Source of the DNA: a virus
Direction: 5' to 3' (one strand)
Length of the DNA stretch: 64,000 nucleotides
Virus record (IMG/VR): IMGVR_UViG_3300025634_000001
Span: 41,738 to 105,737 of that record
Shown: positions 1 through 64,000 of the stretch, in pieces
Position numbering within the stretch: position 1 is the stretch's first letter
Layout of the letters: each line of letters begins with the position of its first letter
Position numbers and translations under genes: made by a program
The notes under the pieces: model-generated
Database searches by the model: none
Told to the model about the DNA's origin: nothing
The model's input: only the letters and a program-made list of their open reading frames with translations

Positions 1-963
1 GCGATAGCCAAGGCTGGTGGTAGCAGCGCAGTCCCAAAAGGTGACCCGGACGACTGGTCCGGCATCTGGGCCAGGACGCACGCGCGCCGGGAGAAGCTGC
101 TCGCCGGGCACGAGAAAGCCGTCCTCGCCGCGTGGAACGACCTCGCGGGGGACCTGAGCCCGCGCGTTCTCGTCCGCCAGTTCAAGGCCGACGCGGGACT
201 GGTCGCCAAGCTGGCCGACCCGGACCGGCCATGGTGGAAGGACCGCGGCAGGGACGCCGCGCTCGCGTGGCTGACCGCGATGCAGCAGCGGAAGGGCTGG
301 GCCGCTCTCGTCGCCGCGATCGAGGCCGCCATCGCCGACGGGATGGCCGAGGGCGAAGCTGACTCGCTCGCGGTCGCCGCTGACCGGCAGGGCGTCAAGG
401 GCTTCCCCGTCGCCGCCGCTTTCACCGCTGCGGCGCAGGCGCTCCAGGGTGACCCGGACGTAGGCCAGAAGGCACAGGAGACCGCGCAGGGCATCCTCGG
501 AGGCGTCGCGGCGGCCCTGTCCGTGACACTGGCGGACGGCGCCGGCAACGGCTCCAGCGACGCCGAGATGGCCGATGCGGTCACCGGCACCGTGACGGGC
601 CCGGACGTGGCCCCGGTGAAGTACGGGCTCGCTGACGCGCTCTGGGCGGCTGCCGGCGCCGGGCTGACACGGCTCATCGGCAAGCTGCTGACGGGCACCC
701 CGGCTCCAGCGGGAACAACCACGGAGACCGGTCCGGCTGCCCCGCCAGTTCCGCCGCCGGACGAGCCGGAACCCGGCCTCGCGATGATCAACTGGGTGTG
801 CGAGGGCGGCAACCCGTGCGTTACCTGCCAGGACAACCAGGATGGCAGTCCGTATGCGCCGCAGGACGTGCCGGCCTATCTGGCGCATAACCACTGCATG
901 TGCGCCCTGTACCTGGCAAGCGACGTTCCGTCATCGTTCTTCGCCGCCTACCTGCTGAACTGA
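1..963 (+). CDS. MuF-like minor head protein (C-terminal part, 5' end cut by window)
   Basis: The reading frame is open from base 1, so the start lies outside the window; 320 residues are visible. The last 60 residues carry a cysteine/histidine pattern (NPCVTCQDN, then AHNHCMCALY) typical of the C-terminus of Mu gpF-type minor head proteins, which line the portal/capsid interior and are encoded directly after the portal gene. The preceding part is alanine-rich and probably helical. The stop at 961-963 abuts the stop of the opposing gene with no gap. The family call rests on the terminal motif and on the capsid genes that follow. A portal-MuF fusion cannot be excluded because the N-terminus is missing. 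Confidence 0.7.
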   Translation, partial: AIAKAGGSSAVPKGDPDDWSGIWARTHARREKLLAGHEKAVLAAWNDLAGDLSPRVLVRQFKADAGLVAKLADPDRPWWKDRGRDAALAWLTAMQQRKGWAALVAAIEAAIADGMAEGEADSLAVAADRQGVKGFPVAAAFTAAAQALQGDPDVGQKAQETAQGILGGVAAALSVTLADGAGNGSSDAEMADAVTGTVTGPDVAPVKYGLADALWAAAGAGLTRLIGKLLTGTPAPAGTTTETGPAAPPVPPPDEPEPGLAMINWVCEGGNPCVTCQDNQDGSPYAPQDVPAYLAHNHCMCALYLASDVPSSFFAAYLLN

Positions 964-1686
964 CTAGCCCCTGGGGATGAGCTGGTCAACGCTGACGCCG
1001 TGCTCGCCGAGCCATTCCAGGACGCTGAACACGGTCCGGGGCGTGATGTCGAATGATCCCCAGCTGGCGTTCGCCTGATCCTGGGCGCGGAGGATTTCAC
1101 TGACGAGCTCGTGGCGGCTCAGGAATCGCGCCGGACCGTAATCCTCCAGCCCCCACTGATCGCCATTCAGGGTCAGCGGCGCGATCTCCACCGACTCATA
1201 CATGACCGGAGCGCCGAAGCGGCTCGGCGGCAGGCTGATGTCGGCTCCCGGATAGAGGGTGTCCCGGCTGAAGCGGACCTCTGCGGCGATCTCGGCGTAC
1301 TTCACCGGGTGGCGGCGCAGGAACCACGGGATGAAGTAGACGCGCGGCACGATCGTGAGGATGTCGAGCGGCAGCCAGAACAGCAGATACCGGCTGAGGG
1401 GCTTCTGGAGCCACGCCGCGTGCCATTCGTCGGCCGTCTTCTTCAGGTGCTGCCACCCGCTGGCGGGCACCTTGACTGACGCCCGTTGCTTCTCGGTAAC
1501 AGTCCGCCCGGACAGGATGCTGGTTGTGAACCGCAGCATCATCTCCCCGAACGCCCGGTCTCGCATCTCCTCCACCTGGAGCAAGTCCCGGCTGTAGCTG
1601 CCCACGTAGCCGAACTGCTTCGAGGTGAGTTGCATCTGCCGCTGGAAATAGCCCGGCATGCTGAGAAGCCGGTTCTCTTCGCTCAT
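964..1686 (-). CDS. hypothetical protein, 240 aa
   Basis: A leftward gene converging exactly on the MuF-like gene. It is unrecognised. The central part has a hydrophobic stretch (about residues 105-130, SRYLLFWLPLDILTIVPRVY) that could be a membrane-associated helix, followed by a charged C-terminal half ending in a helical region. It runs in the same direction as two small leftward genes upstream (HTH protein and 79-aa protein), so it probably belongs to a small cargo operon set into the rightward head region. Function unknown. Confidence 0.6.
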   Translation of the reverse strand: MSEENRLLSMPGYFQRQMQLTSKQFGYVGSYSRDLLQVEEMRDRAFGEMMLRFTTSILSGRTVTEKQRASVKVPASGWQHLKKTADEWHAAWLQKPLSRYLLFWLPLDILTIVPRVYFIPWFLRRHPVKYAEIAAEVRFSRDTLYPGADISLPPSRFGAPVMYESVEIAPLTLNGDQWGLEDYGPARFLSRHELVSEILRAQDQANASWGSFDITPRTVFSVLEWLGEHGVSVDQLIPRG

Positions 1687-1704
1687 CCCGCAATGATGCC
1701 CGAC

Positions 1705-1983
1705 CTACCTGCTGTCCTGACTGGCCTTCGGCTTCCTGCCGCCGCCCGCACCCTGGCCGGGCAGCGACGCTTTCCATGCCCTGATCTCGCCCATGCGTTC
1801 CGGCAGCCAGCCGGGGATGGCTTTCTCGTCGTCTTCGTCTTCGCCGGTCCACGCGTCGGGCTCGGGGAACGGCGTGGCCGTGTCGCGGTATCGGTTGCGC
1901 CACGTGGCGACGAGGTGGCGACTAGCGCCGAGCCTGCGGCCGATGGCGGCCTGTCCGAGGTAACGGGCGGTCATGGTTGTCAC
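1705..1983 (-). CDS. helix-turn-helix DNA-binding protein, 92 aa
   Basis: Residues 5-30 (ARYLGQAAIGRRLGASRHLV) form a clear helix-turn-helix followed by a tryptophan-arginine wing. The middle is acidic (EDEDDEK) and the C-terminus basic. Small DNA-binding proteins of this layout are common in actinobacterial mobile elements. It is 18 bases upstream of the 240-aa gene, and one copy of a 20-base repeated motif lies just before its start (1993-2015), so it may regulate its own block. ATG start with a GGGAG ribosome site 6-10 bases upstream. Confidence 0.7.
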   Translation of the reverse strand: MTTMTARYLGQAAIGRRLGASRHLVATWRNRYRDTATPFPEPDAWTGEDEDDEKAIPGWLPERMGEIRAWKASLPGQGAGGGRKPKASQDSR

Positions 1984-1992
1984 TCCCTGAGT

Positions 1993-2015
1993 TTACTTCT
2001 GTCGCAAAGTTTTAC
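1993..2015. promoter_or_regulatory. operator-like motif copy 1
   Basis: TTACTTCTGTCGCAAAGTTT lies immediately before the helix-turn-helix gene. Two related copies occur at 2290-2311 and 2331-2352, sharing the core TGTCKCAARGTT. The position next to promoters and a small DNA-binding gene suggests operator sites; that role is inferred. Confidence 0.5.
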
Positions 2016-2019
2016 GCGG

Positions 2020-2259
2020 TCACCACGCCCGCCGGGTCACGGTGGGCGCGTAGCTCATCCGGGGATCGTGCTGGACTGCGTGCCGGACGCACGGGGGCAG
2101 GAACGCCGGGTCCGTGTGGTGTACCTGGACTAGCTGCCGGGCGACCGCGCATGTGCACTGCCCGGTGTCCCTGAGCTTGCCCAGGATGAATTCGGGCGTG
2201 ATGCGCGCTTGCTGCTGTGCCGTGATCCATGCCGGCTGCCTGCGGTGCTTGCCGTTCAC
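2020..2259 (-). CDS. hypothetical protein, 79 aa
   Basis: A small basic protein with four cysteines/histidines near the centre (CTCAVARQL, HHTDPAFLPPC) but no recognised family. The GTG start at 2259 was chosen because GAGGAGAGA precedes it at good spacing. It lies upstream of the helix-turn-helix gene in the same direction, and its promoter must lie in the 100-base gap holding two copies of the repeated operator-like motif. Confidence 0.5.
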   Translation of the reverse strand: MNGKHRRQPAWITAQQQARITPEFILGKLRDTGQCTCAVARQLVQVHHTDPAFLPPCVRHAVQHDPRMSYAPTVTRRAW

Positions 2260-2278
2260 TGGATTCTCTCCTCGTCTG

Positions 2279-2352
2279 CTTAACCTCGCTTACTTATGTC
2301 TCAAGGTTAAGGCGAGGATAGGTCTATGTCAACACGTGTCGCAAGGTTTTAG
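2279..2352. promoter_or_regulatory. divergent control region with operator-like motif copies 2 and 3
   Basis: This AT-richer gap separates a leftward gene (start 2259) from a rightward one (start 2362). It contains TTACTTATGTCTCAAGGTTA (2290) and ACACGTGTCGCAAGGTTTTA (2332), related to the copy at 1993. Copy 2 is also framed by inverted arms CTTAACC (2279-2285) / GGTTAAG (2305-2311) and CCTCGC (2284-2289) / GCGAGG (2312-2317). Confidence 0.5.
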
Positions 2353-2361
2353 GGGGCATGC

Positions 2362-2586
2362 ATGGCCGCAGCCGAGTGCTCACCCTGCGGCGAGTCATTT
2401 ACCGGCGTGACCAGCTTCGACGCACACCAGGACCGCGACTACTCCCGCACGCCCGCCATCATCTGCCACCCCCCGGCTGAGGCCGGTCTCGTCCTGAACG
2501 AGCACGGACGGTGGGGCTTCCCGCTCAACGAAGCCGGACGCGCCTACTTCGCATCGCTGGCAGGCAAGGGGGCATCTGATGCCTGA
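2362..2586 (+). CDS. small zinc-finger-like protein (FDxHR-type), 74 aa
   Basis: The N-terminus CSPCGESFTGVTSFDAHQ resembles the short actinophage proteins with a CxxCGxxFxxxxxFDxHR motif, thought to bind zinc; here the arginine after the histidine is replaced. ATG at 2362 is preceded by AGGGGG. It overlaps the start of the next gene by 8 bases, so the two are probably translated together. Role unknown. Confidence 0.6.
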   Translation: MAAAECSPCGESFTGVTSFDAHQDRDYSRTPAIICHPPAEAGLVLNEHGRWGFPLNEAGRAYFASLAGKGASDA

Positions 2587-2959
2587 CGAGCCGCAAAGAT
2601 ACGTTTTGTCCATCGCATACAAAGCCGGGAAAGACCCGCGCATAACCAAGGGCGCTGACGGCGGCCGGGACTTCCTGACGGCCGAATCGCTGGAGCTCGC
2701 GGCGTGGAATTACCTAGCCAAGGGTGACCCGCAGGTTGGCATCGGTCACCTAGACGGCACGACCGGCGCCGCGACTGTTGTCGAGAGCTACATCTGGCGT
2801 GGCCCTGACTGGGATCTCGGCGACGGCATCATCGTCACCAAGGGTGACTGGCTCGTCGGCATGATCCTGGACGAGCGCAGCTGGTTTTTGGCGCAGCAAG
2901 GGAAGCTGAACGGGCTAAGTCCGCAGGGAATCGCGAGGCGACGCCGAGCCGTCCGCTAG
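2579..2959 (+). CDS. XkdF-like phage protein (putative head maturation protease), 126 aa
   Basis: The sequence matches the XkdF pattern of PBSX-type phages throughout: YVLSIAYKAG near the start, then AAWNYLAKG, IGHLDGT, VVESYIWRGPDW and a terminal LSPQGIARRR. Members of the family are predicted to act in prohead maturation; the conserved histidine (GHLDG) and serine (LSPQG) are present, the latter ten residues from the C-terminus. It overlaps the preceding gene and is followed after one leftward gene by the large scaffold-like gene, as in related phages where the two parts are adjacent. Confidence 0.75.
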   Translation: MPDEPQRYVLSIAYKAGKDPRITKGADGGRDFLTAESLELAAWNYLAKGDPQVGIGHLDGTTGAATVVESYIWRGPDWDLGDGIIVTKGDWLVGMILDERSWFLAQQGKLNGLSPQGIARRRRAVR

Positions 2960-3274
2960 CTAGCAGCGGCAGTCCGGCTTGACGTGGGCCATCGACCCGC
3001 TGGCTAGCCGGTAGCACTTGGCGACGCGCGGGATGCGATCCCGGAACGGCGTCCAGTGCTCCGCTGATGGCCCCGGCCACTTCGGCAGCACCATGTCATA
3101 CACGAGCACGCCAGCGTCCCGGTTCCGCAGCGGAACGTTGACCGGCCAGGGATTTGCGGCCACGCAGGTAGCGCACCCGCTGACCACGCTTAGGTGCCGC
3201 TGATATCCCGGCGTCCCGCACTCGCCGCAGTTCTCAGACAGGAACCGGCTCAGGTCGGCGTGTCCGTAGCTCAT
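2960..3274 (-). CDS. hypothetical cysteine-rich protein, 104 aa
   Basis: A leftward gene whose stop abuts the stop of the XkdF-like gene (shared TAGCTAG). It has CxxC (residues 16-19) and a second CxxC (34-37), plus cysteines near the C-terminus (DCRC), so metal binding is plausible. No family recognised. The frame stays open far upstream, antisense to the capsid genes, but only this section fills a real gap. The start at 3274 has only a weak ribosome site (GGCGGG). Moderately uncertain. Confidence 0.45.
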   Translation of the reverse strand: MSYGHADLSRFLSENCGECGTPGYQRHLSVVSGCATCVAANPWPVNVPLRNRDAGVLVYDMVLPKWPGPSAEHWTPFRDRIPRVAKCYRLASGSMAHVKPDCRC

Positions 3275-3304
3275 CCCGCCATCGTCCCACTGTGAGGTGA
3301 CACC

Positions 3305-5080
3305 GTGACCGCGCTCGCTGACGACGACGAGATGACCGAGCTGGTAGACGCAGACTTCCCGCGCGTAGACCTCGTGGGGAAGGGCGCCAACGGCATCCCC
3401 CGGTTCCTGGTCATGAAGAACGCGGACGGCGACGCTACCGGCCTGCTGGAGCCTGATTTCGTCCGCGACCTCATCGCGAAGGCCGAGCCCGAGCCTGCCC
3501 GTGAGCGCGCTGTGCTGTCCAACGGCATCACCCTGAACGGTTCCCCGGCTGACATCGCCGCTTTCATCCACAAGGCCGCGGAGCGCGCCGCAGTCACCGA
3601 AGTTCCCGAGGAGGCGGCCATGGCCGACACAGTGAGCAAGGCTGACATGGGCCCCGAGCTCGATGACGGCATCGACGGCATGGACCCCACCGTCCCCCTC
3701 GCCGAACCCGACGAGATGGGCGCCGGTGACCCCACCGACCCCGGCAGCCCCGCGTGGGAGTCCATCGACGCGGCCACCGCCCAGAAGTGGACCTCCATCC
3801 TCGCCCGCGCCCGGGTAGCCGTCGACATCCTCGCCGAGCGGGAGATGCTCGAGGCCGCCAGTGCGGACCCCGACGACATGTGCAACGCGATGGACCTCCA
3901 GGACGTGTGCAGTGCCATCGACTACGCCATCGGCGTCCTCGCCCCGTTCGCGGTCGCTGAGCAGTCGGAGGCTGACTGCGGCGAGGCGGACATGATGGCG
4001 ATGGTCGGGAAGTCCGCGGGCACCGACCCTGCTGTCTTCGCCCAGGTCGCCAAGGCGATGGGCGCCGCGGACCTGAGCCTGCCGCTGCAGCAGCTGGAGT
4101 ACTTCGGCGCTGTCGTCGCCAAGTCCGGCCGGGTCCTGTCCTCCGTCAACGAGGCCCACATCCGCGAGGCCAGCGCACGGCTGACTACGGTCCTGTCGTC
4201 GCTGCCGCAAGCCCCCATCACCGATGACGGCCAGCCCGTCGCCAAGGAACAGGAGAACGCCGTGGACGCAACCGAGACCGCGCCGGTCGCCAAGGCGGAC
4301 TCCGCTGAGGCGCAGGCCAAGAACAGTGACCCCGTGAACGCGGGCGGGACGATGGGCATGGGTACCCCGAAGGGCGGCGACGTCGAGGCGCTCCCCGGCG
4401 ACGCGCAGACCCCCGGCCGTGAGGTCATGAAGGCCGACGGGGACGGCGGGAAGCCCGCCCAGGTCGCCGTCTACGACGCGGACGGGAACCTCGTCGGCGT
4501 CGCCAACCCCGATGACATCACGCCGCTGGCCAACGTCAAGGCCCCCGCCAGCGACGACCCCAGCCCCGACGGAGCCGAGGCGGCACCCGCCCCCGACCCC
4601 GCCGACATGACCCCGGCCCCGCCAGCGGAGACCGGAACACCGGCCGATGCCGTCGACCCTGACGACGTGGCCAAAAGCGGAGAGCTGATCTCCGCGACCA
4701 GTCACCTGATCTCGCCTGATGCGCTCGAGAGCATCATCGCGAAGGCAGTGGCAGCAGCGCTCGGCGCGCAGGCCCCGGCACAGGACATCGCCAAGCAGGC
4801 TGATGTCGCCGGGCTCAGCGAGCAGGTCGAGACGCTGAAGGCCCGCCTCGCGACGGTGGAAGAGCAGCCCGCGGCGCCGAAGGTGTTCACCAACGGGGCG
4901 GTCCCCCCGGCGCACCAGCTGCGCGGACAGGACCAGGGTGAGGCCCGGCCGGTCGACGTCGCCAAGGCGCTCGACCTGAAGCACAAGATGTACACCGCAG
5001 AGCCGGGCGAGGCCAAGCAGATCCAGGACGACCTGACGCAGATGGCCATCGACCAGCTCGCGGCGATCCACCGCCGGTAG
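3305..5080 (+). CDS. scaffold-like head protein, 591 aa
   Basis: The N-terminus (DADFPRVDLVGKGANGIPRF) is the conserved block that follows XkdF-type proteases in actinophages. The rest is acidic and rich in Ala/Pro/Asp, with a coiled coil near the C-terminus (SEQVETLKARLATVEEQ) and a final helical segment. Size, composition and position directly before the major capsid gene fit a scaffolding or head-assembly protein. The GTG start has TGAGGTGA upstream. A separate protease activity cannot be assigned. Confidence 0.65.
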   Translation: MTALADDDEMTELVDADFPRVDLVGKGANGIPRFLVMKNADGDATGLLEPDFVRDLIAKAEPEPARERAVLSNGITLNGSPADIAAFIHKAAERAAVTEVPEEAAMADTVSKADMGPELDDGIDGMDPTVPLAEPDEMGAGDPTDPGSPAWESIDAATAQKWTSILARARVAVDILAEREMLEAASADPDDMCNAMDLQDVCSAIDYAIGVLAPFAVAEQSEADCGEADMMAMVGKSAGTDPAVFAQVAKAMGAADLSLPLQQLEYFGAVVAKSGRVLSSVNEAHIREASARLTTVLSSLPQAPITDDGQPVAKEQENAVDATETAPVAKADSAEAQAKNSDPVNAGGTMGMGTPKGGDVEALPGDAQTPGREVMKADGDGGKPAQVAVYDADGNLVGVANPDDITPLANVKAPASDDPSPDGAEAAPAPDPADMTPAPPAETGTPADAVDPDDVAKSGELISATSHLISPDALESIIAKAVAAALGAQAPAQDIAKQADVAGLSEQVETLKARLATVEEQPAAPKVFTNGAVPPAHQLRGQDQGEARPVDVAKALDLKHKMYTAEPGEAKQIQDDLTQMAIDQLAAIHRR

Positions 5081-5107
5081 CCCCGCCGCCCTTAAACGCA
5101 CACCTCC

Positions 5108-5139
5108 AGCCCCCGGAGAGCGCACCGCGCCCGGGGGCT
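5108..5139 (+). terminator. hairpin between scaffold-like and capsid genes
   Basis: AGCCCCCGG (5108-5116) pairs perfectly with CCGGGGGCT (5131-5139) across a 14-base loop, 25 bases before the capsid start. There is no T-run, so it may be an mRNA-processing or attenuation structure rather than a strong terminator. It is followed by CTTCCGCATGCCC, which also follows the hairpin at 6742-6783. Confidence 0.5.
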
Positions 5140-5164
5140 TCCGCATGCCCCCGAAGGAGGCATC

Positions 5165-6658
5165 ATGGCTCCACCTCTCGGCCAGATGACCGAGGACACC
5201 ATCGCCGCCATCGCCAAGGCGCAGACGACGGGCATCCTCGAGTCCACCGGCATCTACTCCTATGACCTGTCCAACCTGATCTCCCTGATCCCCGTCGTCA
5301 CGCCGTGGCGTGACATGGTGTCGCGGGTCAAGAGCCCTGACGGTAACCCGTACGCGATCTGGCGGGCCATCCTCAACCTCACCAACAGCCAGCCTGACGG
5401 TTCGATGGGCTTCGACTACGCGGCTCAGGAAGTCCAGTTCCAGGAGCAGGACTTCCAGGCCAGGTACAAGCCGACCGGTTACGCGGGCCTGGTCACCCAG
5501 GACGCCTACGACATGGCCACGGGCTATGCCGACCCGTACGCGGTGTCCACGTTCAACACCCTGAACCAGGTGCTGATCATGGACGACCGCAAGCTGATGG
5601 GCGCCCAGTCCTTCGCGCTCGCGTCGGCGTCGGCGCCGACCCTGACCGGCCACACGACCGGCGGCACCATCTCCGCGTCCAGCTGCTACGTCGGCGTCGC
5701 CGCCCGCACCGGGTCCGGGTACTACTACGGTTCCGGGAACAGCCAGGGGAACAGCACCCAGATCACCGGCCTGACCGGCTCGACCAACTCGGTCACCGCG
5801 TCCGTCACGTCGGTCAAGGGCGCGGTCGCCTACGACTGGTTCTACTCGGCGAACGGCTCGACCTGGTACTACTACAGCACCACGACCACGAACACGGTGC
5901 TGATCACGACCACCATCACCAGCAACAACTCGCTGACGTCGGCGACGGTCTGCCCGGACATGTCCACCCAGTGGAAGGGCTCGGCGGGCGTCCCCACCTA
6001 CAACGCCGCCGCCGACAACGGCAGCGCCAACAGCAACGACTACGACGGGCTCCTCGCGAACCTGGCCGGCGACTACAACGGCTCCGGGCAGTGGGTCCAG
6101 CCCGGCACCGGCACCGCCAACCCGGCGATCAACGCCAGCCTCGACGGCGCCGCGCTGACCCTGACCGGCGGGACCATCACCGAGATCGAGTCCAAGCTGT
6201 TCGTCCCGCTGTGGAACCAGGTCAAGTGCTCCCCGACCGCGCTGATGGTCAACGCGGCACAGGCGCAGGAGATCGCCAACCTCATCCTGGGCGCCAACTC
6301 CGCGACGACCTACCTGCAGACCGACTCCTCGGGCCGTATCAACGTCACCGCGGGCGGCCGGGTCGGGTCCATCGTCAACGCCCCGGCAGGCGGCATGACC
6401 GTCCCCATCGAGGTCCACGTCTCCATCCCGCCGGGCACCATCGTCGCGCGCGCCGACCGGGTTCCGTTCCCGCAGGCCAACATCTCCAGCGTGTTCGAGT
6501 ACCGCGCGCTGCGGGACACCGCCCAGTTCGACTACGGCATCTCGCGTGTCGCGAACACGGTCGGCGGAGGGCCGCGTAAAGAATATGAGATTCGCAGTAT
6601 GGGTTCGTTCCTGTGCAGGGCTCCTGTTGCCCAGGCGGTGCTCCAGAACGTGGCCTAG
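5165..6658 (+). CDS. major capsid protein (HK97-fold type) with an inserted Ig-like domain, 497 aa
   Basis: The first 150 residues (APPLGQMTEDTIAAIAKAQ, then VTPWRDMVSRV) and the last 200 (GGTITEIESKLFVPLWNQVK onward) look like an actinophage capsid shell protein that forms the head lattice. Between them, about residues 165-265, is a Ser/Thr/Tyr-rich beta segment (YYYGSGNSQGNSTQITGL, AYDWFYSANGSTWYYYSTT) resembling an Ig/FnIII-like domain, probably displayed on the capsid surface. ATG follows GAAGGAGG. A hairpin lies on each side of the gene, which suits high, separately controlled expression. Confidence 0.8.
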   Translation: MAPPLGQMTEDTIAAIAKAQTTGILESTGIYSYDLSNLISLIPVVTPWRDMVSRVKSPDGNPYAIWRAILNLTNSQPDGSMGFDYAAQEVQFQEQDFQARYKPTGYAGLVTQDAYDMATGYADPYAVSTFNTLNQVLIMDDRKLMGAQSFALASASAPTLTGHTTGGTISASSCYVGVAARTGSGYYYGSGNSQGNSTQITGLTGSTNSVTASVTSVKGAVAYDWFYSANGSTWYYYSTTTTNTVLITTTITSNNSLTSATVCPDMSTQWKGSAGVPTYNAAADNGSANSNDYDGLLANLAGDYNGSGQWVQPGTGTANPAINASLDGAALTLTGGTITEIESKLFVPLWNQVKCSPTALMVNAAQAQEIANLILGANSATTYLQTDSSGRINVTAGGRVGSIVNAPAGGMTVPIEVHVSIPPGTIVARADRVPFPQANISSVFEYRALRDTAQFDYGISRVANTVGGGPRKEYEIRSMGSFLCRAPVAQAVLQNVA

Positions 6659-6741
6659 TTCTAGCTGCGGAAACGCGCTAACGCGTGCCGAGAACACGCG
6701 GATGCGCAACCATCGCCGCACCTAGCCCGCTTCACCTGACC

Positions 6742-6783
6742 GGAAGGCCCGGACGGCGCCTGCTCCCGCCCTCCGGGCCTTCC
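6742..6783 (+). terminator. 12-bp hairpin downstream of the capsid gene
   Basis: GGAAGGCCCGGA (6742-6753) and TCCGGGCCTTCC (6772-6783) form a perfect 12-bp stem with an 18-base loop, followed by GCATGCCC and no T-run. It is likely a 3'-end or stabilising structure for the capsid message. Confidence 0.55.
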
Positions 6784-6813
6784 GCATGCCCACCTAACCC
6801 AAGGAGCAAATCA

Positions 6814-7110
6814 ATGCGTCTTTACTCGCGCACTGGCGCGGCATCGGTCCAGCACGGCGGCCAGCGGTACGAGCCCGGCAAGTCCGGCGGGTTCGACTTC
6901 CCCGACCACGTGTCCGACGTGCTGCACCCGTTCGCGGTCCGCGGCGAGAAGCTGTGGGAGACCGACATCGAACGGCAGCGCCGCATGCTGGCCGAGGAGA
7001 TGGACCGCCGCCGCGACCCCGCGTCCCTGTACGACGCGGTGGAGAAGATCATGCAAGCCGCCGAGGTGGCAGGCGCGAAGCCCTCGCGGGCCAAGTCCGA
7101 AGCGAAGTAA
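6814..7110 (+). CDS. small head-region protein, 98 aa
   Basis: Starts at the ATG preceded by AAGGAGC. The N-terminal half (MRLYSRTGAASVQHGGQRYE, then DFPDHVSDVLHPF) resembles short proteins found after the capsid gene in actinophages; the C-terminal half is charged and helical (ERQRRMLAEEMDRRR), ending in a basic tail. Function unknown, probably a head accessory protein. Confidence 0.6.
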   Translation: MRLYSRTGAASVQHGGQRYEPGKSGGFDFPDHVSDVLHPFAVRGEKLWETDIERQRRMLAEEMDRRRDPASLYDAVEKIMQAAEVAGAKPSRAKSEAK

Positions 7111-7162
7111 CGAACCCCTGCGGGGATCTCCCGCGCCCCTTACATGACCCTGGAGGTCTCCC

Positions 7163-7825
7163 GTGCCCAATGCCAATGACGGCCTGATCGCCGCGTACGG
7201 CAACACCATCAACTCGACCTCGACGTCGCCGCAGACGGTGGCGGGCCTGATCGTCGCCCAGTCCGGCGTGTCCACCCAGGCGCTCCCCGCCGGGTACCTC
7301 GGGCAGTCGATCGCCCCGGAGGTGCTGTCTTCGACCGCCGTGGTCCTGACGACCGCCTACGGGTACCTGACCCGGATCAACGTCCCCGTCTCGGGCACCT
7401 CCACTTACCTGGATGTGGTCCTGACCACCGGGAACACGGTCACGAACGCGATCTGGGGGCTGTACACCGGGTCGGGTGTCAACCCGGTCGCGTGGACCGC
7501 GGAGGCTCACGCCACCGTCACCGGCACCGCGAACCTGTACTCGATCCCGTGGGTGACCCCCGTAGCGCTGACCGCGGGAACCTACTACGTGTACCAGGAG
7601 CTCACCGGCACTACCCCGTCGATGCCGGGGGTGACGGCGACCGCTACCGGGTCGATCGGCGCGACGATCCTGAACCCGAACTGCTCCCTGTCCGCCACCG
7701 TGCCGACGCTGAACGCCGCGGACCTGACCTCCGGCGCCCCGACCACGATCGGGTCGACCACCACGCTGGCGTGGGGGACCTCGTGGGCGCTGACCGCCAC
7801 GAAGCTCTGGTACGGCCTGCGGTAG
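7163..7825 (+). CDS. putative structural (decoration-like) protein, 220 aa
   Basis: Rich in Thr/Ser/Val/Ala and predicted all-beta with no charged clusters, like surface or fibre proteins of virions. GTG start after GGAGGT. It lies between two hairpins (6742-6783 and 7837-7880). Its ending (WALTATKLWYGLR) resembles the style of the other beta-rich proteins in this window (10867-11388, 27713-28312). Exact role not recognised. Confidence 0.5.
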   Translation: MPNANDGLIAAYGNTINSTSTSPQTVAGLIVAQSGVSTQALPAGYLGQSIAPEVLSSTAVVLTTAYGYLTRINVPVSGTSTYLDVVLTTGNTVTNAIWGLYTGSGVNPVAWTAEAHATVTGTANLYSIPWVTPVALTAGTYYVYQELTGTTPSMPGVTATATGSIGATILNPNCSLSATVPTLNAADLTSGAPTTIGSTTTLAWGTSWALTATKLWYGLR

Positions 7826-7836
7826 GGTGCTTGACC

Positions 7837-7880
7837 TGAACCGCCAGCCCTGCGCGTATCGCGGGGTGGCTGGCGGTTCA
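7837..7880 (+). terminator. 13-bp hairpin after the 220-aa structural gene
   Basis: TGAACCGCCAGCC (7837-7849) pairs perfectly with GGCTGGCGGTTCA (7868-7880). No T-run follows. It separates the capsid genes from the glycosyltransferase cassette. Confidence 0.55.
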
Positions 7881-7918
7881 GGCCGGCGCTGCCGCGGAAA
7901 CGATGGAAGGCGATCCAG

Positions 7919-9058
7919 ATAAAGATCCTCTGGCATTCAAACGGGCCGTGGAACCGTAGCGGGTACGGCAAGCAGACCGCACTGTTCGTCCCCCGGATAG
8001 CCGCCCTCGGGCATGAGGTCGTCATCGCCTCCCCGTACACCTTCGGCGGGACGCCGCTGGAATGGGAAGGGTTCACCGTCCTTCCGTGCTCGCGGGACAC
8101 CGCCGGGAACGACGTCTTCACCGCCAACTACGAGTACTTCGGCGCGGACCTCGCCATCACCCTGTGCGATGTGTTCGGGCTGATGAAATGCGCCCCGGAA
8201 CTCGCCGGGCTGAACGTGGCCCACTGGTTCCCCGTGGACACCGACCCGCTCGGCGAAGGTGACGTCACCGTCCTGCGGGAAGGCCAGGGCGTCCCTGTGG
8301 CCATGTCCCGCTTCGGTGAGCGTGTCCTCCGCGGTGAGGGCGCGGACCCCCTGTACGTGCCGCACGGCACCGACACGGCGGTCTACTGCCCCGGCGACCC
8401 GGCTCCTTACCGGGACACCGTTCCGGGGATCGGGCCGGGCACGTTCGTCATCGGGCTGTGCGCGATGAACAGGGACCCGCAGCGCAAGGGCTTCCACGAG
8501 CAGATGCTGGCGTTCTCCCGGTTCCACGCGAGGCACCCCGACTCGTTCCTGGCGCTGCACACGTCCCCGGTGAACAATCCCGGCATCAACCTGCCCGGCA
8601 TGGCGGCCAGGCTCGGGATCTCCGGTGCCGTCGCGTGGCCCGACTCCTACAGCTACGACATGGGCCTCGTCACCGAAGAGCAGATGGCCACCTGGTACCG
8701 GGGCCTGGACATCCTGTCGCTGTGCTCCTACGCGGAAGGGTTCGGCCTCCCGCTGGCAGAGGCCCAGGCGTGCGGGATTCCCGTGGTCACGACCGACGGG
8801 TCCGCGATGTCTGAGCTGTGCGGCGCCGGATGGGTGGTGTCCGGGACGCCATTCTGGGCCAACGGGCACGGGGCATGGTGGAAACGGCCCGACGCCGACG
8901 ACATCGACCAGGCGTACGAGGCGGCATGGCAGGCCCGCGAAGCCGGCCAGCTGCCGCGCAAGCAGGCCCGCGACTTCGCGATGCTGTATGACGCCGACCG
9001 GGTGTTCACCCAGTTCTGGAAGCCGGTCCTCGCCGAGCTCGAAGCCCGCATCACCTAG
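7919..9058 (+). CDS. GT4-type glycosyltransferase, 379 aa, apparently starting at ATA
   Basis: A GT-B glycosyltransferase that would transfer sugar from a nucleotide-sugar donor. The donor-site motif EGFGLPLAEAQACGIP is near residues 275-290, and the N-terminus reads xKILWHSNGPWNRSGYGKQT, the usual start of this family. The first codon of that block is ATA (7919), placed 8 bases after GGAAGG; the first in-frame ATG is at 8171 and would remove the N-terminal Rossmann strand. Either ATA is used, or a mutation or error changed ATG, or a shortened protein is made. It heads a cassette with a methyltransferase and a GT-A transferase. Confidence 0.75.
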   Translation: MKILWHSNGPWNRSGYGKQTALFVPRIAALGHEVVIASPYTFGGTPLEWEGFTVLPCSRDTAGNDVFTANYEYFGADLAITLCDVFGLMKCAPELAGLNVAHWFPVDTDPLGEGDVTVLREGQGVPVAMSRFGERVLRGEGADPLYVPHGTDTAVYCPGDPAPYRDTVPGIGPGTFVIGLCAMNRDPQRKGFHEQMLAFSRFHARHPDSFLALHTSPVNNPGINLPGMAARLGISGAVAWPDSYSYDMGLVTEEQMATWYRGLDILSLCSYAEGFGLPLAEAQACGIPVVTTDGSAMSELCGAGWVVSGTPFWANGHGAWWKRPDADDIDQAYEAAWQAREAGQLPRKQARDFAMLYDADRVFTQFWKPVLAELEARIT

Positions 9059-9072
9059 GGAAGGGCACGCCG

Positions 9073-9288
9073 ATGGCCGAGGTCAACGAGACCACCCAGC
9101 GGAAATGCGACCGCTGCGGCGAACTGTCCGCCCCGGCCGCGAAAGGAGGCGTGCCGGACGGGTGGCTGACGGGCCTGGGCCTGCGGGTGCCGGGGACGTT
9201 CGACGTCTACGACGACCTCGACCCCGCGTGCGCGTCGCTGGCTGTGGTGCAGGCGGTCGTGCCGGTACCTGCGGAGGACGCGGTTTAA
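9073..9288 (+). CDS. small protein with an N-terminal CxxC, 71 aa
   Basis: The N-terminal RKCDRCGEL could bind metal, but only one cysteine pair is present. The C-terminus is hydrophobic and valine-rich (VVQAVVPVP). It lies between the glycosyltransferase and methyltransferase genes with gaps of 14 and 2 bases, so it is cotranscribed. Function unknown. Confidence 0.5.
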   Translation: MAEVNETTQRKCDRCGELSAPAAKGGVPDGWLTGLGLRVPGTFDVYDDLDPACASLAVVQAVVPVPAEDAV

Positions 9289-9290
9289 CG

Positions 9291-9899
9291 ATGCCGCTCG
9301 CCCGCACCTTCGACCCCGCCACCGGCAAGGTCATCACCACCCTGCACGACGCGTACCTGGACAGGCTGTCCCGGTGGAGCGACATCCAGGAATACCTCCC
9401 GTTCCTGCACGAGCAGGCCCGGTCCCGCAAGGGCGTGCGGGTGCTGGAGCTGGGCAGCAGGCGGGCGAACTCCACCCTGACGTTCCTCGCGGGGGCAACC
9501 GAGTCCGGCGGGCACGTCTGGTCGGCGGACATCGACAACATACTGACCCACGCCGGCGGGATCGGCCCGTGGGCGGACTGCCCCCGGTGGACGTTCATCT
9601 GCGGCGACGACATGAACCCCGCCCTGCAAGCGCTCCTCCCGCCTGAGGTTGACGTGTTCTTCCTCGACACCAGCCACGAGTACGAGCACACCCTCGCCGA
9701 GCTCCGCGCCTACATGCCCCGCGTGGCGGCGGGCGGGATCGCCCTGTTCCACGACACGAACCTCATCGGCTGGCCCGGCTACCAGTGGGACCGGGACATC
9801 CCCCCGGTACGCGCGGCGCTGGACGACTACTGCGCGGAAACCGGGATCACCTGGGAGAACATGCCGGGTGATTACGGGCTCGGGGTCATCCGGCCGTGA
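9291..9899 (+). CDS. class I SAM-dependent methyltransferase, 202 aa
   Basis: Motif I is VRVLELGSRRANST at about residues 50-63; an acidic motif II (WSADID) and the motif IV/V block DVFFLDTSHEYEHTL and GGIALFHDT follow, as in the Methyltransf_24 group often found with sugar-modifying genes. The ATG at 9291 is immediately after the preceding stop; the frame stays open upstream, but only from here does it look like a protein. Its likely substrate is a sugar or small molecule made by the neighbouring glycosyltransferases; that is inferred. Confidence 0.75.
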   Translation: MPLARTFDPATGKVITTLHDAYLDRLSRWSDIQEYLPFLHEQARSRKGVRVLELGSRRANSTLTFLAGATESGGHVWSADIDNILTHAGGIGPWADCPRWTFICGDDMNPALQALLPPEVDVFFLDTSHEYEHTLAELRAYMPRVAAGGIALFHDTNLIGWPGYQWDRDIPPVRAALDDYCAETGITWENMPGDYGLGVIRP

Positions 9900-10045
9900 C
9901 CGTGAACCCGCGGCTGCTGGACCTGCTGGACCGGGACGAACTCGACTGGGATGACCCGAGGCACCGCGAGGCGTACCTGCGCGCATGGGTGAACCGCGAC
10001 CTGCCCGTGAAGGCGGAGGGGAGAGAACCTGATGACCAGCGGTGA
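9896..10045 (+). CDS. small acidic protein, 49 aa
   Basis: Starts at a GTG overlapping the methyltransferase stop (GTGA) and ends 14 bases inside the next glycosyltransferase gene. The peptide (VTVNPRLLDLLDRDELDWDD, then a charged helix) is rich in Asp/Arg/Leu. The double overlap points to translational coupling. No family recognised. Confidence 0.5.
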   Translation: MTVNPRLLDLLDRDELDWDDPRHREAYLRAWVNRDLPVKAEGREPDDQR

Positions 10046-10739
10046 CCTGCTCGTGATCGTCCCCTCTCGCGGACGGCCTGGAAATATCGCCAGGCTCCTC
10101 GACTCCGTTCACGCCACCGCCAGGGCGCAGACGCACCTGCACGTCGCCGTGGACGACGACGACGAGAAACTGCCCCAGTACCGGACGGTCATGGACCATG
10201 CGGGCCGGGACGGCGACACCCTGGAGACCGGGCCGCGTAAGGGCCTGTGCGCATGGACGAACGAGGTAGCCGTCCGCCGTGCGGGCGAGTACCCGTTCCT
10301 CGCCAGCTTCGGTGATGACATGGTGCCCCGCACCCCCGGCTGGGACGCGGCCCTCCTGCGCGGGATCGCGCACATGGGCGGGACCGGGACCGTCTACCCG
10401 TGGGACGGCGCCAGGGAAGACATCCCCGAGGCCGTCGCCCTCTCCAGTGACATCGTGACCGCGCTCGGCTGGATGTGCGAGCCGACGCTGAAGCACTGGT
10501 ACCCCGACAACGTGTGGGCGGACCTGGGGCGCGGAGCGGGCTGCCTGCGGCACCTCCGCGCCGTCGCCGTCGATCACCTGAACGTGGCCGCGCAGGCTAA
10601 GCCCGACGCGACCGCCCGCGACAACGGGCGATCCCTGGACGATGACCGTGAGGCGTACTGGCAGTGGCGGGCCACCCGGATGGCCGGTGACATCGCGACG
10701 ATCGTGAAGCTCCGCGAGAAGACGCTTCAGCCTGCTTAG
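10032..10739 (+). CDS. GT-A (GT2-like) glycosyltransferase, 235 aa
   Basis: Begins LLVIVPSRGRPGNIARLLDS, the nucleotide-sugar-binding start of GT-A transferases, and has VDDDDEK near residue 40 and FGDDMVP near residue 97, a plausible DxD metal site. It overlaps the 49-aa gene and completes a cassette of GT-B transferase, methyltransferase and GT-A transferase. The target could be a virion protein, since the cassette sits inside the structural region; this is inferred. Confidence 0.75.
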   Translation: MTSGDLLVIVPSRGRPGNIARLLDSVHATARAQTHLHVAVDDDDEKLPQYRTVMDHAGRDGDTLETGPRKGLCAWTNEVAVRRAGEYPFLASFGDDMVPRTPGWDAALLRGIAHMGGTGTVYPWDGAREDIPEAVALSSDIVTALGWMCEPTLKHWYPDNVWADLGRGAGCLRHLRAVAVDHLNVAAQAKPDATARDNGRSLDDDREAYWQWRATRMAGDIATIVKLREKTLQPA

Positions 10740-10866
10740 GCCAGGCGTCCGGAAAGCGCCGAGATCGAAGAGCGCGCCCATAGCCTCGCCCGGCGCCTGC
10801 TTTTCCCGCACTTCCGGCTTGCGTGCCGGGTAAAGAAAACCAACCTGACACAAGGAGAGGGTTAAA

Positions 10867-11388
10867 TTGGCGATCGGCCGCACATATAACGTCGACAGTG
10901 GTCAGACGACCGGAATTTCGATCGGCACGGGCGGAGTCGGGGGCACTGAGTATGTCCTGATGTACGGCGGGACTGCCGGCGAGTTCAACATCAGCGCCAT
11001 CCGCGTCGGCACCTACTCCGGCTCCTCGGCGTCGTACCCGTCGAACGGGACGATCACGTGGCGGATCCGCAGGGTGTCCTCCACGAACTCCGCCACCCTC
11101 GTGGGTACCGGCACCGCGTACCCGGTGAGCCAGTCCACGACCGCCGCCTCGAGCGTGTGGATCTACTCCACCGCGAACGGGTCGGGCACCGCGACGTTCG
11201 CCACTCCCGGCAACGTGCTGTGGTCCCAGACGACCCCGTGCACCGCCGGCGCGAACTGGGGTGAGTGGTTCACCCCCGGCTTCGAGCTGAACTGCACCAA
11301 CTCCACCCTCGCGATCACCTACGAGCTCGGTGCGGCGGGTACCACGTCCGCGGTGAACCTGATGCCGGAACTGGTCATCTCCGAGTAA
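10867..11388 (+). CDS. beta-rich structural protein, 173 aa
   Basis: The TTG start is supported by AAGGAGAG 8 bases upstream. The protein is glycine, serine and threonine rich with regular beta alternation and few charges, like a virion decoration or fibre module. It follows the glycosylation cassette and precedes the giant repeat protein. No family recognised. Confidence 0.5.
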   Translation: MAIGRTYNVDSGQTTGISIGTGGVGGTEYVLMYGGTAGEFNISAIRVGTYSGSSASYPSNGTITWRIRRVSSTNSATLVGTGTAYPVSQSTTAASSVWIYSTANGSGTATFATPGNVLWSQTTPCTAGANWGEWFTPGFELNCTNSTLAITYELGAAGTTSAVNLMPELVISE

Positions 11389-11422
11389 CGATGCCGTCGC
11401 GTAACAAGTAAGGCAGGTGCCT

Positions 11423-11456
11423 CTGGAGGTGTGCTGTGATTGCAACGCACTTCCAG
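11423..11456 (+). other. hairpin upstream of the giant structural gene
   Basis: CTGGAGGTGTGCTG (11423-11436) pairs with CAACGCACTTCCAG (11443-11456) with two G-T pairs and one mismatch. It ends 14 bases before the ATG and includes the best ribosome site in the gap (GGAGGT), so it may limit translation. No T-run. Confidence 0.35.
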
Positions 11457-11470
11457 GATAGACGGCAGTC

Positions 11471-14400
11471 ATGAGCATCGGCTTCAGGGCTGCAGCTAAC
11501 GCCAGCTCCGCCGGGGCAGTCGCCAGCCAGGCCATCACGATCCCCTCGACGGTGCAAGCCGGGGATGTCCTGTTCCTGGTTTTCAACGCCTACAGCGGGG
11601 CATCCGGCTCGTCCACGCTGACCGTCACCTCCACCGGGTCGGCGTGGACGCAGCTGGGCACTACCCAGTTCGAGAGCGCGGCCAGCGCCGAGACGAACTC
11701 GGCGATTTTCTACCTCCAGGCGGGCTCCTCGGACGCCAGTGCGACAGTAACGTGTCACACGTCGGTGAGCCTGTTCGTCAACGCCACGATATCCGCGTAT
11801 TCCGGGGCGAACTCGTGGAAGTTCCTTGACGTAACGAACACCACCGGGTCGGCGACGCTGACCTCGACCATGGCAGTCTCCTCGGTCGCCCCCGCCGGGA
11901 CCGCCGACTGGATTATCTACGGGCTGTCCTGCTGTAACGGGGCCACCGGGTATTCCTCCTGCACCGCGCCCGCCGGCACGACGATGCGGGAAGCGAACTT
12001 CGGGTCGGCTTCCGGGATCGCCGCCATCGCCGACTCCAACGGAGCGGTGGCCCCCGGGAGCAGTAACGGCGGCGGGCATTTCACCCCCGATCAGACAGGC
12101 ACGTACACCACCTGGACGATCGGGCTCGCCGCAACGTACGTCCCTCCCGCGGGAACGCCGGCCAAAGCCAGGTTCCCGCTGCCCGCCCGCGGTCGCACGT
12201 ATCCCCTGAATCCCCCCCGGACCCTGCGGATCGTCAACAGCTCCGAGGGCGGCGCCTCCGGGACGACCGCTACCCGCGCCAACAGCGGGGGGCTGTCCGG
12301 GAGCGCGTTCGATGCCGTCGCGATCGCCGCCGGCGGGACGATGGCGTTCAACAGCACGCGCACCGCGCACGGCCTGCGGTCATACAAGGTCGCTGTCGGG
12401 GGGACAGCCGGCACGTCGGTGCTGGAGTGGACTACTTCACTCGGCGGGCCGCAGCCGGTCATCTACTACCGGGCGTACCTCTACTACACGGCGTTCCCGG
12501 CTGTAGCTTCTTCGCCCGTCAGTACCCGTACGGGCGCGTCGGTGAGCTCGGCTTCCATCTCGGTCAGCAGCACCGGCAAGATCAACATCCGCGACGCCGC
12601 CTTCACGACCCGCGCCATCGTCGCACAGCCGATCCCGCTGAACCAGTGGTTCCGGGTCGAAGGCTATTTCGTCGGGAACGCGGTAAACGGCGCTGCCAGC
12701 GCCAGCCTGTACTACCCGATGGATTCCGTCACCGCCGCCTCGACGGCGACCGCCACCGGCATGAACAACGCCGGGCCGGCGAACGCGGTCTGGTTCGGGG
12801 AATCGAACAGCGGGACAAACGAGGGTCCCTGGTGGATCGACGACATCGGGATCTCCAACGCCGGGTACCTCGGTCCCGCCGGCCCCCCGTCCGGTGCGGT
12901 CTTCTACCCGCCAAGCCAGGCGGTCAGGGCGAGGCTCCCGCAGCAGCCGCTACTGCGCGGCCGGGTCACCTCCAGCCCCGGGTCGGTACCCCCGGTGGCC
13001 GTCAGCGGGTCCGCGAAAGCGCTCCAGCGGAATGCCGCCGACAAACTCGCGTACCTGTACGACGGGTCCCTGATATTCGGGTACTGGAGCGGCACCCAAG
13101 GGCAGGTCGGCCACGTCACCAGCCCGCTTGCCGGGCTCTCGGTCACGAACCTGATCTCCACGGCCGAAGACGGCATCTCGATCTGGGTTGACAACAGCGC
13201 CGGTACCTCCAGCGACATCTGGGTCTGCTCCTCCGACGACGACGCCTCCGGCGGCGCCGGCCCGTCCCTGCACGTCCGCCACGGCACCTACACCGGGGGC
13301 GTCTTCACCTGGGACGCCTCCACCCTGATCTCCGGCACCACCACCGCCGCCACCATCCAGTCCACGATCACGTGGAACGGCACCTACCTGATGGTGTTCT
13401 GGTGGGACGGCGCATCCGGCTCGGACCGGGTGTCGTACGCCTACACCAGCACCAAGAACGGCACGTCGGGCTGGACCGCGGCAGCGACGTTCTCCGAGTC
13501 CGCCACCTGGTCCACGATCGTGCAGGTCTGCGCCCGGCACTCGTACAAGCTCGGCGCGACCGTCGTGGTGTACGGCGGCAACAGCCAGATGCACTACGCA
13601 TGCCTGGCCGATTCCGCTGCCAGTCCCGCGACCGGGAACTGGGGCGGCCGGACGGTCTACGACCAGTTCGATGATTCCCTTGAGCTGTTCGGCGGCCCGC
13701 AGGTCGTCATCGACGAGTCTTCCGGTGCCATCCACGTGGCCAGGGCCGTCGCGAACCTGGGCGGGCCGTCCTGGGATGGCGTCATCTACTGGCATGGCAC
13801 CTACACCCCGGGGGCGTCAGGCTCGGTCAGCTTCGCCGCCCGTGTCACGGTCGCGTCCGCCGCGTCCGCCACGGGACCGGCGGATATCGCCGCCGCCGTC
13901 GACGCCACCGGCACCGTCTGGGTGCTGTGGACGGATAACGCTGCCCAGGGGAACCTGAAGTACGCGACGCTGACAGCCCCCTTCACCTCGGCGTCCGCCG
14001 CTACGACGCTGATCGCCGGCAGTGCCACGTCGAACCCGCGCTGGCCGCACGTCCCGGCGGTCTCGGCGGCCCAGGCGGGGCTCGCCACGTTCCTGCCCGT
14101 GCTGTACATGGACACCACGGGCAGCCCGTTCCCGGTCCTGCTGAACACCTCGATCGCGCTGCCCGCCACCCCCGGCCCGGTGTTCTGGCCGGCATCTCAG
14201 GCGGTCCGCGCCCGCCTCCCGCAGCCGCCCATCGGGACAGGCGCCTTCCGGGGCCGGGTCAGCTCCAACCCCGGGACCCCGGTCCGCAGCGTCCCGACGC
14301 AGGGCCCGGTCTTCACCCAGAGGCCCGCCCCGGTCAGGTACGCCCTGCCTGCATGGCAGCCCCGCGCGGGCCGGATCGGGTCGAGTTTCGGCGCCCCGGT

Positions 14401-16456
14401 CATCAACCCGGTCCACGGGCCTCCTGTCTACCCGCTGCAGGGCGAGGTAAGAGCCCAGCTTCCCCCGCTGCAGCCGCGCGCCGGCCGCAGCGCGTCCTGC
14501 CCTGGCAGTCCGCCCCGGAACCCCTCTGCGGGGCCGGTGTTCTACCCTGCGGTGCGCCCGGTACGCGCCCCGGTACCCCCGGTTTTCTCCAAGGGCCGCG
14601 TCCGCTCCGGTCCTGGCAGCGCCGCACGGAATCCGTCCGCAGGCCCCGGGGTTTACGCCCCGGCGGGCCCGGTCCGGATCAGGACCGCCCCCCCGTTCTC
14701 CAAGGGCCGCGTCACTTCCGGTCCCGGATCGCCCGCCCGTAACCCCTCAGCCGGCCCTGCCGTCTACGCGGCGCAGGGTCCCGTCCGCGCCCGGACCGTA
14801 CCCCCGTTCAGCAAGGGCCGCACCGGATCTAACCCCGGCGGCCCTGTCACCGCCCTCCCGGTGCCAGGCCCGGTGTTCCGGCAGGCGCCGGCCCCGGCAC
14901 GCATCCGGCCCGCCCTGCCGTTGCGGGGCCGGATCAGCTCGAACCCCGGCGGGCCCGTCCAGAACCCGCTGCCGCCGATCTTCGGCCCGGTGTTCCGCCC
15001 GTTCCGGTTCCCGGCCAGGGCGAGGATCATCCCGCCGCCGCGCGGCAGGGTCACCTCCAGCCCGGGGTCTCCGCCCCGGAACCCGTCCGCAGGCCCCGTC
15101 TTCGTCCAGGCGCCCCGCCCGGCCAGGGCTCCCGTCCCGCAGGTCTTCTCCAAGGGCCGGGTCAGCTCCGGTCCCGGCACCGCGCCCAGGAACCCCTCAC
15201 CGGGCCCGGTGTTCCGGCAGGCCGTCCGGCCCGCACGCGCCCCCGTCCCGCAGGTGTTCAGCAAGGGCCGCGTCGCATCTTGCGCGGGCGCGCCAGCACG
15301 GAATCCGGTCTCCGGTCCCGTCATCTACGCTCAGCATGGCCCGGCCAGGGCCAGGACCGCCCCCCCGTTCTCCAAGGGCCGGGCCGGCTCTAACGCCGGG
15401 GCTCCCGCCCGGAACCCCGGTACCGGGCATGTCTTCATCCAGGCCGTCCGCCCGGCCCAGGCCAGGCTCCCGCTGCCCGCACGGGGCAGGATCAGCTCGA
15501 ACGCGGGCGGCCCGGTCAGGAACCCGGTCCCGCCGATCTTCGGGCCCCCGTTCTATCCCGCGAGGTCCCCCGCCCGGATCAGGGTCACCCTCCCGCCGCG
15601 AGGCCGCATCGCCTCCGGATCAGGGGCACCTGCCCGGAACCCCGGTACGGGACCCGCCGTCTACGCGGCGCACGGCCCCGTCCGGGCCCGCGTCCCCCAG
15701 GTCTTCTCCAAGGGCCGGGTCCGGTCCGGCCAGGGGACTCATGTCCCGCAAGAAGCCCCGGTCTACCCGCAGCACGGGCCCGTCCGGGCACACCCGGTCC
15801 CGCCTGCTCGCGGGCGTATCGCCTCCGGTCCGGGCATCCCGGTCCCCGCGACCGTCCCTGTTCCCGCCTTCGCGCAGCACGGGCCGGTCCGGGCCAGGAT
15901 CACCCTTCCGGCTCGCGGGCGGGTCAGCATCTTCCGGGCCCCGGCAATCCAGCCGGTCCCGGCCCCGGTCTACCCGCAGCACGGGCCGGTCGCGGCCCGC
16001 CAGCCCCTGTCCCGCAGGGGCCAGGTCCGGTCCGGTGCAGGCACCCCCGTCCGGCATCCCGCGCCGGCCTACCCGCTGCGGCGGCCGGTCCAGGCACGCA
16101 TCCCGCTGCCAGCGCGCGGCAGGACCGCAGGCAACCCGGGCGCCCCCGTCCGGAACCCCGGAACAGGACCGAAGGTCTACCCGCAGCACGGGCCCGCAGG
16201 CCTCGCATGGCGGGCACCCGGCCCGTTCCGCAAGGGATCCGCGCAGGGCAGCCCAGGCAGGTTCACGGCCACGCCGGCCATGTCGCCCCCGTTCGCCGCC
16301 GGCCCCGCCCGGTGGGCGTGGGAAGCGGGAAGCGCCCGCCCGGTATGGGCCGCCGGCCCCGCCCGGTGGGCGTGGGAAGCGGGAAGCGCCCGCCCGGTAT
16401 GGGCCGGCGGCCCCGCCCGGAAGACATGGAACCCAGGCTCCGGCCGGAACCAGTGA
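11471..16456 (+). CDS. giant modular fibre-like protein with C-terminal P/R-rich tandem repeats, 1661 aa
   Basis: Residues 1-225 form a Ser/Thr-rich beta-sandwich-like domain, 250-475 a LamG/jelly-roll-like domain, and 510-880 a domain with repeated Trp/Asp-containing blades (IFGYWSGTQG, YLMVFWWDGASG, VWVLWTDNA) resembling a beta-propeller. From about residue 900 to 1600 there are some 19 degenerate units of 33-38 residues (GPVFxQAxRPARA, then FSKGRVxSGPGxPxRNP), and single copies of the same unit separate the earlier domains (residues 229-247 and 475-502). The end has two identical 18-residue units. It is probably an elongated virion appendage; no enzyme motif was seen. The long Pro/Arg region is very basic. 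Confidence 0.7.
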   Translation: MSIGFRAAANASSAGAVASQAITIPSTVQAGDVLFLVFNAYSGASGSSTLTVTSTGSAWTQLGTTQFESAASAETNSAIFYLQAGSSDASATVTCHTSVSLFVNATISAYSGANSWKFLDVTNTTGSATLTSTMAVSSVAPAGTADWIIYGLSCCNGATGYSSCTAPAGTTMREANFGSASGIAAIADSNGAVAPGSSNGGGHFTPDQTGTYTTWTIGLAATYVPPAGTPAKARFPLPARGRTYPLNPPRTLRIVNSSEGGASGTTATRANSGGLSGSAFDAVAIAAGGTMAFNSTRTAHGLRSYKVAVGGTAGTSVLEWTTSLGGPQPVIYYRAYLYYTAFPAVASSPVSTRTGASVSSASISVSSTGKINIRDAAFTTRAIVAQPIPLNQWFRVEGYFVGNAVNGAASASLYYPMDSVTAASTATATGMNNAGPANAVWFGESNSGTNEGPWWIDDIGISNAGYLGPAGPPSGAVFYPPSQAVRARLPQQPLLRGRVTSSPGSVPPVAVSGSAKALQRNAADKLAYLYDGSLIFGYWSGTQGQVGHVTSPLAGLSVTNLISTAEDGISIWVDNSAGTSSDIWVCSSDDDASGGAGPSLHVRHGTYTGGVFTWDASTLISGTTTAATIQSTITWNGTYLMVFWWDGASGSDRVSYAYTSTKNGTSGWTAAATFSESATWSTIVQVCARHSYKLGATVVVYGGNSQMHYACLADSAASPATGNWGGRTVYDQFDDSLELFGGPQVVIDESSGAIHVARAVANLGGPSWDGVIYWHGTYTPGASGSVSFAARVTVASAASATGPADIAAAVDATGTVWVLWTDNAAQGNLKYATLTAPFTSASAATTLIAGSATSNPRWPHVPAVSAAQAGLATFLPVLYMDTTGSPFPVLLNTSIALPATPGPVFWPASQAVRARLPQPPIGTGAFRGRVSSNPGTPVRSVPTQGPVFTQRPAPVRYALPAWQPRAGRIGSSFGAPVINPVHGPPVYPLQGEVRAQLPPLQPRAGRSASCPGSPPRNPSAGPVFYPAVRPVRAPVPPVFSKGRVRSGPGSAARNPSAGPGVYAPAGPVRIRTAPPFSKGRVTSGPGSPARNPSAGPAVYAAQGPVRARTVPPFSKGRTGSNPGGPVTALPVPGPVFRQAPAPARIRPALPLRGRISSNPGGPVQNPLPPIFGPVFRPFRFPARARIIPPPRGRVTSSPGSPPRNPSAGPVFVQAPRPARAPVPQVFSKGRVSSGPGTAPRNPSPGPVFRQAVRPARAPVPQVFSKGRVASCAGAPARNPVSGPVIYAQHGPARARTAPPFSKGRAGSNAGAPARNPGTGHVFIQAVRPAQARLPLPARGRISSNAGGPVRNPVPPIFGPPFYPARSPARIRVTLPPRGRIASGSGAPARNPGTGPAVYAAHGPVRARVPQVFSKGRVRSGQGTHVPQEAPVYPQHGPVRAHPVPPARGRIASGPGIPVPATVPVPAFAQHGPVRARITLPARGRVSIFRAPAIQPVPAPVYPQHGPVAARQPLSRRGQVRSGAGTPVRHPAPAYPLRRPVQARIPLPARGRTAGNPGAPVRNPGTGPKVYPQHGPAGLAWRAPGPFRKGSAQGSPGRFTATPAMSPPFAAGPARWAWEAGSARPVWAAGPARWAWEAGSARPVWAGGPARKTWNPGSGRNQ
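14170..16260 (+). repeat. about 19 coding tandem repeats of roughly 100-115 bp
   Basis: The encoded unit is GP-(V/A)-(F/Y)-x5-P-(V/A)-R-A-x-(V/L)-P followed by (F/P)-(S/A)-K/R-GR-(V/I)-x-S-x-(P/A)-G-x-P-x-RNP. Units are degenerate at DNA level but keep the same frame and nearly the same length. A subset (units 4, 5, 6, 9, 10, 11, 14) shares the block FSKGR, while others have (P/A)RGR, so two sub-types alternate. Confidence 0.75.
16295..16402 (+). repeat. two identical 54-bp direct repeats
   Basis: Copy 1 is 16295-16348 and copy 2 16349-16402; each encodes 18 residues containing GPARWAWEAGSARPVW. A third, diverged partial copy follows. The exact identity suggests recent duplication. Confidence 0.8.
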
Positions 16457-16467
16457 CAGGAGGCTGA

Positions 16468-16791
16468 GTGAACACGATCTCCCAGTCCGTCCTGTCCACG
16501 AACTACATCCAGGTCCCCGTCACGATCCAGTCACCGGGGGCTTATGACCCCAGCACGGATGTCGTGCAGTTCGCGTTCCCGCCGTCCACCTACCCGCCGA
16601 CCTCGCCCGGCACCTGGTACACGGGCTCATGGGCCGTCTTCCCCGGCCCGGTGTACTGGGCTCAGTGCCTCGTGGGCCCCGCTAACGGGGGAGTGTCGCT
16701 GGCCATCGGCCGGTACCAGGGGGCAGTGAAGATCACCGACAGCGATGCAGTGCCGGTCGAGTACCCGTTCCTTCTGGTCATCACCCCGTAG
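16468..16791 (+). CDS. small connector-region protein, 107 aa
   Basis: GTG start after a strong AGGAGG. The protein is beta-rich (FAFPPSTYPP, YTGSWAVFPGPVYWAQC, SLAIGRYQGAVKI) and ends in a strand. Proteins of this size and pattern lie before the head-tail connector gene in actinophages. Likely a neck or virion accessory protein. Confidence 0.55.
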   Translation: MNTISQSVLSTNYIQVPVTIQSPGAYDPSTDVVQFAFPPSTYPPTSPGTWYTGSWAVFPGPVYWAQCLVGPANGGVSLAIGRYQGAVKITDSDAVPVEYPFLLVITP

Positions 16792-16842
16792 GTATTCCGC
16801 ATCCCCCGTACCGCTGATGCAACGAGGGCGAGGTGATGCCCC

Positions 16843-17790
16843 TTGTCCACCCCCCTGCCTGTCGCTGGCCTCACTCCGTACGTTTCGCCAGAGCTGCTAA
16901 CCCAGGCCAGTACAGGCGTTTCCTGGAATACCGTGCCCCCCGGCGCCAATGTTTCCCCGGCTCAGCGCCTCGCGGAGCAGTCGAACATCTGCGCCCGCGC
17001 GACGGCCGAGGTCGACAAAGCCGCGAAACAGCCGCTCCGCGCCACCATCGACACCCTGCCGCTCTACGGGCCCGGTGTCCGCGTCGGCGCGCAGGGCAAC
17101 GGCCCGGCGACTCTCATCATGACCCGCTGGCCGGTGCTCGAGGTCGTCTCCGTCCAGGTGTCCCGCAACTGCCTGCCCTACGTGTGGACCACCGTCCCGT
17201 CCGACCTGGTGCAGGTCCAGTACCCGCCTGTCGGTCTCTACGGGAGCACAGCCCCCCCGGCGGCAGGCGAAGGCGGGCAGGGGATCCTCGTCTCCCAGGA
17301 GTACGTCAACTGGGCATACGGGCGCAACGGGCTCGCCATCCAGGTCGAGTACATCAACGGGTGGCCCCACTGCGGGCTGCTCGCCAGCGCCGCCCAGGGC
17401 GCGGTGTCCCTGTCCGTCGATGACTGCACCGGCTGGGCGGTCACCTCCCCGCTGACCGGCTACAGCGGGGCCACGGGAACGGTCTACGACGCCGGCTACC
17501 AGGAAGTCATCCAGGTCACCGCCTCGTCCGTAACCCAGGGGCCGGGAACGCTGACCCTCGCCACGCCGCTCCAGTCCGCCCACGCGGCCGGGGTGATGGT
17601 CTCCACCCTCCCGCAGACCGTGGTGTGGGCCGCCACCCTGTTCGGTGCCGCGCAGGCACTCACCCGCGGCGCGACGTCCACCACGGTCCGGCAGATCCCC
17701 GGCACCTCATCGTCGGGTGCGAGCCGGATGGCGGACCTGAAGAAGGAAGCCACCTGCCTGATCGAGGGCACCTTCGACCGGATCATCTGA
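16843..17790 (+). CDS. head-tail connector-like protein, 315 aa
   Basis: The N-terminal PYVSPELLTQASTGVSW and following helices (EQSNICARATAEVDKAAK) resemble the helical core of gp6/gp15-type adaptor proteins; a beta-rich insertion occupies the middle and the C-terminal helix carries a helical tail (SRMADLKKEATCLIEG). The TTG start is used after GAGGTGA. Position between the head genes and the tail terminator-like gene supports a neck role. Confidence 0.6.
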   Translation: MSTPLPVAGLTPYVSPELLTQASTGVSWNTVPPGANVSPAQRLAEQSNICARATAEVDKAAKQPLRATIDTLPLYGPGVRVGAQGNGPATLIMTRWPVLEVVSVQVSRNCLPYVWTTVPSDLVQVQYPPVGLYGSTAPPAAGEGGQGILVSQEYVNWAYGRNGLAIQVEYINGWPHCGLLASAAQGAVSLSVDDCTGWAVTSPLTGYSGATGTVYDAGYQEVIQVTASSVTQGPGTLTLATPLQSAHAAGVMVSTLPQTVVWAATLFGAAQALTRGATSTTVRQIPGTSSSGASRMADLKKEATCLIEGTFDRII

Positions 17791-17803
17791 ACGGGGGCGG
17801 GCA

Positions 17804-18322
17804 ATGCCGATCGCCTCGGTGATGGGGTACGTGAAGGGGCTCCTCGACGGCCTCCCGATGCCCGGCTACGCGCCGCCCATGTCAGCGCAGATCAACGCGC
17901 AGGACCCCAACACCGAAACCGACATCCCCACCGCGTACATCTGGCCGACGCGAGGCCATGAGTCCCGCGACGACCAGAACTACGCCGGCACGATGTCCCG
18001 CAACACCGGACCGGGAACCTCCAGCGGCGAAAAGACCATCCTGCACTCCGTTGACATCTACATCGTGTGGATGGAAGCAGGCGACGACGAAGACGCCGAC
18101 TCGATGTTCCCCGGCATCGTAGACGCCGCCATGTCGGCCCTGCGGACCGCGTACCCGATGCCCGCGCTCGCGACCGACCCCTACACCGGGGCCGAGACGC
18201 TGATCTCGAACATCGGCGAAGTCCAGGACTACCAGATCGTCGTCAGCGCGCTCGAGGACCAGGCCTACAACCGCTGCGACTCCCTGATCACCCTGCCGGT
18301 CATCGAGGTCATCCAAGCCTGA
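17804..18322 (+). CDS. tail terminator / head-tail joining-like protein, 172 aa
   Basis: A mixed alpha/beta protein of the size expected for a tail terminator, beginning with a helix (SVMGYVKGLLDGL) and ending in beta strands (DYQIVVSALEDQAY, LITLPVIEVIQA). It lies 13 bases after the connector gene and before the tail tube gene, the usual place for the protein that caps the tube. Family assigned mainly from order. Confidence 0.55.
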   Translation: MPIASVMGYVKGLLDGLPMPGYAPPMSAQINAQDPNTETDIPTAYIWPTRGHESRDDQNYAGTMSRNTGPGTSSGEKTILHSVDIYIVWMEAGDDEDADSMFPGIVDAAMSALRTAYPMPALATDPYTGAETLISNIGEVQDYQIVVSALEDQAYNRCDSLITLPVIEVIQA

Positions 18323-18375
18323 CCGCCCCGCCCGACACCTCCCCTTTCTTCCTCGCTGCGCTCTCTGGAGGCCCC

Positions 18376-18594
18376 ATGCCGCCCGCCTACTGGACGATGA
18401 CCGATTCCGGGGTTCGCTACTACCCCGCCACCAGGGACGCCTACGGCGTGCCCCTGGGCGACGTGAAGCCCGGCGACGTCATTGAACGCGACGAGGCCCC
18501 CGACCAGTACTGGGCGCCCTACGACGGCGAGCCGCCCCGCACCGACACCCCCGAGACCGACACGGCCGGCGAGACCGGCAGCGAGGAGAACTAG
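18376..18594 (+). CDS. small acidic protein before the tail tube gene, 72 aa
   Basis: ATG follows GGAGGCCCC. The N-terminal half (YWTMTDSGVRYYP, then VPLGDVKPGDVIERD) looks like a small beta domain; the tail is Asp/Glu/Thr rich. It ends 2 bases before the tail tube gene. Function unknown. Confidence 0.55.
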   Translation: MPPAYWTMTDSGVRYYPATRDAYGVPLGDVKPGDVIERDEAPDQYWAPYDGEPPRTDTPETDTAGETGSEEN

Positions 18595-18596
18595 AC

Positions 18597-19868
18597 ATGG
18601 TTGCTCCCAACCCGCCGACCGCCGTATACCCCGTCTGCACGCAGCTGCTGCAGATCGGACTGGAGCAGGGCGGCTTCGGCGTCACCCCGGCTCAGGCCGC
18701 GTTCGCGTCGGTGCCCATCGCCAGCTTCATGCCGGACAACAAGATCATGCCCTGGATCGAGGATTCGTCCATGTGGGGCGACTTCGTGAAGACCCATGAT
18801 CTTCAGGAAGGTCCGCGCTGGGCCGAGTCTGAGATCAAGGAGTCCCCTCTCTACGGGGATACGTTCGGTCACTTTCTGTATAACCTGATGGGTGACCTGG
18901 TAGAGACCGGGACCGCGAGCACCCCGACGTGGATGACCTCCGGCGCGCTGTCGGCGGGCGCGGGCCCGATCCCGGTCACCTCCGGGTCCACCGCCGTCGC
19001 CGGGACCTTCGTCCAGGTCGACACGGGCGTCAACGCCGAGGTCGTGAAGGTCGGCACGGGCTCCTCGGCAACGAGCATCGTGCTGGACGCCACGACGCCG
19101 CTCCGGTTCTCCCACCTGACCACCATCGCGGTCGTCACGGTCATCGCACCGTACAGTCACGTGCTTTCCCTGCTCAATCCCTACGGCAGCACCGGGAACG
19201 TCACCGGCCAGGGCCCGACCCACTCCCTCATCCACCGCACGGGCATCCCCGGCTCGGGCAACAACTACTCGTGGCAGTTCGCGTACGGCTGCATGAGCGA
19301 GATCATGATCTCCGGCAAGGCGACCGGCGCTCTGACGTGGAGCGGGAAGGTCACCACGTACATCAAGACCTATCCGAGCTTCGTTCCCACTCCCAGCTTC
19401 TCGTCCGTGCGGATGATCCCCGCATGGAACAGCACGACCACGGTAGCCAGCGCGGCCGTGAACGACATCACCGAGTGGTCCGTCACGCTGACCAGGGACC
19501 TCGACGTGATCCCGACCGCGGACGGATTCCAGCAGCCGTACCTGATCGGCCGCGGCAACCTGTCCGCCCCGTTCAAGCTCAAGTACTCGCCGGCGCTGGA
19601 CGAATCGCCCTTGACGGCGATGCTGTCCAACACCCAGCCGACACTGGCGTGGTCGATCTCCAACGGGCTCAGCGGGTCAAGCCTCGTGTCCTTCGCGCTC
19701 GCCGCGAACCAGGCCGCCTACAAGCAGACGCCGCTGGACAGCGGAAAAACTTTCTGGGGCTGGGACGTGGACGGCGAGTTCATCGCAAACACGACAAACG
19801 CGGGCAATTCGGGCGGTCGCTCTCCGCTTAGCATTACACTACAGAATGCTGTCCCGACCTACGCCTGA
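18597..19868 (+). CDS. major tail tube protein, 423 aa
   Basis: The N-terminal PTAVYPVCTQLLQIGLEQGG and the block DSSMWGDFVKTHDLQEGPRW, followed by FGHFLYNLMGDL, are typical of actinophage tail tube proteins. A Thr/Ser/Val-rich segment (about residues 110-185) looks like a surface insertion; the C-terminal part has tube-like beta strands. Its polymer forms the tail tube around the tape measure. The next genes in function (tail chaperones) are separated from it by an inserted leftward HNH block. Confidence 0.75.
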   Translation: MVAPNPPTAVYPVCTQLLQIGLEQGGFGVTPAQAAFASVPIASFMPDNKIMPWIEDSSMWGDFVKTHDLQEGPRWAESEIKESPLYGDTFGHFLYNLMGDLVETGTASTPTWMTSGALSAGAGPIPVTSGSTAVAGTFVQVDTGVNAEVVKVGTGSSATSIVLDATTPLRFSHLTTIAVVTVIAPYSHVLSLLNPYGSTGNVTGQGPTHSLIHRTGIPGSGNNYSWQFAYGCMSEIMISGKATGALTWSGKVTTYIKTYPSFVPTPSFSSVRMIPAWNSTTTVASAAVNDITEWSVTLTRDLDVIPTADGFQQPYLIGRGNLSAPFKLKYSPALDESPLTAMLSNTQPTLAWSISNGLSGSSLVSFALAANQAAYKQTPLDSGKTFWGWDVDGEFIANTTNAGNSGGRSPLSITLQNAVPTYA

Positions 19869-19870
19869 CC

Positions 19871-21112
19871 TCAGAACAGCGACTCCGTCTCCACCTGCTC
19901 CCGGCCCTGCGCTGAGTGCTGCCGGGCTGCGAGCAGGCTAGCGAGCCGATCCACCTCGGCGGCGAGGCCTCCTATCGTCGCGTCACGGTCAGCTAGATCG
20001 CGGGTGAGCGCGGCTATCTTCCGCTGGTTCTCGTTCTGCTCGCGCTTGGTCGCCCATCGGCAGTTGGGTGGCCAGCCGTTCCGCTCGCACTCCTCGCAGC
20101 GACCGCAGAGGTAGCCCTTGTCATTGTCCCGCCGGTCGACACTGTGGGACCGGCTAGGCCGCGGACCCAAGTCCGCAGCGAAGGCCAGCAGCCCGTCCGG
20201 GATGCCGCGATACCCCTGGCAGACCGTGATCTCACGGGGGTCGCCGCCGTACTTCGGCCATGCAGCGTTGTTCGGGTCGGTGCACCGGCCGATGATCCCG
20301 CGCCAGATGCCGTAGAGCGGGTGCCTGCTGAGGCCGTGGGTGAACTTCCCCTTCCCGCATCCGCACGACCTGACCTTGCCGTCCCTGACCATCCCGGCCA
20401 TCTTCGTCGTCACTCTGCCGCACTCGCAGCGGACCGTGACGAGGTCGCAGTACAGGTAGCCGGCTTCCAGAACCTCCAGTTTCCCGAAGCTGTCGCCCGG
20501 ATTCACGATGGCGGTCTTCCGGTTCTCGCGCGGTCCGCTAAGGCATGAGCAAGAACGGCTGGTGCCTATCTGGAGCGACTTGGCGCGGACGCGCCTAACC
20601 CTCCCGCAGTCACATCGGCAGAGAACGCTGCCGTCGCCTCCCTTGTAATCCTCTAGCGTCATCCACAGTCCGAAGAACTCGCCGGCACTGATGACGATCG
20701 GGTGATACTTCGGGCCGATCGGGCCGAGTTCGCCGGTGGTCTTGAGCCTGACTGCGTGCATGTTGCACAAGCCGCCGGTACGGCTGGGCACCGGGCAGCC
20801 ATCGGGGTGACTGCACGTGCCGCCCTTGGGCTGCACACCCCGCGCCCGCCGCGCTCTGGTCGCTCGCTCACGCAGGCACGCGTTGGTTTTCTTGCAGAGC
20901 CCCGTGGTGTTGTCGCGCCGCAGGGGGCTACCGCAGACCTGGCAGTGACCTGTCGCCGGCCCGAACCTGCGGTCAAGTGCGTCGCGGGCGCGGGCCGCCT
21001 TGCATGCGGGACTATTCCGGCTGTCGCAGATGCCCGACTTATTGTCATGGCGCAGATGTTTGCCGCAGACCTTGCAGCTCCGGGGTGCCGGAAGGAGCTC
21101 GGGGACGGCCAT
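19871..21112 (-). CDS. zinc-finger-rich HNH-type homing endonuclease, 413 aa
   Basis: The C-terminal third carries the pattern HPLYGIWRGIIGRC, ITVCQGYRGIPDG, SVDRRDNDKGY and NCRWATKREQNENQR, characteristic of phage His-Me finger (HNH-like) endonucleases. The N-terminal two thirds hold several CxxC pairs (CKVCGKHL, CQVCGSPLR, CRCDCGRV, VRCECGRV, CGCGKGK), probably DNA-binding zinc ribbons, and the end is a coiled coil. ATG at 21112 overlaps the stop of the 114-aa gene (TGATG); GTG at 21115 is an alternative. It sits antisense between tail tube and tail chaperone genes, as a homing insertion would. Confidence 0.75.
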   Translation of the reverse strand: MAVPELLPAPRSCKVCGKHLRHDNKSGICDSRNSPACKAARARDALDRRFGPATGHCQVCGSPLRRDNTTGLCKKTNACLRERATRARRARGVQPKGGTCSHPDGCPVPSRTGGLCNMHAVRLKTTGELGPIGPKYHPIVISAGEFFGLWMTLEDYKGGDGSVLCRCDCGRVRRVRAKSLQIGTSRSCSCLSGPRENRKTAIVNPGDSFGKLEVLEAGYLYCDLVTVRCECGRVTTKMAGMVRDGKVRSCGCGKGKFTHGLSRHPLYGIWRGIIGRCTDPNNAAWPKYGGDPREITVCQGYRGIPDGLLAFAADLGPRPSRSHSVDRRDNDKGYLCGRCEECERNGWPPNCRWATKREQNENQRKIAALTRDLADRDATIGGLAAEVDRLASLLAARQHSAQGREQVETESLF

Positions 21113-21456
21113 CACGCCTCTCCGTCCTCAAGGTCGAGCATCGCCTGCAGGATGACTGCCTCGGCCTGCAGTTCCGCGCACTCGGCGAGCAGTTCTTCCG
21201 TCTGGGCTTTTATGGCGGCGGTCCGCCCCTCATCGACTTCGCCCGTGAGCACCATCTCCCGGTAGTCGTCCTCGGCCTCGTCAAGGATGAGCTGGGAGTA
21301 GCCGACGTCCAGGCCGATGTGGCAGGACTCCTCCAGGAGATCCATTGCGGACAGCACACGGGCCCGAGCCTGCTGGACTGAAACGGGCGCCTTCATGATC
21401 CGGCCGGACGGATGGCCGGCGGGGTAGCTCTCGCCGAGGTCTGTACGATTAGTCAT
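21112..21456 (-). CDS. helical protein coupled to the HNH endonuclease, 114 aa
   Basis: The frame is open further up, but the ATG at 21456 has AGAGGAAGG at good spacing. The product is acidic and helical (DLLEESCHIGLDVG, AAIKAQTEELLAECAELQAE), ending in a probable coiled coil. Its stop overlaps the endonuclease start, so the two are translated together from one promoter. Function unknown; a partner or regulator of the endonuclease is possible. Confidence 0.6.
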   Translation of the reverse strand: MTNRTDLGESYPAGHPSGRIMKAPVSVQQARARVLSAMDLLEESCHIGLDVGYSQLILDEAEDDYREMVLTGEVDEGRTAAIKAQTEELLAECAELQAEAVILQAMLDLEDGEA

Positions 21457-21553
21457 AGCTGGGCCTTCCTCTGCTAAGGGTTGAGGTCGAGCACGCGAGG
21501 CGATGGGGTGCAATCCTGTCGCCTCGCTTTTTAATGCCTTCACATTCTACCGC
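21457..21553 (-). promoter_or_regulatory. structured leader of the HNH operon (also a terminator on the + strand)
   Basis: Read leftward: GCGGTAGAATG (TAGAAT as a -10 box), an A-rich stretch, a perfect 9-bp hairpin (arms 21495-21503 and 21519-21527), then CCCTTAGCAGAGG and the start codon. On the + strand the same hairpin is followed by TTTTT (21528-21532), a good intrinsic terminator. The leader at 27592-27683 has the same layout with a different hairpin sequence. Confidence 0.6.
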
Positions 21554-21601
21554 AATTCCCTCCCTTAAATGGCATCGAAACGAACACGGAAGCGAGCATC
21601 A

Positions 21602-22003
21602 ATGACCCGTCACAATGTCCCCGGCGACGGCGGCTGGTTCGAGCTGCGGGACATCAGGGAACTCAACGAGGACCACCAGATTGAGTACCTGGACCTCGCG
21701 GACAAGCTGCGCCAGGACAAGCGCGACGCCACTGCGGCGCGGCCCCCGGAGAACCCCGCCGTGATGCCGGTCCCGGGGGACGAGGCCCCGGTCAGGCTGA
21801 CCCGCGCGGAACTCGCCCCGGTCCGCGAGCTGGTAGAGGGCTGGGTAGTCGCCGATTCCTCGTTCGGGATACCGCTGCCGCACCCGCTGCCCCTCGTTGC
21901 CGGCAACGTCTTCCGCGAGGCCATTGATTTCTACTACGGGGCCCTGAACGGCGAAACCCCAAAAGAGAATCCGGGTTCGGACTCCACCTCTACCAGTACC
22001 TGA
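21602..22003 (+). CDS. tail assembly chaperone, short form, 133 aa
   Basis: The start at 21602 follows GGAAGCGAG; an upstream in-frame ATG (21569) lacks a ribosome site. The protein is acidic and helical (EDHQIEYLDLADKLRQDKRD, then RAELAPVRELVEGW), as expected of a gpG-like chaperone that coats the tape measure during tail assembly. It ends shortly after the slippery sequence at 21958. Position between tail tube and tape measure (apart from cargo genes) supports the call. Confidence 0.7.
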   Translation: MTRHNVPGDGGWFELRDIRELNEDHQIEYLDLADKLRQDKRDATAARPPENPAVMPVPGDEAPVRLTRAELAPVRELVEGWVVADSSFGIPLPHPLPLVAGNVFREAIDFYYGALNGETPKENPGSDSTSTST

Positions 22004-22185
22004 ACGGTGACTGCCACTGCTGTCCCCGCCCCGTAGGCGCCGGGACTATCCGTCATTGCGTGTGGATCATCCGGGGCCGGCTGCATCCGCAGACACCCAG
22101 GGACATCCCGCTGCTGGTCGGCAACTACCTGGGGCCGGTCGCTGAGGTGCTGGACGGCATCGATGAGGCCCGGCGCCGGAAGTGA
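21602..22185 (+). CDS. tail assembly chaperone, long form by -1 frameshift, 194 aa
   Basis: At 21958-21964 the zero frame reads ACC CCA AAA GAG, so CCCAAAA fits the X XXY YYZ slippery rule. Slipping back one base continues for 73 codons to the TGA at 22183-22185 and gives protein-like sequence (FGLHLYQYLNGDCHCC, CVWIIRGRLHPQTPRDIPLL, AEVLDGIDEARRRK) in a region with no other gene. This is the gpG-gpGT arrangement known from lambda and most siphoviruses. Confidence 0.75.
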
Positions 22186-22770
22186 GGTCCCGTGAATTTC
22201 TCCGAGGCCGCGGCGAGATTCAAGGCCGCCACTGACCGGGCTGAAGCGTCGATGGCCCGTGACTGCGCGGCGGCGGGGGCGCGGGCGTTCCTGCCGATCG
22301 AGCGGTCCATGACGCCGGTCCTGTCCGGGCGCCTGCGGGAGTCCGAGGCGGTCAAGGCGGTGACGGGCGGCGGGACGTACGCGGAGGCGGTCGTGTCCCC
22401 GAACATCATCTACGCGCGGTTCCGGAACTTCGGCGGGACGATCACGGCGAAGCGTTTCCCGCAGCTCGGCAACCCGACGGTGGGGTTCTTCGGCAAGTCC
22501 GTGACGCAGGCCGGGAGTCACTACGTGGAGCGGGCGGATGCGGCTGCACGGGGTCCCGTGCAGGTCGCTATCCAGATGCGGGCCGACACGTTCTTCGAGG
22601 GCCTGTAATCCCTCGCGTCCTTGCGTTGCCTGCTGGTCTAGCCATGCCTTCACGGCGTCTGAGATGACGCGGCGGACGGGCTGGCCGGTGGCGCGGGCGT
22701 AGTCCTCAAGCCGCTGCCGCTCAGCCCCTAGGCGCAGGCTGAGCGGCTTCTCCCTGTGGCGGTCGGTCAT
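21934..22770 (-). CDS. ribbon-helix-helix protein; supported part about 22600-22770
   Basis: The first 50 residues (EKPLSLRLGAERQRLEDYAR, then TGQPVRRVISDAVKAWLDQ) are a clear ribbon-helix-helix DNA-binding domain, as in antitoxins and small repressors. The ATG overlaps the stop of the 66-aa gene (ATGA), so it is the second gene of a leftward pair. After residue 55 the frame runs antisense to the gp10-like gene without a stop until 21934; that stretch is arginine-rich and looks like non-coding shadow. The gene may have lost its own stop, or the tail may be a translated antisense extension. Confidence 0.4.
   Translation of the reverse strand: MTDRHREKPLSLRLGAERQRLEDYARATGQPVRRVISDAVKAWLDQQATQGREGLQALEERVGPHLDSDLHGTPCSRIRPLHVVTPGLRHGLAEEPHRRVAELRETLRRDRPAEVPEPRVDDVRGHDRLRVRPAARHRLDRLGLPQAPGQDRRHGPLDRQERPRPRRRAVTGHRRFSPVSGGLESRRGLGEIHGTSLPAPGLIDAVQHLSDRPQVVADQQRDVPGCLRMQPAPDDPHAMTDSPGAYGAGTAVAVTVQVLVEVESEPGFSFGVSPFRAP
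21958..21964 (+). other. -1 ribosomal frameshift slippery site CCCAAAA
   Basis: A canonical heptamer in the correct phase, 13 codons before the zero-frame stop. No strong downstream pseudoknot was worked out by eye. Confidence 0.7.
22192..22608 (+). CDS. HK97 gp10-like tail completion / minor tail protein, 138 aa
   Basis: Contains the family pattern: N-terminal helix, TPVLSGRLRESEAVK, VSPNIIYARFRNFGG and VERADAAARGPVQ. Proteins of this family act in head-tail or tail completion. GTG start follows GAGGTCCC, 6 bases after the frameshifted chaperone stop. Its location after the chaperones rather than before the tail tube is less usual. Confidence 0.7.
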   Translation: MNFSEAAARFKAATDRAEASMARDCAAAGARAFLPIERSMTPVLSGRLRESEAVKAVTGGGTYAEAVVSPNIIYARFRNFGGTITAKRFPQLGNPTVGFFGKSVTQAGSHYVERADAAARGPVQVAIQMRADTFFEGL

Positions 22771-22967
22771 CGGGTGGTCTCGGCCTGCGCGGCGCGGTAA
22801 GCGGTGCCTGCGGCGTCCTGGACATCGCCGTAGCGAGCCCACGCCGCACGGCGTGCGTCCTTGTCGGTTCCGGCAGCGGCCAACTCGGCCCCCAGTACCT
22901 CGCCAGCCGCGCTGACGGTCTTCTCGAATGCGGTGTCCCTGGCGTCTCTGGCGGTGTCGGCGGTCAT
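22767..22967 (-). CDS. small helical protein, first gene of the RHH pair, 66 aa
   Basis: The ATG at 22967 has AGAGAGGGAG upstream; an earlier in-frame start lies inside the promoter. The product is alanine/aspartate-rich and helical (TARDARDTAFEKTVSAAGEV). It is directly controlled by the promoter at 22997-23026 and coupled to the RHH gene. Function unknown; a toxin role is possible from the arrangement but no toxin fold was recognised. Confidence 0.6.
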   Translation of the reverse strand: MTADTARDARDTAFEKTVSAAGEVLGAELAAAGTDKDARRAAWARYGDVQDAAGTAYRAAQAETTR

Positions 22968-22985
22968 TTCGTGCTCCCTCTCTAG

Positions 22986-23026
22986 GTGGTAGCTCCACTC
23001 TAGGGCATGTGGCGCTACCACGTCAA
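22986..23026 (-). promoter_or_regulatory. strong promoter with inverted-repeat operator for the RHH pair
   Basis: On the minus strand: TTGACG (-35, 23021-23026), an 18-base spacer, TAGAGT (-10, 22997-23002). Inverted arms GTGGTAGC (22986-22993) and GCTACCAC (23014-23021) flank the -10 box and touch the -35 box, suiting autorepression by the RHH protein. Confidence 0.65.
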
Positions 23027-23063
23027 GGCTCTCACTGACTTCTGACCTGCCGGGGGTGATCCG

Positions 23064-26000
23064 GTGGGCGACATCAACGAGACGATTTCCGTCAACGCGG
23101 GGCCCGGTATCGCAGGGCTCAAGGAGTTCACGGACGCGCTCGATCAGGCGTCGGCGAAGTGGGCGGCGTTCGAGGACAAGCTCAACGGCGGCGGCGGTGG
23201 CGCCGGCCCGGCGAAGCTCGCCGCGAGCATGGACGCCGCTGCGGCTTCGATCTCCGAGGCTGCGGCGAAGATCAACGCGGCGGTGGATAAGGTCGGCGCG
23301 TCCGCTGATACGGCGGCCGGGGGGATCGAGCGGCTCGGCTCGGCTGCGGGGACCGCTGGCGGCGGCCTGGATGAGGCCGCTGCGGGGGCTGATGCTGCCG
23401 CTGCGGCGTCGGATCGCCTCGCGGAGGCCGCGGATGCGGCGGGGGCGTCCCTGGACGTTCAGGCGGCTTCAGCGGCCCGGGCGGGGAAGTCCGGTGCTGA
23501 GGCGGCTGCGTCGTCGGAGGGGTTCGGGAAGGTCGCGAAGGTCGCCCTCCTCGGCCTCGGTGTCGCGGCTGCGTACGGCCTTGACAAGGCGATGAAGTTC
23601 CAGTCGCAGATGCTGCTGCTGAACACCCAGGCGGGCGTGTCCCTGCCGAAGGTGAAGCAGATGTCCCAGGGCGTCCTGGAGATCTCCACCCAGACCGGCC
23701 AGTCCCTCTCCGACGTGTCCGAGTCCGCCTACCATGTCGCGTCGAACATGGCGTCGATGGGGTCGACGGTCCCGAACATGCTGAAGGCGACGAAGATCGC
23801 CGCTGAGGGCGCCTCTGTCGGCCACGCCCACATGGTCGATGTCACCAACGCGCTGACCGCCTCCATCGCATCCGGGATCCCGGGGGTCAAGAACTACTCC
23901 CAGGCGATGGGCATGCTCAACGCCACGGTGGGTTCCGGCGACATGAACATGCAGGACCTGTCGGAGGCGTTCGGGACCGGCATGGTCGCGTCGGTGAAGG
24001 GCTACGGCCTGTCGCTGAAGGACGTCGGCGCCGGGCTCGCGGTGTTCGGTGACAACAACATCCGGGGTGCCAAGGCGGGCACGGACATGCGGATGGCGGT
24101 CCAGTCCCTCGCCGTCCCCGCGGCCAGCGCGAAGAAGGAGCTCGCGGGGCTCGGGCTGACCCAGAACTCGCTGGCGAAAGACATGCAGTCCGGGGGGCTG
24201 CTGAAGGCCCTGGATGACCTGAACGGGAAGTTCAAAGAGCACGGGATCACCGCGAAGAACGAGGGCCAGGTCATCACTGACCTGTTCGGCAAGAAGGCCG
24301 GGGTGGGCCTGTCGCTGCTGATGGAGCAGATGGACCGGCTCAAGTCGAAGTACCCGGCGATCACCGCGGGCGCGAACAGTTTCAATGCGGCGTGGGAGAA
24401 GACGCAGCAGTCCCCGGCGCAGAAGTGGAAGGAAGCCGTCGCCGGCTTGCAGGCGTCCGCGACGGGGTTCGGTACTCAGCTGCTCCCCGCGTTCAGTTCC
24501 GCGCTGGGGTTCGCGGACAAGATCCTCGCCGACATCAACGGGACCAAAGGCGCCGCCCAGGGGCTCGCCGTCGCGTTCGGCGGAGCCGCTGCGCTGTTCA
24601 CCGGCAAGAAGCTGGTCTCCGGGGTCGAGTCGGCGTTCAAGACCGGCGAGACGGTCTTGCGCGGGGTCGGGAAGATCTCCGAGGTGCTGAAGATCCCCGG
24701 CCTGGACAAGCTCAGCAATATCGGCAAGAGCGCCGGCCTGGATACGGCGGCGGAGTCCTTGACTGGGGCCGCGGGGGATCTCAGCGCCGCGGCGGCGAAG
24801 CTGTCAGAGGGCGGCCTCGGGGGCGCTGCAGGTGCGGCAGGAAAAGCCGAAGGCGGCGCTGCGGCGACGGCGGAAGGCGCGGGCGCCGGCGGCCTGCTCG
24901 CGAAGATAGGCAGCAGGACCGGCATGGATGCCGGAGGCCTGGCCTCCGCCGCCAATCCGATCGCGGCGGGCGTCGCGGCGGGCCTGCTGCTGCGCGGCTA
25001 CAGCGATTCGCTGGCACCGAAGGGCACCGGGGCCGGGGATATCAGCAAGGCCATCCAGAAGGGTAACCCGATCAGCCCGGACTGGGCTCTCGGCGGGATC
25101 ATCGGCAAGCTCGGGACATCGAACTTCGGCCTTGACGCCGGCAAATTCCTCAGCCGGGGCCTGTCGCAGGCCAGCCAGATGGTCACGGACCCGTTCGACG
25201 CTGCCCGGCACGGCATCGCCGGCCTGTTCGGCGGCGGCGGCCCGGCGCAGATGCAGCGCACCGGGGGCGGGCGCGGGGACGCGGTGAACTTCGCCGCCGT
25301 CAAGCCCCCGGACACCGGGGCGTTCACCTCGGCTGGACACGCCATCGAGAGCGCCTTCGACGGCGCGAAGGCGCGCGCCGGGTCGGCACTGTCGGGGATC
25401 GCGTCGGAGGTCGGCAGCGCGGGGTCGAAAGCCGCGTCAGAGGCGTCTTCCGCGTTCCACGGCGTCGAGTCGGCGGTGGCGTCGGGGATGTCGTCGGCTG
25501 CGGCGGCGGCCGGGTCCGGCGCGGGCAGGATCGAGTCGGCGCTAGCACGGCTGCCGGGCGAGCTCACGTCGGTCGGCAGTGCGGCGATGGCCGGGCTGGC
25601 TCACGGGATCGAGTCGGGGATCGGCGCTGTCATCGGCGCGGCCGAGCATGCCGCGGGCGCTGTCGAGGGCGCGATGAAAAACGTGCTGAAGATCTTCTCC
25701 CCGTCCAAGGTCACGGAGAAGATCGGCAAGTCCGCAGTCGACGGCCTCGTCGTGGGCCTGGAAGGCGGCCAGGCCGCCGTCACCGCGGCGGCGCAGGCGC
25801 TCGGCCAGCAGACCGCGAAGGCCGCCGACGTGACCGCCATCGACACCGCGATCACCAAGGGGATCGCCGACGCGGGCAAGGACTCGGCGCTGGTGAAGTA
25901 CCTCAAGGCGGACCAGTCGAAGCTGCTGGCCCTGGCGGCGCAGCGGACGAAGCTCGAGGCGGAGATCACCGACGCCCAGCAGATAGCCCAGGCCGCGATC

Positions 26001-26807
26001 AGCGGGGCGTCCATCATGAACGCGTCGGCCGCCACCCCCTACGATCCGTCGACGGTGCAGTCCCCGTACACGCTCGTGCAGGGGCAGCAGATGCAGGCGC
26101 AGCAGGCCGCCATGTTCGCCAAGGCCGTCGGGCAGGACAAGAAGCTCGGCCTCAACGCCACGTCGCTGAACCAGATCGTGCAGTCGGGGGCCTCGGCGGG
26201 CCTGCCGGTGGCGCAGGGGATCGCGCAGGGCGGCAAGTCCACCGTCGCGCAGCTCAACGCGCTGCAGGCCCAGATCCACGCGTCCGCCGCGAAACTCGGC
26301 GACGAGGGCGCGGGGCCGATGTACCAGGCCGGCGTCCAGGCTGGCCAGGGGCTCGCGGAAGGCATCAAGGCGTCACTCGGCTCGGTCGACGCGGCGATCT
26401 CGCAGATGGCCAAGTCGATGGTGGCGACGATCGAGAAGGATCTCAAGATCCACAGCCCGAGCCTGGTGTTCGCGGAGCGGGGCGCGATGGTGCCCGCGGG
26501 CGTGGCGATGGGCGTCGACGCGGGGGCCGGGCAGGCTGCCGCTGCGGTGGGCCGGATGGGCAGCCGGATGACGGGCGCCTACCACCCCGCCATGGCCTAC
26601 GCGGGCGGGTTCGGCGGGGGCCACGGCGGCGGGAGCGGTTCCGGTTCAGGCTCGGGCGGCGGCGACACGCATGTCACCGTGAACATGACGGTCATGGGCA
26701 GTGTCTCGACGCAGAACGACCTGATCAACGCAGTACAGCGCGGACTTTTGAAAAAAGGTTCGAACAACTGGCAAGTTGGCGTTATCAGGCCAGGTCGGGG
26801 CGGGTGA
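23064..26807 (+). CDS. tape measure protein, 1247 aa
   Basis: The longest tail gene after the giant fibre: alanine/glycine-rich and helical, with a PhageMin_Tail-like core (AMKFQSQMLLLNTQAGVSLP, VLEISTQTGQSLSDVSESAY). Hydrophobic helices occur around residues 180-200 and 640-660, and the C-terminal part has repeated IFSPSKVTEKIGKSAVDGL / IHSPSLVFAERG blocks typical of the tail-tip end. It sets tail length and passes into the host during DNA entry. GTG start after GGGGGTGAT. A leftward HNH gene follows. Confidence 0.85.
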   Translation: MGDINETISVNAGPGIAGLKEFTDALDQASAKWAAFEDKLNGGGGGAGPAKLAASMDAAAASISEAAAKINAAVDKVGASADTAAGGIERLGSAAGTAGGGLDEAAAGADAAAAASDRLAEAADAAGASLDVQAASAARAGKSGAEAAASSEGFGKVAKVALLGLGVAAAYGLDKAMKFQSQMLLLNTQAGVSLPKVKQMSQGVLEISTQTGQSLSDVSESAYHVASNMASMGSTVPNMLKATKIAAEGASVGHAHMVDVTNALTASIASGIPGVKNYSQAMGMLNATVGSGDMNMQDLSEAFGTGMVASVKGYGLSLKDVGAGLAVFGDNNIRGAKAGTDMRMAVQSLAVPAASAKKELAGLGLTQNSLAKDMQSGGLLKALDDLNGKFKEHGITAKNEGQVITDLFGKKAGVGLSLLMEQMDRLKSKYPAITAGANSFNAAWEKTQQSPAQKWKEAVAGLQASATGFGTQLLPAFSSALGFADKILADINGTKGAAQGLAVAFGGAAALFTGKKLVSGVESAFKTGETVLRGVGKISEVLKIPGLDKLSNIGKSAGLDTAAESLTGAAGDLSAAAAKLSEGGLGGAAGAAGKAEGGAAATAEGAGAGGLLAKIGSRTGMDAGGLASAANPIAAGVAAGLLLRGYSDSLAPKGTGAGDISKAIQKGNPISPDWALGGIIGKLGTSNFGLDAGKFLSRGLSQASQMVTDPFDAARHGIAGLFGGGGPAQMQRTGGGRGDAVNFAAVKPPDTGAFTSAGHAIESAFDGAKARAGSALSGIASEVGSAGSKAASEASSAFHGVESAVASGMSSAAAAAGSGAGRIESALARLPGELTSVGSAAMAGLAHGIESGIGAVIGAAEHAAGAVEGAMKNVLKIFSPSKVTEKIGKSAVDGLVVGLEGGQAAVTAAAQALGQQTAKAADVTAIDTAITKGIADAGKDSALVKYLKADQSKLLALAAQRTKLEAEITDAQQIAQAAISGASIMNASAATPYDPSTVQSPYTLVQGQQMQAQQAAMFAKAVGQDKKLGLNATSLNQIVQSGASAGLPVAQGIAQGGKSTVAQLNALQAQIHASAAKLGDEGAGPMYQAGVQAGQGLAEGIKASLGSVDAAISQMAKSMVATIEKDLKIHSPSLVFAERGAMVPAGVAMGVDAGAGQAAAAVGRMGSRMTGAYHPAMAYAGGFGGGHGGGSGSGSGSGGGDTHVTVNMTVMGSVSTQNDLINAVQRGLLKKGSNNWQVGVIRPGRGG

Positions 26808-26823
26808 CCGGGCTTCCGTCCGG

Positions 26824-27591
26824 CTAGAACAGCACGCCCGCCAGCTCGCATTCGCGGGCGGCTTCACGCTCCCGCATTGCCGGCGACATTCTCGCGTGCA
26901 TCCTGCATGCGGCGTTGCAGTAGAGCTTGCCCTGCCGCCTTGTCTCGAAGGTGCTTCCGCAGTCGGCGCAGACGTGCACCTGCTCGGCACCTATCTGCTC
27001 GGCGCGCACCCTCTCTAGCGCCTCCTGATAGGTGATGCCCTCGCGGCGCGCAAGACAGACCGCGTTCGCCCGGTCTAGGTGGCACGCTCGGCAATCGCGC
27101 CCCCGTCCGTTTTCGCGCACGATCGTGTTCTCGGGCGTGAACTCGTGGCCGTGAATGCAATGCGTCTGGCTCGACATCACCTGCAACATCGTGCCGTGGC
27201 GAATACCGTCCGCGACATTCTCTTTCCGCGTCCCGTAGAACAGGTTGCCGCCGGCCGCCCTGGCCTCGTCCTCGTCGCCGGGTGCCCAGCGGTTGTTCGC
27301 CGGGTTACCGTCGAGGTGACGGACCTCCTGGCCGGGCGGGCACGGGCCGATAAACGCCCTGGCCACAAGCTGGTGGATCCAGTAGCTGCGCCCGTTCTCT
27401 ACCAGCCCGTACAGGCTGACCTCAACGTGTCCGCTCACCTTGTGGACCTGCGGCTTCAGGATGCAGCCGCGCACCTGCCGCCCTGAGGCGGTCGTGCGCG
27501 GAAGGCTCCGGACGCGACCGAGGTCTGAAATCTCATAGCTGCCCTCATAGTCATCTACGGGCAGCCAGTTCTCGGGCATAGCATCGTTCAC
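26824..27591 (-). CDS. NUMOD4/HNH homing endonuclease, 255 aa
   Basis: The N-terminus (ENWLPVDDYEGSYEISDLGR) is the NUMOD4 DNA-binding motif; an HNH region follows (IHQLVARAFIG, VRHLDGNPANNRW, TRKENVADG), then a cysteine-containing zinc region (CIHGHEFTPENT, RDCRACH) and a second one near the end (CADCGSTFETRRQGKLYC). The GTG at 27591 has a perfect AGGAGGT upstream. It lies antisense between tape measure and the next tail gene, a typical homing insertion. Confidence 0.8.
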   Translation of the reverse strand: MNDAMPENWLPVDDYEGSYEISDLGRVRSLPRTTASGRQVRGCILKPQVHKVSGHVEVSLYGLVENGRSYWIHQLVARAFIGPCPPGQEVRHLDGNPANNRWAPGDEDEARAAGGNLFYGTRKENVADGIRHGTMLQVMSSQTHCIHGHEFTPENTIVRENGRGRDCRACHLDRANAVCLARREGITYQEALERVRAEQIGAEQVHVCADCGSTFETRRQGKLYCNAACRMHARMSPAMREREAARECELAGVLF

Positions 27592-27683
27592 GTCGGACCT
27601 CCTGCTAAGGGGTAAAGGTTCGGCCACGCCCCCGGACGATTCACAGTCGTCGCGGGGGTCTTTTCGTACAGCCATTCTACCGC
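27592..27683 (-). promoter_or_regulatory. structured leader of the NUMOD4/HNH gene (also a + strand terminator)
   Basis: Leftward: GCGGTAGAATG, A-rich stretch, hairpin (27629-27658, CCCCC arms plus GACGA/TCGTC), then CCCCTTAGCAGGAGGT and GTG. It matches the leader at 21457-21553 in order and in the flanking blocks, but the hairpin sequence is different. On the + strand the hairpin is followed by TCTTTT. Confidence 0.6.
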
Positions 27684-27712
27684 CAACACAGTCTTGCGAA
27701 CGGAGTTTGGCT

Positions 27713-28312
27713 ATGCCTTTTAGCACTTCTGCGGCCGACTATCAATTGACCCAGTGGGCCACCAACGAGGCCCTGTACACGTCGCTCCACACCGCTTACA
27801 GCGCCAGCGGCGCCAACGAGCTGACCGGCGGTTCCTACGCCCGCGTGGCGATCACGTGGGGCAGCGCTTCGAGCAACGCCATTTCCCTCTCCGGCACCCC
27901 GTACACGCTGAATGTCCCCGCGAGCACGACGGTGGCGTTCGTAGGCTTCTGGACGGCATCCTCTGGCGGGACGTTCCAGGGGATGACCCCGCTCGGCGGC
28001 GCGACCGGGTACGGGTTCAGCGCCCCGTCGTCCACGGGCGTCCTGCTGGCGCCGGGCACGTCGTACTCCAACGGGAACACGGTGTGCGTGTTCGCCCCGG
28101 CGGGGACCACCTTGCCGACCGGATTGACCGCGGGCACCATCTACTTTGTGGTGAGCGCTTCGAGCGACACCTTCAAGCTCAGCGCCACGCTAGGCGGGTC
28201 GGCTATCTCGCTGTCCGCTGACGGGTCGGGGCTCGTGCAGGCCATCACTACAGAGGCCTTCAGCGGAGCCGGCACGTACCAGGTGACCGCCGCAACTCTT
28301 AACCTAGCGTAG
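27713..28312 (+). CDS. beta-rich tail protein, 199 aa
   Basis: Starts at the ATG 7 bases after GGAG (an in-frame TTG two codons earlier is possible). The N-terminal half (LTQWATNEALYTSLHTAYSA, then SYARVAITWGS) is a module common in actinophage tail genes after the tape measure; the second half carries an Ig-like segment (LPTGLTAGTIYFVVSASSDT). Probably a minor tail or fibre protein. Confidence 0.6.
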   Translation: MPFSTSAADYQLTQWATNEALYTSLHTAYSASGANELTGGSYARVAITWGSASSNAISLSGTPYTLNVPASTTVAFVGFWTASSGGTFQGMTPLGGATGYGFSAPSSTGVLLAPGTSYSNGNTVCVFAPAGTTLPTGLTAGTIYFVVSASSDTFKLSATLGGSAISLSADGSGLVQAITTEAFSGAGTYQVTAATLNLA

Positions 28313-28369
28313 CCAATCCATCTCTTAAAGTAAGCATACCCCTTCTGGCGGCCGGGAGGGGCGTGCCCC

Positions 28370-29773
28370 TTGGCCAGCATTGTCATCTCAGCCAGTACCA
28401 CGTGGACCGCCCCCAGCAACATCTCCGGCGCACCCGAGGTCCAGGCCTGGGGTGAGAGCGGGACCGGCGGGACCAGCCTCAACGGCTCCCATTCCGGCGG
28501 GTCCAGCGGCTCGGGTGCCTACGCGGCGGAACCTGCTCTCGGCGGGGTGACCGCCGGGACCGTCCTGACGATCACCATCGGCACGGGCGGCAGCAGCACG
28601 GCCACGACCGTTACCGGCGGTTCGGTCGCGGTGACCGCGGCCTACGGCGGGAGCGCGTCGGGGTCCATCGCCGGGTCGGGCGGTGCGGCGGGTTCCAACA
28701 CTGTCGCCACGGCGGGCACGGGCGGCGAGAACGGCACCACGGGAAGCTCGAAGGGCGGCGGGGGCGGCCCCGGGTCGCCGGGGGCTTCCGGTTCCGGCGG
28801 CGCGGGCAGCCTCGGCGGGACGACCGGCGGGTCCGGCGGTACGGCGGGGTCCGGCGGCGGCGCAGCAGGCGGCGCGGGCGGCGGCCCCACATCCTCCGGG
28901 AACAGCGGCGGAACCCCCGGCGCGGGGTCCGGCGGCGGCGGGAACACCGGGAGCCGGCCCGGCGGGGCCGGCGTGCCCGGCCAGGTCATCATCACGTGGA
29001 CCGCTGTCAGCGGCTACCCGGCCGAGGACTACGCGGCGGGGTACGGGAAAGCGTCCGGCCTCAAGAAGGCCGCCGGGACTGTCAAGGGCTACGCGGCCGG
29101 GACCGGCACTGCGTCGGGTGCCAAGCATGCGTCCGGCACGGCGGCGGGCTACGCGGCGGGCACAGCGGTCATCAACCCGCCTCCGTCGTCGTCGTCCAGC
29201 GGCTACGGGTACGGGACCGGCACCGCTACCGGGATAGCGCACCGCAAGGGCACCGCGAAGGACTACGGGGCCGGGTACGGGCTCCTGACTGGCGCCGCGT
29301 TCAACCCCGGCGTCGTCAACGCGTGGGCTGACAGCTTCGCGCAGCCGTCTGCGTTCGGGCCGATGCCGCCCGCGTTGCAGTCCGTCAACGTGCCGCTGAC
29401 CGCCGCGTACAGCATCACCGGGGGGACCGGCGTCCCGTCGGAGGGTAACTGGCTGTTCTGCCTCGCCGGCTGGAACCAGGACGACGGGCTGCCCGCCCTC
29501 ACCGTCGGGGTAGCCGATGACATCCACAGCTACTGGCGACCCCAGTCCCCGTCCGTCTCGACGGGTAACACGCGGGCTGTGACCTGGTACACCGCGAACC
29601 TGGCGAGAATCCCCACGGTCGTCTACGTCGCGCCGAACGGGGCCTACGCGGGGATCGCGGTCATGGTCGTGGAAGTCGCCAACCTCGGCCCCTGGGACAC
29701 CGTGACGGGCTACGAGACGAACTACGCGGCCGGGGCCACATCCCTGCCGCTGACGCTCCCGGCACCCACCTAG
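28370..29773 (+). CDS. glycine-rich tail protein, 467 aa
   Basis: TTG start. Residues 1-90 are a beta domain (TTWTAPSNISGAPEVQAWGE), 95-210 are extremely Gly/Ser/Ala-rich, like polyglycine-helix adhesins, 215-310 contain repeats of GYAAGTGTASG type, and the C-terminal 150 residues form a globular beta domain (NWLFCLAGWNQDDG, VMVVEVANLGPWD). Location among tail genes suggests a receptor-contacting tail-tip component. No enzyme motif seen. Confidence 0.6.
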   Translation: MASIVISASTTWTAPSNISGAPEVQAWGESGTGGTSLNGSHSGGSSGSGAYAAEPALGGVTAGTVLTITIGTGGSSTATTVTGGSVAVTAAYGGSASGSIAGSGGAAGSNTVATAGTGGENGTTGSSKGGGGGPGSPGASGSGGAGSLGGTTGGSGGTAGSGGGAAGGAGGGPTSSGNSGGTPGAGSGGGGNTGSRPGGAGVPGQVIITWTAVSGYPAEDYAAGYGKASGLKKAAGTVKGYAAGTGTASGAKHASGTAAGYAAGTAVINPPPSSSSSGYGYGTGTATGIAHRKGTAKDYGAGYGLLTGAAFNPGVVNAWADSFAQPSAFGPMPPALQSVNVPLTAAYSITGGTGVPSEGNWLFCLAGWNQDDGLPALTVGVADDIHSYWRPQSPSVSTGNTRAVTWYTANLARIPTVVYVAPNGAYAGIAVMVVEVANLGPWDTVTGYETNYAAGATSLPLTLPAPT

Positions 29774-29818
29774 GCCCGGCAGTCACCAGGCGCCTTACGC
29801 ACTGAGGGGGAGGCGTCC

Positions 29819-31951
29819 GTGGCTACCGAGGTCTTCGCCAACGACCCGTCTACGACGATCAGCAGCGGCGGCACCACAGCACCCGCCAGCGGCACCACGG
29901 AAACCTGGACGGGCGCGTCCTGGGCGTCGTTCCCGGTCGCGGCCACGGGCGCGACCCAGTTCCACGTTTACGACACCGCCGCCGGGTACGGCAGCGAGCT
30001 GATCCTGGTCAGGAACATCTCCGGCACGACGGCGAGCGTCACCAGGGGCGCGGAGGGCACCACCCCGGTAGCCCACGTGACCGGGTTCACGGTCACCCAG
30101 CCGATCACGGCGGGGTTCCTGGGGAACCTGGTCCAGTGCGCCAGCATCGTCTCCTTCGGCGCGGACCCCACCGGGGCGGCCGACTCCACCGCCGCGATCC
30201 AGGCGGCATGGGAGAACGGCCTCCCCGTCTACGCGCCGGCCGGGAATTACCTCGTCGGCACGGGCGGCGTGTCCCTCATCTGGCAGCCGGGCCTGGTGTT
30301 CTTCGGCCCCTATGCGGGCACCTTTCCGGGCCTGGACACGATCCCCGGCATCGCCTACCTGCACCGGGTGGCCAGCACCAATGCGGACGTGATCCAGGTC
30401 CCGGACGGCACGAACTACGGCCGGATGTCCGACATCGCGATCGACGGGAACAAGACCCACAACACCGCCGGGTACGGGATCAACCTCCAGGACGGCGCCG
30501 CCCTCCAGGAAACGGAGATCCACTTCACCCGGTGCTTCATCCACGACAACCCGTACTCGAATTTCTACCTCGGCAACTTCCGGCTCGCGAACCGGCTGCG
30601 GGACTGCACGATCATGTACTCCGCGACGGGGGACGGTATCACCGTCGCGGGCACGGACAACATGATCTCCGGCAACATCATCGGCGACAACGGCCGGTGC
30701 GGCATCGCGGTCGGCACCACGATCTCCCAGAATTACGCCGCCTCGGGCACCGCGTGGGATCCGGCCGACACCCAGATCTACGGGAACAACATCTTCAAGA
30801 ACGACACCGGGATCGCCATCTCCAGTGGCGTGGACAACACGGTCCTGGCGATGAACATCATCAACCTGAATAACAGGCAGGGGATCACGGTCTACGACCA
30901 GACCTGCAACACGATCCACGCGAACATGCTCCACGGCAACAGCCAGGCCACGAACAACGGCTACGCCCACATCGACGTAGGGGCGTCCGTCACCGGGGTC
31001 TCCATCTCGGACAACATGTTCGGCGCGCCGGACGCCGGGACCACCAACGTCGCGTCGTGGTGCGTGAATGTCGGGTCCGGGGCGAGCCCGGGCACGATCA
31101 GCGGGAACCTCGGCACGATGAACGCCACGTCGTCCGTGAACGGGCTGATCAACCAGGCGGGCAGCAACGCCTCCCCGTCGATCATCTTCCCGTCGATGAT
31201 CGTCAAGGCGACGAGCTCATCGCAGAAAGTCTTCCAGCTGGAAAGCACGACGGGCTCTGTGCTGTTCAGCCTGACCAACGGCGGGTCATTCACGCTCCCG
31301 AACGGCGCCGGCCAGTTCGAGACCGCGCAGAACGTCTTCGGGTCCGCGACCGCGCTGGCCAGCGCGGTCGTGTCCCTCGTCGGCACGGCCACGGGGACGG
31401 CGCAGCTGAAGACGCAGCTGTTCGCCGGGCAGACCGCCGACATCGCCGACTTCTACGCCTCCAACGGGTCCACGCTGCTCGCCAAGATCACCGCAGCCGG
31501 GGTGTACGTCGGCCCGCAGGCGGCCTCAGTGAGCTACACCCCGTCCAACCCGACGGCGACGGCCAGCGGCACCCTGGTCATGATGGGACTCGGGACCACC
31601 TGCACCTTCACCCCGGGCGCGACCGGAATCGTGATGGCCACGGTGAACGGGTTCTGGAATACGGCCACGGCGTCAATTAACGGCACCCTGTCGGCGCGCT
31701 ACGGGACCGGGACCGCGCCCGCGAACGCCGCCGCCGTCACGGGCACCCGGTGGGGCACCGGCACGAGCGACCCGTCGATCAACGCGGCCCGCTCCCAGTC
31801 CGGCGCGGTCCCGTTCTCGTTCACCCAGGTCATCACCGGCCTGACGGTCGCCACCGCCTACTGGTTCGACCTGGCCACGAGCACGAGCAACCCGTCGGAC
31901 TCGGCCACCGTCACGAACGTGACGATGAGCTTCACGGAACTGCCCGCCTGA
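29819..31951 (+). CDS. tailspike-like protein with right-handed beta-helix (pectate-lyase-like), 710 aa
   Basis: After a 100-residue N-terminal particle-binding-like region, VSFGADPTGAADSTAAIQAA marks the start of a pectate-lyase/tailspike beta-helix, which continues with regular coils (MISGNIIGDNGRCGIAV, IYGNNIFKNDTGIAISSG, SISDNMFGAPDAG). The C-terminal 250 residues are a beta-rich trimer-like head. Such proteins bind or degrade surface polysaccharide. GTG start after GGGGGAGG. Catalytic residues could not be fixed by eye. Confidence 0.75.
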   Translation: MATEVFANDPSTTISSGGTTAPASGTTETWTGASWASFPVAATGATQFHVYDTAAGYGSELILVRNISGTTASVTRGAEGTTPVAHVTGFTVTQPITAGFLGNLVQCASIVSFGADPTGAADSTAAIQAAWENGLPVYAPAGNYLVGTGGVSLIWQPGLVFFGPYAGTFPGLDTIPGIAYLHRVASTNADVIQVPDGTNYGRMSDIAIDGNKTHNTAGYGINLQDGAALQETEIHFTRCFIHDNPYSNFYLGNFRLANRLRDCTIMYSATGDGITVAGTDNMISGNIIGDNGRCGIAVGTTISQNYAASGTAWDPADTQIYGNNIFKNDTGIAISSGVDNTVLAMNIINLNNRQGITVYDQTCNTIHANMLHGNSQATNNGYAHIDVGASVTGVSISDNMFGAPDAGTTNVASWCVNVGSGASPGTISGNLGTMNATSSVNGLINQAGSNASPSIIFPSMIVKATSSSQKVFQLESTTGSVLFSLTNGGSFTLPNGAGQFETAQNVFGSATALASAVVSLVGTATGTAQLKTQLFAGQTADIADFYASNGSTLLAKITAAGVYVGPQAASVSYTPSNPTATASGTLVMMGLGTTCTFTPGATGIVMATVNGFWNTATASINGTLSARYGTGTAPANAAAVTGTRWGTGTSDPSINAARSQSGAVPFSFTQVITGLTVATAYWFDLATSTSNPSDSATVTNVTMSFTELPA

Positions 31952-31978
31952 TGCGGGCCTCCGTCCGGGGGTGAGCGG

Positions 31979-34957
31979 ATGAACGCCTCCGCGGTCCCCG
32001 GCCGCGCTGTCCCCGGCCTGGCCGTCCCCGGCTACCACGGAGGGGCGCCCGTGGCTGTCAACGCGTTCACGATCGCGTTCACCTGCGGCGACAACACCAG
32101 CGCCACGCAGGCGTTCGCCCCGGCCGGCTGGACGACGCTCCCGGCCGTCACCGCCAGCAATGGTGTAGACCACTCGTGCGATGTGGTCCTGACCGCCGCG
32201 TGGACCGTCACCTCATCCGCCGTCTCCGTCACCGGCACCGCGGGGACAGCAGAAGACCTCTCCGGGGCCATCATCGGCGTCCAGGTCGACGCACCCAGCC
32301 CCATCCCCGCCGTGTCCGGGGTATCACCGGGATGGGCCGGGCGGACCATCCTGCAGGCCGCGCTCGGGTCCGGCTTCCAGACCCCCGCCGACGAGATGAC
32401 CTGGACCACCCTCTCCGACTCCGCAGCCGCACCGGGAAGCATCAAGCGGCTCTGGTCATGGTCGGAGACCAGCACCGGCATCCCGTACGCTCTCGGGCAG
32501 CTCCAGTCTTCCGAGGGCACCGTCGAGATCGACAACGCCGACGGGGAAGTCACCCCCTCCAACGCCGCCAGCGCCTACTTCCCCGACGTCACCACCGGCA
32601 CCCCTTTGCGGATGCTGTTCGCGCTCGGCACCTACGGCGGGGTTCCGGTCGACCGCTGGTACTGCTGGCAGCGGAACGCCCTGGACTGGACCGAGAAACG
32701 CGACGAGTCGCTCCGCAACTACGTCGAGACCGGCCTCACCGACGGCTGGTCCGTCGTCGGCGCGTCCTGCCCCACCCCGTACCGGGGGGAAGTCCTCCAG
32801 GACGGCCCGTACGCGTGGTGGCCGATGGACGACCAGCCGCTCTCCGGCGGGGTCCTCCCGACTGCGCTGCTCAACGCCGCGCCGGGGAACAGCAGCACCC
32901 TCAACGTCCTCGCCAACTCGGTCACCGCAGGCGACCAGTACTCCACCACGGGCACCGACCTGACCACCGACGGGACCGTCCTCACCGGCATCCCCGCCGG
33001 GAACCCGCCCCCCAGCGTGGCCGTCTACGGCGCCGGCACGAACCCGGGCTGGATGTACGGCGACCCCCAGTCCTCCCCGAGCTCGTACAGCACCGGCAAC
33101 CCCGTCACGTCCAGCCCCGGGTCCGCCGCATGGCAGCAGACCGGCCTCCTCGGCAACACCGGGGCCAACGGCTGGTTCCTCGCCGCCAACGACACCGGTT
33201 TCCCGCCGCTGTCCGGCGGGATGACGTTCGGGCTGTGGTTCAACGCCACGTTCTTCGGCACCGCGACCGGGTTCACCGACACGGGCAACTCCACGTTCAA
33301 CGTCGCCGGGCAGCCCTACGGCCAGATCACCCTCGCCACCCTCGCGACCGCATCGAACGCCGTCGCGATCCTCTACCTCGACATCAGCGGTCACCTGATC
33401 CTGGAGACGTTCGCCGGGTCAACGGGGACCACGCACTCCATCTACAGTTCATCGGACCTGCGCTCATCCTCGTTCCACTCGGTGAAGATCGCCCTGACCA
33501 CGACCACGTGGACGGTGTACGTCGACGGCGGCCAGACCGCCCTCGTGTCCGGCACCGCGGCGGGCATGACCAGCGCGTGGACGTGGCTGATCCTCGGCGC
33601 CGACTGCGGCACCGCAGGCGGCTCGAGCCTGGGCAGCGCCGTCCACATGAGCAACATCGCCCTGTCCCACGCCGAGGTGTACCCGGGACTGCTCCCCGCA
33701 TGGCGGGAACTCAGCCACTACGCTGCGGCGACAACCGGGTTCGGTACCATCCCCGCACCCCAGTCCGTCGCCGTCAGCACGGTCGGGAACCAGCTCGCCG
33801 GGGTGGGGTATGTCCCCGATGGAAGCGAGTTCCGGGGGTCCTACGGAAGCAGCGGCAGCGCCGCCACCGCGTTCGGGTTCTCCGCCCTGGTCACCGCCGG
33901 GATCGGCTCGTACAGCAGCGGACCCTCGGCACGGTCCACCATCGCCGCGATCGGCGGCAATACCGGCGGGACGATCGTCGGGAAAGCCTCGTGGGTGTCG
34001 TGGACGTCGCTGGCCCCCCAGTCCGTCGTCTACACGGCGGCGTCCGCGAACGCGGAGACCAGTGCGGGGACCGCGGACGGGTCCGGGCTGGCGTTCACCG
34101 CCGGGTACGGCGGGTCGGCTACGGCGGCGGGAGTGTGCAAGACAGGCGGCGGAGCCGGGGCGTCGCCGCCTACAGGGCCTGACGCGCTCGGGGACACGGT
34201 AGCGAACCGGCTAGAGCGGATCCTTTCGTACGGCGGGGTGACCTCGCCCAACCGGGCCATCGACGCGACAGCCTCTGCGCTGGTCCAGGCGGCCCTCGAC
34301 GTGGGCGGCCAGCAGGCGGGCGCGAGTATCGCGTCGATCGTCAGCAGTGACTACGGGATGCTGTTCGTTGACAGCAACGGCACGACCTGCTACAAGAGCC
34401 GGCCTCACCTCAGCTCGGACACGGTGGTCTGGAACATCAGCTCGGCAGGCCCGGACTACGGCTACCCGTACAGCAAAGACCAGAACTTCGGAAATGATCC
34501 TCAGTTCGTCTATAACGTCATCCAGGTAAACCAGTACTCGCCCGACGGCGCGAGTTTGCCTGCTACCACGCCGGCTAACGCGAGCGCCGCGACAGCCTCT
34601 CAGTCGCAATACGGGCCGCGCCCGCTCAGCGTCGGGACCACGAGCTACCTGCAGAGCACGGCACTCATCCAGTCGGCTGTCAACTGGCTTCTCAGTACGT
34701 TCGGCGCGCTCGAGCGCAGGGTGCTGACCGCCACCGTCGACGCCGCCGGGTACCCGCCCGCATGGCCGTACGTTCTTTCCGTCCAGTGCGGAGATCTTCT
34801 CCAGATCACGGACCAGCCGATGCAGGGCGGCCCGCTCAGCGTCGGCACCTACCGCGTGAGCCTGATCAGCCGGAAGGTGGCGTTCGGGGCCAACGGGTCC
34901 AAGCCGACCGGGGCCGTGACGGTCACCTGCGATCCCGTTCCCGCCAGCTACTTCTGA
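31979..34957 (+). CDS. minor tail protein with LamG-like insertion, 992 aa
   Basis: Residues 120-270 contain phage hub-like sequence (WAGRTILQAALGSGF, SSEGTVEIDNADGEVTP, GTPLRMLFALG, DRWYCWQRNALDWTEKRDE). About residues 400-570 form a concanavalin/LamG-like domain (TFGLWFNATFFG, HSVKIALTTTTWTVYVDGGQ), followed by the family's C-terminal part (RLERILSYGGV, DYGMLFVDSNGTTCYKSRP). It resembles actinophage minor tail proteins after the tape measure. Probably a hub or baseplate component with a carbohydrate-binding insertion. Confidence 0.7.
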   Translation: MNASAVPGRAVPGLAVPGYHGGAPVAVNAFTIAFTCGDNTSATQAFAPAGWTTLPAVTASNGVDHSCDVVLTAAWTVTSSAVSVTGTAGTAEDLSGAIIGVQVDAPSPIPAVSGVSPGWAGRTILQAALGSGFQTPADEMTWTTLSDSAAAPGSIKRLWSWSETSTGIPYALGQLQSSEGTVEIDNADGEVTPSNAASAYFPDVTTGTPLRMLFALGTYGGVPVDRWYCWQRNALDWTEKRDESLRNYVETGLTDGWSVVGASCPTPYRGEVLQDGPYAWWPMDDQPLSGGVLPTALLNAAPGNSSTLNVLANSVTAGDQYSTTGTDLTTDGTVLTGIPAGNPPPSVAVYGAGTNPGWMYGDPQSSPSSYSTGNPVTSSPGSAAWQQTGLLGNTGANGWFLAANDTGFPPLSGGMTFGLWFNATFFGTATGFTDTGNSTFNVAGQPYGQITLATLATASNAVAILYLDISGHLILETFAGSTGTTHSIYSSSDLRSSSFHSVKIALTTTTWTVYVDGGQTALVSGTAAGMTSAWTWLILGADCGTAGGSSLGSAVHMSNIALSHAEVYPGLLPAWRELSHYAAATTGFGTIPAPQSVAVSTVGNQLAGVGYVPDGSEFRGSYGSSGSAATAFGFSALVTAGIGSYSSGPSARSTIAAIGGNTGGTIVGKASWVSWTSLAPQSVVYTAASANAETSAGTADGSGLAFTAGYGGSATAAGVCKTGGGAGASPPTGPDALGDTVANRLERILSYGGVTSPNRAIDATASALVQAALDVGGQQAGASIASIVSSDYGMLFVDSNGTTCYKSRPHLSSDTVVWNISSAGPDYGYPYSKDQNFGNDPQFVYNVIQVNQYSPDGASLPATTPANASAATASQSQYGPRPLSVGTTSYLQSTALIQSAVNWLLSTFGALERRVLTATVDAAGYPPAWPYVLSVQCGDLLQITDQPMQGGPLSVGTYRVSLISRKVAFGANGSKPTGAVTVTCDPVPASYF

Positions 34958-34970
34958 CCGGGGGTGAACC

Positions 34971-35138
34971 GTGGCCGTCGTTTTCAAGGCCCCGAACCGC
35001 GTCCAGGAACTGGCGCCCCCGCACCGCAAGGGGACAGTCAGGCACGTGGCAGGCACAGGCTCGAACGCCACCGTGACCGTCAACCTCGACGGACGCGCCC
35101 CCACGTCGTTCCGTCCCGCGCAGCTGAAGCTCATCTGA
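34971..35138 (+). CDS. small conserved-looking protein, 55 aa
   Basis: GTG start 13 bases after the minor tail stop, preceded by GGGGGTGA. The peptide (APNRVQELAPPHRKGTVRHV, then ATVTVNLDGR and FRPAQLKLI) reads as a tiny beta barrel. It lies in the run of overlapping genes leading into the lysis region. Function unknown. Confidence 0.5.
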   Translation: MAVVFKAPNRVQELAPPHRKGTVRHVAGTGSNATVTVNLDGRAPTSFRPAQLKLI

Positions 35139-35178
35139 CCCGCAGGCAGTACGCCCGCACTGCATGAAGGGGGGCGTA

Positions 35179-35451
35179 TTGACATCTGGGGAAGCACTGG
35201 CCATCGGCATCCCGCTGATCGTCTTCATCCTCGGGGGCATCGCGACCGGTATCACGATGCTGGTCAAAGGGTCCGCCTACATGGCCAGGAGCGCGGTGGC
35301 GCAGGAGTCCACGGCCACGTCGAACGCCGAGATCAACGAGACGCTGAAGGCGTACATGGCGAGCAATGACGCGCGAGTCAACGACCTGGACCGCCGGGTG
35401 TACCTGATCGAGGACTGGCGCGACCGGGACCGGGAGAGGGGGCACCTGTGA
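35179..35451 (+). CDS. membrane protein with coiled coil, holin-like, 90 aa
   Basis: One transmembrane segment (LAIGIPLIVFILGGIATGI) at the N-terminus is followed by a charged coiled coil (NEINETLKAY-type, then VYLIEDWRDRDRERG). This layout is common in actinophage lysis cassettes. TTG at 35179 is preferred because AAGGGGGG lies 5-10 bases before it; an ATG five codons upstream (35164) has no ribosome site. The stop overlaps the next start (GTGA). Confidence 0.6.
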   Translation: MTSGEALAIGIPLIVFILGGIATGITMLVKGSAYMARSAVAQESTATSNAEINETLKAYMASNDARVNDLDRRVYLIEDWRDRDRERGHL

Positions 35452-35696
35452 ACGTCATCAGGAGACGCGCTGTCGTCCTCGGCTCCGCCGCCTTCGCCGC
35501 TGTCGTCCTGACCGTGACCGCGTGCATCGGCGGGTCCTACGTCGTGGCCCTGAATGCCCTGCACAATCACAACAACCTGTCCGTGAAGCAAGCCTGCGCG
35601 CACTGGGGCTGGATCTATCAGGCCACCGCGCATGACGGGACACCTGTGCTGCATGCCGCGGTGAAACGGACCCTCGCCCAGCTGGACTGCAAGTGA
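35448..35696 (+). CDS. small membrane-anchored protein, 82 aa
   Basis: A basic N-terminus (MNVIRRR) and one hydrophobic segment (VVLGSAAFAAVVLTVTACI) are followed by a short outside domain with cysteines (KQACAHWGW, LAQLDCK). It overlaps both neighbours by 4 bases. Likely part of the lysis cassette (holin partner or spanin-like), by position only. Confidence 0.55.
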   Translation: MNVIRRRAVVLGSAAFAAVVLTVTACIGGSYVVALNALHNHNNLSVKQACAHWGWIYQATAHDGTPVLHAAVKRTLAQLDCK

Positions 35697-36031
35697 CCGG
35701 GCACGGTGCCGACGACCGGCACAGGCGGCAGCGGAAGACCGGGGTGCTCCTCGTCGCCGCGGGGATCGTCCTGCTCGGCGGGATCATCGCCGGGAACTAC
35801 TACCTGACCATCGGGGTAGCGACCCGCACTGCCACCGCGCAGCAGCGGGCAGGGGTCGTTCTCGGCGAGCGGCTGTGCACGACGTTCGGGAGACTCGCGG
35901 CGCTGAAGCCGCCACCCGGAAACCCTGCCGTTAACCCCAGCCGGGCGTACGAGCAAGAAGAACACGCGACCCTTGACCAGCTCGGCACTGACCTCGGCTG
36001 CAAAGTTACCGGACCCCGGAAAGGCAAGTGA
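35693..36031 (+). CDS. small membrane-anchored protein, 112 aa
   Basis: A basic start (DRHRRQRKTG), one transmembrane helix (VLLVAAGIVLLGGIIAGNYY) and an external domain with two cysteines (GERLCTTFGRL, DLGCKV). It resembles the preceding gene product in plan, with a CxnC pair in the external part, and is coupled to it by GTGA overlap. Lysis role inferred. Confidence 0.55.
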   Translation: MTGHGADDRHRRQRKTGVLLVAAGIVLLGGIIAGNYYLTIGVATRTATAQQRAGVVLGERLCTTFGRLAALKPPPGNPAVNPSRAYEQEEHATLDQLGTDLGCKVTGPRKGK

Positions 36032-36035
36032 CCTA

Positions 36036-36197
36036 ATGATCTTCATCTCTGCTCTCGCGTTTGCTGTTGCCCTGATCCTCGACTTGGCCGGGGTCAGTAA
36101 GGGTCACGTCGACCCGGTGACATTCATGCTCGCGGGCCTGCTGTTCCTCGCGCTCGCCGGCTGCCCGTGGGGCTGGCTGCCGCGCCGCACGCCGTAG
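36036..36197 (+). CDS. two-helix membrane protein, 53 aa
   Basis: Two hydrophobic segments (FISALAFAVALILDLAGV and FMLAGLLFLALAGCPWG) separated by a short polar loop; both the size and topology fit a class II-type holin. ATG 4 bases after the previous stop. Likely holin candidate. Confidence 0.55.
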   Translation: MIFISALAFAVALILDLAGVSKGHVDPVTFMLAGLLFLALAGCPWGWLPRRTP

Positions 36198-36238
36198 CCG
36201 CGGTCGTCGCTGTCCTGCCTCCCGGGGGGTGCTGCCTG

Positions 36239-36580
36239 ATGTGGTGGTGGCACGCCTTCCAGCACTGGCTCGCCTATCACACGGGCAGCCTCAACGAGCC
36301 GGGGGTCGCGCCGGGAGGCGCATTCTGGGGCGGTATCGCGTCCGACCTCGGCGAAGTGACGCTGGTCGGCGGGATGATCGCGATCTACCGCAAGCACGCG
36401 TGCCATACAAGGTGGTGCCTGCGGTTCGGCCGCCACGACTTCACCGACGAGGCGACCAAGATCACCTATCGTCTTTGCCGCCGTTGCCATCCCGCGCATC
36501 CGGGGCGCCCGCTCACCAAGCTCCACATTGCCCTTATCCATCAGCGGAACCAAGGAGGCCACCGTGACGCGCAGAACTGA
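36239..36580 (+). CDS. actinophage lysis-region membrane protein, 113 aa
   Basis: The block AFWGGIASDLGEVTLVGGMI followed by YRKHACHTRWCLRFGRH is a signature of a widespread small protein in actinophage lysis cassettes. It has one or two membrane segments and a Cys/His-rich cytoplasmic end (CRRCHPAHPG). The ATG at 36239 matches family starts. Function not established. Confidence 0.6.
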   Translation: MWWWHAFQHWLAYHTGSLNEPGVAPGGAFWGGIASDLGEVTLVGGMIAIYRKHACHTRWCLRFGRHDFTDEATKITYRLCRRCHPAHPGRPLTKLHIALIHQRNQGGHRDAQN

Positions 36581-36836
36581 CCAGTCCGACCGCATCGAGG
36601 CGTCCCTGGATCGCGTCGAGGGGGCGCTGTCCAGGATCGCGGATGCGCTGAACCCCGCCACGGCGGGCGGCGTGGCTGCCGTCGCCGCCGACGCTAAGGA
36701 TGCCCGCGCTGAGGCGTCAGCGGCACGGACCGAGATGACCGCGCTCCGCGAGCTCATGACGACGCTGGCGGCCCGCCCATCGCCGCAGACGGTCATGACG
36801 CCCTCGGCGAAGACCCGCAAGGGGGCGGGGGCGTGA
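36564..36836 (+). CDS. coiled-coil protein, 90 aa
   Basis: GTG after AAGGAGGCC. The sequence (DQSDRIEASLDRVEGALSRI, then ARTEMTALRELMTTLAA) predicts a helical coiled coil with a basic tail. It overlaps both neighbours (17 and 4 bases). Function unknown. Confidence 0.55.
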   Translation: MTRRTDQSDRIEASLDRVEGALSRIADALNPATAGGVAAVAADAKDARAEASAARTEMTALRELMTTLAARPSPQTVMTPSAKTRKGAGA

Positions 36837-36946
36837 ACGGGTTCTGCTTCAGGTGCGGCGCCTTCGGGCTGCTCGGCCGGGCTACGGCATGGTGCGGCAA
36901 ATGCACGGACCGGTGGCACCGGGACCGCCAGCGAGGACCGCGATGA
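36833..36946 (+). CDS. zinc-ribbon mini-protein, 37 aa
   Basis: GTG overlaps the previous stop (GTGA) and its stop overlaps the endolysin start (ATGA). The peptide has two CxxC knuckles (FCFRCGAF and WCGKCTDR), enough for one zinc. The double coupling supports real translation. Role unknown. Confidence 0.5.
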   Translation: MNGFCFRCGAFGLLGRATAWCGKCTDRWHRDRQRGPR

Positions 36947-37701
36947 CGCCGCTGAAGCTGTCCGTCGACTCCGAGGGACGCGTTCACGGCCCGCGCATCA
37001 CCTGGAACGACCCGTGGCCCTGCCGCAACGGGGACGCCGGGGGGATGAAGGTCCCGTCCGGGGTGCTCGGGATGCTTGTCCACACCCAGGTTGGCAACAA
37101 TCCGGGATCTGTCAGCTGGTTCAATAACAGCGCATCTCAGGCATCGGCACATTTCTGCGTGGCCCAAGATGGCTCGATCGTGCAGATGGGACCGGTCAAC
37201 GGGTGGAAGGCGTGGCATGCCGCCGAGGGCAATCCCCACTGGTTCGGCTGTGAGTTCGCCGACGACGGCAACCCCGCGAACCCGCTCACCGCATCGCAGG
37301 TCATCGCCGGGGCGCAGCTCCTCGAGCTGCTGTCGCGGCCCGATGTCGGCCGGTTCCCCCTCCAGATGAGCAACTCGCCGAGCACCGAGGGGCTCGGCTG
37401 GCACGGGATGGGCGGCGTCGCGTTCGGCGGCCACTTCGACTGCCCCGGCGACACCCGCAAAGCCCAGCGACCGCGGATCATCGCGCTGGCCGCGGCCATC
37501 CGGGCGGGCGGATCGCAGGCGGGACCGTTCCGGCACACCGCGCCGGGCGGGAAGACGCTCGGCGAGATAGCAGCCGCGCGCAGTACGACGCCGGAGCACG
37601 TCTTCGGCGTGTCCGCGAAGGCCTACACCGCCGCGGACGTGGCCGTGATCGCCACGCTGCCGCTGCCGCCCGGTTTCCCGTATTACACATCCAGCCCCTG
37701 A
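36943..37701 (+). CDS. endolysin: N-acetylmuramoyl-L-alanine amidase (Amidase_2), 252 aa
   Basis: Cleaves the bond between muramic acid and the stem peptide. The zinc ligand histidine is in GMLVHTQVG; QASAHFCVAQDGSIVQM is the typical second block, and HGMGGVAFGGHFDCPGD supplies the remaining ligands (His and Cys). The C-terminal 60 residues (KTLGEIAAARSTTPEHVFGV) look like a LysM-type wall-binding module. ATG overlaps the preceding stop. Confidence 0.85.
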   Translation: MTPLKLSVDSEGRVHGPRITWNDPWPCRNGDAGGMKVPSGVLGMLVHTQVGNNPGSVSWFNNSASQASAHFCVAQDGSIVQMGPVNGWKAWHAAEGNPHWFGCEFADDGNPANPLTASQVIAGAQLLELLSRPDVGRFPLQMSNSPSTEGLGWHGMGGVAFGGHFDCPGDTRKAQRPRIIALAAAIRAGGSQAGPFRHTAPGGKTLGEIAAARSTTPEHVFGVSAKAYTAADVAVIATLPLPPGFPYYTSSP

Positions 37702-37713
37702 TCGGAGCCCGTC

Positions 37714-38577
37714 TTGACCCTGAAGCTAGGCCGCCTTCCCGGCCAGATCCCGGCGGGACTGCGGGACCTCACCTTCTACTCGGCCGGGCCGCTCCCGAAG
37801 CCGCCGCCGAGCGTGACCATCCCCGCCGTCCCAGCGTGGGGCATGGACGGCAACGACGTCTACGGAGACTGTGGCGTTGCCGGGATCACCCACGGCTTCC
37901 AGGCCGCCGCAGCGGACACCCGCGAGACCGAAGCGTTCCCGCCCGCCGCCGAGGTCATCAGCTACTACCTGAAGTACACGGGCGGCCAGGACTCCGGTGT
38001 CGTCCTCTCTCAGTTCCTCGCCTACGTCCGTGCGCACGGGTTCTACGGCCACTCGGTAGCCGCCTACGCCCCCGTCGCCGTCCACGACGTGCCGACTCTC
38101 CAGTTCTGCATCGACGCCTACGACTTCGCCTATGTGGGCATCACGGTCACCCAGGGCATGATGGACGCCGCCCAGGGCCCCGGGCCGTGGACATGGACTG
38201 CTGAGGACGCCGCAGGTGCCGAGATCGGCGGGCACTGCATCATCCTCGTGGCCTACGACAGCCAGTGGCTCTACGGCGTCACCTGGGGCCAGGTCGTCCG
38301 CATCGCCTACCCGGCCTGGCACCGGATGAGCGACGAGGCGTGGGCGGTCCTGCCGGGTGAGATCCGCACCGCGGGTACTGACGGCCACGGGATCAACATC
38401 GCCGCGCTGAACGCCGACATGCCCCGCCTCGACGGGACCGCAGGCCAGCCCGCAGCCGGCCCGGCCGGGCATGAGGGCCTTCTGGGTGAGCTCGCCGCCG
38501 CTGTCCGGGACGTGGCCGCAAGCACCGAGAAGGACGTCACGGAACTCCTTTCCTTCCTCGCATCGAAGGGGCTCTAG
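37714..38577 (+). CDS. papain-like / C39-like cysteine protein, 287 aa
   Basis: Has a cysteine-protease layout: GNDVYGDCGVAGITHGF (Cys in the helix start), GGHCIILVAYD (His) and VTWGQVV (downstream polar residue). Actinophages often carry such a protein beside the amidase; it may be a second lysin (peptidase) or a virion-associated protein. The last 40 residues are a helical tail. TTG start, 12 bases after the endolysin stop. Confidence 0.6.
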   Translation: MTLKLGRLPGQIPAGLRDLTFYSAGPLPKPPPSVTIPAVPAWGMDGNDVYGDCGVAGITHGFQAAAADTRETEAFPPAAEVISYYLKYTGGQDSGVVLSQFLAYVRAHGFYGHSVAAYAPVAVHDVPTLQFCIDAYDFAYVGITVTQGMMDAAQGPGPWTWTAEDAAGAEIGGHCIILVAYDSQWLYGVTWGQVVRIAYPAWHRMSDEAWAVLPGEIRTAGTDGHGINIAALNADMPRLDGTAGQPAAGPAGHEGLLGELAAAVRDVAASTEKDVTELLSFLASKGL

Positions 38578-38579
38578 CC

Positions 38580-38843
38580 ATGTCCCATGCCGCAGACCCC
38601 GGCATCGCCGCCCACATCGAGCACTGGCTGCAGCAGCACGTAGCCCCCGACATCACCCGCCTCAAGGCCGACGTGTCAAAGGTCCGGGCGCTGCTCCCCG
38701 AACTCCAGGTGCTCGCTAACACCGTCGTGACGCTGGCTAAGGCCTCTGACGTCCCCGAGGTCGCGGTGATCGCGGAGGACGCGGTGAAAGCCGCTGAGGT
38801 CATCGCGGAGATCGCGACGGCACTGGCGGCGGCAGGGATGTAG
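38580..38843 (+). CDS. helical protein, 87 aa
   Basis: Entirely helical and alanine/valine-rich (IEHWLQQHVAPDITRLKADV, then AEDAVKAAEVIAEIATALAA). It starts 2 bases after the cysteine-protein stop. In tone it resembles the 117-aa helical protein at 40299, from which it is separated by the TnpB insertion. Function unknown. Confidence 0.55.
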   Translation: MSHAADPGIAAHIEHWLQQHVAPDITRLKADVSKVRALLPELQVLANTVVTLAKASDVPEVAVIAEDAVKAAEVIAEIATALAAAGM

Positions 38844-39001
38844 GTCTCGCTCCCGCGCGGCTGAGGGGGCCGCTGGTGAATACGTCCGGGCAGGCGGGAT
38901 GGCCCGGCGGTAGGTAACGGCGGCCACGAGCAGAAAGGCGGCCAGCCGGCGATGCAAGGATTTTTTCGTGACTCCTCCTGCGGATTGAGTCCGCAGGATT
39001 C
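38844..39001 (-). ncRNA. putative omega (right-end) RNA region downstream of tnpB
   Basis: TnpB nucleases use a guide RNA copied from the 3' end of their gene and the element's right end. The 158 bases after the tnpB stop contain no gene and hold, on the tnpB strand, a perfect 9-bp hairpin (38976-38998, 5-base loop) and further GC-rich inverted arms (CCGGGC/GCCCGG). The exact right end and guide boundary could not be determined. Confidence 0.45.
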
Positions 39002-40246
39002 TCAGGCAGCTATCGCCTGACGGGCAAGCCCTGCCCGCAAGATGTTGATGGCCGCGTTCACGTCCGCGTGGGCCTCGTGGCCGCACGACAGGCACCGGAA
39101 AACGGCCTGGCTTGCACGGTTCCCCTTGGCGACGTGCCCGCACTGAGCGCATCGCTGCGAGGTGTTCTGGGGGTTTACTGCGACTACCGTCCGTCCGGCC
39201 CATTCTGCCTTGGCGGCGAGTATCCGCAGGAAGTTACCCCATCCCGCATCCTTGATGGATCTGTTCAGCCCAGCTTTGGCCGCCGCGCCGTTTGGCTCGA
39301 ACGTGCCGTCACCAACCGGCCGCGGTTTCGGTCGGCGGGTCATGTTCGCGATCTTCAATGCTTCATGCACGATCACGTCATGGTCACGGACGAGAGCCAG
39401 CGCGGTCTTATGGGCATGGTCGAGGCGCTGGCGGCGTGCCTTGCCGTACAGTGCCGCAACCCGCCGGGTGGCCTTGCGCCTGCGATTGCTTCCTAGTTTC
39501 TTGCGGGAGTGCTTCCGGTTGGCGGCGGCAAGACGTTCAGTGATGGCGGCATGCGGGCGCGGGTTCGGGACGTGCTTCCCGTCGCTGGTCGTCAGGAACG
39601 ACATCACGCCTAGGTCGATGCCGACGACCGCGCCAGTCGGCGCCAGTGCCTCAACCGGCACGTCATCGCAAGTCAGGATCACGTACCAGCGACCAAGCTC
39701 ACGTCTTACCGTGATCCTCTTGACGATGCCCCTGACCGGGCGGTGCTGGTGTACGCGGACGTGGCCGATGCCCTGAAGCTTCACGCGGGTCACGGTCGGA
39801 TGCGGGACAGAATCCCAGAGGCATGCATGGCCATTCTCCGGCCACTCGATGGAGTTCCACCGACCCCGCCCCTTGAAGCGAGGATGGCCGGGTACCTCGC
39901 CTGCCTTGACGCGACGGAAGAAGCCTAGGAACGCATCGTCAAGGCGACGGAGAGTTTCCTGCTCGCAACTGTAGGCCCACCGGGTGAACCGCTCCGGGGC
40001 GGCGGCACGGATCTCCTTCAGCTGTGCCGCCTGTGTGCTGTAGAAGATGCGGCGTTTCCCCATCCGCCATGCCTCAACGCGTTCCTCAAGCGCGGCGTTA
40101 TATAGCTCGCGGGTGTCCTCAAGGCACGCCTCGAACGCGGCTATCTGCTTAGCAGTCGGCCGCAGAAGGAACCTATAGTTGCGATACAACCTGCACCGGG
40201 TCTCAGTAGTCGGTGTGGGTTCAGGCCCGGTTCGGTGGTTGCACAT
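39002..40246 (-). mobile_element. tnpB: IS200/IS605-type TnpB RNA-guided nuclease, 414 aa
   Basis: The RuvC triad is present: D211 (VVGIDLGV), E295 (VIVHEALKI), D395 (AHADVNAA). A four-cysteine zinc finger (C366, C369, C385, C388: RCAQCGH, RCLSCGH) lies between the last two. The N-terminus (YRNYRFLLRPTAKQIAAFE) is the usual WED start. No TnpA transposase gene is nearby, so this is a stand-alone copy that moved with help in trans or was fixed. It separates two small helical-protein genes, antisense to the late region. Confidence 0.85.
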
Positions 40247-40298
40247 CGGCCGGGCCGCTTTATGTCGAACAGTCTAGCGGACTTAGACCACGACATGC

Positions 40299-40652
40299 AT
40301 GAGTGCCACGCTGAAAGGTGGCGAAAAATTGAACGGCTTTTTCCACCCGGAAGTCCTCCGGGTGCTCGACAGGATCGACGCGCAGCTCTGCGCAATCAAC
40401 GAGAAACTGGAGAACATCATCATGTCTCAATCGGATATCGATGCTGCCGTGGCGACCGACACGGCGCTGCTGGCCGACCTGACCACCCAGACCGCCGCGA
40501 TCGCCGCCGCGCAGGCCGCGTTCGCCGCGGAGATCGCCACCCTGCAGGGCCAGGGCGTGGACACGTCCGCGCTGGACGCCATCAACGCTCAGCTGGCCGC
40601 CGCTCAGGCGCCTCTGGACGCTGCGGTGACCGCGCTGACCGCTGCGAGCTAG
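40299..40652 (+). CDS. helical protein at the end of the late region, 117 aa
   Basis: GTG at 40299 gives a coiled-coil product (VLRVLDRIDAQLCAINEKLE, then alanine-rich repeats). An internal ATG at 40422, preceded by GGAGAAC, would give a 76-aa form starting MSQSDIDAAVA, which resembles short actinophage proteins; either may be made. It is the last rightward gene before the terminator at 40682. Confidence 0.55.
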   Translation: MSATLKGGEKLNGFFHPEVLRVLDRIDAQLCAINEKLENIIMSQSDIDAAVATDTALLADLTTQTAAIAAAQAAFAAEIATLQGQGVDTSALDAINAQLAAAQAPLDAAVTALTAAS

Positions 40653-40681
40653 CCGGTAGGCTACCGCCCAGGTAAACGGGA

Positions 40682-40720
40682 AGCAGCGCGCCTCGTCTTC
40701 GGACGGGGCGCGCTGCTTTT
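40682..40720 (+). terminator. intrinsic terminator ending the late region
   Basis: AGCAGCGCGCC (40682-40692) pairs with GGCGCGCTGCT (40707-40717), followed by TTT. It lies between the last rightward gene and the oppositely oriented secreted-protein gene. Confidence 0.85.
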
Positions 40721-40734
40721 GCGTTGGGGCGGGA

Positions 40735-41403
40735 CTAGCCGGCGATATTGCCATCCCCGGCCGAGTCGCCGTAGTTGTTGTTATAGCCATCCGTCCACTG
40801 CTGGTACTGCTCGCTGGCGACAGGGACGACGAAGCGGCCGAACACCCGGTAGGAGATCGTCGTCACCGTCACGCCGTAGTGCCACGACCAGTCCCCGATG
40901 CCGATACCGCCGAAGGTGGTCCCGTGCGGGAACGCCAGCTCATACCACGTCGAGGTACTGTCGGCCGGGTCGGCACCGTGATCGTTCTCGCTGTAGGCGA
41001 CACCCGCATTGAACGCCGCGCTCGGCAGCTCGGACGCAGTGAACGAGAAATCGGCGTAACCCGCCATCTGCCCGGTGACCCTGGACTTGATCACGTCGCC
41101 GGCGTAGGAGCCGCCCTGGTTCGGGGTCGGCGCTCCCTTGACCGTCGTGAAGGTGCCGATGTCGCCGAGCGTCGCGGTGAAGGTGTAGGCGCCGGGCGAG
41201 CCGCCAGTCAGGGTGACCGTCAGGCTCCGGGTCATGGTGTCGTCAGCCCAGGTGTCCGGGTTACCGTTCCCGCCGTCAGGGCGGTCGGTGACAAAGGTCA
41301 GCGCGTGCCACGACGGCTGACGGGCAGCGGCGTTCGCGATGCCGCCTGACGTCAGCAGCGCTGCGGCTGCGGCAACCGCGATGGCTGCGGCTTTGATGCT
41401 CAT
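40735..41403 (-). CDS. secreted protein, 222 aa
   Basis: Starts at the ATG preceded by GAGGAGA. Residues 1-27 are a typical signal peptide (MSIKAAAIAVAAAAALLTSG, cleavage after ANA). The mature part is beta-rich with many aromatic residues (GDWSWHYGVTVTTISYRVFG) and no recognised catalytic motif. A secreted protein outside the lysis genes suggests a lysogenic-conversion (moron) gene. It is convergent with the late region. Confidence 0.65.
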   Translation of the reverse strand: MSIKAAAIAVAAAAALLTSGGIANAAARQPSWHALTFVTDRPDGGNGNPDTWADDTMTRSLTVTLTGGSPGAYTFTATLGDIGTFTTVKGAPTPNQGGSYAGDVIKSRVTGQMAGYADFSFTASELPSAAFNAGVAYSENDHGADPADSTSTWYELAFPHGTTFGGIGIGDWSWHYGVTVTTISYRVFGRFVVPVASEQYQQWTDGYNNNYGDSAGDGNIAG

Positions 41404-41557
41404 TACGTTGTCTCCTCGTTGAGTGTTCAATCGGTTGCTGTGGGGTATTTAGGCAGTGATCGCACCGTTACCGCTCGCGCTCCCGGTTACAGCCGGCGAG
41501 CACCCCCGCCAAGCCCGGCCGCGCCGATCCCCCCCAGGCGCGGCCGGGCCCCAGGGG

Positions 41558-41998
41558 TCAGGCGACCTTGCTGAGCACCTCGCCGTGCAGCGCGAGCCCC
41601 GCTTTTGCGAGTGCCAGGCGGACCTCATCGACCTGCGGCCGGCTGAAACCCAGATCATCCAGGTCGAGAGCGGACAGGCCCTTCAGCTTGCCGACCGTAT
41701 TGAAGCCCGCGGTCTCCAGGCGCCGCTGGATGGTCACCGCCGGGCCGGTCCGGAAGGCAGGCCACAGGGACGTCAGGGACGCGTCGAGGGGATCGGGGGC
41801 GCCGGGGGCGGGTGTGCCGGCGAGGAGCGCGCGGACCTCGGCCTCCTTGTAACGTCGATGTCCCCCAAGTGTCCTTATTGTTGACAGTTTGCCCGCTTTA
41901 GCCCATCTTGTCACGGTCTTCGGATCAACTCTGAACATCTGGGCTACTTCGGACGGCGTGAGTAGATTGTCTGTTTCGATTGGCGTCCTGGCACTCAT
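41558..41998 (-). CDS. BldC-like DNA-binding protein with C-terminal alpha-CTD-like domain, 146 aa
   Basis: Residues 10-62 match BldC closely (LLTPSEVAQMFRVDPKTVTR, TLGGHRRYKEAEVRALL); BldC is a MerR-related winged-helix regulator of Streptomyces development that binds direct repeats. Residues 85-140 (LETAGFNTVGKLKGLSALDL, FSRPQVDEVRLALAKAGLAL) resemble the helix-hairpin-helix DNA-binding domain of the RNA polymerase alpha subunit C-terminus. The fusion is unusual. It may control its own gene and the flanking secreted-protein genes. ATG follows GGGAGGG. Confidence 0.7.
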   Translation of the reverse strand: MSARTPIETDNLLTPSEVAQMFRVDPKTVTRWAKAGKLSTIRTLGGHRRYKEAEVRALLAGTPAPGAPDPLDASLTSLWPAFRTGPAVTIQRRLETAGFNTVGKLKGLSALDLDDLGFSRPQVDEVRLALAKAGLALHGEVLSKVA

Positions 41999-42052
41999 CT
42001 TGCTACCCTCCCATTAGGTCCGCTGGCCTCCTGACCAGCGGTGATGTACCCT

Positions 42053-42079
42053 TATTGCGGTAAAGGGCGGCTATTGCGG
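42053..42079. promoter_or_regulatory. direct repeats upstream of the BldC-like gene
   Basis: TATTGCGG occurs at 42053-42060 and 42072-42079, 19 bases apart, 55 bases before the BldC-like start. BldC-family proteins bind head-to-tail direct repeats, so these could be autoregulatory sites; inferred. The rest of the 314-base gap (41999-42312) holds only the hairpin at 42100 and no gene. Confidence 0.4.
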
Positions 42080-42099
42080 ATAACCGCCTGACTGCTTCA

Positions 42100-42135
42100 C
42101 CCCGTCCGGCCTCCCCAGGTCGGGCGGGGCTTTTT
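42100..42135 (+). terminator. intrinsic terminator on the + strand
   Basis: A 13-bp stem with two G-T pairs (CCCCGTCCGGCCT / AGGTCGGGCGGGG), loop CCCC, then CTTTTTC. No rightward gene precedes it within 1.4 kb, so it ends either an antisense transcript or a small RNA starting near 42050. Confidence 0.6.
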
Positions 42136-42312
42136 CATGCCCGGAGCCGGGCGGCCCCAGGAGTAAACGGTTCCCTGGGACCACCCGGCATCCGGTATCG
42201 CGGTGACGCAGGCGATCTAAAATCCCTCAACGACAAAGAGGGCCGGGAACCGATCAGCCCGTTCCCATCGCCGGCGTTCTGATGTGGCTGCCCCACCGCG
42301 ACTAGCTACTTC

Positions 42313-43068
42313 TTAGCGCAGCACGCCGAAGTCGGCGCCCCAGAGCTGGTTGTCGTTCACCGTGCCCAGCTCAGGCACGAGGAAGGCACCCGTGAACCCG
42401 GTCAGGCTGTCGGTCTCCAGCTGCGGCCGGGGAGTGTTCGTCGGATACCCGTTCTTCGGGTAGTCCAGCACGAACGGGTGCGAGAACGTGGTGTCCGACC
42501 CGTTGATCAGCGGCACGTAGCCGTGGGTGATCGTAGTGTCGAGCGTGTCCACGACCCAGGCGGTCTTGCTCGTGTAACCACAGGGCTGAAGGGTCACCTT
42601 CGTGCCCTGCTGGGCGGTCGCCGCGACACCCGCGCACAGGCCGGACGCCACCCCGTACGGGGTGTACTCCAGCTCGAACGCCGGGTCATCCGGGTAGCCG
42701 TTCCCTGCGGCCGTGACGCCGGCCATCCCGATCCCGGAACCGTAATGCAGGTCGATCGCCGCGGACATGAGACCCGCGGCGAAGAAGTCCGACGTGGTGC
42801 CGTTGAACTCGGCGCTGAAGTCCTCAGCCGGGTCGGTGTCCGACGTGCGGAACAGGATGACCGGCTGGCCGACCTTCGCAGCCTGCTGGAACACGTCGAG
42901 AACGAACGCCGGCGTGTGGTGGGTGCCGAACTCGCGGCTGAACACGTCAGCGCACGTAGACCCGCACGACGGGGTGGCAGCACTGGCGGACATCACGCCC
43001 ACCGCGCCGACACCGCCGACGAGGGTCAGCGTGGCCGCTGCGGCGAAAACCTTGCTCTTGACAGACAA
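42313..43068 (-). CDS. secreted protein, 251 aa
   Basis: The TTG at 43068 was chosen because AGAGGA lies 6 bases before it and it leads directly into a signal peptide (SKVFAAAATLTLVGGVGAVG, cleavage after SASA). The mature part has cysteine pairs (PSCGSTCADVFS; GLCAG with LQPCGYTS) and resembles secreted actinobacterial proteins with lectin-like ends (KVTLQPCG, NQLWGADFGVL). Probably a cargo gene altering the host surface or surroundings during lysogeny; inferred. Confidence 0.65.
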   Translation of the reverse strand: MSVKSKVFAAAATLTLVGGVGAVGVMSASAATPSCGSTCADVFSREFGTHHTPAFVLDVFQQAAKVGQPVILFRTSDTDPAEDFSAEFNGTTSDFFAAGLMSAAIDLHYGSGIGMAGVTAAGNGYPDDPAFELEYTPYGVASGLCAGVAATAQQGTKVTLQPCGYTSKTAWVVDTLDTTITHGYVPLINGSDTTFSHPFVLDYPKNGYPTNTPRPQLETDSLTGFTGAFLVPELGTVNDNQLWGADFGVLR

Positions 43069-43167
43069 TTCGATTCCTCTGTTTGGACTCCAGCCTCGCC
43101 CTGCGCGCGGCTGGCCCTGCGATTCCCCGGTCATTACCCGGACCGGGACGGGGGTCTATGGGGGCGG

Positions 43168-44193
43168 CTAGCCCATCTCGAACGCCAGCACCGTCTGCTC
43201 GGGCTGCTCAGACTCCAGGATGGCCAGGTTCTTCACGGCCTGCCGGTAATAGCTGGCCTTCAGTTCCGCGCCGGCGGCCTTGCGGCCCAGCTCGACCGCC
43301 GCGTAGGCCTCAGATCCGACGCCGAGAAACGGAGTGAACACCGTCTCGCCAGGATTGGTCCGCATGTCCACGAACCGGCGCGACACGTCGAGCTGCAGCG
43401 GGTGGACGTGCTTCTCGTCCTCCTCGTCGCGGGCCTCCCGGTACGGCAGGACCGCCATGTGACTGCGGTCATCGTACTGACCCAGGTTGCCGCGGACGTC
43501 ATCCCACACCGACCCGGCATACTGCCGCCACACCCACTGCGAATACCGGTTCTCCAGCTGGCTCCCCGACCACCCCCGGTACTTCATCACGTCGGCGGGC
43601 GGGACGCTGGCGCCATGGTAGGCAGTGAACCCGTTCGGGTGCGTCACCGGGACGGGATTCTTCCCCTTCTTGCGGAAGATCAGGAGCCAGTCCGCGCCGG
43701 CGATACCCGCGAACGTGGCGTCATCCACGATCGTCTTGTGAGTGAGATCCTTGACCATCGTCCGGTTCCGGACCGCCAGCGGCTCCTTCCAGATGGCGTG
43801 ACGGCCCAGGTACTCGAACCCGTGCCGCTGATGCAGGCGGATCACGTCACCGGGGAAGTCGACCAGGGCGTCACCGCCGGAGTTCCCCGACGGGGTGTCC
43901 ATGCAGTGGACGGCGTTCAGCCGGCCCGGCATCGTCAGCCGGTGAAGCTCGGCGACGAAATAGCCGTACATCTCGAAGAACTCCGTGTACCCGCCGGCAT
44001 TGGACAGGTCCCGCTCACTGGAGGAGTACTTGTACAGGCCCGCCCCCCCGGCGCCCTCGTCGCCGTAGGCGAACGGCGGGGAGTAAACCACGCCGTGCAT
44101 GCACCCGTCCGGGTAGGCGGCCATGACCTCCATGCTGTCGCCGTTGTGGATGGCGTACCGGTCGGTGATGACCTGTGCTGCTACCTGACCCAT
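43168..44193 (-). CDS. DNA methyltransferase (beta-class, N4-cytosine or N6-adenine), 341 aa
   Basis: Catalytic motif IV is VVYSPPFAY near residue 38, and the SAM-binding motif I (FLGVGSEAYAAVELGRKAAG) lies near residue 300, the order of beta-class enzymes. SPPF/Y suits exocyclic amino methylation of cytosine or adenine. No restriction endonuclease gene is adjacent, so it is probably an orphan phage methylase. ATG after GGAGGT; it overlaps the helicase stop by 13 bases. Confidence 0.8.
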   Translation of the reverse strand: MGQVAAQVITDRYAIHNGDSMEVMAAYPDGCMHGVVYSPPFAYGDEGAGGAGLYKYSSSERDLSNAGGYTEFFEMYGYFVAELHRLTMPGRLNAVHCMDTPSGNSGGDALVDFPGDVIRLHQRHGFEYLGRHAIWKEPLAVRNRTMVKDLTHKTIVDDATFAGIAGADWLLIFRKKGKNPVPVTHPNGFTAYHGASVPPADVMKYRGWSGSQLENRYSQWVWRQYAGSVWDDVRGNLGQYDDRSHMAVLPYREARDEEDEKHVHPLQLDVSRRFVDMRTNPGETVFTPFLGVGSEAYAAVELGRKAAGAELKASYYRQAVKNLAILESEQPEQTVLAFEMG

Positions 44194-45557
44194 GAGGGGA
44201 CCTCCGTGTCCTTGGCGTAGGTGGCGCTGCGGTCGACAGCCAGCGCGTTGTTCATGTGGGCGGTCAGGGAACTGAACATCCGGTCCGCCTTGACGGCCTT
44301 GCGTTCCAGGCTGGCGAGGACCCGTTCCCCGCCCGTGGTCGTGACGACATCCACGATCACCGGATGCTGCTGCCCGAACCGCCAGCAGCGGCGCACCGCC
44401 TGGTAGTAGGCCTCGAACGAATGGTCCACGAAGTACGTCATGCGGTGGCAGTTCTGGTAGTTCAGGCCCCACGACGCGATCCGGGGTTTCGTGACCAGGA
44501 CCCGGATCTCCCCGCGGCCGAACGCGCCGAGCTTCTCCTCTTTCGCTTCCACCGGATCGGACCCGGTCACCTGGACCGCGCCGGGGATCAGCTTCGTGAG
44601 CAGGTCGCCCTCGTCGTTCAGGTGGCACCAGGCGATGCCGGGCGCGGCGTCCGAAAGCAGGTCCGCGGCCTTCTCGCACCGCTCCGTGATGGTGCGCCGT
44701 GACTCTTCCCGCTCCTCGTGCAGCCCGACGGCAGGCACGTCGAACAGGGTGCCCTCTTTCACCGTCCGCGCCTCCACGACATTGCAGCGGGTCTCCAGCG
44801 GCGGCAGGATGAACCCGTCATCTGCGAACCCGAGATCGGACGGCTTGCGCATCGCCCTGGCCCACGACGACACCCACCGCCAGAACAGTTCCTCGGCGTG
44901 GCCCTTGAACCGCCATTCCTCCCCGGCCCGCGGGCGCCACTTCCCGCCCATCGTCTTGCTGGTCTTCTCCTTGTTCGTGAAGAACCGGCCGAGCATGTCC
45001 ATGTGACCCAGGTACCCGAGGGCCTCACTGGAGGTCCCCAGCTCCGTGTGATCGTTCGGGGAGGGCGTGGCCGTGGCCAGCAGCCGGTACGGCACGGTCC
45101 GCATGAACTCGTTCACCATCGCCCGCCGCACCGAATCGTACGACTTCAGTGCCGAGCTCTCGTCGCAGATCACGCCGCCGAACTTGTCCCGGTCGAAATG
45201 CTCGAGCCGCTCGTAGTTGGTGACGGTGATGGGGGCCGGGATCTTGCCGTCCCGCGAGATGGCCGCGTCTATCCCGAACTTGGCGGCCTCGGTCACCATC
45301 TGGTCGGTGACGCCCAGCCGGGTCAGCAGCAGGACGGGCTTGCCGGCGTGCTTGTGCACGTTCTGCCCCCAGACCAGCGACATCGGGGTCTTCCCGCCCC
45401 CGCAGTCCACGAACAGCGCGCCGCGGCCCTGCCGGATCGACCACTCCGTGAGCATCCGCTGGAACCCGAACAGGAAGTCCGGCGTCCACAGCGGCTCGAA
45501 CCCGGCCGAGCTACCCAGCTGCGCCTTGCGTGCGAGCAGTTCCGCGTAGGTGCCCAT
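44181..45557 (-). CDS. SNF2-type superfamily II helicase, 458 aa
   Basis: Walker A is DCGGGKTPMS (about residue 52), the DEAD-box equivalent is VICDESSALKS, motif III TATPSPND, and motif VI QAVRRCWRFGQQ, the SNF2 pattern. The ATG at 45557 shares one base with the preceding stop (TGATG). Phage helicases of this type often sit next to a DNA methylase and may act in DNA modification, replication or counter-defence. Confidence 0.8.
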   Translation of the reverse strand: MGTYAELLARKAQLGSSAGFEPLWTPDFLFGFQRMLTEWSIRQGRGALFVDCGGGKTPMSLVWGQNVHKHAGKPVLLLTRLGVTDQMVTEAAKFGIDAAISRDGKIPAPITVTNYERLEHFDRDKFGGVICDESSALKSYDSVRRAMVNEFMRTVPYRLLATATPSPNDHTELGTSSEALGYLGHMDMLGRFFTNKEKTSKTMGGKWRPRAGEEWRFKGHAEELFWRWVSSWARAMRKPSDLGFADDGFILPPLETRCNVVEARTVKEGTLFDVPAVGLHEEREESRRTITERCEKAADLLSDAAPGIAWCHLNDEGDLLTKLIPGAVQVTGSDPVEAKEEKLGAFGRGEIRVLVTKPRIASWGLNYQNCHRMTYFVDHSFEAYYQAVRRCWRFGQQHPVIVDVVTTTGGERVLASLERKAVKADRMFSSLTAHMNNALAVDRSATYAKDTEVPSWVR

Positions 45558-45973
45558 CAGCAGGCCCCCAGGTCTCTCGCAGCGGCTTCCGTGCGGTGAT
45601 CCCACGCTTCCTGGTCGTGCACTGGTGCGGCGGCAGGCAAGCCGGGACCGTGGACCGCGCAGTCAGTGACCGGGCTCGTGTCGGTGCCGGGGATCTCGCG
45701 GCCCAGGTAGCAGGTGCAGTGCGGCTGCCCTTCCAGGATCGCCAGAGCCACCGCAGCGACCTGGACAAGCTCCGTCCTCAGTGCTTCCGGGTCACCGTCG
45801 AGGGCGGCGCGGGCGACTTCCCCGCACTCCTCGGTGAGTACCGCGACCTTGACCATGAGGGGGACGGCGGCACTTGAGCAGTCACCCTGCCCGTGGGCGT
45901 GCGGTGCGGCCCAGAGCTGCGCCTGGCGGTCCCGCTCGGCGCTGATCGCGGCCAGGGCGTCGGCGCGGGTCAC
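45557..45973 (-). CDS. MazG-like nucleotide pyrophosphohydrolase, 138 aa
   Basis: The helical core VLTEECGEVARAALDGD (EExxE) and LRTELVQVAAVALAILEG (ExxD-like) match the MazG fold, which hydrolyses nucleoside triphosphates or alarmones. A cysteine-containing C-terminal tail follows (HCTCYLGREI). The GTG start overlaps the antitoxin stop (GTGA) and the stop overlaps the helicase start, so translation is coupled on both sides. Confidence 0.65.
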   Translation of the reverse strand: MTRADALAAISAERDRQAQLWAAPHAHGQGDCSSAAVPLMVKVAVLTEECGEVARAALDGDPEALRTELVQVAAVALAILEGQPHCTCYLGREIPGTDTSPVTDCAVHGPGLPAAAPVHDQEAWDHRTEAAARDLGAC

Positions 45974-46158
45974 TGCGCTGCCTCGTGTGCGGGCAGTTCG
46001 GCCGCGGCGGCAACTTCGGGTGGCGCGGTGATCATCGCGACCACGCGGCCCCGGCTGGTGACGTAGGTGATCCGACCCCGGATGGCGTCGTTGATCACAT
46101 CGGCTAGGTGCTCGCGAACGTCGCGGATGCTCCGCTCGCACGGTTCGGTGGTAGTCAT
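45970..46158 (-). CDS. Phd/YefM-like antitoxin, 62 aa
   Basis: The N-terminal pattern SIRDVREHLADVINDAIRGR, then ITYVTSRGRVVAMI, is the Phd/YefM DNA-binding fold. No RelE/Doc toxin follows; instead the coupled next gene is MazG-like. The protein may act as an operon repressor. The ATG begins 6 bases after a -10-like box (TACGCT, 46165-46170), so the mRNA may be leaderless. Confidence 0.7.
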   Translation of the reverse strand: MTTTEPCERSIRDVREHLADVINDAIRGRITYVTSRGRVVAMITAPPEVAAAAELPAHEAAQ

Positions 46159-46164
46159 GACGCT

Positions 46165-46192
46165 AGCGTACACAAGTAGTGGCGGGTGCACA
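46165..46192 (-). promoter_or_regulatory. promoter of the antitoxin-MazG-helicase-methylase operon
   Basis: Minus strand: TGTGCA (46187-46192), 16-base spacer, TACGCT (46165-46170), then 6 bases to the ATG. The short distance implies a leaderless transcript. Confidence 0.45.
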
Positions 46193-46215
46193 CTGGTGAC
46201 ACGCCGGAAAGTTTC

Positions 46216-46458
46216 TCACGCCGCCGCGCCCGGATTCACGCGGGAGCCGGGCATCGGCCTCGGGTCGGCGCCGGCCGCCTGCTGGGCTTCCTGCTGGCGC
46301 TTCTCCCAGGCGATGACGTCGGCTAGCTTGTAGAGGGTCCTGCGCCCGAACCGTGTCCCGGACGGGCCGTAGCCGCGGTGCTTCCAGTAGCGGACCGTGG
46401 ACGGGACAGTCCGCAGGCGGTCGGCTAGCTCGGCGGTGGTCAGCCACTGGTCGTCCAC
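46216..46458 (-). CDS. excisionase-like helix-turn-helix protein, 80 aa
   Basis: WLTTAELADRLRTVPSTVRY followed by GPSGTRFGRRTLYKLADVIA is the MerR/AlpA-type winged helix of excisionases and small regulators. GTG at 46458 has GAGGA upstream. It is divergent from the repressor-integrase pair across the palindromic control region, the usual place for Xis. Confidence 0.7.
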   Translation of the reverse strand: MDDQWLTTAELADRLRTVPSTVRYWKHRGYGPSGTRFGRRTLYKLADVIAWEKRQQEAQQAAGADPRPMPGSRVNPGAAA

Positions 46459-46490
46459 GGAAATCCTCACAGGGAATACGTACCGGAACC

Positions 46491-46575
46491 CGTCACGGGG
46501 ATGATGACGACAGGTTCGCATATCCGTTGGCTATATGCAACCTGTACCGGGATGCGGTTTAATATCCCCGTGACG
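46491..46575. promoter_or_regulatory. lysogeny-switch control region with nested palindromes
   Basis: Outer inverted repeat CGTCACGGGGAT (46491-46502) / ATCCCCGTGACG (46564-46575). Inner inverted repeat AGGTTCGCATAT (46512-46523) / ATATGCAACCT (46533-46543). A -10-like TTTAAT (46558-46563) ends 6 bases before the repressor GTG. The outer arm covers the repressor start codon. Confidence 0.6.
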
Positions 46576-47100
46576 AATCAACGCCAGCCAACGGTAACCC
46601 CTGAATCCGGGGACTCCCCCGGCATGCGGGACGAGTACGCCGGCGAACCGGAACGCGTCCTCGCCGCCCGGGTCCGCGAGATCCGGGAGAAGCTCGGCAT
46701 GACCCAGGCCGAAGTCGCCAGGGGAATGACCGCGCAGGGGCTCGCCATGCTGCAGAGCACCATCGCCAAGATAGAGGCCTGCCAGCGGCCCGTACGCCTC
46801 AACGAGGCCGTCCGCCTCGCCGCCGTGCTCCGCACCCAGCTGGACGACCTCATGACCGACCCCCGCCAGCGGGACATGCAGGACGCCCTCGCCGCAGCGA
46901 GGGACGAGGAACGGGAGCTGCTCGGGCAGCTTCTCCAGGCAACCCACCGGCTCGAGCAGCGCCGCGCCGCGCTCGACGCCGCCGGGCATGCCGTGCGCGA
47001 GTCGGCCGCCCAGGTCGAGGAACTGCAAGACCTGTACGCGCAAGCCCAGTACACGACCGGGATGCTGATCGCAGCCGGCGACGAGAGGAACGAACCGTGA
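46570..47100 (+). CDS. XRE-family repressor, 176 aa
   Basis: Helix-turn-helix at about residues 30-70 (REIREKLGMTQAEVARGMTA, QSTIAKIEACQRPVRL), followed by a long coiled coil (EERELLGQLLQATHRLEQRR) probably for dimerisation. The GTG at 46570 begins 6 bases after TTTAAT and has no ribosome site, which suggests a leaderless mRNA as for many actinobacterial repressors. It overlaps the integrase gene, so the lysogeny genes are expressed together. Confidence 0.75.
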   Translation: MTNQRQPTVTPESGDSPGMRDEYAGEPERVLAARVREIREKLGMTQAEVARGMTAQGLAMLQSTIAKIEACQRPVRLNEAVRLAAVLRTQLDDLMTDPRQRDMQDALAAARDEERELLGQLLQATHRLEQRRAALDAAGHAVRESAAQVEELQDLYAQAQYTTGMLIAAGDERNEP

Positions 47101-48323
47101 GCCATGTCGAGGACCGGTGGTTCACCACCGTCAAGGACGAGAACGGCAAGGCCGGCAAGGAACGCAGCGCACGGCACGGCAACGGCCGGCGCTGGCGGGC
47201 CCGGTACGAGGACCCGGACGGGCGGGAGCGGAACCGCAGCTTCGCCACGAAGGTGATGGCCGAGAACTTCCTCACCGAGGTCGAGCACTCCAAGCTCGCC
47301 GGTTCCTACCGTGATCCCGACGCCGGGAGGGTGAGCCTGCGGAAGTACGCGGAGGGGTGGGTGGATGCCTATCATGCCGACTCCGCCCGCGGCGAGCAGA
47401 TCCGCCGGCAGCTCCGGCTCCACATCCTGCCGGGCCTCGGCGCTCACCCCCTGGCTCAGCTCAGCCAGCGGCCGAGCATCATCGGGAAATTCTTGCAGGG
47501 GCTGCCCATGACGCCGGCAGGGCAGAGCCAGGTCCGCATCACCCTGTCCAGCCTTCTCGGCACGGCACTGGAGGACGGCCTGATCGCCCGGAATCCGTGC
47601 GAGGCCAAGGTGGCGAAGATCCAGCTCCCGCCGAGGCGCAAGCTCATCCCGTGGACATCCGCCCAGATCTCCGAGCTCCGCGCCGGGCTGCCCGAGCAGT
47701 GGCGGGCCGTGGCCGACTGCGGGTCAGGGCTCGGGCTGCGGCAGGGGGAGATATTCGGCCTGGCTGAAGATGCTGCCGGGCTGCTGAAGCGGCGAGCGCG
47801 GATCGTGCGGCAGGTAACGCGGATCAACGGGCGCCTGTGGTTCTCGCTGCCGAAGGGAGATAAGGAGCGGGACGTGCCGCTGCCCGAGTGGGTCAGGTTC
47901 GCGCTGGCCGCCCACATGGAGCGCTTCCCTCCCGTGGAGGTGACGCTGCCGTGGAATGACCCCAAGAACCTGAAGCGGCACGGGAAGCCGGTTACCGTCG
48001 CGCTGCTGTTCACTAAGAACGGCGGCCCGATGATGCACTCGACGTTCAACACGATGGCGTGGCGGCCGGCCCGGAACGCGGCGGGCATGACCGAGGGCGG
48101 GCTGCATCAGCTGCGCCACTTCTACGCCTCGACTCTTCTCGCCGGAGGGGTTGACATCAAGGCAGTGTCGGAGTATCTGGGCCACCATGACGCGTCGGTG
48201 ACGCTGAGGGTTTACGCGCACCTGATGCCGGTGGCCGAGGGGCGTGCCCTGAGGGCGATCGAGGCCGCTTTTGAGGCCGATGACGGCCCCGTGACGGCCC
48301 CTGAGGCAGAAAGTGGCCCCTGA
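47097..48323 (+). CDS. int: tyrosine-type integrase, 408 aa
   Basis: Catalyses site-specific integration. Catalytic residues: Arg in GLGLRQGEIFGL (about residue 213), HxLRH in HQLRHFYAS (about 337), His in LGHHD, and the nucleophile Tyr in RVYAHLM (about 373). An N-terminal arm-binding region (RWRARYEDPDG) and a SAM-like core-binding domain precede it. GTG overlaps the repressor stop (GTGA). Confidence 0.9.
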   Translation: MSHVEDRWFTTVKDENGKAGKERSARHGNGRRWRARYEDPDGRERNRSFATKVMAENFLTEVEHSKLAGSYRDPDAGRVSLRKYAEGWVDAYHADSARGEQIRRQLRLHILPGLGAHPLAQLSQRPSIIGKFLQGLPMTPAGQSQVRITLSSLLGTALEDGLIARNPCEAKVAKIQLPPRRKLIPWTSAQISELRAGLPEQWRAVADCGSGLGLRQGEIFGLAEDAAGLLKRRARIVRQVTRINGRLWFSLPKGDKERDVPLPEWVRFALAAHMERFPPVEVTLPWNDPKNLKRHGKPVTVALLFTKNGGPMMHSTFNTMAWRPARNAAGMTEGGLHQLRHFYASTLLAGGVDIKAVSEYLGHHDASVTLRVYAHLMPVAEGRALRAIEAAFEADDGPVTAPEAESGP

Positions 48324-48597
48324 CCTGCAATGCCATCGGTAGGAGTGGTTCTTGTGCGGCTTCCGGCCCCGCCTGCGGCCCGATCCGGGGTGCCGTTCTG
48401 GCCTGCAACTTCAGACGTTGGCTAGCGTTGGAAACGTTGGGGCGGGTTAGGCGCTGTCACGTCCCCCCGACGGCCCCAGTCCGGACCGGCCTCCGCCGGC
48501 GTCCTGTCCCCGTGATGCCACCGGAACGGATGAGCCCAGAGATTCCACCGGGCCACATGAGGCCACTGGGTGGGCCGGTCCGGATGAGTCCTGCCGG
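48324..48597. other. non-coding region after the integrase, candidate attachment region
   Basis: No gene seen. Three direct copies of CGTTGG at 48416, 48426 and 48435 (spacing 10 and 9) could be integrase or Xis arm sites. A perfect 12-bp inverted repeat TCCGGACCGGCC (48480-48491) / GGCCGGTCCGGA (48573-48584) follows. No attP core could be identified. Confidence 0.4.
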
Positions 48598-48807
48598 TCA
48601 AACAGTCCAGCGCATCACCCAGTACGGCAGCGCAGGCGAGTCCAGCGGGTGCCGCGGCGAAAGGTCAACGTCGATCACCGGACGGCGGGCCACAACCCTG
48701 GTGAGCGCCGCCCCGAGGAGCGCCGCGGCGCCGATGTCGAGTTCCCCGGAGAGCTCGACGACGACGAGCCTGCGGGGATCGCGGGCGGACAGCTCCGTGC
48801 CGGTCAT
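48598..48807 (-). CDS. short STAS-domain-like protein (truncated), 69 aa
   Basis: RRLVVVELSGELDIGAAALL and ARRPVIDVDLS match the first two thirds of a STAS domain (anti-sigma-factor antagonists). The usual DSSGL region is altered (LDSPAL) and the protein stops soon after, about 40 residues short of the family. It may be a decayed host-derived gene beside the integrase. The ATG at 48807 follows AGGAAGG. Confidence 0.45.
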   Translation of the reverse strand: MTGTELSARDPRRLVVVELSGELDIGAAALLGAALTRVVARRPVIDVDLSPRHPLDSPALPYWVMRWTV

Positions 48808-48976
48808 GGGCGTCCTTCCTTGCTGGGCGGCAAGGCGGGGTCCGGGCCGTGCGTCGGGTGTGGGACGGGATGCTACTGCATCGCGCGGAGGGGCGGAAGA
48901 GATGCAGCGAGGGCAGGGAGCAGGGCGAGGCAAATTGTCCCGTTTCCGGGAATCGGCTGGCGCGGCAGCCGTGAGG

Positions 48977-49675
48977 TCAGGCTAGCGGAGTAGCGGCCCG
49001 GACTTGCGCTAGGCGTTCCCTCGTCACGTCGGCCGCGTCATCCATGCTCGCCTCGTACTCGCGGATCACGCCGAGGATCGCCGCCTCGCTGGCCGGTCGC
49101 AGATCCCAGGCGTCAAGCCCGGCATGGACCTCCCGGCCGCGCGGATGCGGTTTGCCTGGCCCTCCGGTCGCGGGATCCATGATCGTCAGATAGCGCGGGT
49201 GCGGCCCGAGCCGGTTCTGCAGGTGGGTGTGGCCGTGGATCAGCCACGCGCCCTCGTCCCGCAGCCGGTACTGCGTGGCCCGGTCCTCGCCGACGTGATC
49301 GCCCTCGTAGGGGAAGTGTGACAGCAGCACCTGGCGCCCGTCGATGCGTATCCGCGCGAACGCCTGCACCGACTCGAAGACCTCGAGCCAGCGGCGCTGA
49401 TGCTTCCGCGAGTCCCGGTGACCCGGCCAGCATGCGTCGTGGTTGCCGGTGATGAGCTGCTTGCGCCCGTTCAGCCGCGCGGCCTGCTCGAGTATCAGCG
49501 TCTCGCTACCGAGGCCTACGTCTCCCAGATGCCACACGAGGTCATCGGGGCGCACCATCTCGTTCCATCGGTCGATGATGGCCTCGTCGTGCTCCTCTGG
49601 GGTGTCGAAGCCACGCAGGGCCGCCACGAACCGGTGAAGGAAGTGGCTATCCGACGAGAACCAGACTGCGCTCAC
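48977..49675 (-). CDS. calcineurin-like metallophosphoesterase, 232 aa
   Basis: All metal-site motifs are present in order: WFSSDSHF, VWHLGDVGLG, LITGNHDACW, LLSHFPYEGD, LIHGHTHLQN. Such phage enzymes hydrolyse phosphodiesters or protein phosphates; the substrate here is unknown. It is the last gene of a leftward early operon, coupled to the preceding 69-aa gene (ATGA). Confidence 0.8.
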   Translation of the reverse strand: MSAVWFSSDSHFLHRFVAALRGFDTPEEHDEAIIDRWNEMVRPDDLVWHLGDVGLGSETLILEQAARLNGRKQLITGNHDACWPGHRDSRKHQRRWLEVFESVQAFARIRIDGRQVLLSHFPYEGDHVGEDRATQYRLRDEGAWLIHGHTHLQNRLGPHPRYLTIMDPATGGPGKPHPRGREVHAGLDAWDLRPASEAAILGVIREYEASMDDAADVTRERLAQVRAATPLA

Positions 49676-49881
49676 GATCTCTCATTCCCCGTCTCCAGGC
49701 CGGCCAGCATCGCGCCCGCGGTCCCCCGGTCGGTAACCTGCTCACGGCGGATCGTGAACTGCTCGCTCGTGCAGTAGCGGTCCACGTTGCCGCCCACGTG
49801 CTCGAGGAGGTCTCCCGGTCCGGGCTTCACGCGGCGGCGGTGGGCGGTGCACACGATGGTGATGGTCCCGGGCTCAGGCAC
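49672..49881 (-). CDS. hypothetical protein, 69 aa
   Basis: Small basic protein with one CxnC pair (IVCTAHRRR, DRYCTSE). It overlaps both the preceding and the following gene by a few bases, supporting expression within the early operon. No family recognised. Confidence 0.5.
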   Translation of the reverse strand: MPEPGTITIVCTAHRRRVKPGPGDLLEHVGGNVDRYCTSEQFTIRREQVTDRGTAGAMLAGLETGNERS

Positions 49882-50125
49882 CGCCGGCCGCCTCGTTCGC
49901 TTCCTTCATCGCTGCTGCGAGCTCGTCCAGCCGTCCCCGGAGAGCACCGACCGCGCGGGCGTGAAGCTCGCGATCCTCAGGCGTGTACATGTTCACGTGC
50001 TCCAGCATCTGGAGGGCGTGGTCGGCGATCAGGCCGAGCTGGACCATGATGCCGTGGTCGGTGTCGATGTGCTCGCGGAGCCGGGCGATCTCCGTCATCA
50101 CGTCCTCGCTGGCGTATTCAGCCAT
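49874..50125 (-). CDS. helical protein, 83 aa
   Basis: ATG at 50125 (an in-frame GTG lies at 50134). The product is helical and rich in His/Glu/Ala (EIARLREHIDTDHGIMVQLG, ALQMLEHVNMY). Overlapping junctions with both neighbours. Function unknown. Confidence 0.5.
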   Translation of the reverse strand: MAEYASEDVMTEIARLREHIDTDHGIMVQLGLIADHALQMLEHVNMYTPEDRELHARAVGALRGRLDELAAAMKEANEAAGGA

Positions 50126-50459
50126 GCTCGGCACCTTCCCCTCCGCGCAGCTCGCGCCAGTCCGGCAGTGCCTCGCCTCGCTCGATCCGCCTCAGGCTGA
50201 TGTCCATGCTTCCCCACGGGCCCGCGTTCCCGGAGCACTGGCGGTTCACGTGGTGAAGGTGCAGGATCTCGCGGGCCATCCTGCGGCATACTTCGCGCTC
50301 GATGAGCGGATAGGCAGCAGCGACGGCAGCCTCGGCCAGCGCCCCGGAATCGCCGGCCACTACGCGATCCTGGCCGAAGTCGACAGCCGTGCCGATGATA
50401 GCGGCCTCGGCCGCGTCCCGGATCTTACGGGAGAGCCTAGGCTTCTGTTCAGCTTCCAT
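50118..50459 (-). CDS. hypothetical protein, 113 aa
   Basis: Helical, with SRKIRDAAEAAIIG at the start and REVCRRMAREILHLHHVNRQ in the centre. It overlaps the genes on both sides by 8-11 bases. Member of the early operon; no function recognised. Confidence 0.55.
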   Translation of the reverse strand: MEAEQKPRLSRKIRDAAEAAIIGTAVDFGQDRVVAGDSGALAEAAVAAAYPLIEREVCRRMAREILHLHHVNRQCSGNAGPWGSMDISLRRIERGEALPDWRELRGGEGAEHG

Positions 50460-50715
50460 CGCCAGCCCCCCCGGTCAGCTCGCGGGTGATGGCCTCGCGG
50501 ACGTCGCCGACAGTCAGGACGCGCTCGCGGTGCCGGTCGTTGCCTGTGCTGTCGCGGGTCAGCGCCAGTACCGCGTCTACAGCAGACAGGAGGCGGAGCG
50601 CGTTGTGGCCGAGACAGGACACCCGGACCTCTGCGCAGTCCTCATCGGAGTCGATGATGAAGCCCTCGGCGTCGGCCCGGATACCGGCCAGGATGGCGGT
50701 CAGGTCGTCACTCAC
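50449..50715 (-). CDS. hypothetical protein, 88 aa
   Basis: A small acidic helical protein (LTAILAGIRADAEGFIIDSD, RLLSAVDAVLALTRD) ending in a Gly/Asp tail. It overlaps its neighbours by 8-11 bases. Function unknown. Confidence 0.55.
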   Translation of the reverse strand: MSDDLTAILAGIRADAEGFIIDSDEDCAEVRVSCLGHNALRLLSAVDAVLALTRDSTGNDRHRERVLTVGDVREAITRELTGGAGDGS

Positions 50716-51205
50716 AGGTGCTCACCTCACTGAAAGCTTCTGGGTGTGCGTCCTTGAACGTCTGCCACTTCGCCGGAACCAGGTCGTTGATCTTGTCGAG
50801 CACCTGCTCGAGGCTCAGGCGCTCGTCGCTGTTCCAGGGCGGGATCATGCACGGGCCGGTCTGCCATGACGCGCGCCGGTAGCACCAGCCGCCCTTGGCG
50901 CGCTTCTGCAGGATGACCGTGTTCGTCGTCCCGTCGACGTCGAGCGGGCGCTTGCGCATCCCGGCTTTCCAGTTCTCGTTGTAATAGAGCATGCGGTACT
51001 CGATGTAGGCCACGACCTGGCGGACCTCGGCGTCGTCAGGACGCAGCGACGGGTAGAGATCCTGGCCGGCCGGGGAGTCGGGGCAGAGCAGCGCCACCTC
51101 GTACTTCCATCCGGGCCACGGGCTGCCGACAACAGGGATTCGTAGCGCGGCCAGCGGGTCATCCTGGTAGGCATCGAACGGCCATGCGGCGGTCTCGGTG
51201 TCCAT
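50708..51205 (-). CDS. hypothetical protein, 165 aa
   Basis: Mixed alpha/beta, tryptophan- and tyrosine-rich (WPGWKYEVALLCPDS, VVAYIEYRMLYYNENW, GGWCYRRASWQ). The ATG is 4 bases downstream of the frame-restored stop of the preceding gene. No family recognised. Confidence 0.6.
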   Translation of the reverse strand: MDTETAAWPFDAYQDDPLAALRIPVVGSPWPGWKYEVALLCPDSPAGQDLYPSLRPDDAEVRQVVAYIEYRMLYYNENWKAGMRKRPLDVDGTTNTVILQKRAKGGWCYRRASWQTGPCMIPPWNSDERLSLEQVLDKINDLVPAKWQTFKDAHPEAFSEVSTCE

Positions 51206-51208
51206 GCT

Positions 51209-51431
51209 CTATTCCTTTCCCGCCCTGGGGGCGGATGGCTGATCGGCTCGTGCGTTCAGCACGGCAAGGCACTCCAGGCAGTCGGGCTTGCCTTCGCTTG
51301 CTGCCGCCCCTCATGGTCACGACGTAGCCACACAAGGTCGGGTCGTTGAGTGCTTCCGGGTCCGGTTCGGCACCGGCAGGGAGCGCGCACCAGCCGTCGC
51401 GGTGGTGGACGATCCAGGGCTTCGCGCTCAT
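51209..51431 (-). pseudogene. small CxxC protein with an apparent +1 frameshift
   Basis: From the ATG at 51431 (overlapping the preceding stop) the frame reads SAKPWIVHHRDGWCALPAGA and LCGYVVTMRG, then becomes implausibly arginine-rich. Skipping one base in the C-run at 51307-51310 restores EGKPDCLECLAVLNARADQP and a stop at 51209, 4 bases before the next gene, exactly where an operon junction is expected. Either a sequencing error, a decayed gene, or a real frameshift. Confidence 0.55.
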
Positions 51432-51850
51432 GTCGCTACTCCTGCCCCGTAGTGCTGACCGGCCCACGTCGCGGCGTCATCGTCCCGGCAGTCCTCAGTG
51501 CAGAACGGGTGGCCGGACTGGTCAGTCACCGGAGTGCCTGTGATGGGCTCGTCGCAGCGGCAGACGGGGACCAGGCGCAGGCGCCCGCTCTCGCGCCACG
51601 CCGAGCCGCGGGAGTCCAGCAGGAATAGCTGCTCGTTCCCGTCGCCGAACCGGGCAGTGACGGAGCACAGGCGGGCCTCGGTCACGGTGCCGTAGTGGAC
51701 GGCTCCGGACTCAAGCGGGTTTCCTGCGTCTTCGTGCTCTACTGCGGCTACTTCCTGGTGCTGGCGGAAGGGGGTGAGGTCCAGCAGCTTGACGCGGTTG
51801 TCGTGGGCGATGATGTAGGGCATCGGGTCTGCGGGGTGAAGGGTGGTCAT
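51428..51850 (-). CDS. hypothetical protein, 140 aa
   Basis: The N-terminal half is a beta-like domain (YIIAHDNRVKLLDLTPFRQH, ARFGDGNEQLFLLDSRG); the C-terminal half has cysteines (VCRCDEP, FCTEDC) that could bind zinc. ATGA overlap with the next gene. Function unknown. Confidence 0.55.
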   Translation of the reverse strand: MTTLHPADPMPYIIAHDNRVKLLDLTPFRQHQEVAAVEHEDAGNPLESGAVHYGTVTEARLCSVTARFGDGNEQLFLLDSRGSAWRESGRLRLVPVCRCDEPITGTPVTDQSGHPFCTEDCRDDDAATWAGQHYGAGVAT

Positions 51851-51853
51851 GGC

Positions 51854-52141
51854 TTATGCCTCCGTCTTCGTGGTGACGATGAGCCGGCAGGCCTGCGCGT
51901 CGGTCTCGACCGCGTAGCCGTGCATGCTGAGTACCCGCTCGTATCTGGCGAGGTGCATCAGGCGGTGCTCGTTGCTGGTGCCCATCGAGACGGACGAGTA
52001 GCGGACCTCTACGTCAGGTCCGGCGCCGTACTTCGAGACGCTATAGCCGGACACGCCGCCGCGCAGCAGCGAGATAGCGCGAACGAATCCGGCTTTCCGG
52101 AGCAAGGCGCTGATGGCCTGCGGGGTGGGGGCATTGGTCAC
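51854..52141 (-). CDS. hypothetical protein, 95 aa
   Basis: Begins with a helix resembling a DNA-binding or adaptor helix (QAISALLRKAGFVRAISL), followed by strands (GYSVSKYGAGPDVEVRY) and a second helix. 3-base gaps on both sides within the operon. No family recognised. Confidence 0.55.
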   Translation of the reverse strand: MTNAPTPQAISALLRKAGFVRAISLLRGGVSGYSVSKYGAGPDVEVRYSSVSMGTSNEHRLMHLARYERVLSMHGYAVETDAQACRLIVTTKTEA

Positions 52142-52144
52142 GGA

Positions 52145-52384
52145 TCAGCCCTCCTCGGTCGGCTGGAAGGCGGACAGCGCGTCCATTACCTCAATGTCAC
52201 GGGCCAGCTTCAAGGCGTCGTCCAGAACCGACCGCAAGCGCGGAGTGCGGGCCCGGTCCAGATCCTGCAAGATGTAGCCCGCGTTGGCCAGAAGCCTCTC
52301 GGCGGCCTCCTGTACTGCCAGCGCCCGCGTCAGGTACGCATCGCGCGCAAGGCCGGGAGGGGTGACGGGGTGCGGGGCGCTCAT
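52145..52384 (-). CDS. hypothetical helical protein, 79 aa
   Basis: Almost entirely helical (YLTRALAVQEAAERLLANAG, RSVLDDALKLARDIEVMDAL) with an acidic end. 3-base gaps to neighbours. Function unknown. Confidence 0.55.
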   Translation of the reverse strand: MSAPHPVTPPGLARDAYLTRALAVQEAAERLLANAGYILQDLDRARTPRLRSVLDDALKLARDIEVMDALSAFQPTEEG

Positions 52385-52387
52385 GGC

Positions 52388-52699
52388 TCAGGCCGCCTTT
52401 CCGGCGTCGTAGCGGGCCGTGTCGAAGTAGCGGACGCCGGCCCTCTCGCTGGCGGGGGTGATCGCGTACTGACCGGCCAGCAGCAGGCCGACCGTGATCC
52501 GCACCTCGCTGCCGTTGCTGGAGACGGCCAGATGGCAGCGGTTGATGTCGGCGTGGTCGTGCTGCTGCGGGGTCATGACGACGGCGGGGAAGCTGATCCG
52601 CCGGCCGGAGACTTCTACGGAGTCGCCGCGCTGGAAGCTGGCGAGGTGGGCGTAGGCGTCCTCGGCCCGGGTGAGCTTGGTGTCTGTGGTGGTGGTCAC
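52388..52699 (-). CDS. hypothetical protein, 103 aa
   Basis: The GTG at 52699 matches the spacing of the operon; the open frame upstream is arginine-rich shadow. The protein starts with a Thr-rich stretch and helix (TRAEDAYAHLASFQRG) and continues as a beta domain (GRRISFPAVVMTPQQ). No family recognised. Confidence 0.5.
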   Translation of the reverse strand: MTTTTDTKLTRAEDAYAHLASFQRGDSVEVSGRRISFPAVVMTPQQHDHADINRCHLAVSSNGSEVRITVGLLLAGQYAITPASERAGVRYFDTARYDAGKAA

Positions 52700-52703
52700 G
52701 GGG

Positions 52704-52958
52704 TCAGGCCCTCTCGTTCGCCGCGCGCATTGCGTTGAGCATCTGGCGCTTCTCGGCCTCAAGCTTGTTCTGGTCAATACCGGCCCACTCGGCGAGCAAG
52801 TCGCGGATGCTCGCGTCGAACTGGCGCGGGAAGTTCATGCCATCGACGTAATGGGCCAGGAAGGCTCCCTTGCCCTCCAGCCATTCCATGAACTCGCCGA
52901 TGGCCTGCGTTTGCTCAGCGACCGCAGACAGCTTGTCGTGCTCGGGGTAGTCGCTCAT
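52704..52958 (-). CDS. hypothetical helical protein, 84 aa
   Basis: ATG at 52958, 2 bases after the preceding stop. Helical, with EQTQAIGEFMEWLEGKGAFL near the start and a charged C-terminal helix (NKLEAEKRQMLNAMRAANE). Function unknown. Confidence 0.55.
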   Translation of the reverse strand: MSDYPEHDKLSAVAEQTQAIGEFMEWLEGKGAFLAHYVDGMNFPRQFDASIRDLLAEWAGIDQNKLEAEKRQMLNAMRAANERA

Positions 52959-52960
52959 GG

Positions 52961-53188
52961 CTAGGCCTCCATCGCGGCGAGGTGGTCGGCCATCTCGTGG
53001 CCGCTGTGGCGGGTCCAGCCGCAGGTGCACCACGGCGGCAGGCCGCCCGCTGCCGGCACGGTGGCCACGTGCTCTTCCATGAAGTGCTCGGGGCTGACGA
53101 TCGGGTTGCCGTAGTAGTTGAGGGTCAGCGAGTCGTCGGTGTTGTGCTCGTAAGCCCATTCAGGATACTTGCCAGTCGCGCTTGCCAT
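52961..53188 (-). CDS. first gene of the leftward operon at 53.2 kb, 75 aa
   Basis: The ATG lies 6 bases after the -10 box of a near-consensus promoter and has no ribosome site, so translation is probably leaderless. The protein has an aromatic N-terminal part (YPEWAYEHNTDDSLTLNYYG) and a WCTCGW motif near the end. No family recognised; the open frame upstream is not coding. Confidence 0.6.
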   Translation of the reverse strand: MASATGKYPEWAYEHNTDDSLTLNYYGNPIVSPEHFMEEHVATVPAAGGLPPWCTCGWTRHSGHEMADHLAAMEA

Positions 53189-53194
53189 ATGAGA

Positions 53195-53238
53195 AACGTA
53201 CCAGCCTCTACCCGCGCTTGTCAACTGGGGAGTACAAT
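53195..53238. promoter_or_regulatory. overlapping divergent promoters
   Basis: Leftward: TTGACA (53219-53224), 18-base spacer, TACGTT (53195-53200), then 6 bases to the ATG at 53188. Rightward: TACAAT (53233-53238), 7 bases before the ATG at 53246, with no clear -35. The two start codons are only 57 bases apart, so transcription from one side should exclude the other. Confidence 0.65.
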
Positions 53239-53245
53239 CGGTGAC

Positions 53246-53440
53246 ATGGAATACGACACGCGCCACGTCCTCGGCGCGCATGAGATCGGTGAGCTGCTGG
53301 GCGTGACCCGTTCGCGCGCCAACCAGCTCTCCCGCGAGGTCGGCTTTCCGAAGCCGCTCGGAGTGCTGCACATGGGCAAGGTCTGGAGACGCGCCGACAT
53401 CGAGAAATGGATGGGCAGGCGCAAGGCCCCGGCCGGCTAG
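53246..53440 (+). CDS. AlpA/excisionase-like helix-turn-helix protein, 64 aa
   Basis: LGAHEIGELLGVTRSRANQL followed by FPKPLGVLHMGKVWRRADIE is the compact winged-helix of AlpA-type regulators. The ATG follows a TACAAT box by 7 bases with no ribosome site, suggesting a leaderless mRNA. It faces the leftward operon across a 57-base gap and is the obvious candidate regulator of it. Confidence 0.7.
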   Translation: MEYDTRHVLGAHEIGELLGVTRSRANQLSREVGFPKPLGVLHMGKVWRRADIEKWMGRRKAPAG

Positions 53441-53538
53441 CCCGCAGCTGTCCCCGACAGAAAACGACAGGACCGGCGCCCAACCGCAAAGAAGAACGCC
53501 GGCCCTGCCCACTCCCTTCTCAAGGAGCGTGCTCAGTA

Positions 53539-54112
53539 TGCCATTTGACCCTGCCCGGACTCCGCGCGCCGTCAGGGAGTTACCGGGGTGGCTTGCGGCC
53601 TTGGCCTGCCCGATGCACAGGACTGCGCCGCTGATCACTGGTCGCTCGCACTAGACGGACGCCGCGAGCCGAACGGGCAGTGGCGTGCGCCGTGCCCTGT
53701 TCCCGGCTGCGGCACGCTGCGGTCTCTGGAATACGACGCACCGGGCAAGCATGTGCGGTGGAAGTCATGGTGTGGCGAGCATGACAAGGAAGCGGTGCGC
53801 CCGCACCTTGCCCGGCTCATCGGCTCTTGCATGCCCGGAGGCAGCCGCCGCGAGGTGATCAGCCATGACGAACTTATCGAACTGGCGCTAGCCGGCGTGC
53901 CGCCCATGACCATGAAGCTGATGATGCTGCGGCTGGCCGGACTCGGCACGATCGAAGCACTCGACAAGCTCGGCGTACGGCCCGACCATCGGGCGCGGGT
54001 CATCGGAGGCCGCACGGGCGGCGCGCCCAAACGGGCGCGGAACCGCAGGTCGTTACTCACGCCCAAATGGGCGGGCTGCAATACGCCCAAATGGGCGCGG
54101 GATCGCAGGTAA
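53539..54112 (+). CDS. zinc-binding replication-type protein with an apparent frameshift near its start
   Basis: ATG 53539 has AAGGAG upstream and reads PFDPARTPRAVRELPGWLAA, ACPMHR, then soon stops. The other frame, open from GTG 53588, continues DCAADHWSLALDGRREPNGQ, APCPVPGCGTLRS, HVRWKSWCGEHDKEAV. Adding one G at 53619-53622 joins them into a CPxHRDC...CxxxxC protein of the type found in actinobacterial plasmids and phages, with primase-like zinc features. The 3' end encodes TPKWAGCNTPKWARDRR from palindromic repeats. Error, decay or programmed shift cannot be separated. Confidence 0.55.
54024..54110. repeat. three iterated palindromes at the gene's 3' end
   Basis: CGCCCAAAYGGGCG occurs at 54024-54037, 54060-54073 and 54084-54097. 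The first and third are followed by CGGAACCGCAGGT / CGGGATCGCAGGT, giving a 27-base unit repeated at a distance of 60. Spacing of the first pair is 36 and of the second 24. They could be protein-binding iterons. Confidence 0.65.
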
Positions 54113-54207
54113 ATCGAGGGATGTTCTGGCTTGCTTCCTGCTGCTACTCTCATCCCGCCGGTAGGCGGCGTAAGGACTAGGCTCGGCAGCGAAGGGAGGT
54201 GAGAGTC

Positions 54208-54366
54208 ATGGGCAACATCACGGTGAGCAGGTACGACCACCCGGCCGACGTGGGCTATCAGGGCTGGATCGAACCGGACGACCGGAGCTGGATCGCATTC
54301 GTGGCCAGCGACGGGAGCCCGGTCGTGTTCCTGAACCGCGACCCGGAAACCGGCGCGGTAGCGTGA
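54208..54366 (+). CDS. small protein, 52 aa
   Basis: ATG after GGGAGGTGAG. The peptide (VGYQGWIEPDDRSWIAFVAS, then SPVVFLNRDPETG) is a compact beta domain typical of small actinobacterial proteins. Last gene of the rightward island. Function unknown. Confidence 0.55.
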   Translation: MGNITVSRYDHPADVGYQGWIEPDDRSWIAFVASDGSPVVFLNRDPETGAVA

Positions 54367-54425
54367 CCGGCTGGCCGCTGCGGGACGAGCAGCGCGCCAG
54401 TACCCCGTGGCTGATCCTCCCGCGC

Positions 54426-54659
54426 TCACCTGACCAGATCCTCAAGCTTGATGTGCAGGATCTGGGCCAGCAGCGCCAGCCGGGTTATGGCCATCTCCTG
54501 ATTGCCCCGCTCCAGGTTCGCCACGCTGGAGCGGTGTATGCACGCGCGGTCGGCTAGCTCCTGCTGCGTCATGCCCGCATCCGTGCGTGCCGCAGCGATG
54601 CGCCGGCCGATCTTTATCAGCAGTTCCGACTCGCGCCAGGTCCCGAGGATCACAGGCAT
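54426..54659 (-). CDS. XRE-family helix-turn-helix regulator, 77 aa
   Basis: IGRRIAAARTDAGMTQQELA, then ACIHRSSVANLERGNQEMAI, is a standard Cro/C1-type helix-turn-helix. It is the last gene of the leftward operon starting at 63.5 kb and converges on the rightward island, so it may be a Cro-like early regulator. Confidence 0.75.
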   Translation of the reverse strand: MPVILGTWRESELLIKIGRRIAAARTDAGMTQQELADRACIHRSSVANLERGNQEMAITRLALLAQILHIKLEDLVR

Positions 54660-54718
54660 GATGCACTCATCCTGTCGTCGGCATCATCCGGCTCATAGGG
54701 ATCAGGCAGCGCGCTCAC
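54650..54718 (-). CDS. possible coupled mini-gene, 22 aa
   Basis: A GTG overlapping the preceding stop (GTGA) opens an acidic 22-residue frame (SALPDPYEPDDADDRMSAS) that ends 10 bases inside the XRE gene. It may simply couple translation between its neighbours. Confidence 0.25.
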   Translation of the reverse strand: MSALPDPYEPDDADDRMSASCL

Positions 54719-54960
54719 TCCGTCCACCATGGCCCGCCCGACTCCAGCCGTTCCCCGATCACAGCGCGCAGCTCGGCCACGGTGTCAGCCTTGACCTCGC
54801 GGGCGAACCCCACGATGCCCGGCCGCTGCCACAGGTACGCCCGCCACTTCCGGGTGTGCATCTGGAGGCAGACGCCAACCTGAACCCCGTCCGCCATGAT
54901 CCGCCGTGCTCCCGGCTCACGGGCCGGGAGCGTGAGCTTCACGGGGCGGTCAGGCGGCAC
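54715..54960 (-). CDS. hypothetical protein, 81 aa
   Basis: A beta-like core (VQVGVCLQMHTRKWRAYLWQ) follows a basic N-terminus (DRPVKLTLPAREPGARRI). The start overlaps the preceding stop by 11 bases. No family recognised. Confidence 0.5.
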   Translation of the reverse strand: MPPDRPVKLTLPAREPGARRIMADGVQVGVCLQMHTRKWRAYLWQRPGIVGFAREVKADTVAELRAVIGERLESGGPWWTE

Positions 54961-55261
54961 GACTGGCCTCCGTCGTCGCTGCGTCTCTAGCCGCCAGCCT
55001 CCGCACCTCGTACCGTTCCGCCGTCCTCAGGCTCACTCCCAGCCGTGCAGCCGCTACCTCCAACGTGGCACCCCATGAGCGGAGCCACGCGTAATCCTCG
55101 GTCCTCGCGGGCAGGGTGCGGCCCCACGGGCGCACAGGCGGCGGCGGGCCGTCCGCGGGGAAATCCGCGGCCTTCCACCGGTTCCAGCAGTTGGGGCACA
55201 GTCCGTGAGCGCAGCCGCCGCGACGGGGGACGACGACACCGGGGCAGGTGCGGCAGTCCAT
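54950..55261 (-). CDS. zinc-ribbon plus helix-turn-helix protein, 103 aa
   Basis: The N-terminus has a four-cysteine ribbon (DCRTCPGV, LCPNCWNRW) and the C-terminal half a helix-turn-helix (ATLEVAAARLGVSLRTAERY). ATG at 55261 overlaps the preceding stop (TGATG); GTG 55264 is possible. Likely a small DNA-binding protein of the early region. Confidence 0.6.
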   Translation of the reverse strand: MDCRTCPGVVVPRRGGCAHGLCPNCWNRWKAADFPADGPPPPVRPWGRTLPARTEDYAWLRSWGATLEVAAARLGVSLRTAERYEVRRLAARDAATTEASRAA

Positions 55262-55698
55262 CACGCGACTCCGGGGAACCTGAGCTGTCCGGCCGCCTCA
55301 AGCTCGGCAGGAGACGGCGGCGGCGGGGTTCCCCCTTCGGCGTCGCCGTAGCAGTACGCCTTGTCCGGCACACCGGTCGTCCAGCCGTCCGCGGTCATCC
55401 ACGTCATGAGCGAGTCCGCGCTGCCGTAGTGCTCGCCTCCGCTGTCCTCGTCGGAGTAAGTCTCTTCACAGCCCGGCGAGTCGCATTCCGCGATCCAGCA
55501 CGGGCTTTCCCCCTGCTCGGGCCGGACGCGCTCAAGATCGGCGAGATCGCGCGGATCCGGGCCGCGCTCCTTGCGGAGTTCTGCGAGAGCTTCGCTCGCT
55601 TCGGCCCACGTCTTGTGGTGCGGGATGCCGCAGTCGCTGTCACCCCACGGGTTCGGTTCGAGCGTCCAGCAGCGGTCCTTGAGCTGGTGAATGGTCAC
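55261..55698 (-). CDS. hypothetical acidic protein, 145 aa
   Basis: The GTG at 55698 overlaps the preceding stop (GTGA); the open frame upstream is arginine-rich and not coding. Features: IHQLKDRCWTLEPNPWG, HHKTWAEASEALAELRKER and a cysteine-containing centre (PCWIAECDSPGCEE). No family recognised. Confidence 0.55.
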   Translation of the reverse strand: MTIHQLKDRCWTLEPNPWGDSDCGIPHHKTWAEASEALAELRKERGPDPRDLADLERVRPEQGESPCWIAECDSPGCEETYSDEDSGGEHYGSADSLMTWMTADGWTTGVPDKAYCYGDAEGGTPPPPSPAELEAAGQLRFPGVA

Positions 55699-55889
55699 GA
55701 GGTCTCCGTTCTCGCCGCGTCTTGCAGCGCGCCTTTCATCGCCAGCGGCATGCGGAGCTCGCTGTTGCTCCGGTCGTGCCGGCACACCATGCACAGCCAC
55801 ACGCCCCGCGCCGGGCACCATGCCACCTCGAAGACGCCGCCGCATGTCCCGCAGTGAGCGGTCAGCGCCTCCAGCGGGTCATCAGGCAT
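55695..55889 (-). CDS. zinc-ribbon protein, 64 aa
   Basis: Two cysteine knuckles (HCGTCGGVF and WLCMVCRHD) form a likely zinc ribbon. The ATG at 55889 has GAGG 10 bases upstream and lies 8 bases inside the preceding gene. Function unknown. Confidence 0.5.
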   Translation of the reverse strand: MPDDPLEALTAHCGTCGGVFEVAWCPARGVWLCMVCRHDRSNSELRMPLAMKGALQDAARTETS

Positions 55890-56247
55890 CGGGATCGACC
55901 TCACCGTCTCTTGCGTCGCGCTCAGCGCAGTACCGCTCGATGTCCGCGATGGCGACGTGGGCCAATTCCGGAACTCCTGCGCCGACGGCCCAGATCCACC
56001 GCTCCAGCACGTTCGGGAACGTCTCCGGGGCGCGGTAGAGGTAATCGGGTCCGTAAAAGGCGCGGAAGTAGCGTTGCGCGTGACCGCGGATCGTGGCTGC
56101 TTCGGATTCGGCCTCAGTCGCCTTTGCCTTCAGGTCGCCCAGCGCGTTGCTCCAGCAGCATCCGCCGGCTTCCTCGCACTCGTCTTCGCTGCGTCCGCAC
56201 CAGCAGTTGGCGGCGTCGAGTTCGTCTAGCAGTTCAGCCACGGTCAT
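55882..56247 (-). CDS. hypothetical protein, 121 aa
   Basis: Cysteine-rich N-terminal part (NCWCGRSEDECEEAGGCCW), a helix, then an aromatic region (RAFYGPDYLYRAPE) and an acidic tail. Overlaps both neighbours. No family recognised. Confidence 0.55.
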   Translation of the reverse strand: MTVAELLDELDAANCWCGRSEDECEEAGGCCWSNALGDLKAKATEAESEAATIRGHAQRYFRAFYGPDYLYRAPETFPNVLERWIWAVGAGVPELAHVAIADIERYCAERDARDGEVDPDA

Positions 56248-56626
56248 CCCCCTCGGCGCCGACGCGCCTTCCTGGCGGCGGCGTGTGCCTGTAATGCTCC
56301 GTGAGTGCGCCTACGGCCGAGACAGGCGAGACCGGGGCGATCGTCAGGCGCCGTCCCGCAAACCGCGTCTCGCGCGTCCTGCCGTCGTGATCGACCGGCC
56401 GCAGTTCCTCCCGCTCATGGTCGGCAGCCAGCAGGTTCAGCGCCTCGATCAGCGCCGGGAGGCTGACGGAGATCTCCGCGATCTCCGTGTGCTTCTCGCT
56501 CAGGTGGTCCTGCTCGACGCTGCAGATCCGCACGAACACGGTGTCGTCGCATGCGCTGACGTTGAGCACCCTGGCGGGCGGCGAGTACTGCTCCAGGCAT
56601 TCGGCTAGCGAGATCTGGTGGATCAC
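56234..56626 (-). CDS. hypothetical protein, 130 aa
   Basis: GTG 56626 overlaps the preceding stop. Predicted alpha/beta (VLNVSACDDTVFVRICSVEQ, EISVSLPALIEALNLLAAD) with a flexible basic tail. Function unknown. Confidence 0.5.
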   Translation of the reverse strand: MIHQISLAECLEQYSPPARVLNVSACDDTVFVRICSVEQDHLSEKHTEIAEISVSLPALIEALNLLAADHEREELRPVDHDGRTRETRFAGRRLTIAPVSPVSAVGALTEHYRHTPPPGRRVGAEGDDRG

Positions 56627-57237
56627 GACCGCGTTCCTTCCTCGGCGCCTTCCAGCACCTTCAGCCCGTCCCGTGCCGCAGCGATCACCTTGCGGTTGGC
56701 GTCCCCCAGGGCAGCGGCCATGTCCAGTGCCTTCCTGACGGCAGCGACGGCGTTCCCGTGCTCGGTGACCATCCGGTCCAGGCGGGCGAGCTCCGCGGCG
56801 GTCCGGCGGGGCGGCTCGGGCTCGGTGCCGATGATGGCCAGGATCGTCCAGCCGCAGACCGCTTCTGTGGCACTGGCGGCCGAACCGTCGTCGGTCGTGG
56901 TCCACTCGCAGGCCTGGCGGCGGGTCTCGGCCAGCTTCGCCCCGTCCGCCTCGCGCACGGCGGCCGCTACAGCCTCACCGATCGCCATGTCGAGCTCTTG
57001 CTGCCAGCGGGGGCGTTCCTCCCAGGGCGGCATGCTGAACCGTTTCCGCCCTTCCGCCTTGGCCCGCTCGGCTTCGCAGGCGAGGCGCTTGGCGTGGACG
57101 ATGCGGCCTAGCGCCTCCCGTCCGGGCGAGGATGCCCCCGCGCGGGCGTCAGGCCGCCCGAGAGCGGCCGGCGCGTCTCGTGCCGTGTCGTCGGGCACGG
57201 AATCGCTAGCGGCGATCTCAGGGCGCTGCTCAGTCAT
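56623..57237 (-). CDS. hypothetical protein, 204 aa
   Basis: A disordered N-terminal 40 residues is followed by helices (GRIVHAKRLACEAERAKAEG, MAIGEAVAAAVREADG) and a C-terminal helical domain (ELARLDRMVTEHGNAVAAVR). It overlaps neighbours on both sides. No family recognised. Confidence 0.55.
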   Translation of the reverse strand: MTEQRPEIAASDSVPDDTARDAPAALGRPDARAGASSPGREALGRIVHAKRLACEAERAKAEGRKRFSMPPWEERPRWQQELDMAIGEAVAAAVREADGAKLAETRRQACEWTTTDDGSAASATEAVCGWTILAIIGTEPEPPRRTAAELARLDRMVTEHGNAVAAVRKALDMAAALGDANRKVIAAARDGLKVLEGAEEGTRS

Positions 57238-57469
57238 CGCTGCCTCCGTTCAGGGCGTCCCACTCGGCCTTCAGCGCCTCGATCTCGGCGATGATCTCCT
57301 TGGCTTCGGTGAGACGCTTCTCGTCATAGCCGGCCGCCTCATCGATCAGGCGGCCGAGCGGGGTCAGCCGCTTGCCCTCGGTCTCAACCTCGCGCCGCAT
57401 CTCGTTGAGCAGCCATATCCGGTAGTCGATCTCGGCCTGCAGTTCCAGCCAGCGGGGAATGTTAGCCAC
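57230..57469 (-). CDS. coiled-coil protein, 79 aa
   Basis: A GTG at 57469 with GAGGGATG upstream gives an 8-base overlap with the preceding gene; a longer start at 57514 would overlap by 53. The product is a coiled coil (YRIWLLNEMRREVETEGKRL, AKEIIAEIEALKAEWDAL). Function unknown. Confidence 0.5.
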   Translation of the reverse strand: MANIPRWLELQAEIDYRIWLLNEMRREVETEGKRLTPLGRLIDEAAGYDEKRLTEAKEIIAEIEALKAEWDALNGGSDD

Positions 57470-57983
57470 CGCAGCATCCCTCGTCGCATCCGCACTCGTT
57501 CCGGTCGGCGTCATCGGTGCCGAGCCTGCAACCGCAGCCGCCAGGACACAGGAGGTCGGTCGCGGGCGCCCATGCCATCACCAGGTGCGCCCAGTCCGGG
57601 TACCACTCGATGTCCGGCAGGGTGTGGAACACATGCTCACGCGGGCCGGCGAGGACCAGGCGCAGACCCAGCCCGATCGCCACACCAAGCTCAACGTGAC
57701 GGCCGCCCTTCCCGCCGCCGCCTTCGGAGGTGAACGAGATCAGCGTGTCAGCGGCAGACAGGTCATCCAGGTCCACGAGAGCGTAGTGAGCGCATGCCGC
57801 CGGGTCCGCGTTCAGCTTCTCGGCGACGACGGATTCGAGCAGGTTCCCGCCGTGCTGGTCGATCCAACGGGACGTGACCTTGTGGCCGAGCGCTTCGAGG
57901 ACGTCGCGTACTCCGCGCATCTCCTCGTTGCGGCTGTAGCGGGCGGCAAGGTAGATCTTGCGGCCCGGTTCGGTGGTGCTCAT
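57462..57983 (-). CDS. nucleoside 2-deoxyribosyltransferase-like protein with Cys-rich tail, 173 aa
   Basis: KIYLAARYSRNEEMRGVRDV and DTLISFTSEGGGGKGGRHVE match the phage group of deoxyribosyltransferase-like proteins, which exchange or hydrolyse nucleobases on (deoxy)ribonucleotides. The final 30 residues are cysteine/glycine-rich (PGGCGCR, ECGCDEGCCGG), an unusual addition. ATGA overlap with the preceding gene. A role in nucleotide metabolism or base modification is inferred. Confidence 0.65.
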   Translation of the reverse strand: MSTTEPGRKIYLAARYSRNEEMRGVRDVLEALGHKVTSRWIDQHGGNLLESVVAEKLNADPAACAHYALVDLDDLSAADTLISFTSEGGGGKGGRHVELGVAIGLGLRLVLAGPREHVFHTLPDIEWYPDWAHLVMAWAPATDLLCPGGCGCRLGTDDADRNECGCDEGCCGG

Positions 57984-58495
57984 CGGTCGGTCCTTTCGGT
58001 CTCGTGCGGACTGCCACCGCAGGCACAGGCGGGACCGCAGCCGGTGCAGCAGGGGCCGTCGGCGAGCGAGGTCTCCAGGGCAGCAGGCTTGTCGAGTGCC
58101 AGCCGCGCGGTATCCAGTCGGCCGATCTCGTCCACGTCGATGCCGAGCGCGGTCAGGTGCTCCCACAGCCACTCGCCGATCCCGCCGCCGTCGTTCCAGG
58201 CGTCCGCGATCTGCGCAGCGGTGAGCTTTGCGCGATCCGGGTCCGCCTCGGCCAGTGCCAGCAGGGCGTGCGCGGCGGCGAACTGGGCGACGACCTGCGC
58301 GACAGGAATCTCCTGGTCGCTGCGGATGAACGGGGTTACGTTCCGTATCCAGCTGATCTGCGCGCAAACGGCGAGGTAGCGGGCCACGCCTTCGGCCGTG
58401 ATCTCGGTGCCCCATTCAGGCCACGGGGCTATCTCGGCCAGTCGGTCGCGGATCTGCTTCGCGCGGTCCGCTTCGGTCGTTTCGGTGGTGCTCAT
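57980..58495 (-). CDS. hypothetical protein with Cys-rich tail, 171 aa
   Basis: The ATG at 58495 begins STTETTEADRAKQIRDRLAE. The core is helical (ARYLAVCAQISWIRNVTPF, VVAQFAAAHALLALAEADPD) and the end is cysteine-rich (CCTGCGPACACGG), similar in style to the tail of the next gene's product. The start of the downstream protein (STTEPG) resembles this one (STTETT). No family recognised. Confidence 0.55.
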   Translation of the reverse strand: MSTTETTEADRAKQIRDRLAEIAPWPEWGTEITAEGVARYLAVCAQISWIRNVTPFIRSDQEIPVAQVVAQFAAAHALLALAEADPDRAKLTAAQIADAWNDGGGIGEWLWEHLTALGIDVDEIGRLDTARLALDKPAALETSLADGPCCTGCGPACACGGSPHETERTDR

Positions 58496-58565
58496 GCTCG
58501 GTCCTTCCGGTGGTCGGTGGTCATCTGGACGGGGGCGTCGTGGTCGTCTGGCCGGTCCCGGGTGG

Positions 58566-59237
58566 TCACGCGGCAGGCTGGGACTGACTAGCAAGCTCGG
58601 CGTCGATCCACGCCAGGAACGCCGTGTAGCGCTCCTCAGGGGTCTTGCCGCGGTACGTCTCGTCATTGCGGTAGGCCAGCTCCCACGCGAGCGTGTAGGC
58701 GATCCCGGCTTGCTGTGCGGCCAGCTCGGCGGTCTCCGTCAGCGGATTGCCGTCGTCAAGGGACGCGATCGCAGGCAGGGCGGCGAACGCTTCCGCAGGG
58801 TCGGCCCCTTCGCGGACCTTGCGGTGCCACAGGTAGGCGCCGATCAGGCAGACACCCTCGCCTTGGCCGCTAGCCGTCTCCTCGATCGCGCGGCGCTGCT
58901 CGTCCACGTCCTGGCGCATCCACTTCTCAACGAATCCGGCGTCGCGGTCATCGAAGGTGAGATTGCACTCGATCGCGCGGGCGCGGTGTTCTGCGACCTT
59001 CGCCGCTATCGCCTCCTGCGTGACACCGGCTACGCGGGCCGGGCCACCCACCGTGCATAGCGCGCCCTCGATCAGCCGCTTCTCGGGGAGTGCTAGCAGT
59101 GCTTCGCGGATCTCGGCCAGGGCCTTCCGGCCGCGCTTGCTCTTGAGGGTCGCGCGGGCGTTCCGTTCCCACCGGCCCTGAGCCAGGATCTGCTCGGGCT
59201 CGCCGTCGTAGTCGTCGTAGTCGCTGAAGCGGCTCAT
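58566..59237 (-). CDS. hypothetical protein, 223 aa
   Basis: The ATG at 59237 starts SRFSDYDDYDGEPEQILAQG; then basic helices (NARATLKSKRGRKALAEIRE), and a helical C-terminal half (AELAAQQAGIAYTLAWELAY). The N-terminal part resembles actinophage early proteins without known function. Confidence 0.55.
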   Translation of the reverse strand: MSRFSDYDDYDGEPEQILAQGRWERNARATLKSKRGRKALAEIREALLALPEKRLIEGALCTVGGPARVAGVTQEAIAAKVAEHRARAIECNLTFDDRDAGFVEKWMRQDVDEQRRAIEETASGQGEGVCLIGAYLWHRKVREGADPAEAFAALPAIASLDDGNPLTETAELAAQQAGIAYTLAWELAYRNDETYRGKTPEERYTAFLAWIDAELASQSQPAA

Positions 59238-59277
59238 CGGTGTTCTCCTGTTTCGGTTCGTTCGGATTCGTTCTCGC

Positions 59278-59511
59278 TCATGCCGCTCTTGCCTGCTCCG
59301 GGGCGATGGCGATGCTCCGGTCATGCACAAAGCCCCAGCGGTCAGAGGTCGCCGTCCAGGCGGTCCCGCACTCCTGGCACTGGTGGTCGGTGACCCGGAA
59401 GCGGCCGGACCCGGTTACGGGACCGATGGGGGGCGATGCGTCGGGGATGCCTGGGGGGCACTCCGGGCATGCGTCGGCCATGGCGGGGGGCGGAGCGGGG
59501 ATGGTGATCAT
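59278..59511 (-). CDS. zinc-ribbon-like protein, 77 aa
   Basis: Two CxxC knuckles (ACPECPPG and QCQECGTAW) separated by a proline-rich loop. ATG overlaps the HNH-AP2 stop (ATGA). Function unknown. Confidence 0.55.
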   Translation of the reverse strand: MITIPAPPPAMADACPECPPGIPDASPPIGPVTGSGRFRVTDHQCQECGTAWTATSDRWGFVHDRSIAIAPEQARAA

Positions 59512-59984
59512 GCGGCGATATCCCGTCCCGTGTAGCCCGGCAGGTTCTCTAGCCGCCACTGGTGCGCGACCTTGGCAGCTTCCTCGGGAGTGCCGTAAAC
59601 GCCAAGGTTGTGGATCCGGCCGCCCTGCTTGGCGCGGGCCTGCCACTTGCCCTTCATCGGGTAGACGCCTCGAAAACCGCTGGCCGCGCGTCCCTTGACG
59701 TTGGCGCTGGACTCGCTCGCCGTGACGAACCGCAGGTTGACCTTCCGGCAGTCAAGCCGGTTGCCGTTGATGTGATCTACGATCTGGCCGTCATAGCGGG
59801 TGGCGCCCATTACCCAGCGATGCAGGAGGATGGTCCGATTGAGTCCGGGGCCCTCGCACATCTGGGCGTAGCCATGCGAGCCGAGCGAGAGACTGCGCTC
59901 GCCGAGTCGCTCGACATTCTCGGCGTCCAGCCATGCGTAGACGGTCAGGTCGCCGACCTTGACCGGAACCCTTGCCGCGCCCAT
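59508..59984 (-). CDS. HNH endonuclease with AP2-like DNA-binding domain, 158 aa
   Basis: The HNH core is TILLHRWVMGA, QIVDHINGNRLDCRKVNLRF; the C-terminal AP2-like domain reads GFRGVYPMKGKWQARAKQGG. This is a common type of phage homing endonuclease. Its ATG overlaps the SSB stop by one base (TAATG), so unlike the two antisense HNH genes it is built into the operon. Confidence 0.8.
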   Translation of the reverse strand: MGAARVPVKVGDLTVYAWLDAENVERLGERSLSLGSHGYAQMCEGPGLNRTILLHRWVMGATRYDGQIVDHINGNRLDCRKVNLRFVTASESSANVKGRAASGFRGVYPMKGKWQARAKQGGRIHNLGVYGTPEEAAKVAHQWRLENLPGYTGRDIAA

Positions 59985-60412
59985 TAGAACGGTGGTTCCG
60001 AGTCGAAGGGGTTCTCATCCCGCGCCGCGGTCTTCGGGGCGTCCGCGGTCTGCCGGTCGGCCCGCATGACCTTCGCTGAATGGAAGCGCAGTGACGCGGC
60101 CACGTCCTCGGCGACCACCTTGAGGGATTTGCGCTTCTCGCCGTCCTTGGTGGTCCACTCCTCTTGCGAGGCGTGGCCGGTGACGATGACGCCGGTCCCC
60201 TTGGTGAGCGAGTCGGTGATGTTGCTGGCCAGCTCACCGAACGCCACGCAATCCCAGTAGGTGACATCGGAATCCGACCACTCGCCGGTCTGCTGGTCCT
60301 TAACGCGGCGGGACGTGACTACCGAGAACCGGGCCACGGCCTTGCCTGCTTGGCTGAACTTCAGGTCCGGGTCTCGCGTGAGGCGTCCGGTCAGCGTTAC
60401 GTCAGTGCTCAT
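59984..60412 (-). CDS. ssb: single-stranded DNA-binding protein, 142 aa
   Basis: OB-fold pattern: VTLTGRLTRDPDLKFSQAGK, VARFSVVTSRR, YWDCVAFGELASNITDSLTK, VIVTGHASQEEW. The C-terminus has the acidic tip for partner binding (ENPFDSEPPF). Protects single-stranded DNA in phage replication; it lies just after the primase-helicase gene. Confidence 0.9.
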   Translation of the reverse strand: MSTDVTLTGRLTRDPDLKFSQAGKAVARFSVVTSRRVKDQQTGEWSDSDVTYWDCVAFGELASNITDSLTKGTGVIVTGHASQEEWTTKDGEKRKSLKVVAEDVAASLRFHSAKVMRADRQTADAPKTAARDENPFDSEPPF

Positions 60413-60421
60413 GTTGATCTC

Positions 60422-62002
60422 CTATTTCGATTTCTTGCCGGCCAGGTTGAGCCCGTCGGCGACTTTCCAGGGCCAGTCGAATTCATGCGTGCCCCACATC
60501 AGCTCCTGCGGCCAGTGACGCTCTTCGCGCGGGCCGCGCCACGGAAGCACGGACACGAGGCGATGCCGGCCGTTCTCGTCGGTGTCGCCTTGAGGCTTGA
60601 TGCCGTAGCCAAACTCGGGCCAGCGCATGAGCAGGCTCGAGCCGGTCGGGCGGATGCTGCGGTTAACGCCGTCGCCATGGCCGGCGTGGGCTTCGGTGAC
60701 GAGAGCGCAGTCCGCCTTGACGCGGGCGGCGTCCAGGGCGGAGACGACGAGGCGGGCCGCCGATTCCTCGTTCGTGTCCGTGGCATGCAGGCGGTAGAAC
60801 GGGCCGCAGACCAGCAGGCTCGGCTGATGTGCGGTGACGCGCTCGAGTAGCCACGCGGCGTCTTCCTCGCGGGTCAGGTCGATTCCCGCGGGCTTCTGCA
60901 GGATGCGCAGCGCGCCCTCGGGGACCGGGTGGCCCTGGCCGCGGGCGATGGCCTCGAGCTTGCGGAAGTGGCGCCGCGATTTGCGGTCAGGGTTCTCGCA
61001 GTCGATGAAAAGGACGCGCTGCGGAGTGATCGGCTCATCGGTGAACGGATGCACGCCAGCCGCCGCGGCGACTGCGAGCTGCCGGATGACGACGCTCTTG
61101 CCCAGCCCCTCGAATCCGGTCCAGATGAGGCGGTCGCCGCGCTCAAGCAACTCGGGTATCACCCAGTCGCTCGGCGGGTCGATGATCGAGATGAACTCGT
61201 ACAGGTCCGGGGCGAGGTCGGGCTTCCCCGTGTCGTCGCCGCGGAAGGTGACCTCGAGCTCGGCGAGCGAATGACCGGCCCGCAGGTGGTCCGATACATC
61301 CTTGAGGTCGCCGGCGGCCTCGTGGATCTCGACTGCCCCGGCGATGTCGTTAAGGCTTGCGGCGACCTGCCGGGCGTGGGCCTGCCCGGGCTTGTCCTTG
61401 TCCGCGATGATGATCACGATGGCCTCGCGGAGGAATTCCGCGTACTCGGACCGCCACTTCCCGGCGCCGCCCGGATTGCATGTCGCAGTGACGCCCGCGG
61501 CCTCGAGCGCGTGGACATCCTTCTCGCCCTCGACCACGTAAATGATCTCGCCGTCCTTGACGGCCTCGATCACCTTCGGCAGGCGGTACAGGACGCGACG
61601 GGTCTCGCCGAGACTCCAGCGCCAGCCGCTCTTGCGCGTGGCGTCAGGGACTCGCTGCGGGAAGCTCTTCGTCGCGGTGCGGAGCACCTGGAACAGCAGC
61701 TTCTCGCTCTCGTCCACGTAGCTGTAGACCGCGACCGCATCGCCGTGCGGGGTCCACTCGGCTTGCGACTGCTGCTCGTCCCGCGGCGTGCAGAGGTCAT
61801 TCCAGGTGAGGCCGATCTTGGCGAGGATGTCTTCGGCCGCGCAATTGGCGTGGCAGCGGATGACGACCGGGTGTGACGTGCCGCGGCCGATCGTCATGCT
61901 GGCCTCGCGGTCCTCGTGGGCCGGGCAGCAGGCTTTCCAGTAGCCGCCGAGCTGGCGGACTCCCTCGAGCCTCGGCAGCAGAACCTCAGTGAGTGCGTCC
62001 AT
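60422..62002 (-). CDS. primase-helicase (zinc finger, TOPRIM, RecA-like), 526 aa
   Basis: A CHC2-like zinc site (C26, H29, C50, C54: CCPAHED, RCHANC), a TOPRIM domain (VVEGEKDVHAL with E158/E160; IIIADKDKPG with D201/D203), then a RecA/AAA_25 ATPase with Walker A GFEGLGKSV (296-304) and Walker B-like LLVCGPFYRL. This is a fused replication enzyme for primer synthesis and unwinding. The final residues are basic (LAGKKSK). Confidence 0.85.
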   Translation of the reverse strand: MDALTEVLLPRLEGVRQLGGYWKACCPAHEDREASMTIGRGTSHPVVIRCHANCAAEDILAKIGLTWNDLCTPRDEQQSQAEWTPHGDAVAVYSYVDESEKLLFQVLRTATKSFPQRVPDATRKSGWRWSLGETRRVLYRLPKVIEAVKDGEIIYVVEGEKDVHALEAAGVTATCNPGGAGKWRSEYAEFLREAIVIIIADKDKPGQAHARQVAASLNDIAGAVEIHEAAGDLKDVSDHLRAGHSLAELEVTFRGDDTGKPDLAPDLYEFISIIDPPSDWVIPELLERGDRLIWTGFEGLGKSVVIRQLAVAAAAGVHPFTDEPITPQRVLFIDCENPDRKSRRHFRKLEAIARGQGHPVPEGALRILQKPAGIDLTREEDAAWLLERVTAHQPSLLVCGPFYRLHATDTNEESAARLVVSALDAARVKADCALVTEAHAGHGDGVNRSIRPTGSSLLMRWPEFGYGIKPQGDTDENGRHRLVSVLPWRGPREERHWPQELMWGTHEFDWPWKVADGLNLAGKKSK

Positions 62003-62005
62003 GGC

Positions 62006-62920
62006 TCAGTTCTCGTAGGGCGAGGTCGGGTAGTTGATCCGGGCCGGGGGGGTGTCTTCCGCGTCGTCCTGCTGCTCGATCCAGCATTCGCCGTTCAGCC
62101 AGGTGGCGGGATGCTTGGTGTAGTCGATGGGCCGCGACTGGCGCTGGTAGTCGTCGCGGTAGCGCTCGGCGCCGAGAATGATCACCTTCGGGTCCACGGC
62201 ACCCTTGACGACGGCGGTCTTCCATGCCTTGCGGGCCTGCCCCTTGGCGACGCGGCGCGGGTACACATCCCAGAACGCGGCGAAGTCAGGATCGGCGTCG
62301 GAGCCGACCTCGACGCCGGCCGGCCTCTGCCGGCCAAGGTTTTTACCTGCCTCTTCCTCTGTCTCTGAATATGTCTCTGTCTCTGACTCTGTCTCTTTGG
62401 AGTCAGACCGTTTCGCATCACCGATCCGGCCAGCGATGGGCAACTGATCTGAACTCTGCTCTGATGTCTGATCGGTAGTCTGATCAGACATCAGAGCCTC
62501 TTTCCGGCACCATTCGCAGTCCGGGTCGGGACTTTCCTGCTCAACGTGCCAGCGCCGGTGGTTGGCGTGCCGTGCACCGCGGGCCTTGGCGTGCGACTTC
62601 CGCTCTATGGCCTCGCGGCTAGGGTTGCGCTCCAGCCAGCCCGCGACCTGGTATCCGTAGTCGCCGCGTTCGATCAGGCCGACCTCAACGAGGCGGCCGG
62701 CGTCGCGCTGGCCGTTCTTCTCGCTGTCCGGGAGAACGAGAAAAGCAATCTCGTCCTCGGGCACGAAGCCGTCCGACTTGGTTTCCTTGCAGAACAGAAG
62801 CATCTGAACGTACAAGTCGCGCAGCATCCGGGCGTCGCGCCCGTAGCGATTCAGCCGTCGCACCTTCGCGTTCTTCGGGAAGGTCACGGCCAGCTGTAGA
62901 TGCAGCTCCCCCGCTGGCAC
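62006..62920 (-). CDS. phage replication protein (initiator / helicase-loader type), 304 aa
   Basis: N-terminal winged-helix-like region (LRDLYVQMLLFCKETKSDGF, DAGRLVEVGLIERG); C-terminal DFAAFWDVYPRRVAKGQARK and HPATWLNGECWIEQ are conserved in phage replication proteins. Between them is a Ser/Thr/Glu low-complexity linker (residues 145-195) from a TCTCTG-type repeat at 62350-62400. GTG start. It precedes the primase-helicase by 3 bases. Confidence 0.65.
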   Translation of the reverse strand: MPAGELHLQLAVTFPKNAKVRRLNRYGRDARMLRDLYVQMLLFCKETKSDGFVPEDEIAFLVLPDSEKNGQRDAGRLVEVGLIERGDYGYQVAGWLERNPSREAIERKSHAKARGARHANHRRWHVEQESPDPDCEWCRKEALMSDQTTDQTSEQSSDQLPIAGRIGDAKRSDSKETESETETYSETEEEAGKNLGRQRPAGVEVGSDADPDFAAFWDVYPRRVAKGQARKAWKTAVVKGAVDPKVIILGAERYRDDYQRQSRPIDYTKHPATWLNGECWIEQQDDAEDTPPARINYPTSPYEN

Positions 62921-62922
62921 AG

Positions 62923-63519
62923 TTACGCCGCCGTTCCCTTGGTCTCGCCCTTGCCGGTACCGCCCTTGCCGAAGCGGTAGGCGAGCGCGACCACGGAAGC
63001 CGCGGCGATCTTCGCCTCGCCGCCGCCGCCGAAGTCGGTCGGATCGGCCGGGCAGCCATCTTCAACGAGCCGCCCGTAGAACACGCCGGGGAACGCGAGG
63101 TCGAAATGCTCGCCGCTCGGGCAGGGGCGCCACTCGTGCGTGTCGTCCTCCCAGCCACCCTGGCCAGGCTCCTTGGCGGTGTCGTCGCCACCGATGAGAA
63201 CCGGCTTGATGTGCGGCGTGGGCAAGCCTGCGAACAGCGCCGTGCGTGATGGCTGCGGGCGCTGCGCTGCGAACTTCCGCCACTTCGCAACGCCCTCCGG
63301 GTCTTCCTTCCAGTCCGGCTTGATCTCGATCCAGAGATCACCCAAGGGGAGTCCCTTGATGATGAAGTCGGGCAGGTAGGCCATCCCGTCGATGACGAAC
63401 CCCTGCGGCTCGTATGTGGCGTCCAGGCCCAGCTCTTTGAAGAAGATCGCCCATCGCGTTTCTGTGTGGGACCGGTACGACTTCCCCTCGTATTCGCCGG
63501 GCAGTGACCAGCGGGACAT
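62923..63519 (-). CDS. PD-(D/E)XK nuclease-like protein, 198 aa
   Basis: First gene of the long leftward operon. YRSHTETRWAIFFKELGLDA (helix with Glu), GMAYLPDFIIKG (Asp) and LWIEIKP (ExK) fit the PD-(D/E)XK nuclease core; this short form is common in phages. The second half (ALFAGLPTPHIKPVLIGG, HFDLAFPG) may be a specificity region. Role in DNA processing inferred. Confidence 0.65.
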   Translation of the reverse strand: MSRWSLPGEYEGKSYRSHTETRWAIFFKELGLDATYEPQGFVIDGMAYLPDFIIKGLPLGDLWIEIKPDWKEDPEGVAKWRKFAAQRPQPSRTALFAGLPTPHIKPVLIGGDDTAKEPGQGGWEDDTHEWRPCPSGEHFDLAFPGVFYGRLVEDGCPADPTDFGGGGEAKIAAASVVALAYRFGKGGTGKGETKGTAA

Positions 63520-63611
63520 GTGGCGCCGTCCTTTCAGGGGGTCGAGTTGCTTTAGGTGTTCAGGTGATGCCGCCGCGCGATGTCTTCGGCTTGCCTAACT
63601 ATGCCAGCAAT

Positions 63612-63659
63612 CATTGGCCAACACAAGTTGGCCAATGGAAGTGAGCGTGATGCTATCAT
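63612..63659. promoter_or_regulatory. divergent early promoter with palindromic operator
   Basis: Perfect inverted repeat CATTGGCCAAC (63612-63622) / GTTGGCCAATG (63627-63637), 4-base spacer. Leftward promoter candidate: TTGTGT, 17 bases, CATAGT, overlapping it. Rightward -10 candidate: TATCAT (63654-63659). A further GTTGGCCA lies at 63663-63670. Confidence 0.6.
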
Positions 63660-63711
63660 GGTGTTGGCCACATGGGTGTGGCATCCTGACCACGTGACAG
63701 AGGAAGAGGCC

Positions 63712-63987
63712 ATGACCGAACTTCGCGCCGCGCTCGCGGCCACGTCGCCTGAGGCGGAAGAGCAGCGCTCCGCCCGCATCGGCGCCGCGTTCTATGAGGC
63801 GATGAAGGCCGCTAACGGGCGCCGCGGATGGCAGGCCGAACTCGTCAAGGAAACTGGGCTGACCCGTGAGACGATCCGGCGCCACGTCGAGGATGAGCGG
63901 ATCCGTCGCGGCGAGATCCTCCCGACGAAGCGCTACCTCGAGCAGCAAGAAGCGCTGGCGCGCAAGAAGGCCCGCACCAGCTCCTGA
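63712..63987 (+). CDS. helix-turn-helix protein, 91 aa
   Basis: The ATG at 63712 follows GAGGAAGAGG; an upstream in-frame ATG at 63658 would give a longer form overlapping the -10 box. The centre has a helix-turn-helix (GWQAELVKETGLTRETIRRH), preceded by an acidic helix and followed by a basic helical end. It is divergent from the nuclease-led operon across the palindromic operator and may regulate it. Confidence 0.6.
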   Translation: MTELRAALAATSPEAEEQRSARIGAAFYEAMKAANGRRGWQAELVKETGLTRETIRRHVEDERIRRGEILPTKRYLEQQEALARKKARTSS

Positions 63988-64000
63988 CGACGCCAAGAAG

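Follow-up and report, generated by a model that had tools for sequence, protein, structure and literature searches.

The locus and its repeat protein

The DNA analysed here, referred to as the window, is a stretch of 64,000 nucleotides from an actinophage, a soil virus of actinobacteria. It holds a gene for a fibre-like protein with capsid and glycosyltransferase genes on one side and a head-tail adaptor gene on the other (Table 1). The capsid protein is 40-42% identical to the annotated major capsid proteins of Mufasa8 and Sonali, and a scan of genome contigs with it matched two Streptomyces genomes. In the gene maps of many relatives, read by eye, small genes also directly precede the array gene. 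An Rfam scan of positions 10500-17500 returned no match; no promoter-like site was found in the fibre region (0.4 in shuffles), and terminator-like sites there numbered 3 (shuffles 2.0, sd 1.3). The terminase-like gene of a related record, G001, gave no tblastn match in those letters of this virus's own record that precede the window.

Table 1. Positions of genes and protein segments around the repeat array, numbered within the window.
Feature	Position	Strand	Remarks
Major capsid protein (phrog_13692)	5165..6658	+	Arthrobacter phages Mufasa8, Sonali
Glycosyltransferase, Pfam Glycos_transf_1	8171..9058	+	
SAM methyltransferase, Pfam Methyltransf_24	9291..9899	+	
Glycosyltransferase (phrog_14945)	10032..10739	+	
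Small protein, 173 aa	10867..11388	+	directly upstream of fibre gene; no Pfam match
Repeat-stalk fibre-like protein, 1661 aa	11471..16456	+	open frame
N-terminal globular domain D1	11471..12136	+	residues 1-222; beta-rich by eye
Single Pro/Arg unit between D1 and D2	12128..12238	+	residues 220-256; unit profile
Globular domain D2	12233..12868	+	residues 255-466; related to Hiyaa gp13 N-terminal domain
Single Pro/Arg unit between D2 and D3	12896..13006	+	residues 476-512; unit profile
Globular domain D3	12995..14158	+	residues 509-896; beta-propeller-like by eye only
Array of 19 Pro/Arg units, presumed stalk	14174..16282	+	residues 902-1604
C-terminal tail, presumed docking peptide	16283..16453	+	residues 1605-1661; Trp at 9-residue intervals
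Partner gene 'SVLST', 107 aa, presumed anchor	16468..16791	+	predicted Ig-like beta sandwich; alignment, AF2
Head-to-tail adaptor	16843..17790	+	24% identical to annotated adaptors of Mufasa8 and Sonali

The initial annotation had described a giant fibre-like protein ending in about 19 repeats, and the frame and its repeats proved to be real, as judged by the open frame, a unit profile and periodicity compared with shuffles. A home-made codon-usage gene caller, whose start sites are approximate, also retains the frame, but its training genes included this one and the caller is therefore no independent support. With a profile of 17 units, 21 copies of the Pro/Arg unit were found in the protein (20 above 5 bits); two stand singly between globular domains, starting near residues 224 and 475, and 19 run in tandem from residue 902 to about 1604, in agreement with the number first given. 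Spacing inside the array is 33-39 residues, with 37 commonest (8 of 18 intervals), so that the unit is about 37 residues long rather than 35. Self-identity of the protein at lag 37 was 0.256, whereas 200 composition-preserving shuffles reached 0.163 at most, and a retest with 300 further shuffles gave 0.26 compared to 0.16; a significant tandem array lies between the heads and the tail.

The unit is basic and proline-rich, as had been stated: residues 905-1604 contain 20.7% Pro, 12.4% Arg and 96 Lys/Arg against 2 Asp/Glu, while Ser and Thr together make up 10% of the array. Its two subtypes had been said to alternate, but the order is SKGR three times, RGR twice, SKGR three times, RGR twice and onward, forming a five-unit super-repeat, and amino acid identity is maximal, at 0.497, between units five places apart, compared to 0.33-0.46 at the remaining lags up to eight. 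Among six SKGR units, identity by codon position is 0.63/0.69/0.49, as expected for old units kept by selection at the protein level.

No Pfam family, for the repeat or the rest of the protein, and no PHROG matched at E up to 1, no PDB match was found for the protein or its repeat, and tblastn of either against phages and plasmids was also negative. To this extent the repeat is unlike known fibre repeats, as had been claimed; the wider fibre family, however, has members in isolated Streptomyces phages and in PHROGs (phrog_14065). A search of viral contigs found an identical copy of the protein in one of them, and the repeat profile matched one of 36 capsid-related records (G001) and one of 13 further records (that of L062). 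Misses of the repeat profile in two bacterial genomes mean little, because 150 of more than 1500 candidates were scored in each. Aligned repeat dimers proved too variable to serve as a scan query.

The protein had also been described as three globular beta domains joined by single units; the single copies were found, and the beta character was judged by eye, as were the folds assigned to D1 and D3. D1 is weakly similar to the N-termini of the family (6.4 bits, E 0.1, with a profile of eight others; best of 300 shuffles 1.6 bits). A profile of the N-termini of Hiyaa, Galactica, Keanu and L113 matched residues 313-476, in and just beyond D2, with 21.3 bits (E 3.2e-6), the best of 300 shuffles reaching 5.8 bits with this four-relative profile; a PDB profile search with the D2 relatives gave no match. 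D3 had no Pfam match and, in a profile search, no PDB match better than E 0.15, but it is 69-70% identical to a domain of the L127 protein, where it sits on another repeat array. An AF2 run on residues 1-1094 with two partial relatives had a mean pLDDT of 34 and yielded no usable model of heads or units, and no fold was assigned from it.

A separate Trp-rich tail, absent from the initial annotation, ends the protein, with Trp spacings of 2, 9, 7, 2, 9 and 9 in the last 60 residues. At least two Trp occur in the last 45 residues of 26 of 30 proteins encoded upstream of the partner gene, compared to 125 of 539 other called proteins of the gene-called loci (Fisher p 1.9e-12), and the spacings are mostly 9 or 10. 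The exceptions are the array protein of L118, without tail Trp, and those of L061, L066 and L116, with one each; L114, which has a tail-like end in another frame, was missed by the gene caller and does not enter these counts. A tail profile built without the 1661-residue protein, the four Hiyaa-group proteins, L118, L061 and L060 (a near-copy of L072) gave 21.8 bits for its last 60 residues, the best of 200-400 shuffles reaching 16.0, and a bias-corrected 5.4 bits (E 0.41; best single stretch 11.3 bits) for the full-length protein. This test is weak, and the case for the tail therefore rests on the number and spacing of Trp.

The partner gene and the arrays upstream of it

The partner gene adjoins the fibre gene downstream, and its product is 43-65% identical to other partner homologues in a 14-sequence alignment. 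The AF2 model (mean pLDDT 83.3, pTM 0.77) has seven strands and suggests a single Ig-like beta-sandwich domain, as in the LtfC/p132/Gp6 anchors. The 50 PDB matches listed by VIA were mostly Ig-domain chains at Z 6.9-7.7, values below 8 that may reflect only a common arrangement, and no phage fibre-anchor protein, including the T5 and DT57C chains, was among those listed, an absence that carries no weight against such a kinship. When the model was compared with viral models by Foldseek, the best match, and the sole one with E below 0.001, was an uncharacterised phage protein (E 8.9e-5); weaker matches (E 0.004-0.013) included an 'LtfC/p132/Gp6 beta-sandwich' protein, from Gordonia phage Zitch (E 3.9e-3, TM-score 0.48), and BppU-domain proteins. 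The partner has no Pfam match, and no LtfC/p132/Gp6-type family was found for the 13 other aligned partners or for 10 further homologues at E up to 5, in a program that drops most matches above about 0.1. A tblastn search of phages with two prophage partner proteins and a scan of genome contigs with the partner were likewise negative.

Two scans with partly shared results placed the partner gene at 9 and at 14 viral loci, this virus counted, and it was also found in 14 of 392 Streptomyces genomes and in 6 of 394 class-wide genomes, three genomes being common to both draws. Directly upstream of it, a gene for a repeat or low-complexity array was present at 13 of the 14 distinct viral or prophage loci with upstream DNA read, and the same head-middle-tail layout was recognised by eye for 17 partner copies in 15 fetched actinomycete regions, where 4 of the 17 middles showed no significant periodicity. 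Arrays in this position usually end in a tail with Trp every 9-10 residues. At L079 the partner is present without an array gene, at L074 it lies at a contig end and the upstream array could not be judged, and the N-termini of L050 and L061 were not seen, because the start of the contig cuts these proteins short. These counts are not counts of independent events, because L072 is closely related to L060 and the four Hiyaa-group proteins are closely related to one another.

Significant periodicity was detected in 29 of the 34 proteins tested, with a best lag of 18, 20, 22-23 or 36-40 residues. A common origin of the Pro/Arg units and an Ala/Thr kind of unit, plausible by eye, was rejected: hhalign gave a probability of 0.1%, and when the Ala/Thr profile was run against nine real and 300 shuffled arrays, the first 30 rows were all shuffles. 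The other kinds of array were compared by eye only.

The place of the module (array gene plus partner) is not constant among phages: it can lie among the head genes, ahead of the terminase (supported by PHROG in L109 and judged by eye in the others) or, by eye, close to lysis-like genes, so that no one attachment site follows.

Candidate roles of the array protein

We consider it probable that the 1661-residue protein is an accessory virion fibre of this actinophage, with an exchangeable stalk and a C-terminal tail held by the Ig-like partner, and that it is adhesive. The proposal of an extended stalk is supported, because related genes share the architecture with other arrays and L127 carries D3 on a different array. 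Under this proposal, D1-D3 would be displayed heads, the Pro/Arg unit a spacer whose single copies link the heads, and the 19 tandem units a long stalk, largely indifferent to its sequence and exchangeable for other repeat types. The Trp-every-9 tail would be the constant end, most likely plugging into the partner, which may attach the fibre to the particle in the way that T5 p132 and DT57C LtfC attach lateral fibres; the attached end of the fibre would then be the C-terminus. Its presence in virions, extended shape, adhesion, tail-partner binding and attachment at head, neck or tail are what we infer from these comparisons.

The polycation initially suggested would give the units a different task: as sequence-specific binders of acidic wall polymers (teichoic acids) or DNA, their charge would be their function. 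The excess of Lys/Arg over Asp/Glu along the 700 residues is in keeping with this, and several other arrays are also basic in the C-terminal stretches scored (L050, L061, L067, L069, L071, L075, L077, L078 and L104; Lys/Arg 9-19%, Asp/Glu 0-2%). However, some arrays in the equivalent place have almost no charge (Lys/Arg 1%, Asp/Glu 3% in the C-terminal stretches of L072 and L060) or are balanced, with acid content equal to base content in several actinomycete arrays, and the D3 homologue of L127 is joined to an array of Ala, Gly, Ser and Thr in which 6 of 466 residues are Lys/Arg, compared to 96 of 700 here. Such binding is therefore disfavoured as the main role, single Pro/Arg units moreover serve as interdomain linkers, and we judge the polycation quite improbable. 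Glycosylation of the array by the adjacent transferases, also raised initially, is possible in itself. Two glycosyltransferases and a methyltransferase precede the fibre gene, and if they decorated the array as a scaffold, the glycans could alter adsorption or recognition of the particle; glycans on capsid proteins are cited for mycobacteriophages Che8 and Rita (PMC11256854). Of 16 fetched actinomycete regions, 6 have a homologue of the glycosyltransferase at 10032..10739 near the module, and there a glycosyltransferase, methyltransferase and nucleotide-sugar epimerase set (named by PHROG/Pfam in L109) stands directly after the partner or within a few kb of it. Sugar-enzyme genes related to those of this virus occur at 7 of 34 other loci, G001 included, and are close to the module in 6; in G001 the transferases are about 14 kb from the array gene. 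The other 27 loci have no such homologue in the available stretch, which is short for several of them, Ser and Thr are scarce in the Pro/Arg array, and the target could instead be the capsid protein or other surface proteins; an array that is mainly a glycan carrier is unlikely.

An ordinary tail fibre or minor tail protein, encoded among head genes, would be anchored at the tail by its N-terminus and would use the Trp tail as a receptor-binding tip. Hiyaa gp13 and Galactica gp11 carry the annotation 'minor tail protein', and the modules of L072 and L077 lie, by eye, near fibre-like and lysis-like genes. The classical pattern of conserved N-terminus and variable C-terminus is nevertheless reversed in the module proteins, in which the N-terminal domains are of several kinds (partly by eye) while the C-terminal tail recurs and, with the next gene, is the more constant part; the gene also lies between capsid and head-tail adaptor genes both here and in the Hiyaa group. 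A tail fibre of this kind is thus unlikely. A non-structural protein, for example one remaining on the host cell, would agree with the absence of virion evidence for the 1661-residue protein, but its gene belongs to a closely packed series of structural genes, and 'head and packaging' PHROG labels fall on one relative (phrog_2804) and on a neighbour of another relative (phrog_240); we regard this role as highly improbable.

Beyond the accessory fibre proposed for this virus, we tentatively suggest, as a possibility short of an even chance, a plug-and-play fibre system of actinophages, in which many heads and stalks, swapped by recombination, would share one C-terminal Trp-9 docking peptide gripped by a dedicated Ig-like partner, so that the fibre would be held by its C-terminus. 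The cassette would work from at least three places in the structural cluster and would recurrently travel with a sugar-modification set. If this is true, it provides a handle on giant actinophage surface proteins currently filed as 'hypothetical' or 'minor tail protein', since a short tail motif and an adjoining Ig-like gene would point to the fibres among them and to the end by which each is attached. Because phages exchange arrays of differing kinds, it would also be a natural test of whether the sequence of a fibre stalk matters at all; furthermore, it would offer a possible fusion point to display domains on actinophages and would link virion glycosylation with fibres in a testable form.

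Comparison with known fibre systems

No description of this fibre family was found in open-licence literature. Its nearest annotated counterparts are Hiyaa gp13 (1110 residues) and the corresponding proteins of Galactica, Spocter and Keanu, giant proteins of 1101-1110 residues annotated as minor tail or hypothetical proteins. They were reached through the L113 protein, which matches phrog_14065, whereas the 1661-residue protein does not. The slot is like that of this virus, with a capsid gene, a methyltransferase and the array protein followed by the head-to-tail adaptor, and the likeness extends to a D2-type N-terminal domain, a tandem array and a short repetitive C-terminal tail. Their array unit, in contrast, is about 20 residues long (period 20 in gp13) and not Pro/Arg-rich, their tail has Leu where Trp would be expected, and their gene maps contain no separate partner gene. 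The Ig-like start of the adaptor, Hiyaa gp14, was considered as a fused partner, which would have argued for a neck position, and was dropped at an hhalign probability of 0.5% against the partner profile.

The closest analogy for the partner is a small Ig-like or all-beta protein that holds the flexible end of a fibre, as p132 does for pb1 in T5 and LtfC for LtfA in DT57C (PMC10038345, PMC10713586). The Ig-like p132 has been compared with BppU and serves as anchor of the lateral fibre, probably by way of about 50 terminal residues (PMC10038345), and LtfC grips LtfA by strand addition (PMC10713586). There the fibre is held by its N-terminus, at the tail tip, whereas here the constant end is the C-terminus, and the partner is linked to LtfC/p132 by a weak structural match and not by Pfam. 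Among head fibres, phi29 gp8.5, T4 Hoc, SPP1 gp12 and the capsid fibres of 7-7-1 are surface fibres or elongated domains, and such head fibres and decoration adhesins are thought to aid attachment to the host or to cell surfaces (PMC7602432, PMC12796354). The stalk of gp8.5 is a helical coil, that of Hoc consists of Ig-like domains and that of gp12 is predicted to be collagen-like; no sequence link from these four to the 1661-residue protein was found. In mycobacteriophage Douge, several surface domains, some of them Ig-like, are reported to bind host glycans; these domains belong to capsid, tail-tube, central-fibre and baseplate proteins, and the available part of that report describes no exchangeable repeat stalk (PMC13033339) of the kind proposed here for the actinophage fibre.

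The array protein and the diversity of its relatives

The array gene encodes 1661 residues without interruption, in a virus record of 105,737 bases whose right-hand 64 kb make up the window. A profile built from 17 copies of the Pro/Arg unit found 21 copies in the protein, with a single unit behind each of globular domains 1 and 2 (D1 and D2) and the other 19 in tandem from residue ~902 to residue ~1604, spaced by 33-39 residues, most commonly 37 (8 of 18 intervals). Self-identity at lag 37 was far over that of shuffled sequences. The repeat array described in the initial annotation is real and unusual; the alternation of two sub-types proposed there was not borne out, and a five-unit super-repeat was found instead. 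Identity between units was 0.63, 0.69 and 0.49 by codon position, and this divergence, greatest at third positions, fits units that are old and maintained by selection on the protein. The last 57 residues form a Trp-rich tail.

Among eight loci tested (L handles denote other viral, prophage or actinomycete genome regions), the unit profile matched the L050 array (E 5e-45), gave a weak match to that of L062 (E 6e-5; L057 is a fragment of this array), and matched no further array. Periodicity was assessed in 34 proteins, namely 29 linked to the partner (the 107-residue product of the gene directly after the array gene), four from the isolated phages Hiyaa, Galactica, Spocter and Keanu (the Hiyaa group), and L127. 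It was significant in 29 of them, weakly so, at 0.03, in L109 and L117, and not significant in L061, L112, L119 and the second copies of L107 and L110. The best lag was 18 in L056, L067, L071, L078, L104 and L127; either 20 or 40 in ten actinomycete proteins and the Hiyaa group; 22 in L060, L072 and L118; 23 in L108; and 36-37 in the window, L050, L069, L075 and L077. That 36-37 might be a doubled 18 would be a guess; the window array showed no lag-18 signal. Array compositions ranged from Pro/Arg-rich through Ala/Thr-rich to nearly uncharged, and no kinship was detectable between the Pro/Arg and Ala/Thr units.

The head domains were likewise compared. Hiyaa gp13 and its kin have an N-terminal domain related to D2 (21.3 bits, where the highest-scoring of 300 shuffles reached 5.8). 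D1 bears a weak likeness to the N-termini of other members (6.4 bits at E 0.1, against 1.6 bits for the top score in 300 shuffles), and D3 looks, by eye only, like a beta propeller. The N-terminus of L119 carries a Pfam Laminin_G_3 (concanavalin-like lectin) domain (E 1.1e-9), and L071 has a weak DUF4082 match, under the family cut-off. The cleanest case of differing arrays is L127, in which a domain 69-70% identical to D3 accompanies an Ala/Gly/Ser/Thr-rich array with 6 Lys/Arg in 466 residues. The array is probably a stalk of an actinophage fibre, exchangeable with several others, and its own sequence is probably not the point of the protein.

The C-terminal tail and the partner gene

What stays most constant in such a fibre would be the short tail at its C-terminus, together with the gene that follows the array gene. 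Alignment scans with the partner, named SVLST from a conserved stretch, returned 9 and then 14 viral loci in overlapping lists that include the window's own virus, and by HMM search it was present in 14 of 392 Streptomyces genomes and in 6 of a class-wide set of 394, with 3 genomes common to both. The upstream gene was examined in 14 distinct viral or prophage loci: the window, L050, L056, L058=L071, L059=L072, L060=L073, L061=L076, L062=L075, L066, L067, L069, L077, and two obtained by homology rather than by the scans, L078=L080 and L079=L019; L050 and L061 are truncated at the contig start. An array or low-complexity protein lies just upstream of the partner in 13 of these, the sole exception being L079, where no array gene was found there. 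L066 encodes a short Pro/Arg array and tail, with the head domain absent from that frame; an HNH-like gene has perhaps split a fibre gene at this locus. Among 16 fetched actinomycete regions the partner was called in 15, and all 17 copies follow a gene whose product, by eye, starts with a domain, varies in its middle part and ends in a short tail.

At least two Trp occur in the last 45 residues of 26/30 partner-linked proteins (the 29 above plus L066) versus 125/539 of the remaining called proteins, 100 residues or longer, from gene-called loci (Fisher p 1.9e-12, a guide only, as the proteins are related). Spacings are mainly 9, or 10, and a spacing of 6 occurs in several of the short tails from prophages; L061, L066 and L116 have one Trp each and L118 none. 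A tail profile built without the window scored its last 60 residues at 21.8 bits (best of 400 shuffles, 16.0), but this test is weak because the bias-corrected score for the full-length protein was only 5.4 bits. The case is carried by the number and spacing of Trp, not by the profile.

Gene neighbourhood, host and glycosylation

The window capsid protein is 40-42% identical to those of Arthrobacter phages Mufasa8 and Sonali, in which the capsid gene is followed by a single small gene and then the adaptor; the array-gene stretch is therefore extra in the window. Mufasa8, Sonali and 34 further IMG/VR loci that carry a related capsid gene (36 records) contained the window's repeat only once, in the IMG/VR locus G001. 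In G001 the repeat is found upstream of head genes, ahead of a terminase-like gene; a homologue of G001's portal-like gene and a terminase-like gene lie just left of the window (all named by eye). Related capsid genes also occur in the genomes of Streptomyces prunicolor and S. cavernae, presumably in prophages, so a streptomycete or near relative is the probable host. The capsid family, phrog_13692, is listed with unknown function and looks like a major capsid protein family because its window member is homologous to annotated Arthrobacter phage capsid proteins.

Feature coordinates in the window and at other loci
Locus	Positions	Strand	Feature
Window	5165-6658	+	Major capsid gene; phrog_13692
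Window			Two glycosyltransferases and one methyltransferase, between capsid gene and small gene
Window	10867-11388		Small gene, directly before array gene
Window	11471-16456		Array gene
Window	16468-16791		Partner gene, directly after array gene
Window	16843-17790		Head-to-tail adaptor, after partner gene
Window	26824-27579	-	NUMOD4 + HNH homing-endonuclease-type gene, directly behind tape measure gene
Window	29819-31951	+	Large protein with Pfam beta-helix match, after tape measure gene
Window	39002-40246	-	TnpB / IS605 OrfB-type gene within phage genome (Pfam OrfB_IS605 E 9e-24; Cas12f1-like TNB E 2.5e-24)
L062	8327-8734		55% tblastn homologue of part of the window 29819-31951 product, directly after partner gene
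L066	4173-5219		phrog_13692 member
L066	8766-9443		HNH-like gene (by eye), between head-like gene and short array gene
L067	10324-11913		Same place after partner; start resembles window 29819-31951 product (by eye)
L067	16728-18569		phrog_13692 member
L114	~9912-10725		Partner-like sequence and tail-like end in separate frames, actinomycete genome; resembles decayed prophage
L120	12833-13492		Adaptor (annotated in Hiyaa) with extra Ig-like N-terminal domain (by eye), at or close after array gene
L127	8226-9176		As L120; adaptor identity by eye

Homologues of the sugar enzymes of the window or of L109 were found at 7 of 34 loci tested (L050, L106, L107, L109, L110, L111 and L117), directly after a partner gene in L106, L109, L110 and L117. 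Those of L109 are a glycosyltransferase (PHROG only), a methyltransferase and a nucleotide-sugar epimerase (PHROG and Pfam). This recurrence speaks for some connection of the fibre with glycosylation; it does not show the array to be what is modified.

Comparison with isolated phages and fibre anchors

In the Hiyaa group the array genes (Hiyaa gp13, Galactica gp11, Spocter gp13, Keanu gp13) are flanked by the capsid gene on one side and the adaptor gene on the other, with a methyltransferase gene between capsid and array genes. Their arrays have a period of 20 (best lag 20 or 40) and their tails are repetitive, with Leu in place of Trp; no separate partner gene was seen on their gene maps.

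Attachment of the fibre via its C-terminus is the bold part of our reading. An AF2 model of the partner from 14 sequences (mean pLDDT 83.3) predicts an Ig-like sandwich. Its best match among viral models, and the sole one below E 0.001, was an uncharacterised phage protein (E 8.9e-5); weaker matches included an LtfC/p132/Gp6 protein and BppU-domain proteins. No profile match to the LtfC/p132/Gp6 family was found, and the partner is therefore likened to p132 and LtfC in arrangement and predicted fold, not assigned to their family. The lateral fibres of T5 are mounted on p132, a collar protein of the Ig superfamily that has been likened to BppU, and unassigned density suggests ~50 terminal fibre residues (PMC10038345); LtfC of DT57C holds the fibre end by strand addition (PMC10713586).

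Follow-up and report, generated by a model that had tools for sequence, protein, structure and literature searches.

An SNF2-type ATPase gene and a beta-class DNA methylase gene form a conserved pair in phages, with a probable role in counter-defence

The DNA analysed here (the window, 64,000 bases in length) corresponds to bases 41738-105737 of a virus record totalling 105,737 bases, a phage contig of 105.7 kb. Direct reading of the sequence reveals, on the minus strand between 43168 and 46158 of the window, four consecutive and overlapping genes, encoding a Phd/YefM-like protein, a MazG-like protein, a helicase and a DNA methylase, and followed on the upstream side by genes of lysogenic control. 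The features are:

43168-44193, minus strand: beta-class DNA methylase gene (ATG start, 341 aa)
44181-44193, minus strand: overlap of the helicase end and the methylase start, 13 bases, read in the sequence
44181-45557, minus strand: SF2/SNF2-type helicase gene (ATG start, 458 aa)
45557-45973, minus strand: MazG-like gene (GTG start, 138 aa)
45970-46158, minus strand: Phd/YefM-like gene (ATG start, 62 aa)
46159-46215, minus strand: gap of 57 bases between the excisionase-like and Phd-like genes, candidate promoter/operator of the operon
46216-46473, minus strand: excisionase/MerR-like HTH gene (PF12728, 4e-8; phrog_66, 1.3e-9)
46491-46575, no strand assigned: divergent control region; the two arms of a perfect 12-base inverted repeat occupy 46491-46502 and 46564-46575 and form a candidate operator for the repressor
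46552-47100, plus strand: XRE-type repressor gene, divergent (PF01381, 6e-7; phrog_3, 3e-8)
47097-48323, plus strand: tyrosine integrase gene (PF00589, 2.2e-14; phrog_1, 1.2e-44), overlapping the repressor gene

The Phd-like and MazG-like genes overlap by four bases (GTGA), the MazG-like and helicase genes have one base in common (TGATG), and the 13 bases shared by the helicase and methylase genes suggest that the translation of these two is coupled. An earlier interpretation made from the letters of this DNA alone (the sequence-only reading) had reported these overlaps, and had placed the operon beside a lysogeny switch; both descriptions are borne out, the excisionase-like, repressor and integrase genes adjoining it. 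Regarding the expression in the prophage that it had envisaged, the operon lies on the strand opposite to the repressor and integrase genes, and an early lytic operon fits at least as well.

When the gap at 46159-46215 was compared with the regions upstream of Phd-like homologues, it was found to carry CCAGTGTGCAC and TTGTGTACGCTAGCG. In other phage contigs, TGTACACTAG-like repeats are located just upstream of the Phd-like homologues, and two sites similar to TGTACACTAG precede the Phd-like gene of the window. A promoter scan gave no sigma-70 consensus, and the single terminator-like site that it returned is no more than would be obtained by chance. The Phd-like protein is probably a small, DNA-binding autoregulator of the operon.

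The family names of the two small proteins are tentative, since their scores fall below the Pfam curated cut-offs: the Phd-like protein reaches 22 bits against PF02604 (E 1.4e-4; cut-off 29.8), and the MazG-like protein 17 bits against PF03819 (cut-off 22). The latter also matches phrog_2831 (1.9e-13) and conserves an EExxE motif (EECGE), the position of the ExxD motif being read as ELVQ, with a Q that is present in most close relatives too. Its homologues were found at 9 loci when viral contigs were searched; tblastn against 50,697 phage records gave no match, and a sequence search of solved structures returned nothing meaningful. As an NTP-pyrophosphohydrolase-like protein, it may adjust nucleotide pools. 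As for the antitoxin lacking its toxin that had been proposed, the second half of the claim is correct, Pfam detecting no toxin family in the genes that adjoin the Phd-like gene (the excisionase-like HTH and MazG-like genes), but the first depends on a Phd/YefM match that does not reach the cut-off. A type II toxin-antitoxin system of the Phd/YefM kind was rejected on both grounds, the absence of a cognate toxin gene next door and the low score.

The start codon of the helicase gene is backed by alignment with homologues. Among Pfam domains, the protein matches ResIII above the cut-off (4e-5), and SNF2-rel and Helicase_C below it, and it belongs to the phage families phrog_62 (E 9.5e-48) and phrog_16 (1.2e-29). 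Its conserved motifs are D-x-G-x-GK, DESS, ATxxPND and RR-R-GQ; in 83 helicases, residues D51, G53 and G55, the DESS motif, A163-T164, P167-N168-D169, and R390, R393, G395 and Q396 of motif VI do not vary, and more than 90% of the sequences keep the Walker-A lysine. The structure model (pLDDT 85) finds its closest folds in Chd1, Isw1, Mot1 and Rad54. A hidden nuclease was sought by Pfam, NCBIfam, PADLOC and fold comparison and none was detected, while the C-terminal lobe weakly matches DrmD (14 bits). Judged by its motifs and its modelled fold, the protein is an SF2/SNF2-type ATPase without a nuclease domain.

The methylase matches PF01555 above the cut-off (E 2.3e-14), as well as phrog_67. 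Its SPPF motif IV is located near the N terminus and motif I (TPFLGVGSE) near the C terminus, an order that, together with the Pfam match, agrees with the beta class. Among 95 relatives D19, S38, P40, F41, P288, F289, G291 and G293 are invariant, so that the G-x-G of motif I is kept throughout, and P39, the first proline of SPPF, is kept in more than 90%. The model (pLDDT 86) is closest to the solved folds of TTHA0409, CcrM and M.PvuII, and the Mod subunits of the type III enzymes Mbo45V and EcoP15I are matched at low rank. As a general rule, an SPPF motif points to N4-cytosine rather than N6-adenine methylation, and this suggests that the window methylase more likely modifies cytosine at N4. 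With their catalytic motifs intact, both enzymes are predicted to be active.

The methylase relatives were inspected for hypervariability of the target-recognition region, which would point to diversifying specificity, and none was found. The middle region (126-248), the part expected to recognise the target, shows a mean pairwise identity of 0.62, compared with 0.63 and 0.70 in the catalytic parts, and its inner stretch (176-222) one of 0.57. Since the middle region is not hypervariable, a target common to the relatives is suggested.

These results agree with the sequence-only reading in its identification of an SNF2 helicase (phage helicase families and modelled fold) and of a beta-class methylase (PF01555, with SPPF preceding motif I). 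No nuclease domain was found in either protein by Pfam, PADLOC or NCBIfam, as had been stated there.

The strongest regularity concerns the association of the two enzymes. With the helicase alone as query, 80 loci were obtained in viral contigs; when these are joined to three phage records and to the record of the window itself, a methylase match adjoins the helicase on the same strand in all of the 84 loci listed. A profile search was then extended over 250 loci (158 in viral contigs, 12 in phage records and 80 in genome contigs), not all of them independent, because some contigs recur across searches. The methylase lies directly downstream of the helicase (less than 700 bases, same strand) in 243 of them, with the genes overlapping or separated by less than 60 bases in 231 of these; in another five it lies 786-881 bases downstream, and the two loci in which it is missing both have a contig end within 60 bases. 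Independent tblastn searches of the 50,697 phage records with each protein gave 310 and 312 records, and the helicase and methylase tallies coincide in phages of Mycobacterium (146/146), Flavobacterium (85/85), Arthrobacter (27/27) and Pseudomonas (22/22). The pair is thus found in phages of very different bacteria, belonging to several phyla.

Moreover, the pairwise distances of the helicases correlate with those of the methylases (r=0.86 over 222 loci; maximum 0.15 in 500 permutations), and taking into account this correlated divergence, it can be concluded from the sequences that the two proteins are inherited together. Fused genes, always with the helicase first and the methylase second, were seen in the methanogen-virus contig vir525, in Mycobacterium phage Sarma624, whose methylase half was confirmed by hhalign profile comparison (E 2.7e-31), and in three genome contigs; Arthrobacter phage records bear the name 'DNA helicase/methylase'. 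The near-unbroken linkage, the correlated divergence and the repeated fusion say, at the level of sequence, that the two enzymes form one machine.

The co-occurrence of all four families, proposed as a check by the sequence-only reading, gave a different picture. The pair alone recurs, in 248 of the 250 loci, and the four-gene operon was rejected as a conserved unit: around the pair, a MazG homologue was encountered at just 14 of about 250 loci, placed between helicase and methylase, after them or before them, and a Phd-like gene accompanies the pair only in the window phage. Since the pair is present in nearly all loci and the other two genes are rarely nearby, the conserved unit is, by this comparison, the helicase followed by the methylase, with the four-gene operon being local and the MazG-like and Phd-like genes passengers added in the lineage of the window phage. 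The MazG-like protein is dispensable for the occurrence of the pair elsewhere.

In other phages, the neighbours of the pair include replication initiators, primase, DnaB, SSB, sliding clamp, Rad52/Erf, RusA and RecE, and a second DNA methylase is often found near it. In 12 bacterial-isolate genomes, 123 neighbour proteins were examined and correspond to prophage-type genes, with matches to phage methylase families, repressors, polymerase processivity factor, primase, DnaB, RecE, RusA and integrase.

Methylase-helicase dyads of phages and mobile elements, whose archetype is DarB of phage P1, were described by Iyer et al. 2017 (PMC5512222), who reported a widespread coupling of SNF2 ATPases with adenine methylases among phages. 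DarB is an anti-restriction protein, and anti-restriction by translocation-coupled methylation has been proposed for these dyads (PMC5512222). The window pair resembles them in that a phage-borne SWI2/SNF2-type ATPase goes together with a DNA methyltransferase, as a fusion or as an adjacent gene, with no nuclease (PMC5512222); it shows intact SNF2-type motifs, a neighbouring or fused methylase and a location in phages or mobile elements, and is a dyad in the broad sense, not a DarB. Thus, the DarB-type methylase is an EcoKI/TaqI-like gamma-class N6-adenine enzyme N-terminal to the helicase, whereas that of the window is beta-class and lies downstream or C-terminal; DarB is a large protein with an LPD36 domain, whereas the window pair consists of separate proteins of 458 and 341 aa in which no further domain was found; and DarB is delivered with the DNA as a virion protein, whereas the window pair consists of ordinary-sized genes of the early region, a location that argues against virion delivery.

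The closest annotated relatives are AZB50546-AZB50545 of Synechococcus phage S-H1 (helicase 54.5% and methylase 56.2% identical), whose genes also overlap and also have another methylase nearby; they differ in belonging to a cyanophage, whose annotation shows neither a MazG nor a Phd-like gene upstream of them. Actinophage relatives are homologous over both enzymes, in the same order and the same early region, either as 'DNA helicase/methylase' proteins (Girr gp64, Sarma624 gp65 and Arthrobacter phage Richie gp78) or as separate genes (Zucker gp71-72 and prophiFSQJ01-1 gp21-22). Their helicases are 30-40% identical to that of the window, some are fused, and the Phd-like gene is absent. Overexpression of the fused Girr gp64 in M. 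smegmatis causes mild growth inhibition (PMC11075535), which fits DNA modification but does not demonstrate protection; it is the only phenotype found in the literature searched, which gave no enzymatic activity, DNA modification or effect on restriction for any member of this beta-class branch.

Regarding defence systems, DISARM also joins an SNF2 helicase (DrmD) and a methylase (DrmMI) in one locus, but DrmA, DrmB and DrmC are absent from the window, and the locus belongs to a phage rather than being a host defence locus. PADLOC recognised no defence system, returning generic type II methylase matches and weak matches to the helicase C-terminal part. The excisionase-like HTH protein matches mad1 of MADS (E 1.5e-7), which was taken as a generic HTH_17 match, and none of the five other scanned proteins has a MADS match among the PADLOC matches listed.

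The pair is real and conserved, and its role is probably one of counter-defence. We lean, without great assurance, towards a motor-coupled two-enzyme complex that marks the phage's own DNA against host restriction. Thus, the overlapping genes would be translated and their products, an SNF2-type double-strand DNA translocase and a methyltransferase, would assemble into a complex. The ATPase would move along the phage DNA or remodel it, giving the methylase access to its targets, and the newly replicated genome would be marked throughout during the early or replication phase. This mark would shield the phage DNA, and later also the packaged DNA, from host restriction enzymes. The sequence-only reading had spoken of a defence or counter-defence unit: counter-defence suits the pair, with the DarB precedent (PMC5512222) and no nuclease, but the four genes are not one unit, and a defence system proper is not supported, taking into account that PADLOC recognises none and that the pair sits elsewhere among replication, recombination and methylase genes.

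It has to be noted that some observations run counter to an anti-restriction role. There is no sign of packaging, unlike in P1 DarB, and the first incoming genome would be unprotected unless the enzymes were made very early. Evading many different restriction systems might favour varied specificity, yet no hypervariability is seen in the middle region of the methylase. The replication-gene context would suit a role in replication equally.

Such a role is a rather unlikely explanation. The ATPase would remodel stalled forks or strip host proteins from the phage DNA during replication, and the methylase would mark sites and so time replication, repair or packaging, protection being secondary. 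Many phages carry the pair in the company of primase, DnaB, SSB, sliding clamp, RecE, RusA and Rad52 genes, and this speaks in its favour, as do the conserved middle region of the methylase, expected for a fixed regulatory target, and the action of SNF2 proteins such as Rad54 in recombination. However, early regions hold counter-defence genes too, so the context is not decisive; the pair occurs in about 310 of the 50,697 phage records and, since most of them are without it, it does not belong to the core replication machinery; and the archetype, DarB, is anti-restriction (PMC5512222). A much smaller probability is given to a four-gene superinfection-exclusion operon of the prophage, in which the methylase would mark self and the helicase and MazG-like protein would act on intruders. 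An operon of four overlapping genes, all in one direction and adjoining the lysogeny region, would be compatible with it, and DISARM and BREX likewise join methylases to helicase-like ATPases, but the poor conservation of the MazG-like and Phd-like genes around the pair, the absence of a nuclease or other effector and of a PADLOC system match, and the prophage-type neighbours in bacterial-isolate genomes weigh against it.

A similarly small probability is given to a type III-like restriction-modification remnant (Mod methylase plus Res helicase) that has lost its nuclease. Type III systems do combine a beta-class methylase with an SF2 ATPase, and both the ResIII match of the helicase and the low-rank matches of the methylase model to Mbo45V and EcoP15I recall them; but they have a Res nuclease domain, the order mod-res and larger proteins, none of which is seen in the window pair. 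No nuclease-bearing member appeared among the relatives examined, the order is helicase-methylase, the helicase is SNF2-like with Chd1, Isw1 and Rad54 as nearest folds, and the motifs are intact over widely diverged phages, which is not a pattern of decay.

Returning to self-modification, a more general proposal can be made, although we hold it to be rather doubtful: the pair would represent a motor-coupled beta-class (probably N4-cytosine) methyltransferase, arisen separately from DarB, whose single target, conserved or else very relaxed, would be common to the phages of several bacterial phyla. Helicase-methylase dyads had already been described, and the window pair adds to them a beta-class, helicase-first member, present in at least 300 sequenced phages and in more than 590 matching stretches of viral contigs. 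In mycobacteriophage and Arthrobacter-phage laboratory systems that carry the pair, a possible dependence of the methylase on the translocase, and the threat that the mark would counter, are open to direct test. In mycobacteriophages, HNH genes adjoin the pair, and the window phage also encodes a C5-cytosine methylase, which has a ParB-like gene and the terminase as neighbours.

In other phage contigs, repeats resembling TGTACACTAG stand immediately 5' of relatives of the Phd-like gene (upstream regions of loci L103 and L105-L115). One such relative is followed by a GIY-YIG gene (contig L108:2965-3654), and in another contig a single frame holds both GIY-YIG-like and Phd-like sequence (L116:2761-3171). 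This arrangement could possibly represent a small module composed of a nuclease plus a regulator. A second Phd/YefM domain, above cut-off, is encoded by the window phage itself outside the window (L283:653-910, record bases 29652-29909), where a match to HNH_3 falls in the same small protein.

Among the members of the helicase-methylase pair, gp68-gp69 of Mycobacterium phage Guppsters (L083:7293-8764) combine an intact helicase with a shortened methylase, whose family similarity is lost in the C-terminal part, making it a candidate frameshift or a candidate split gene. In a Helicobacter prophage (L092:4719-6413), the helicase is extended N-terminally by ~90 residues, which read like an HTH domain.

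The same phage has a second DNA-modification locus, also outside the window (L283:4308-5910, record bases 33307-34909), in which a C5-cytosine methylase gene is overlapped by a ParB-like gene, with the terminase directly downstream.

Three further genes were recorded in the window:

39002-40246, minus strand: TnpB, IS605-type (OrfB, Cas12f1-like TNB domain), close to where the block of structural genes ends
41558-41998, minus strand: BldC-family HTH domain protein, above the NCBIfam cut-off
42313-43134, minus strand: putative secreted protein; signal-peptide-like start, ricin-type lectin match weak and below cut-off

The last of these, whose product is probably secreted, lies on the same strand as the methylase gene and adjoins its downstream side. 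In the phage-encoded BldC-family protein, the C-terminal part that follows the HTH domain is unexplained.
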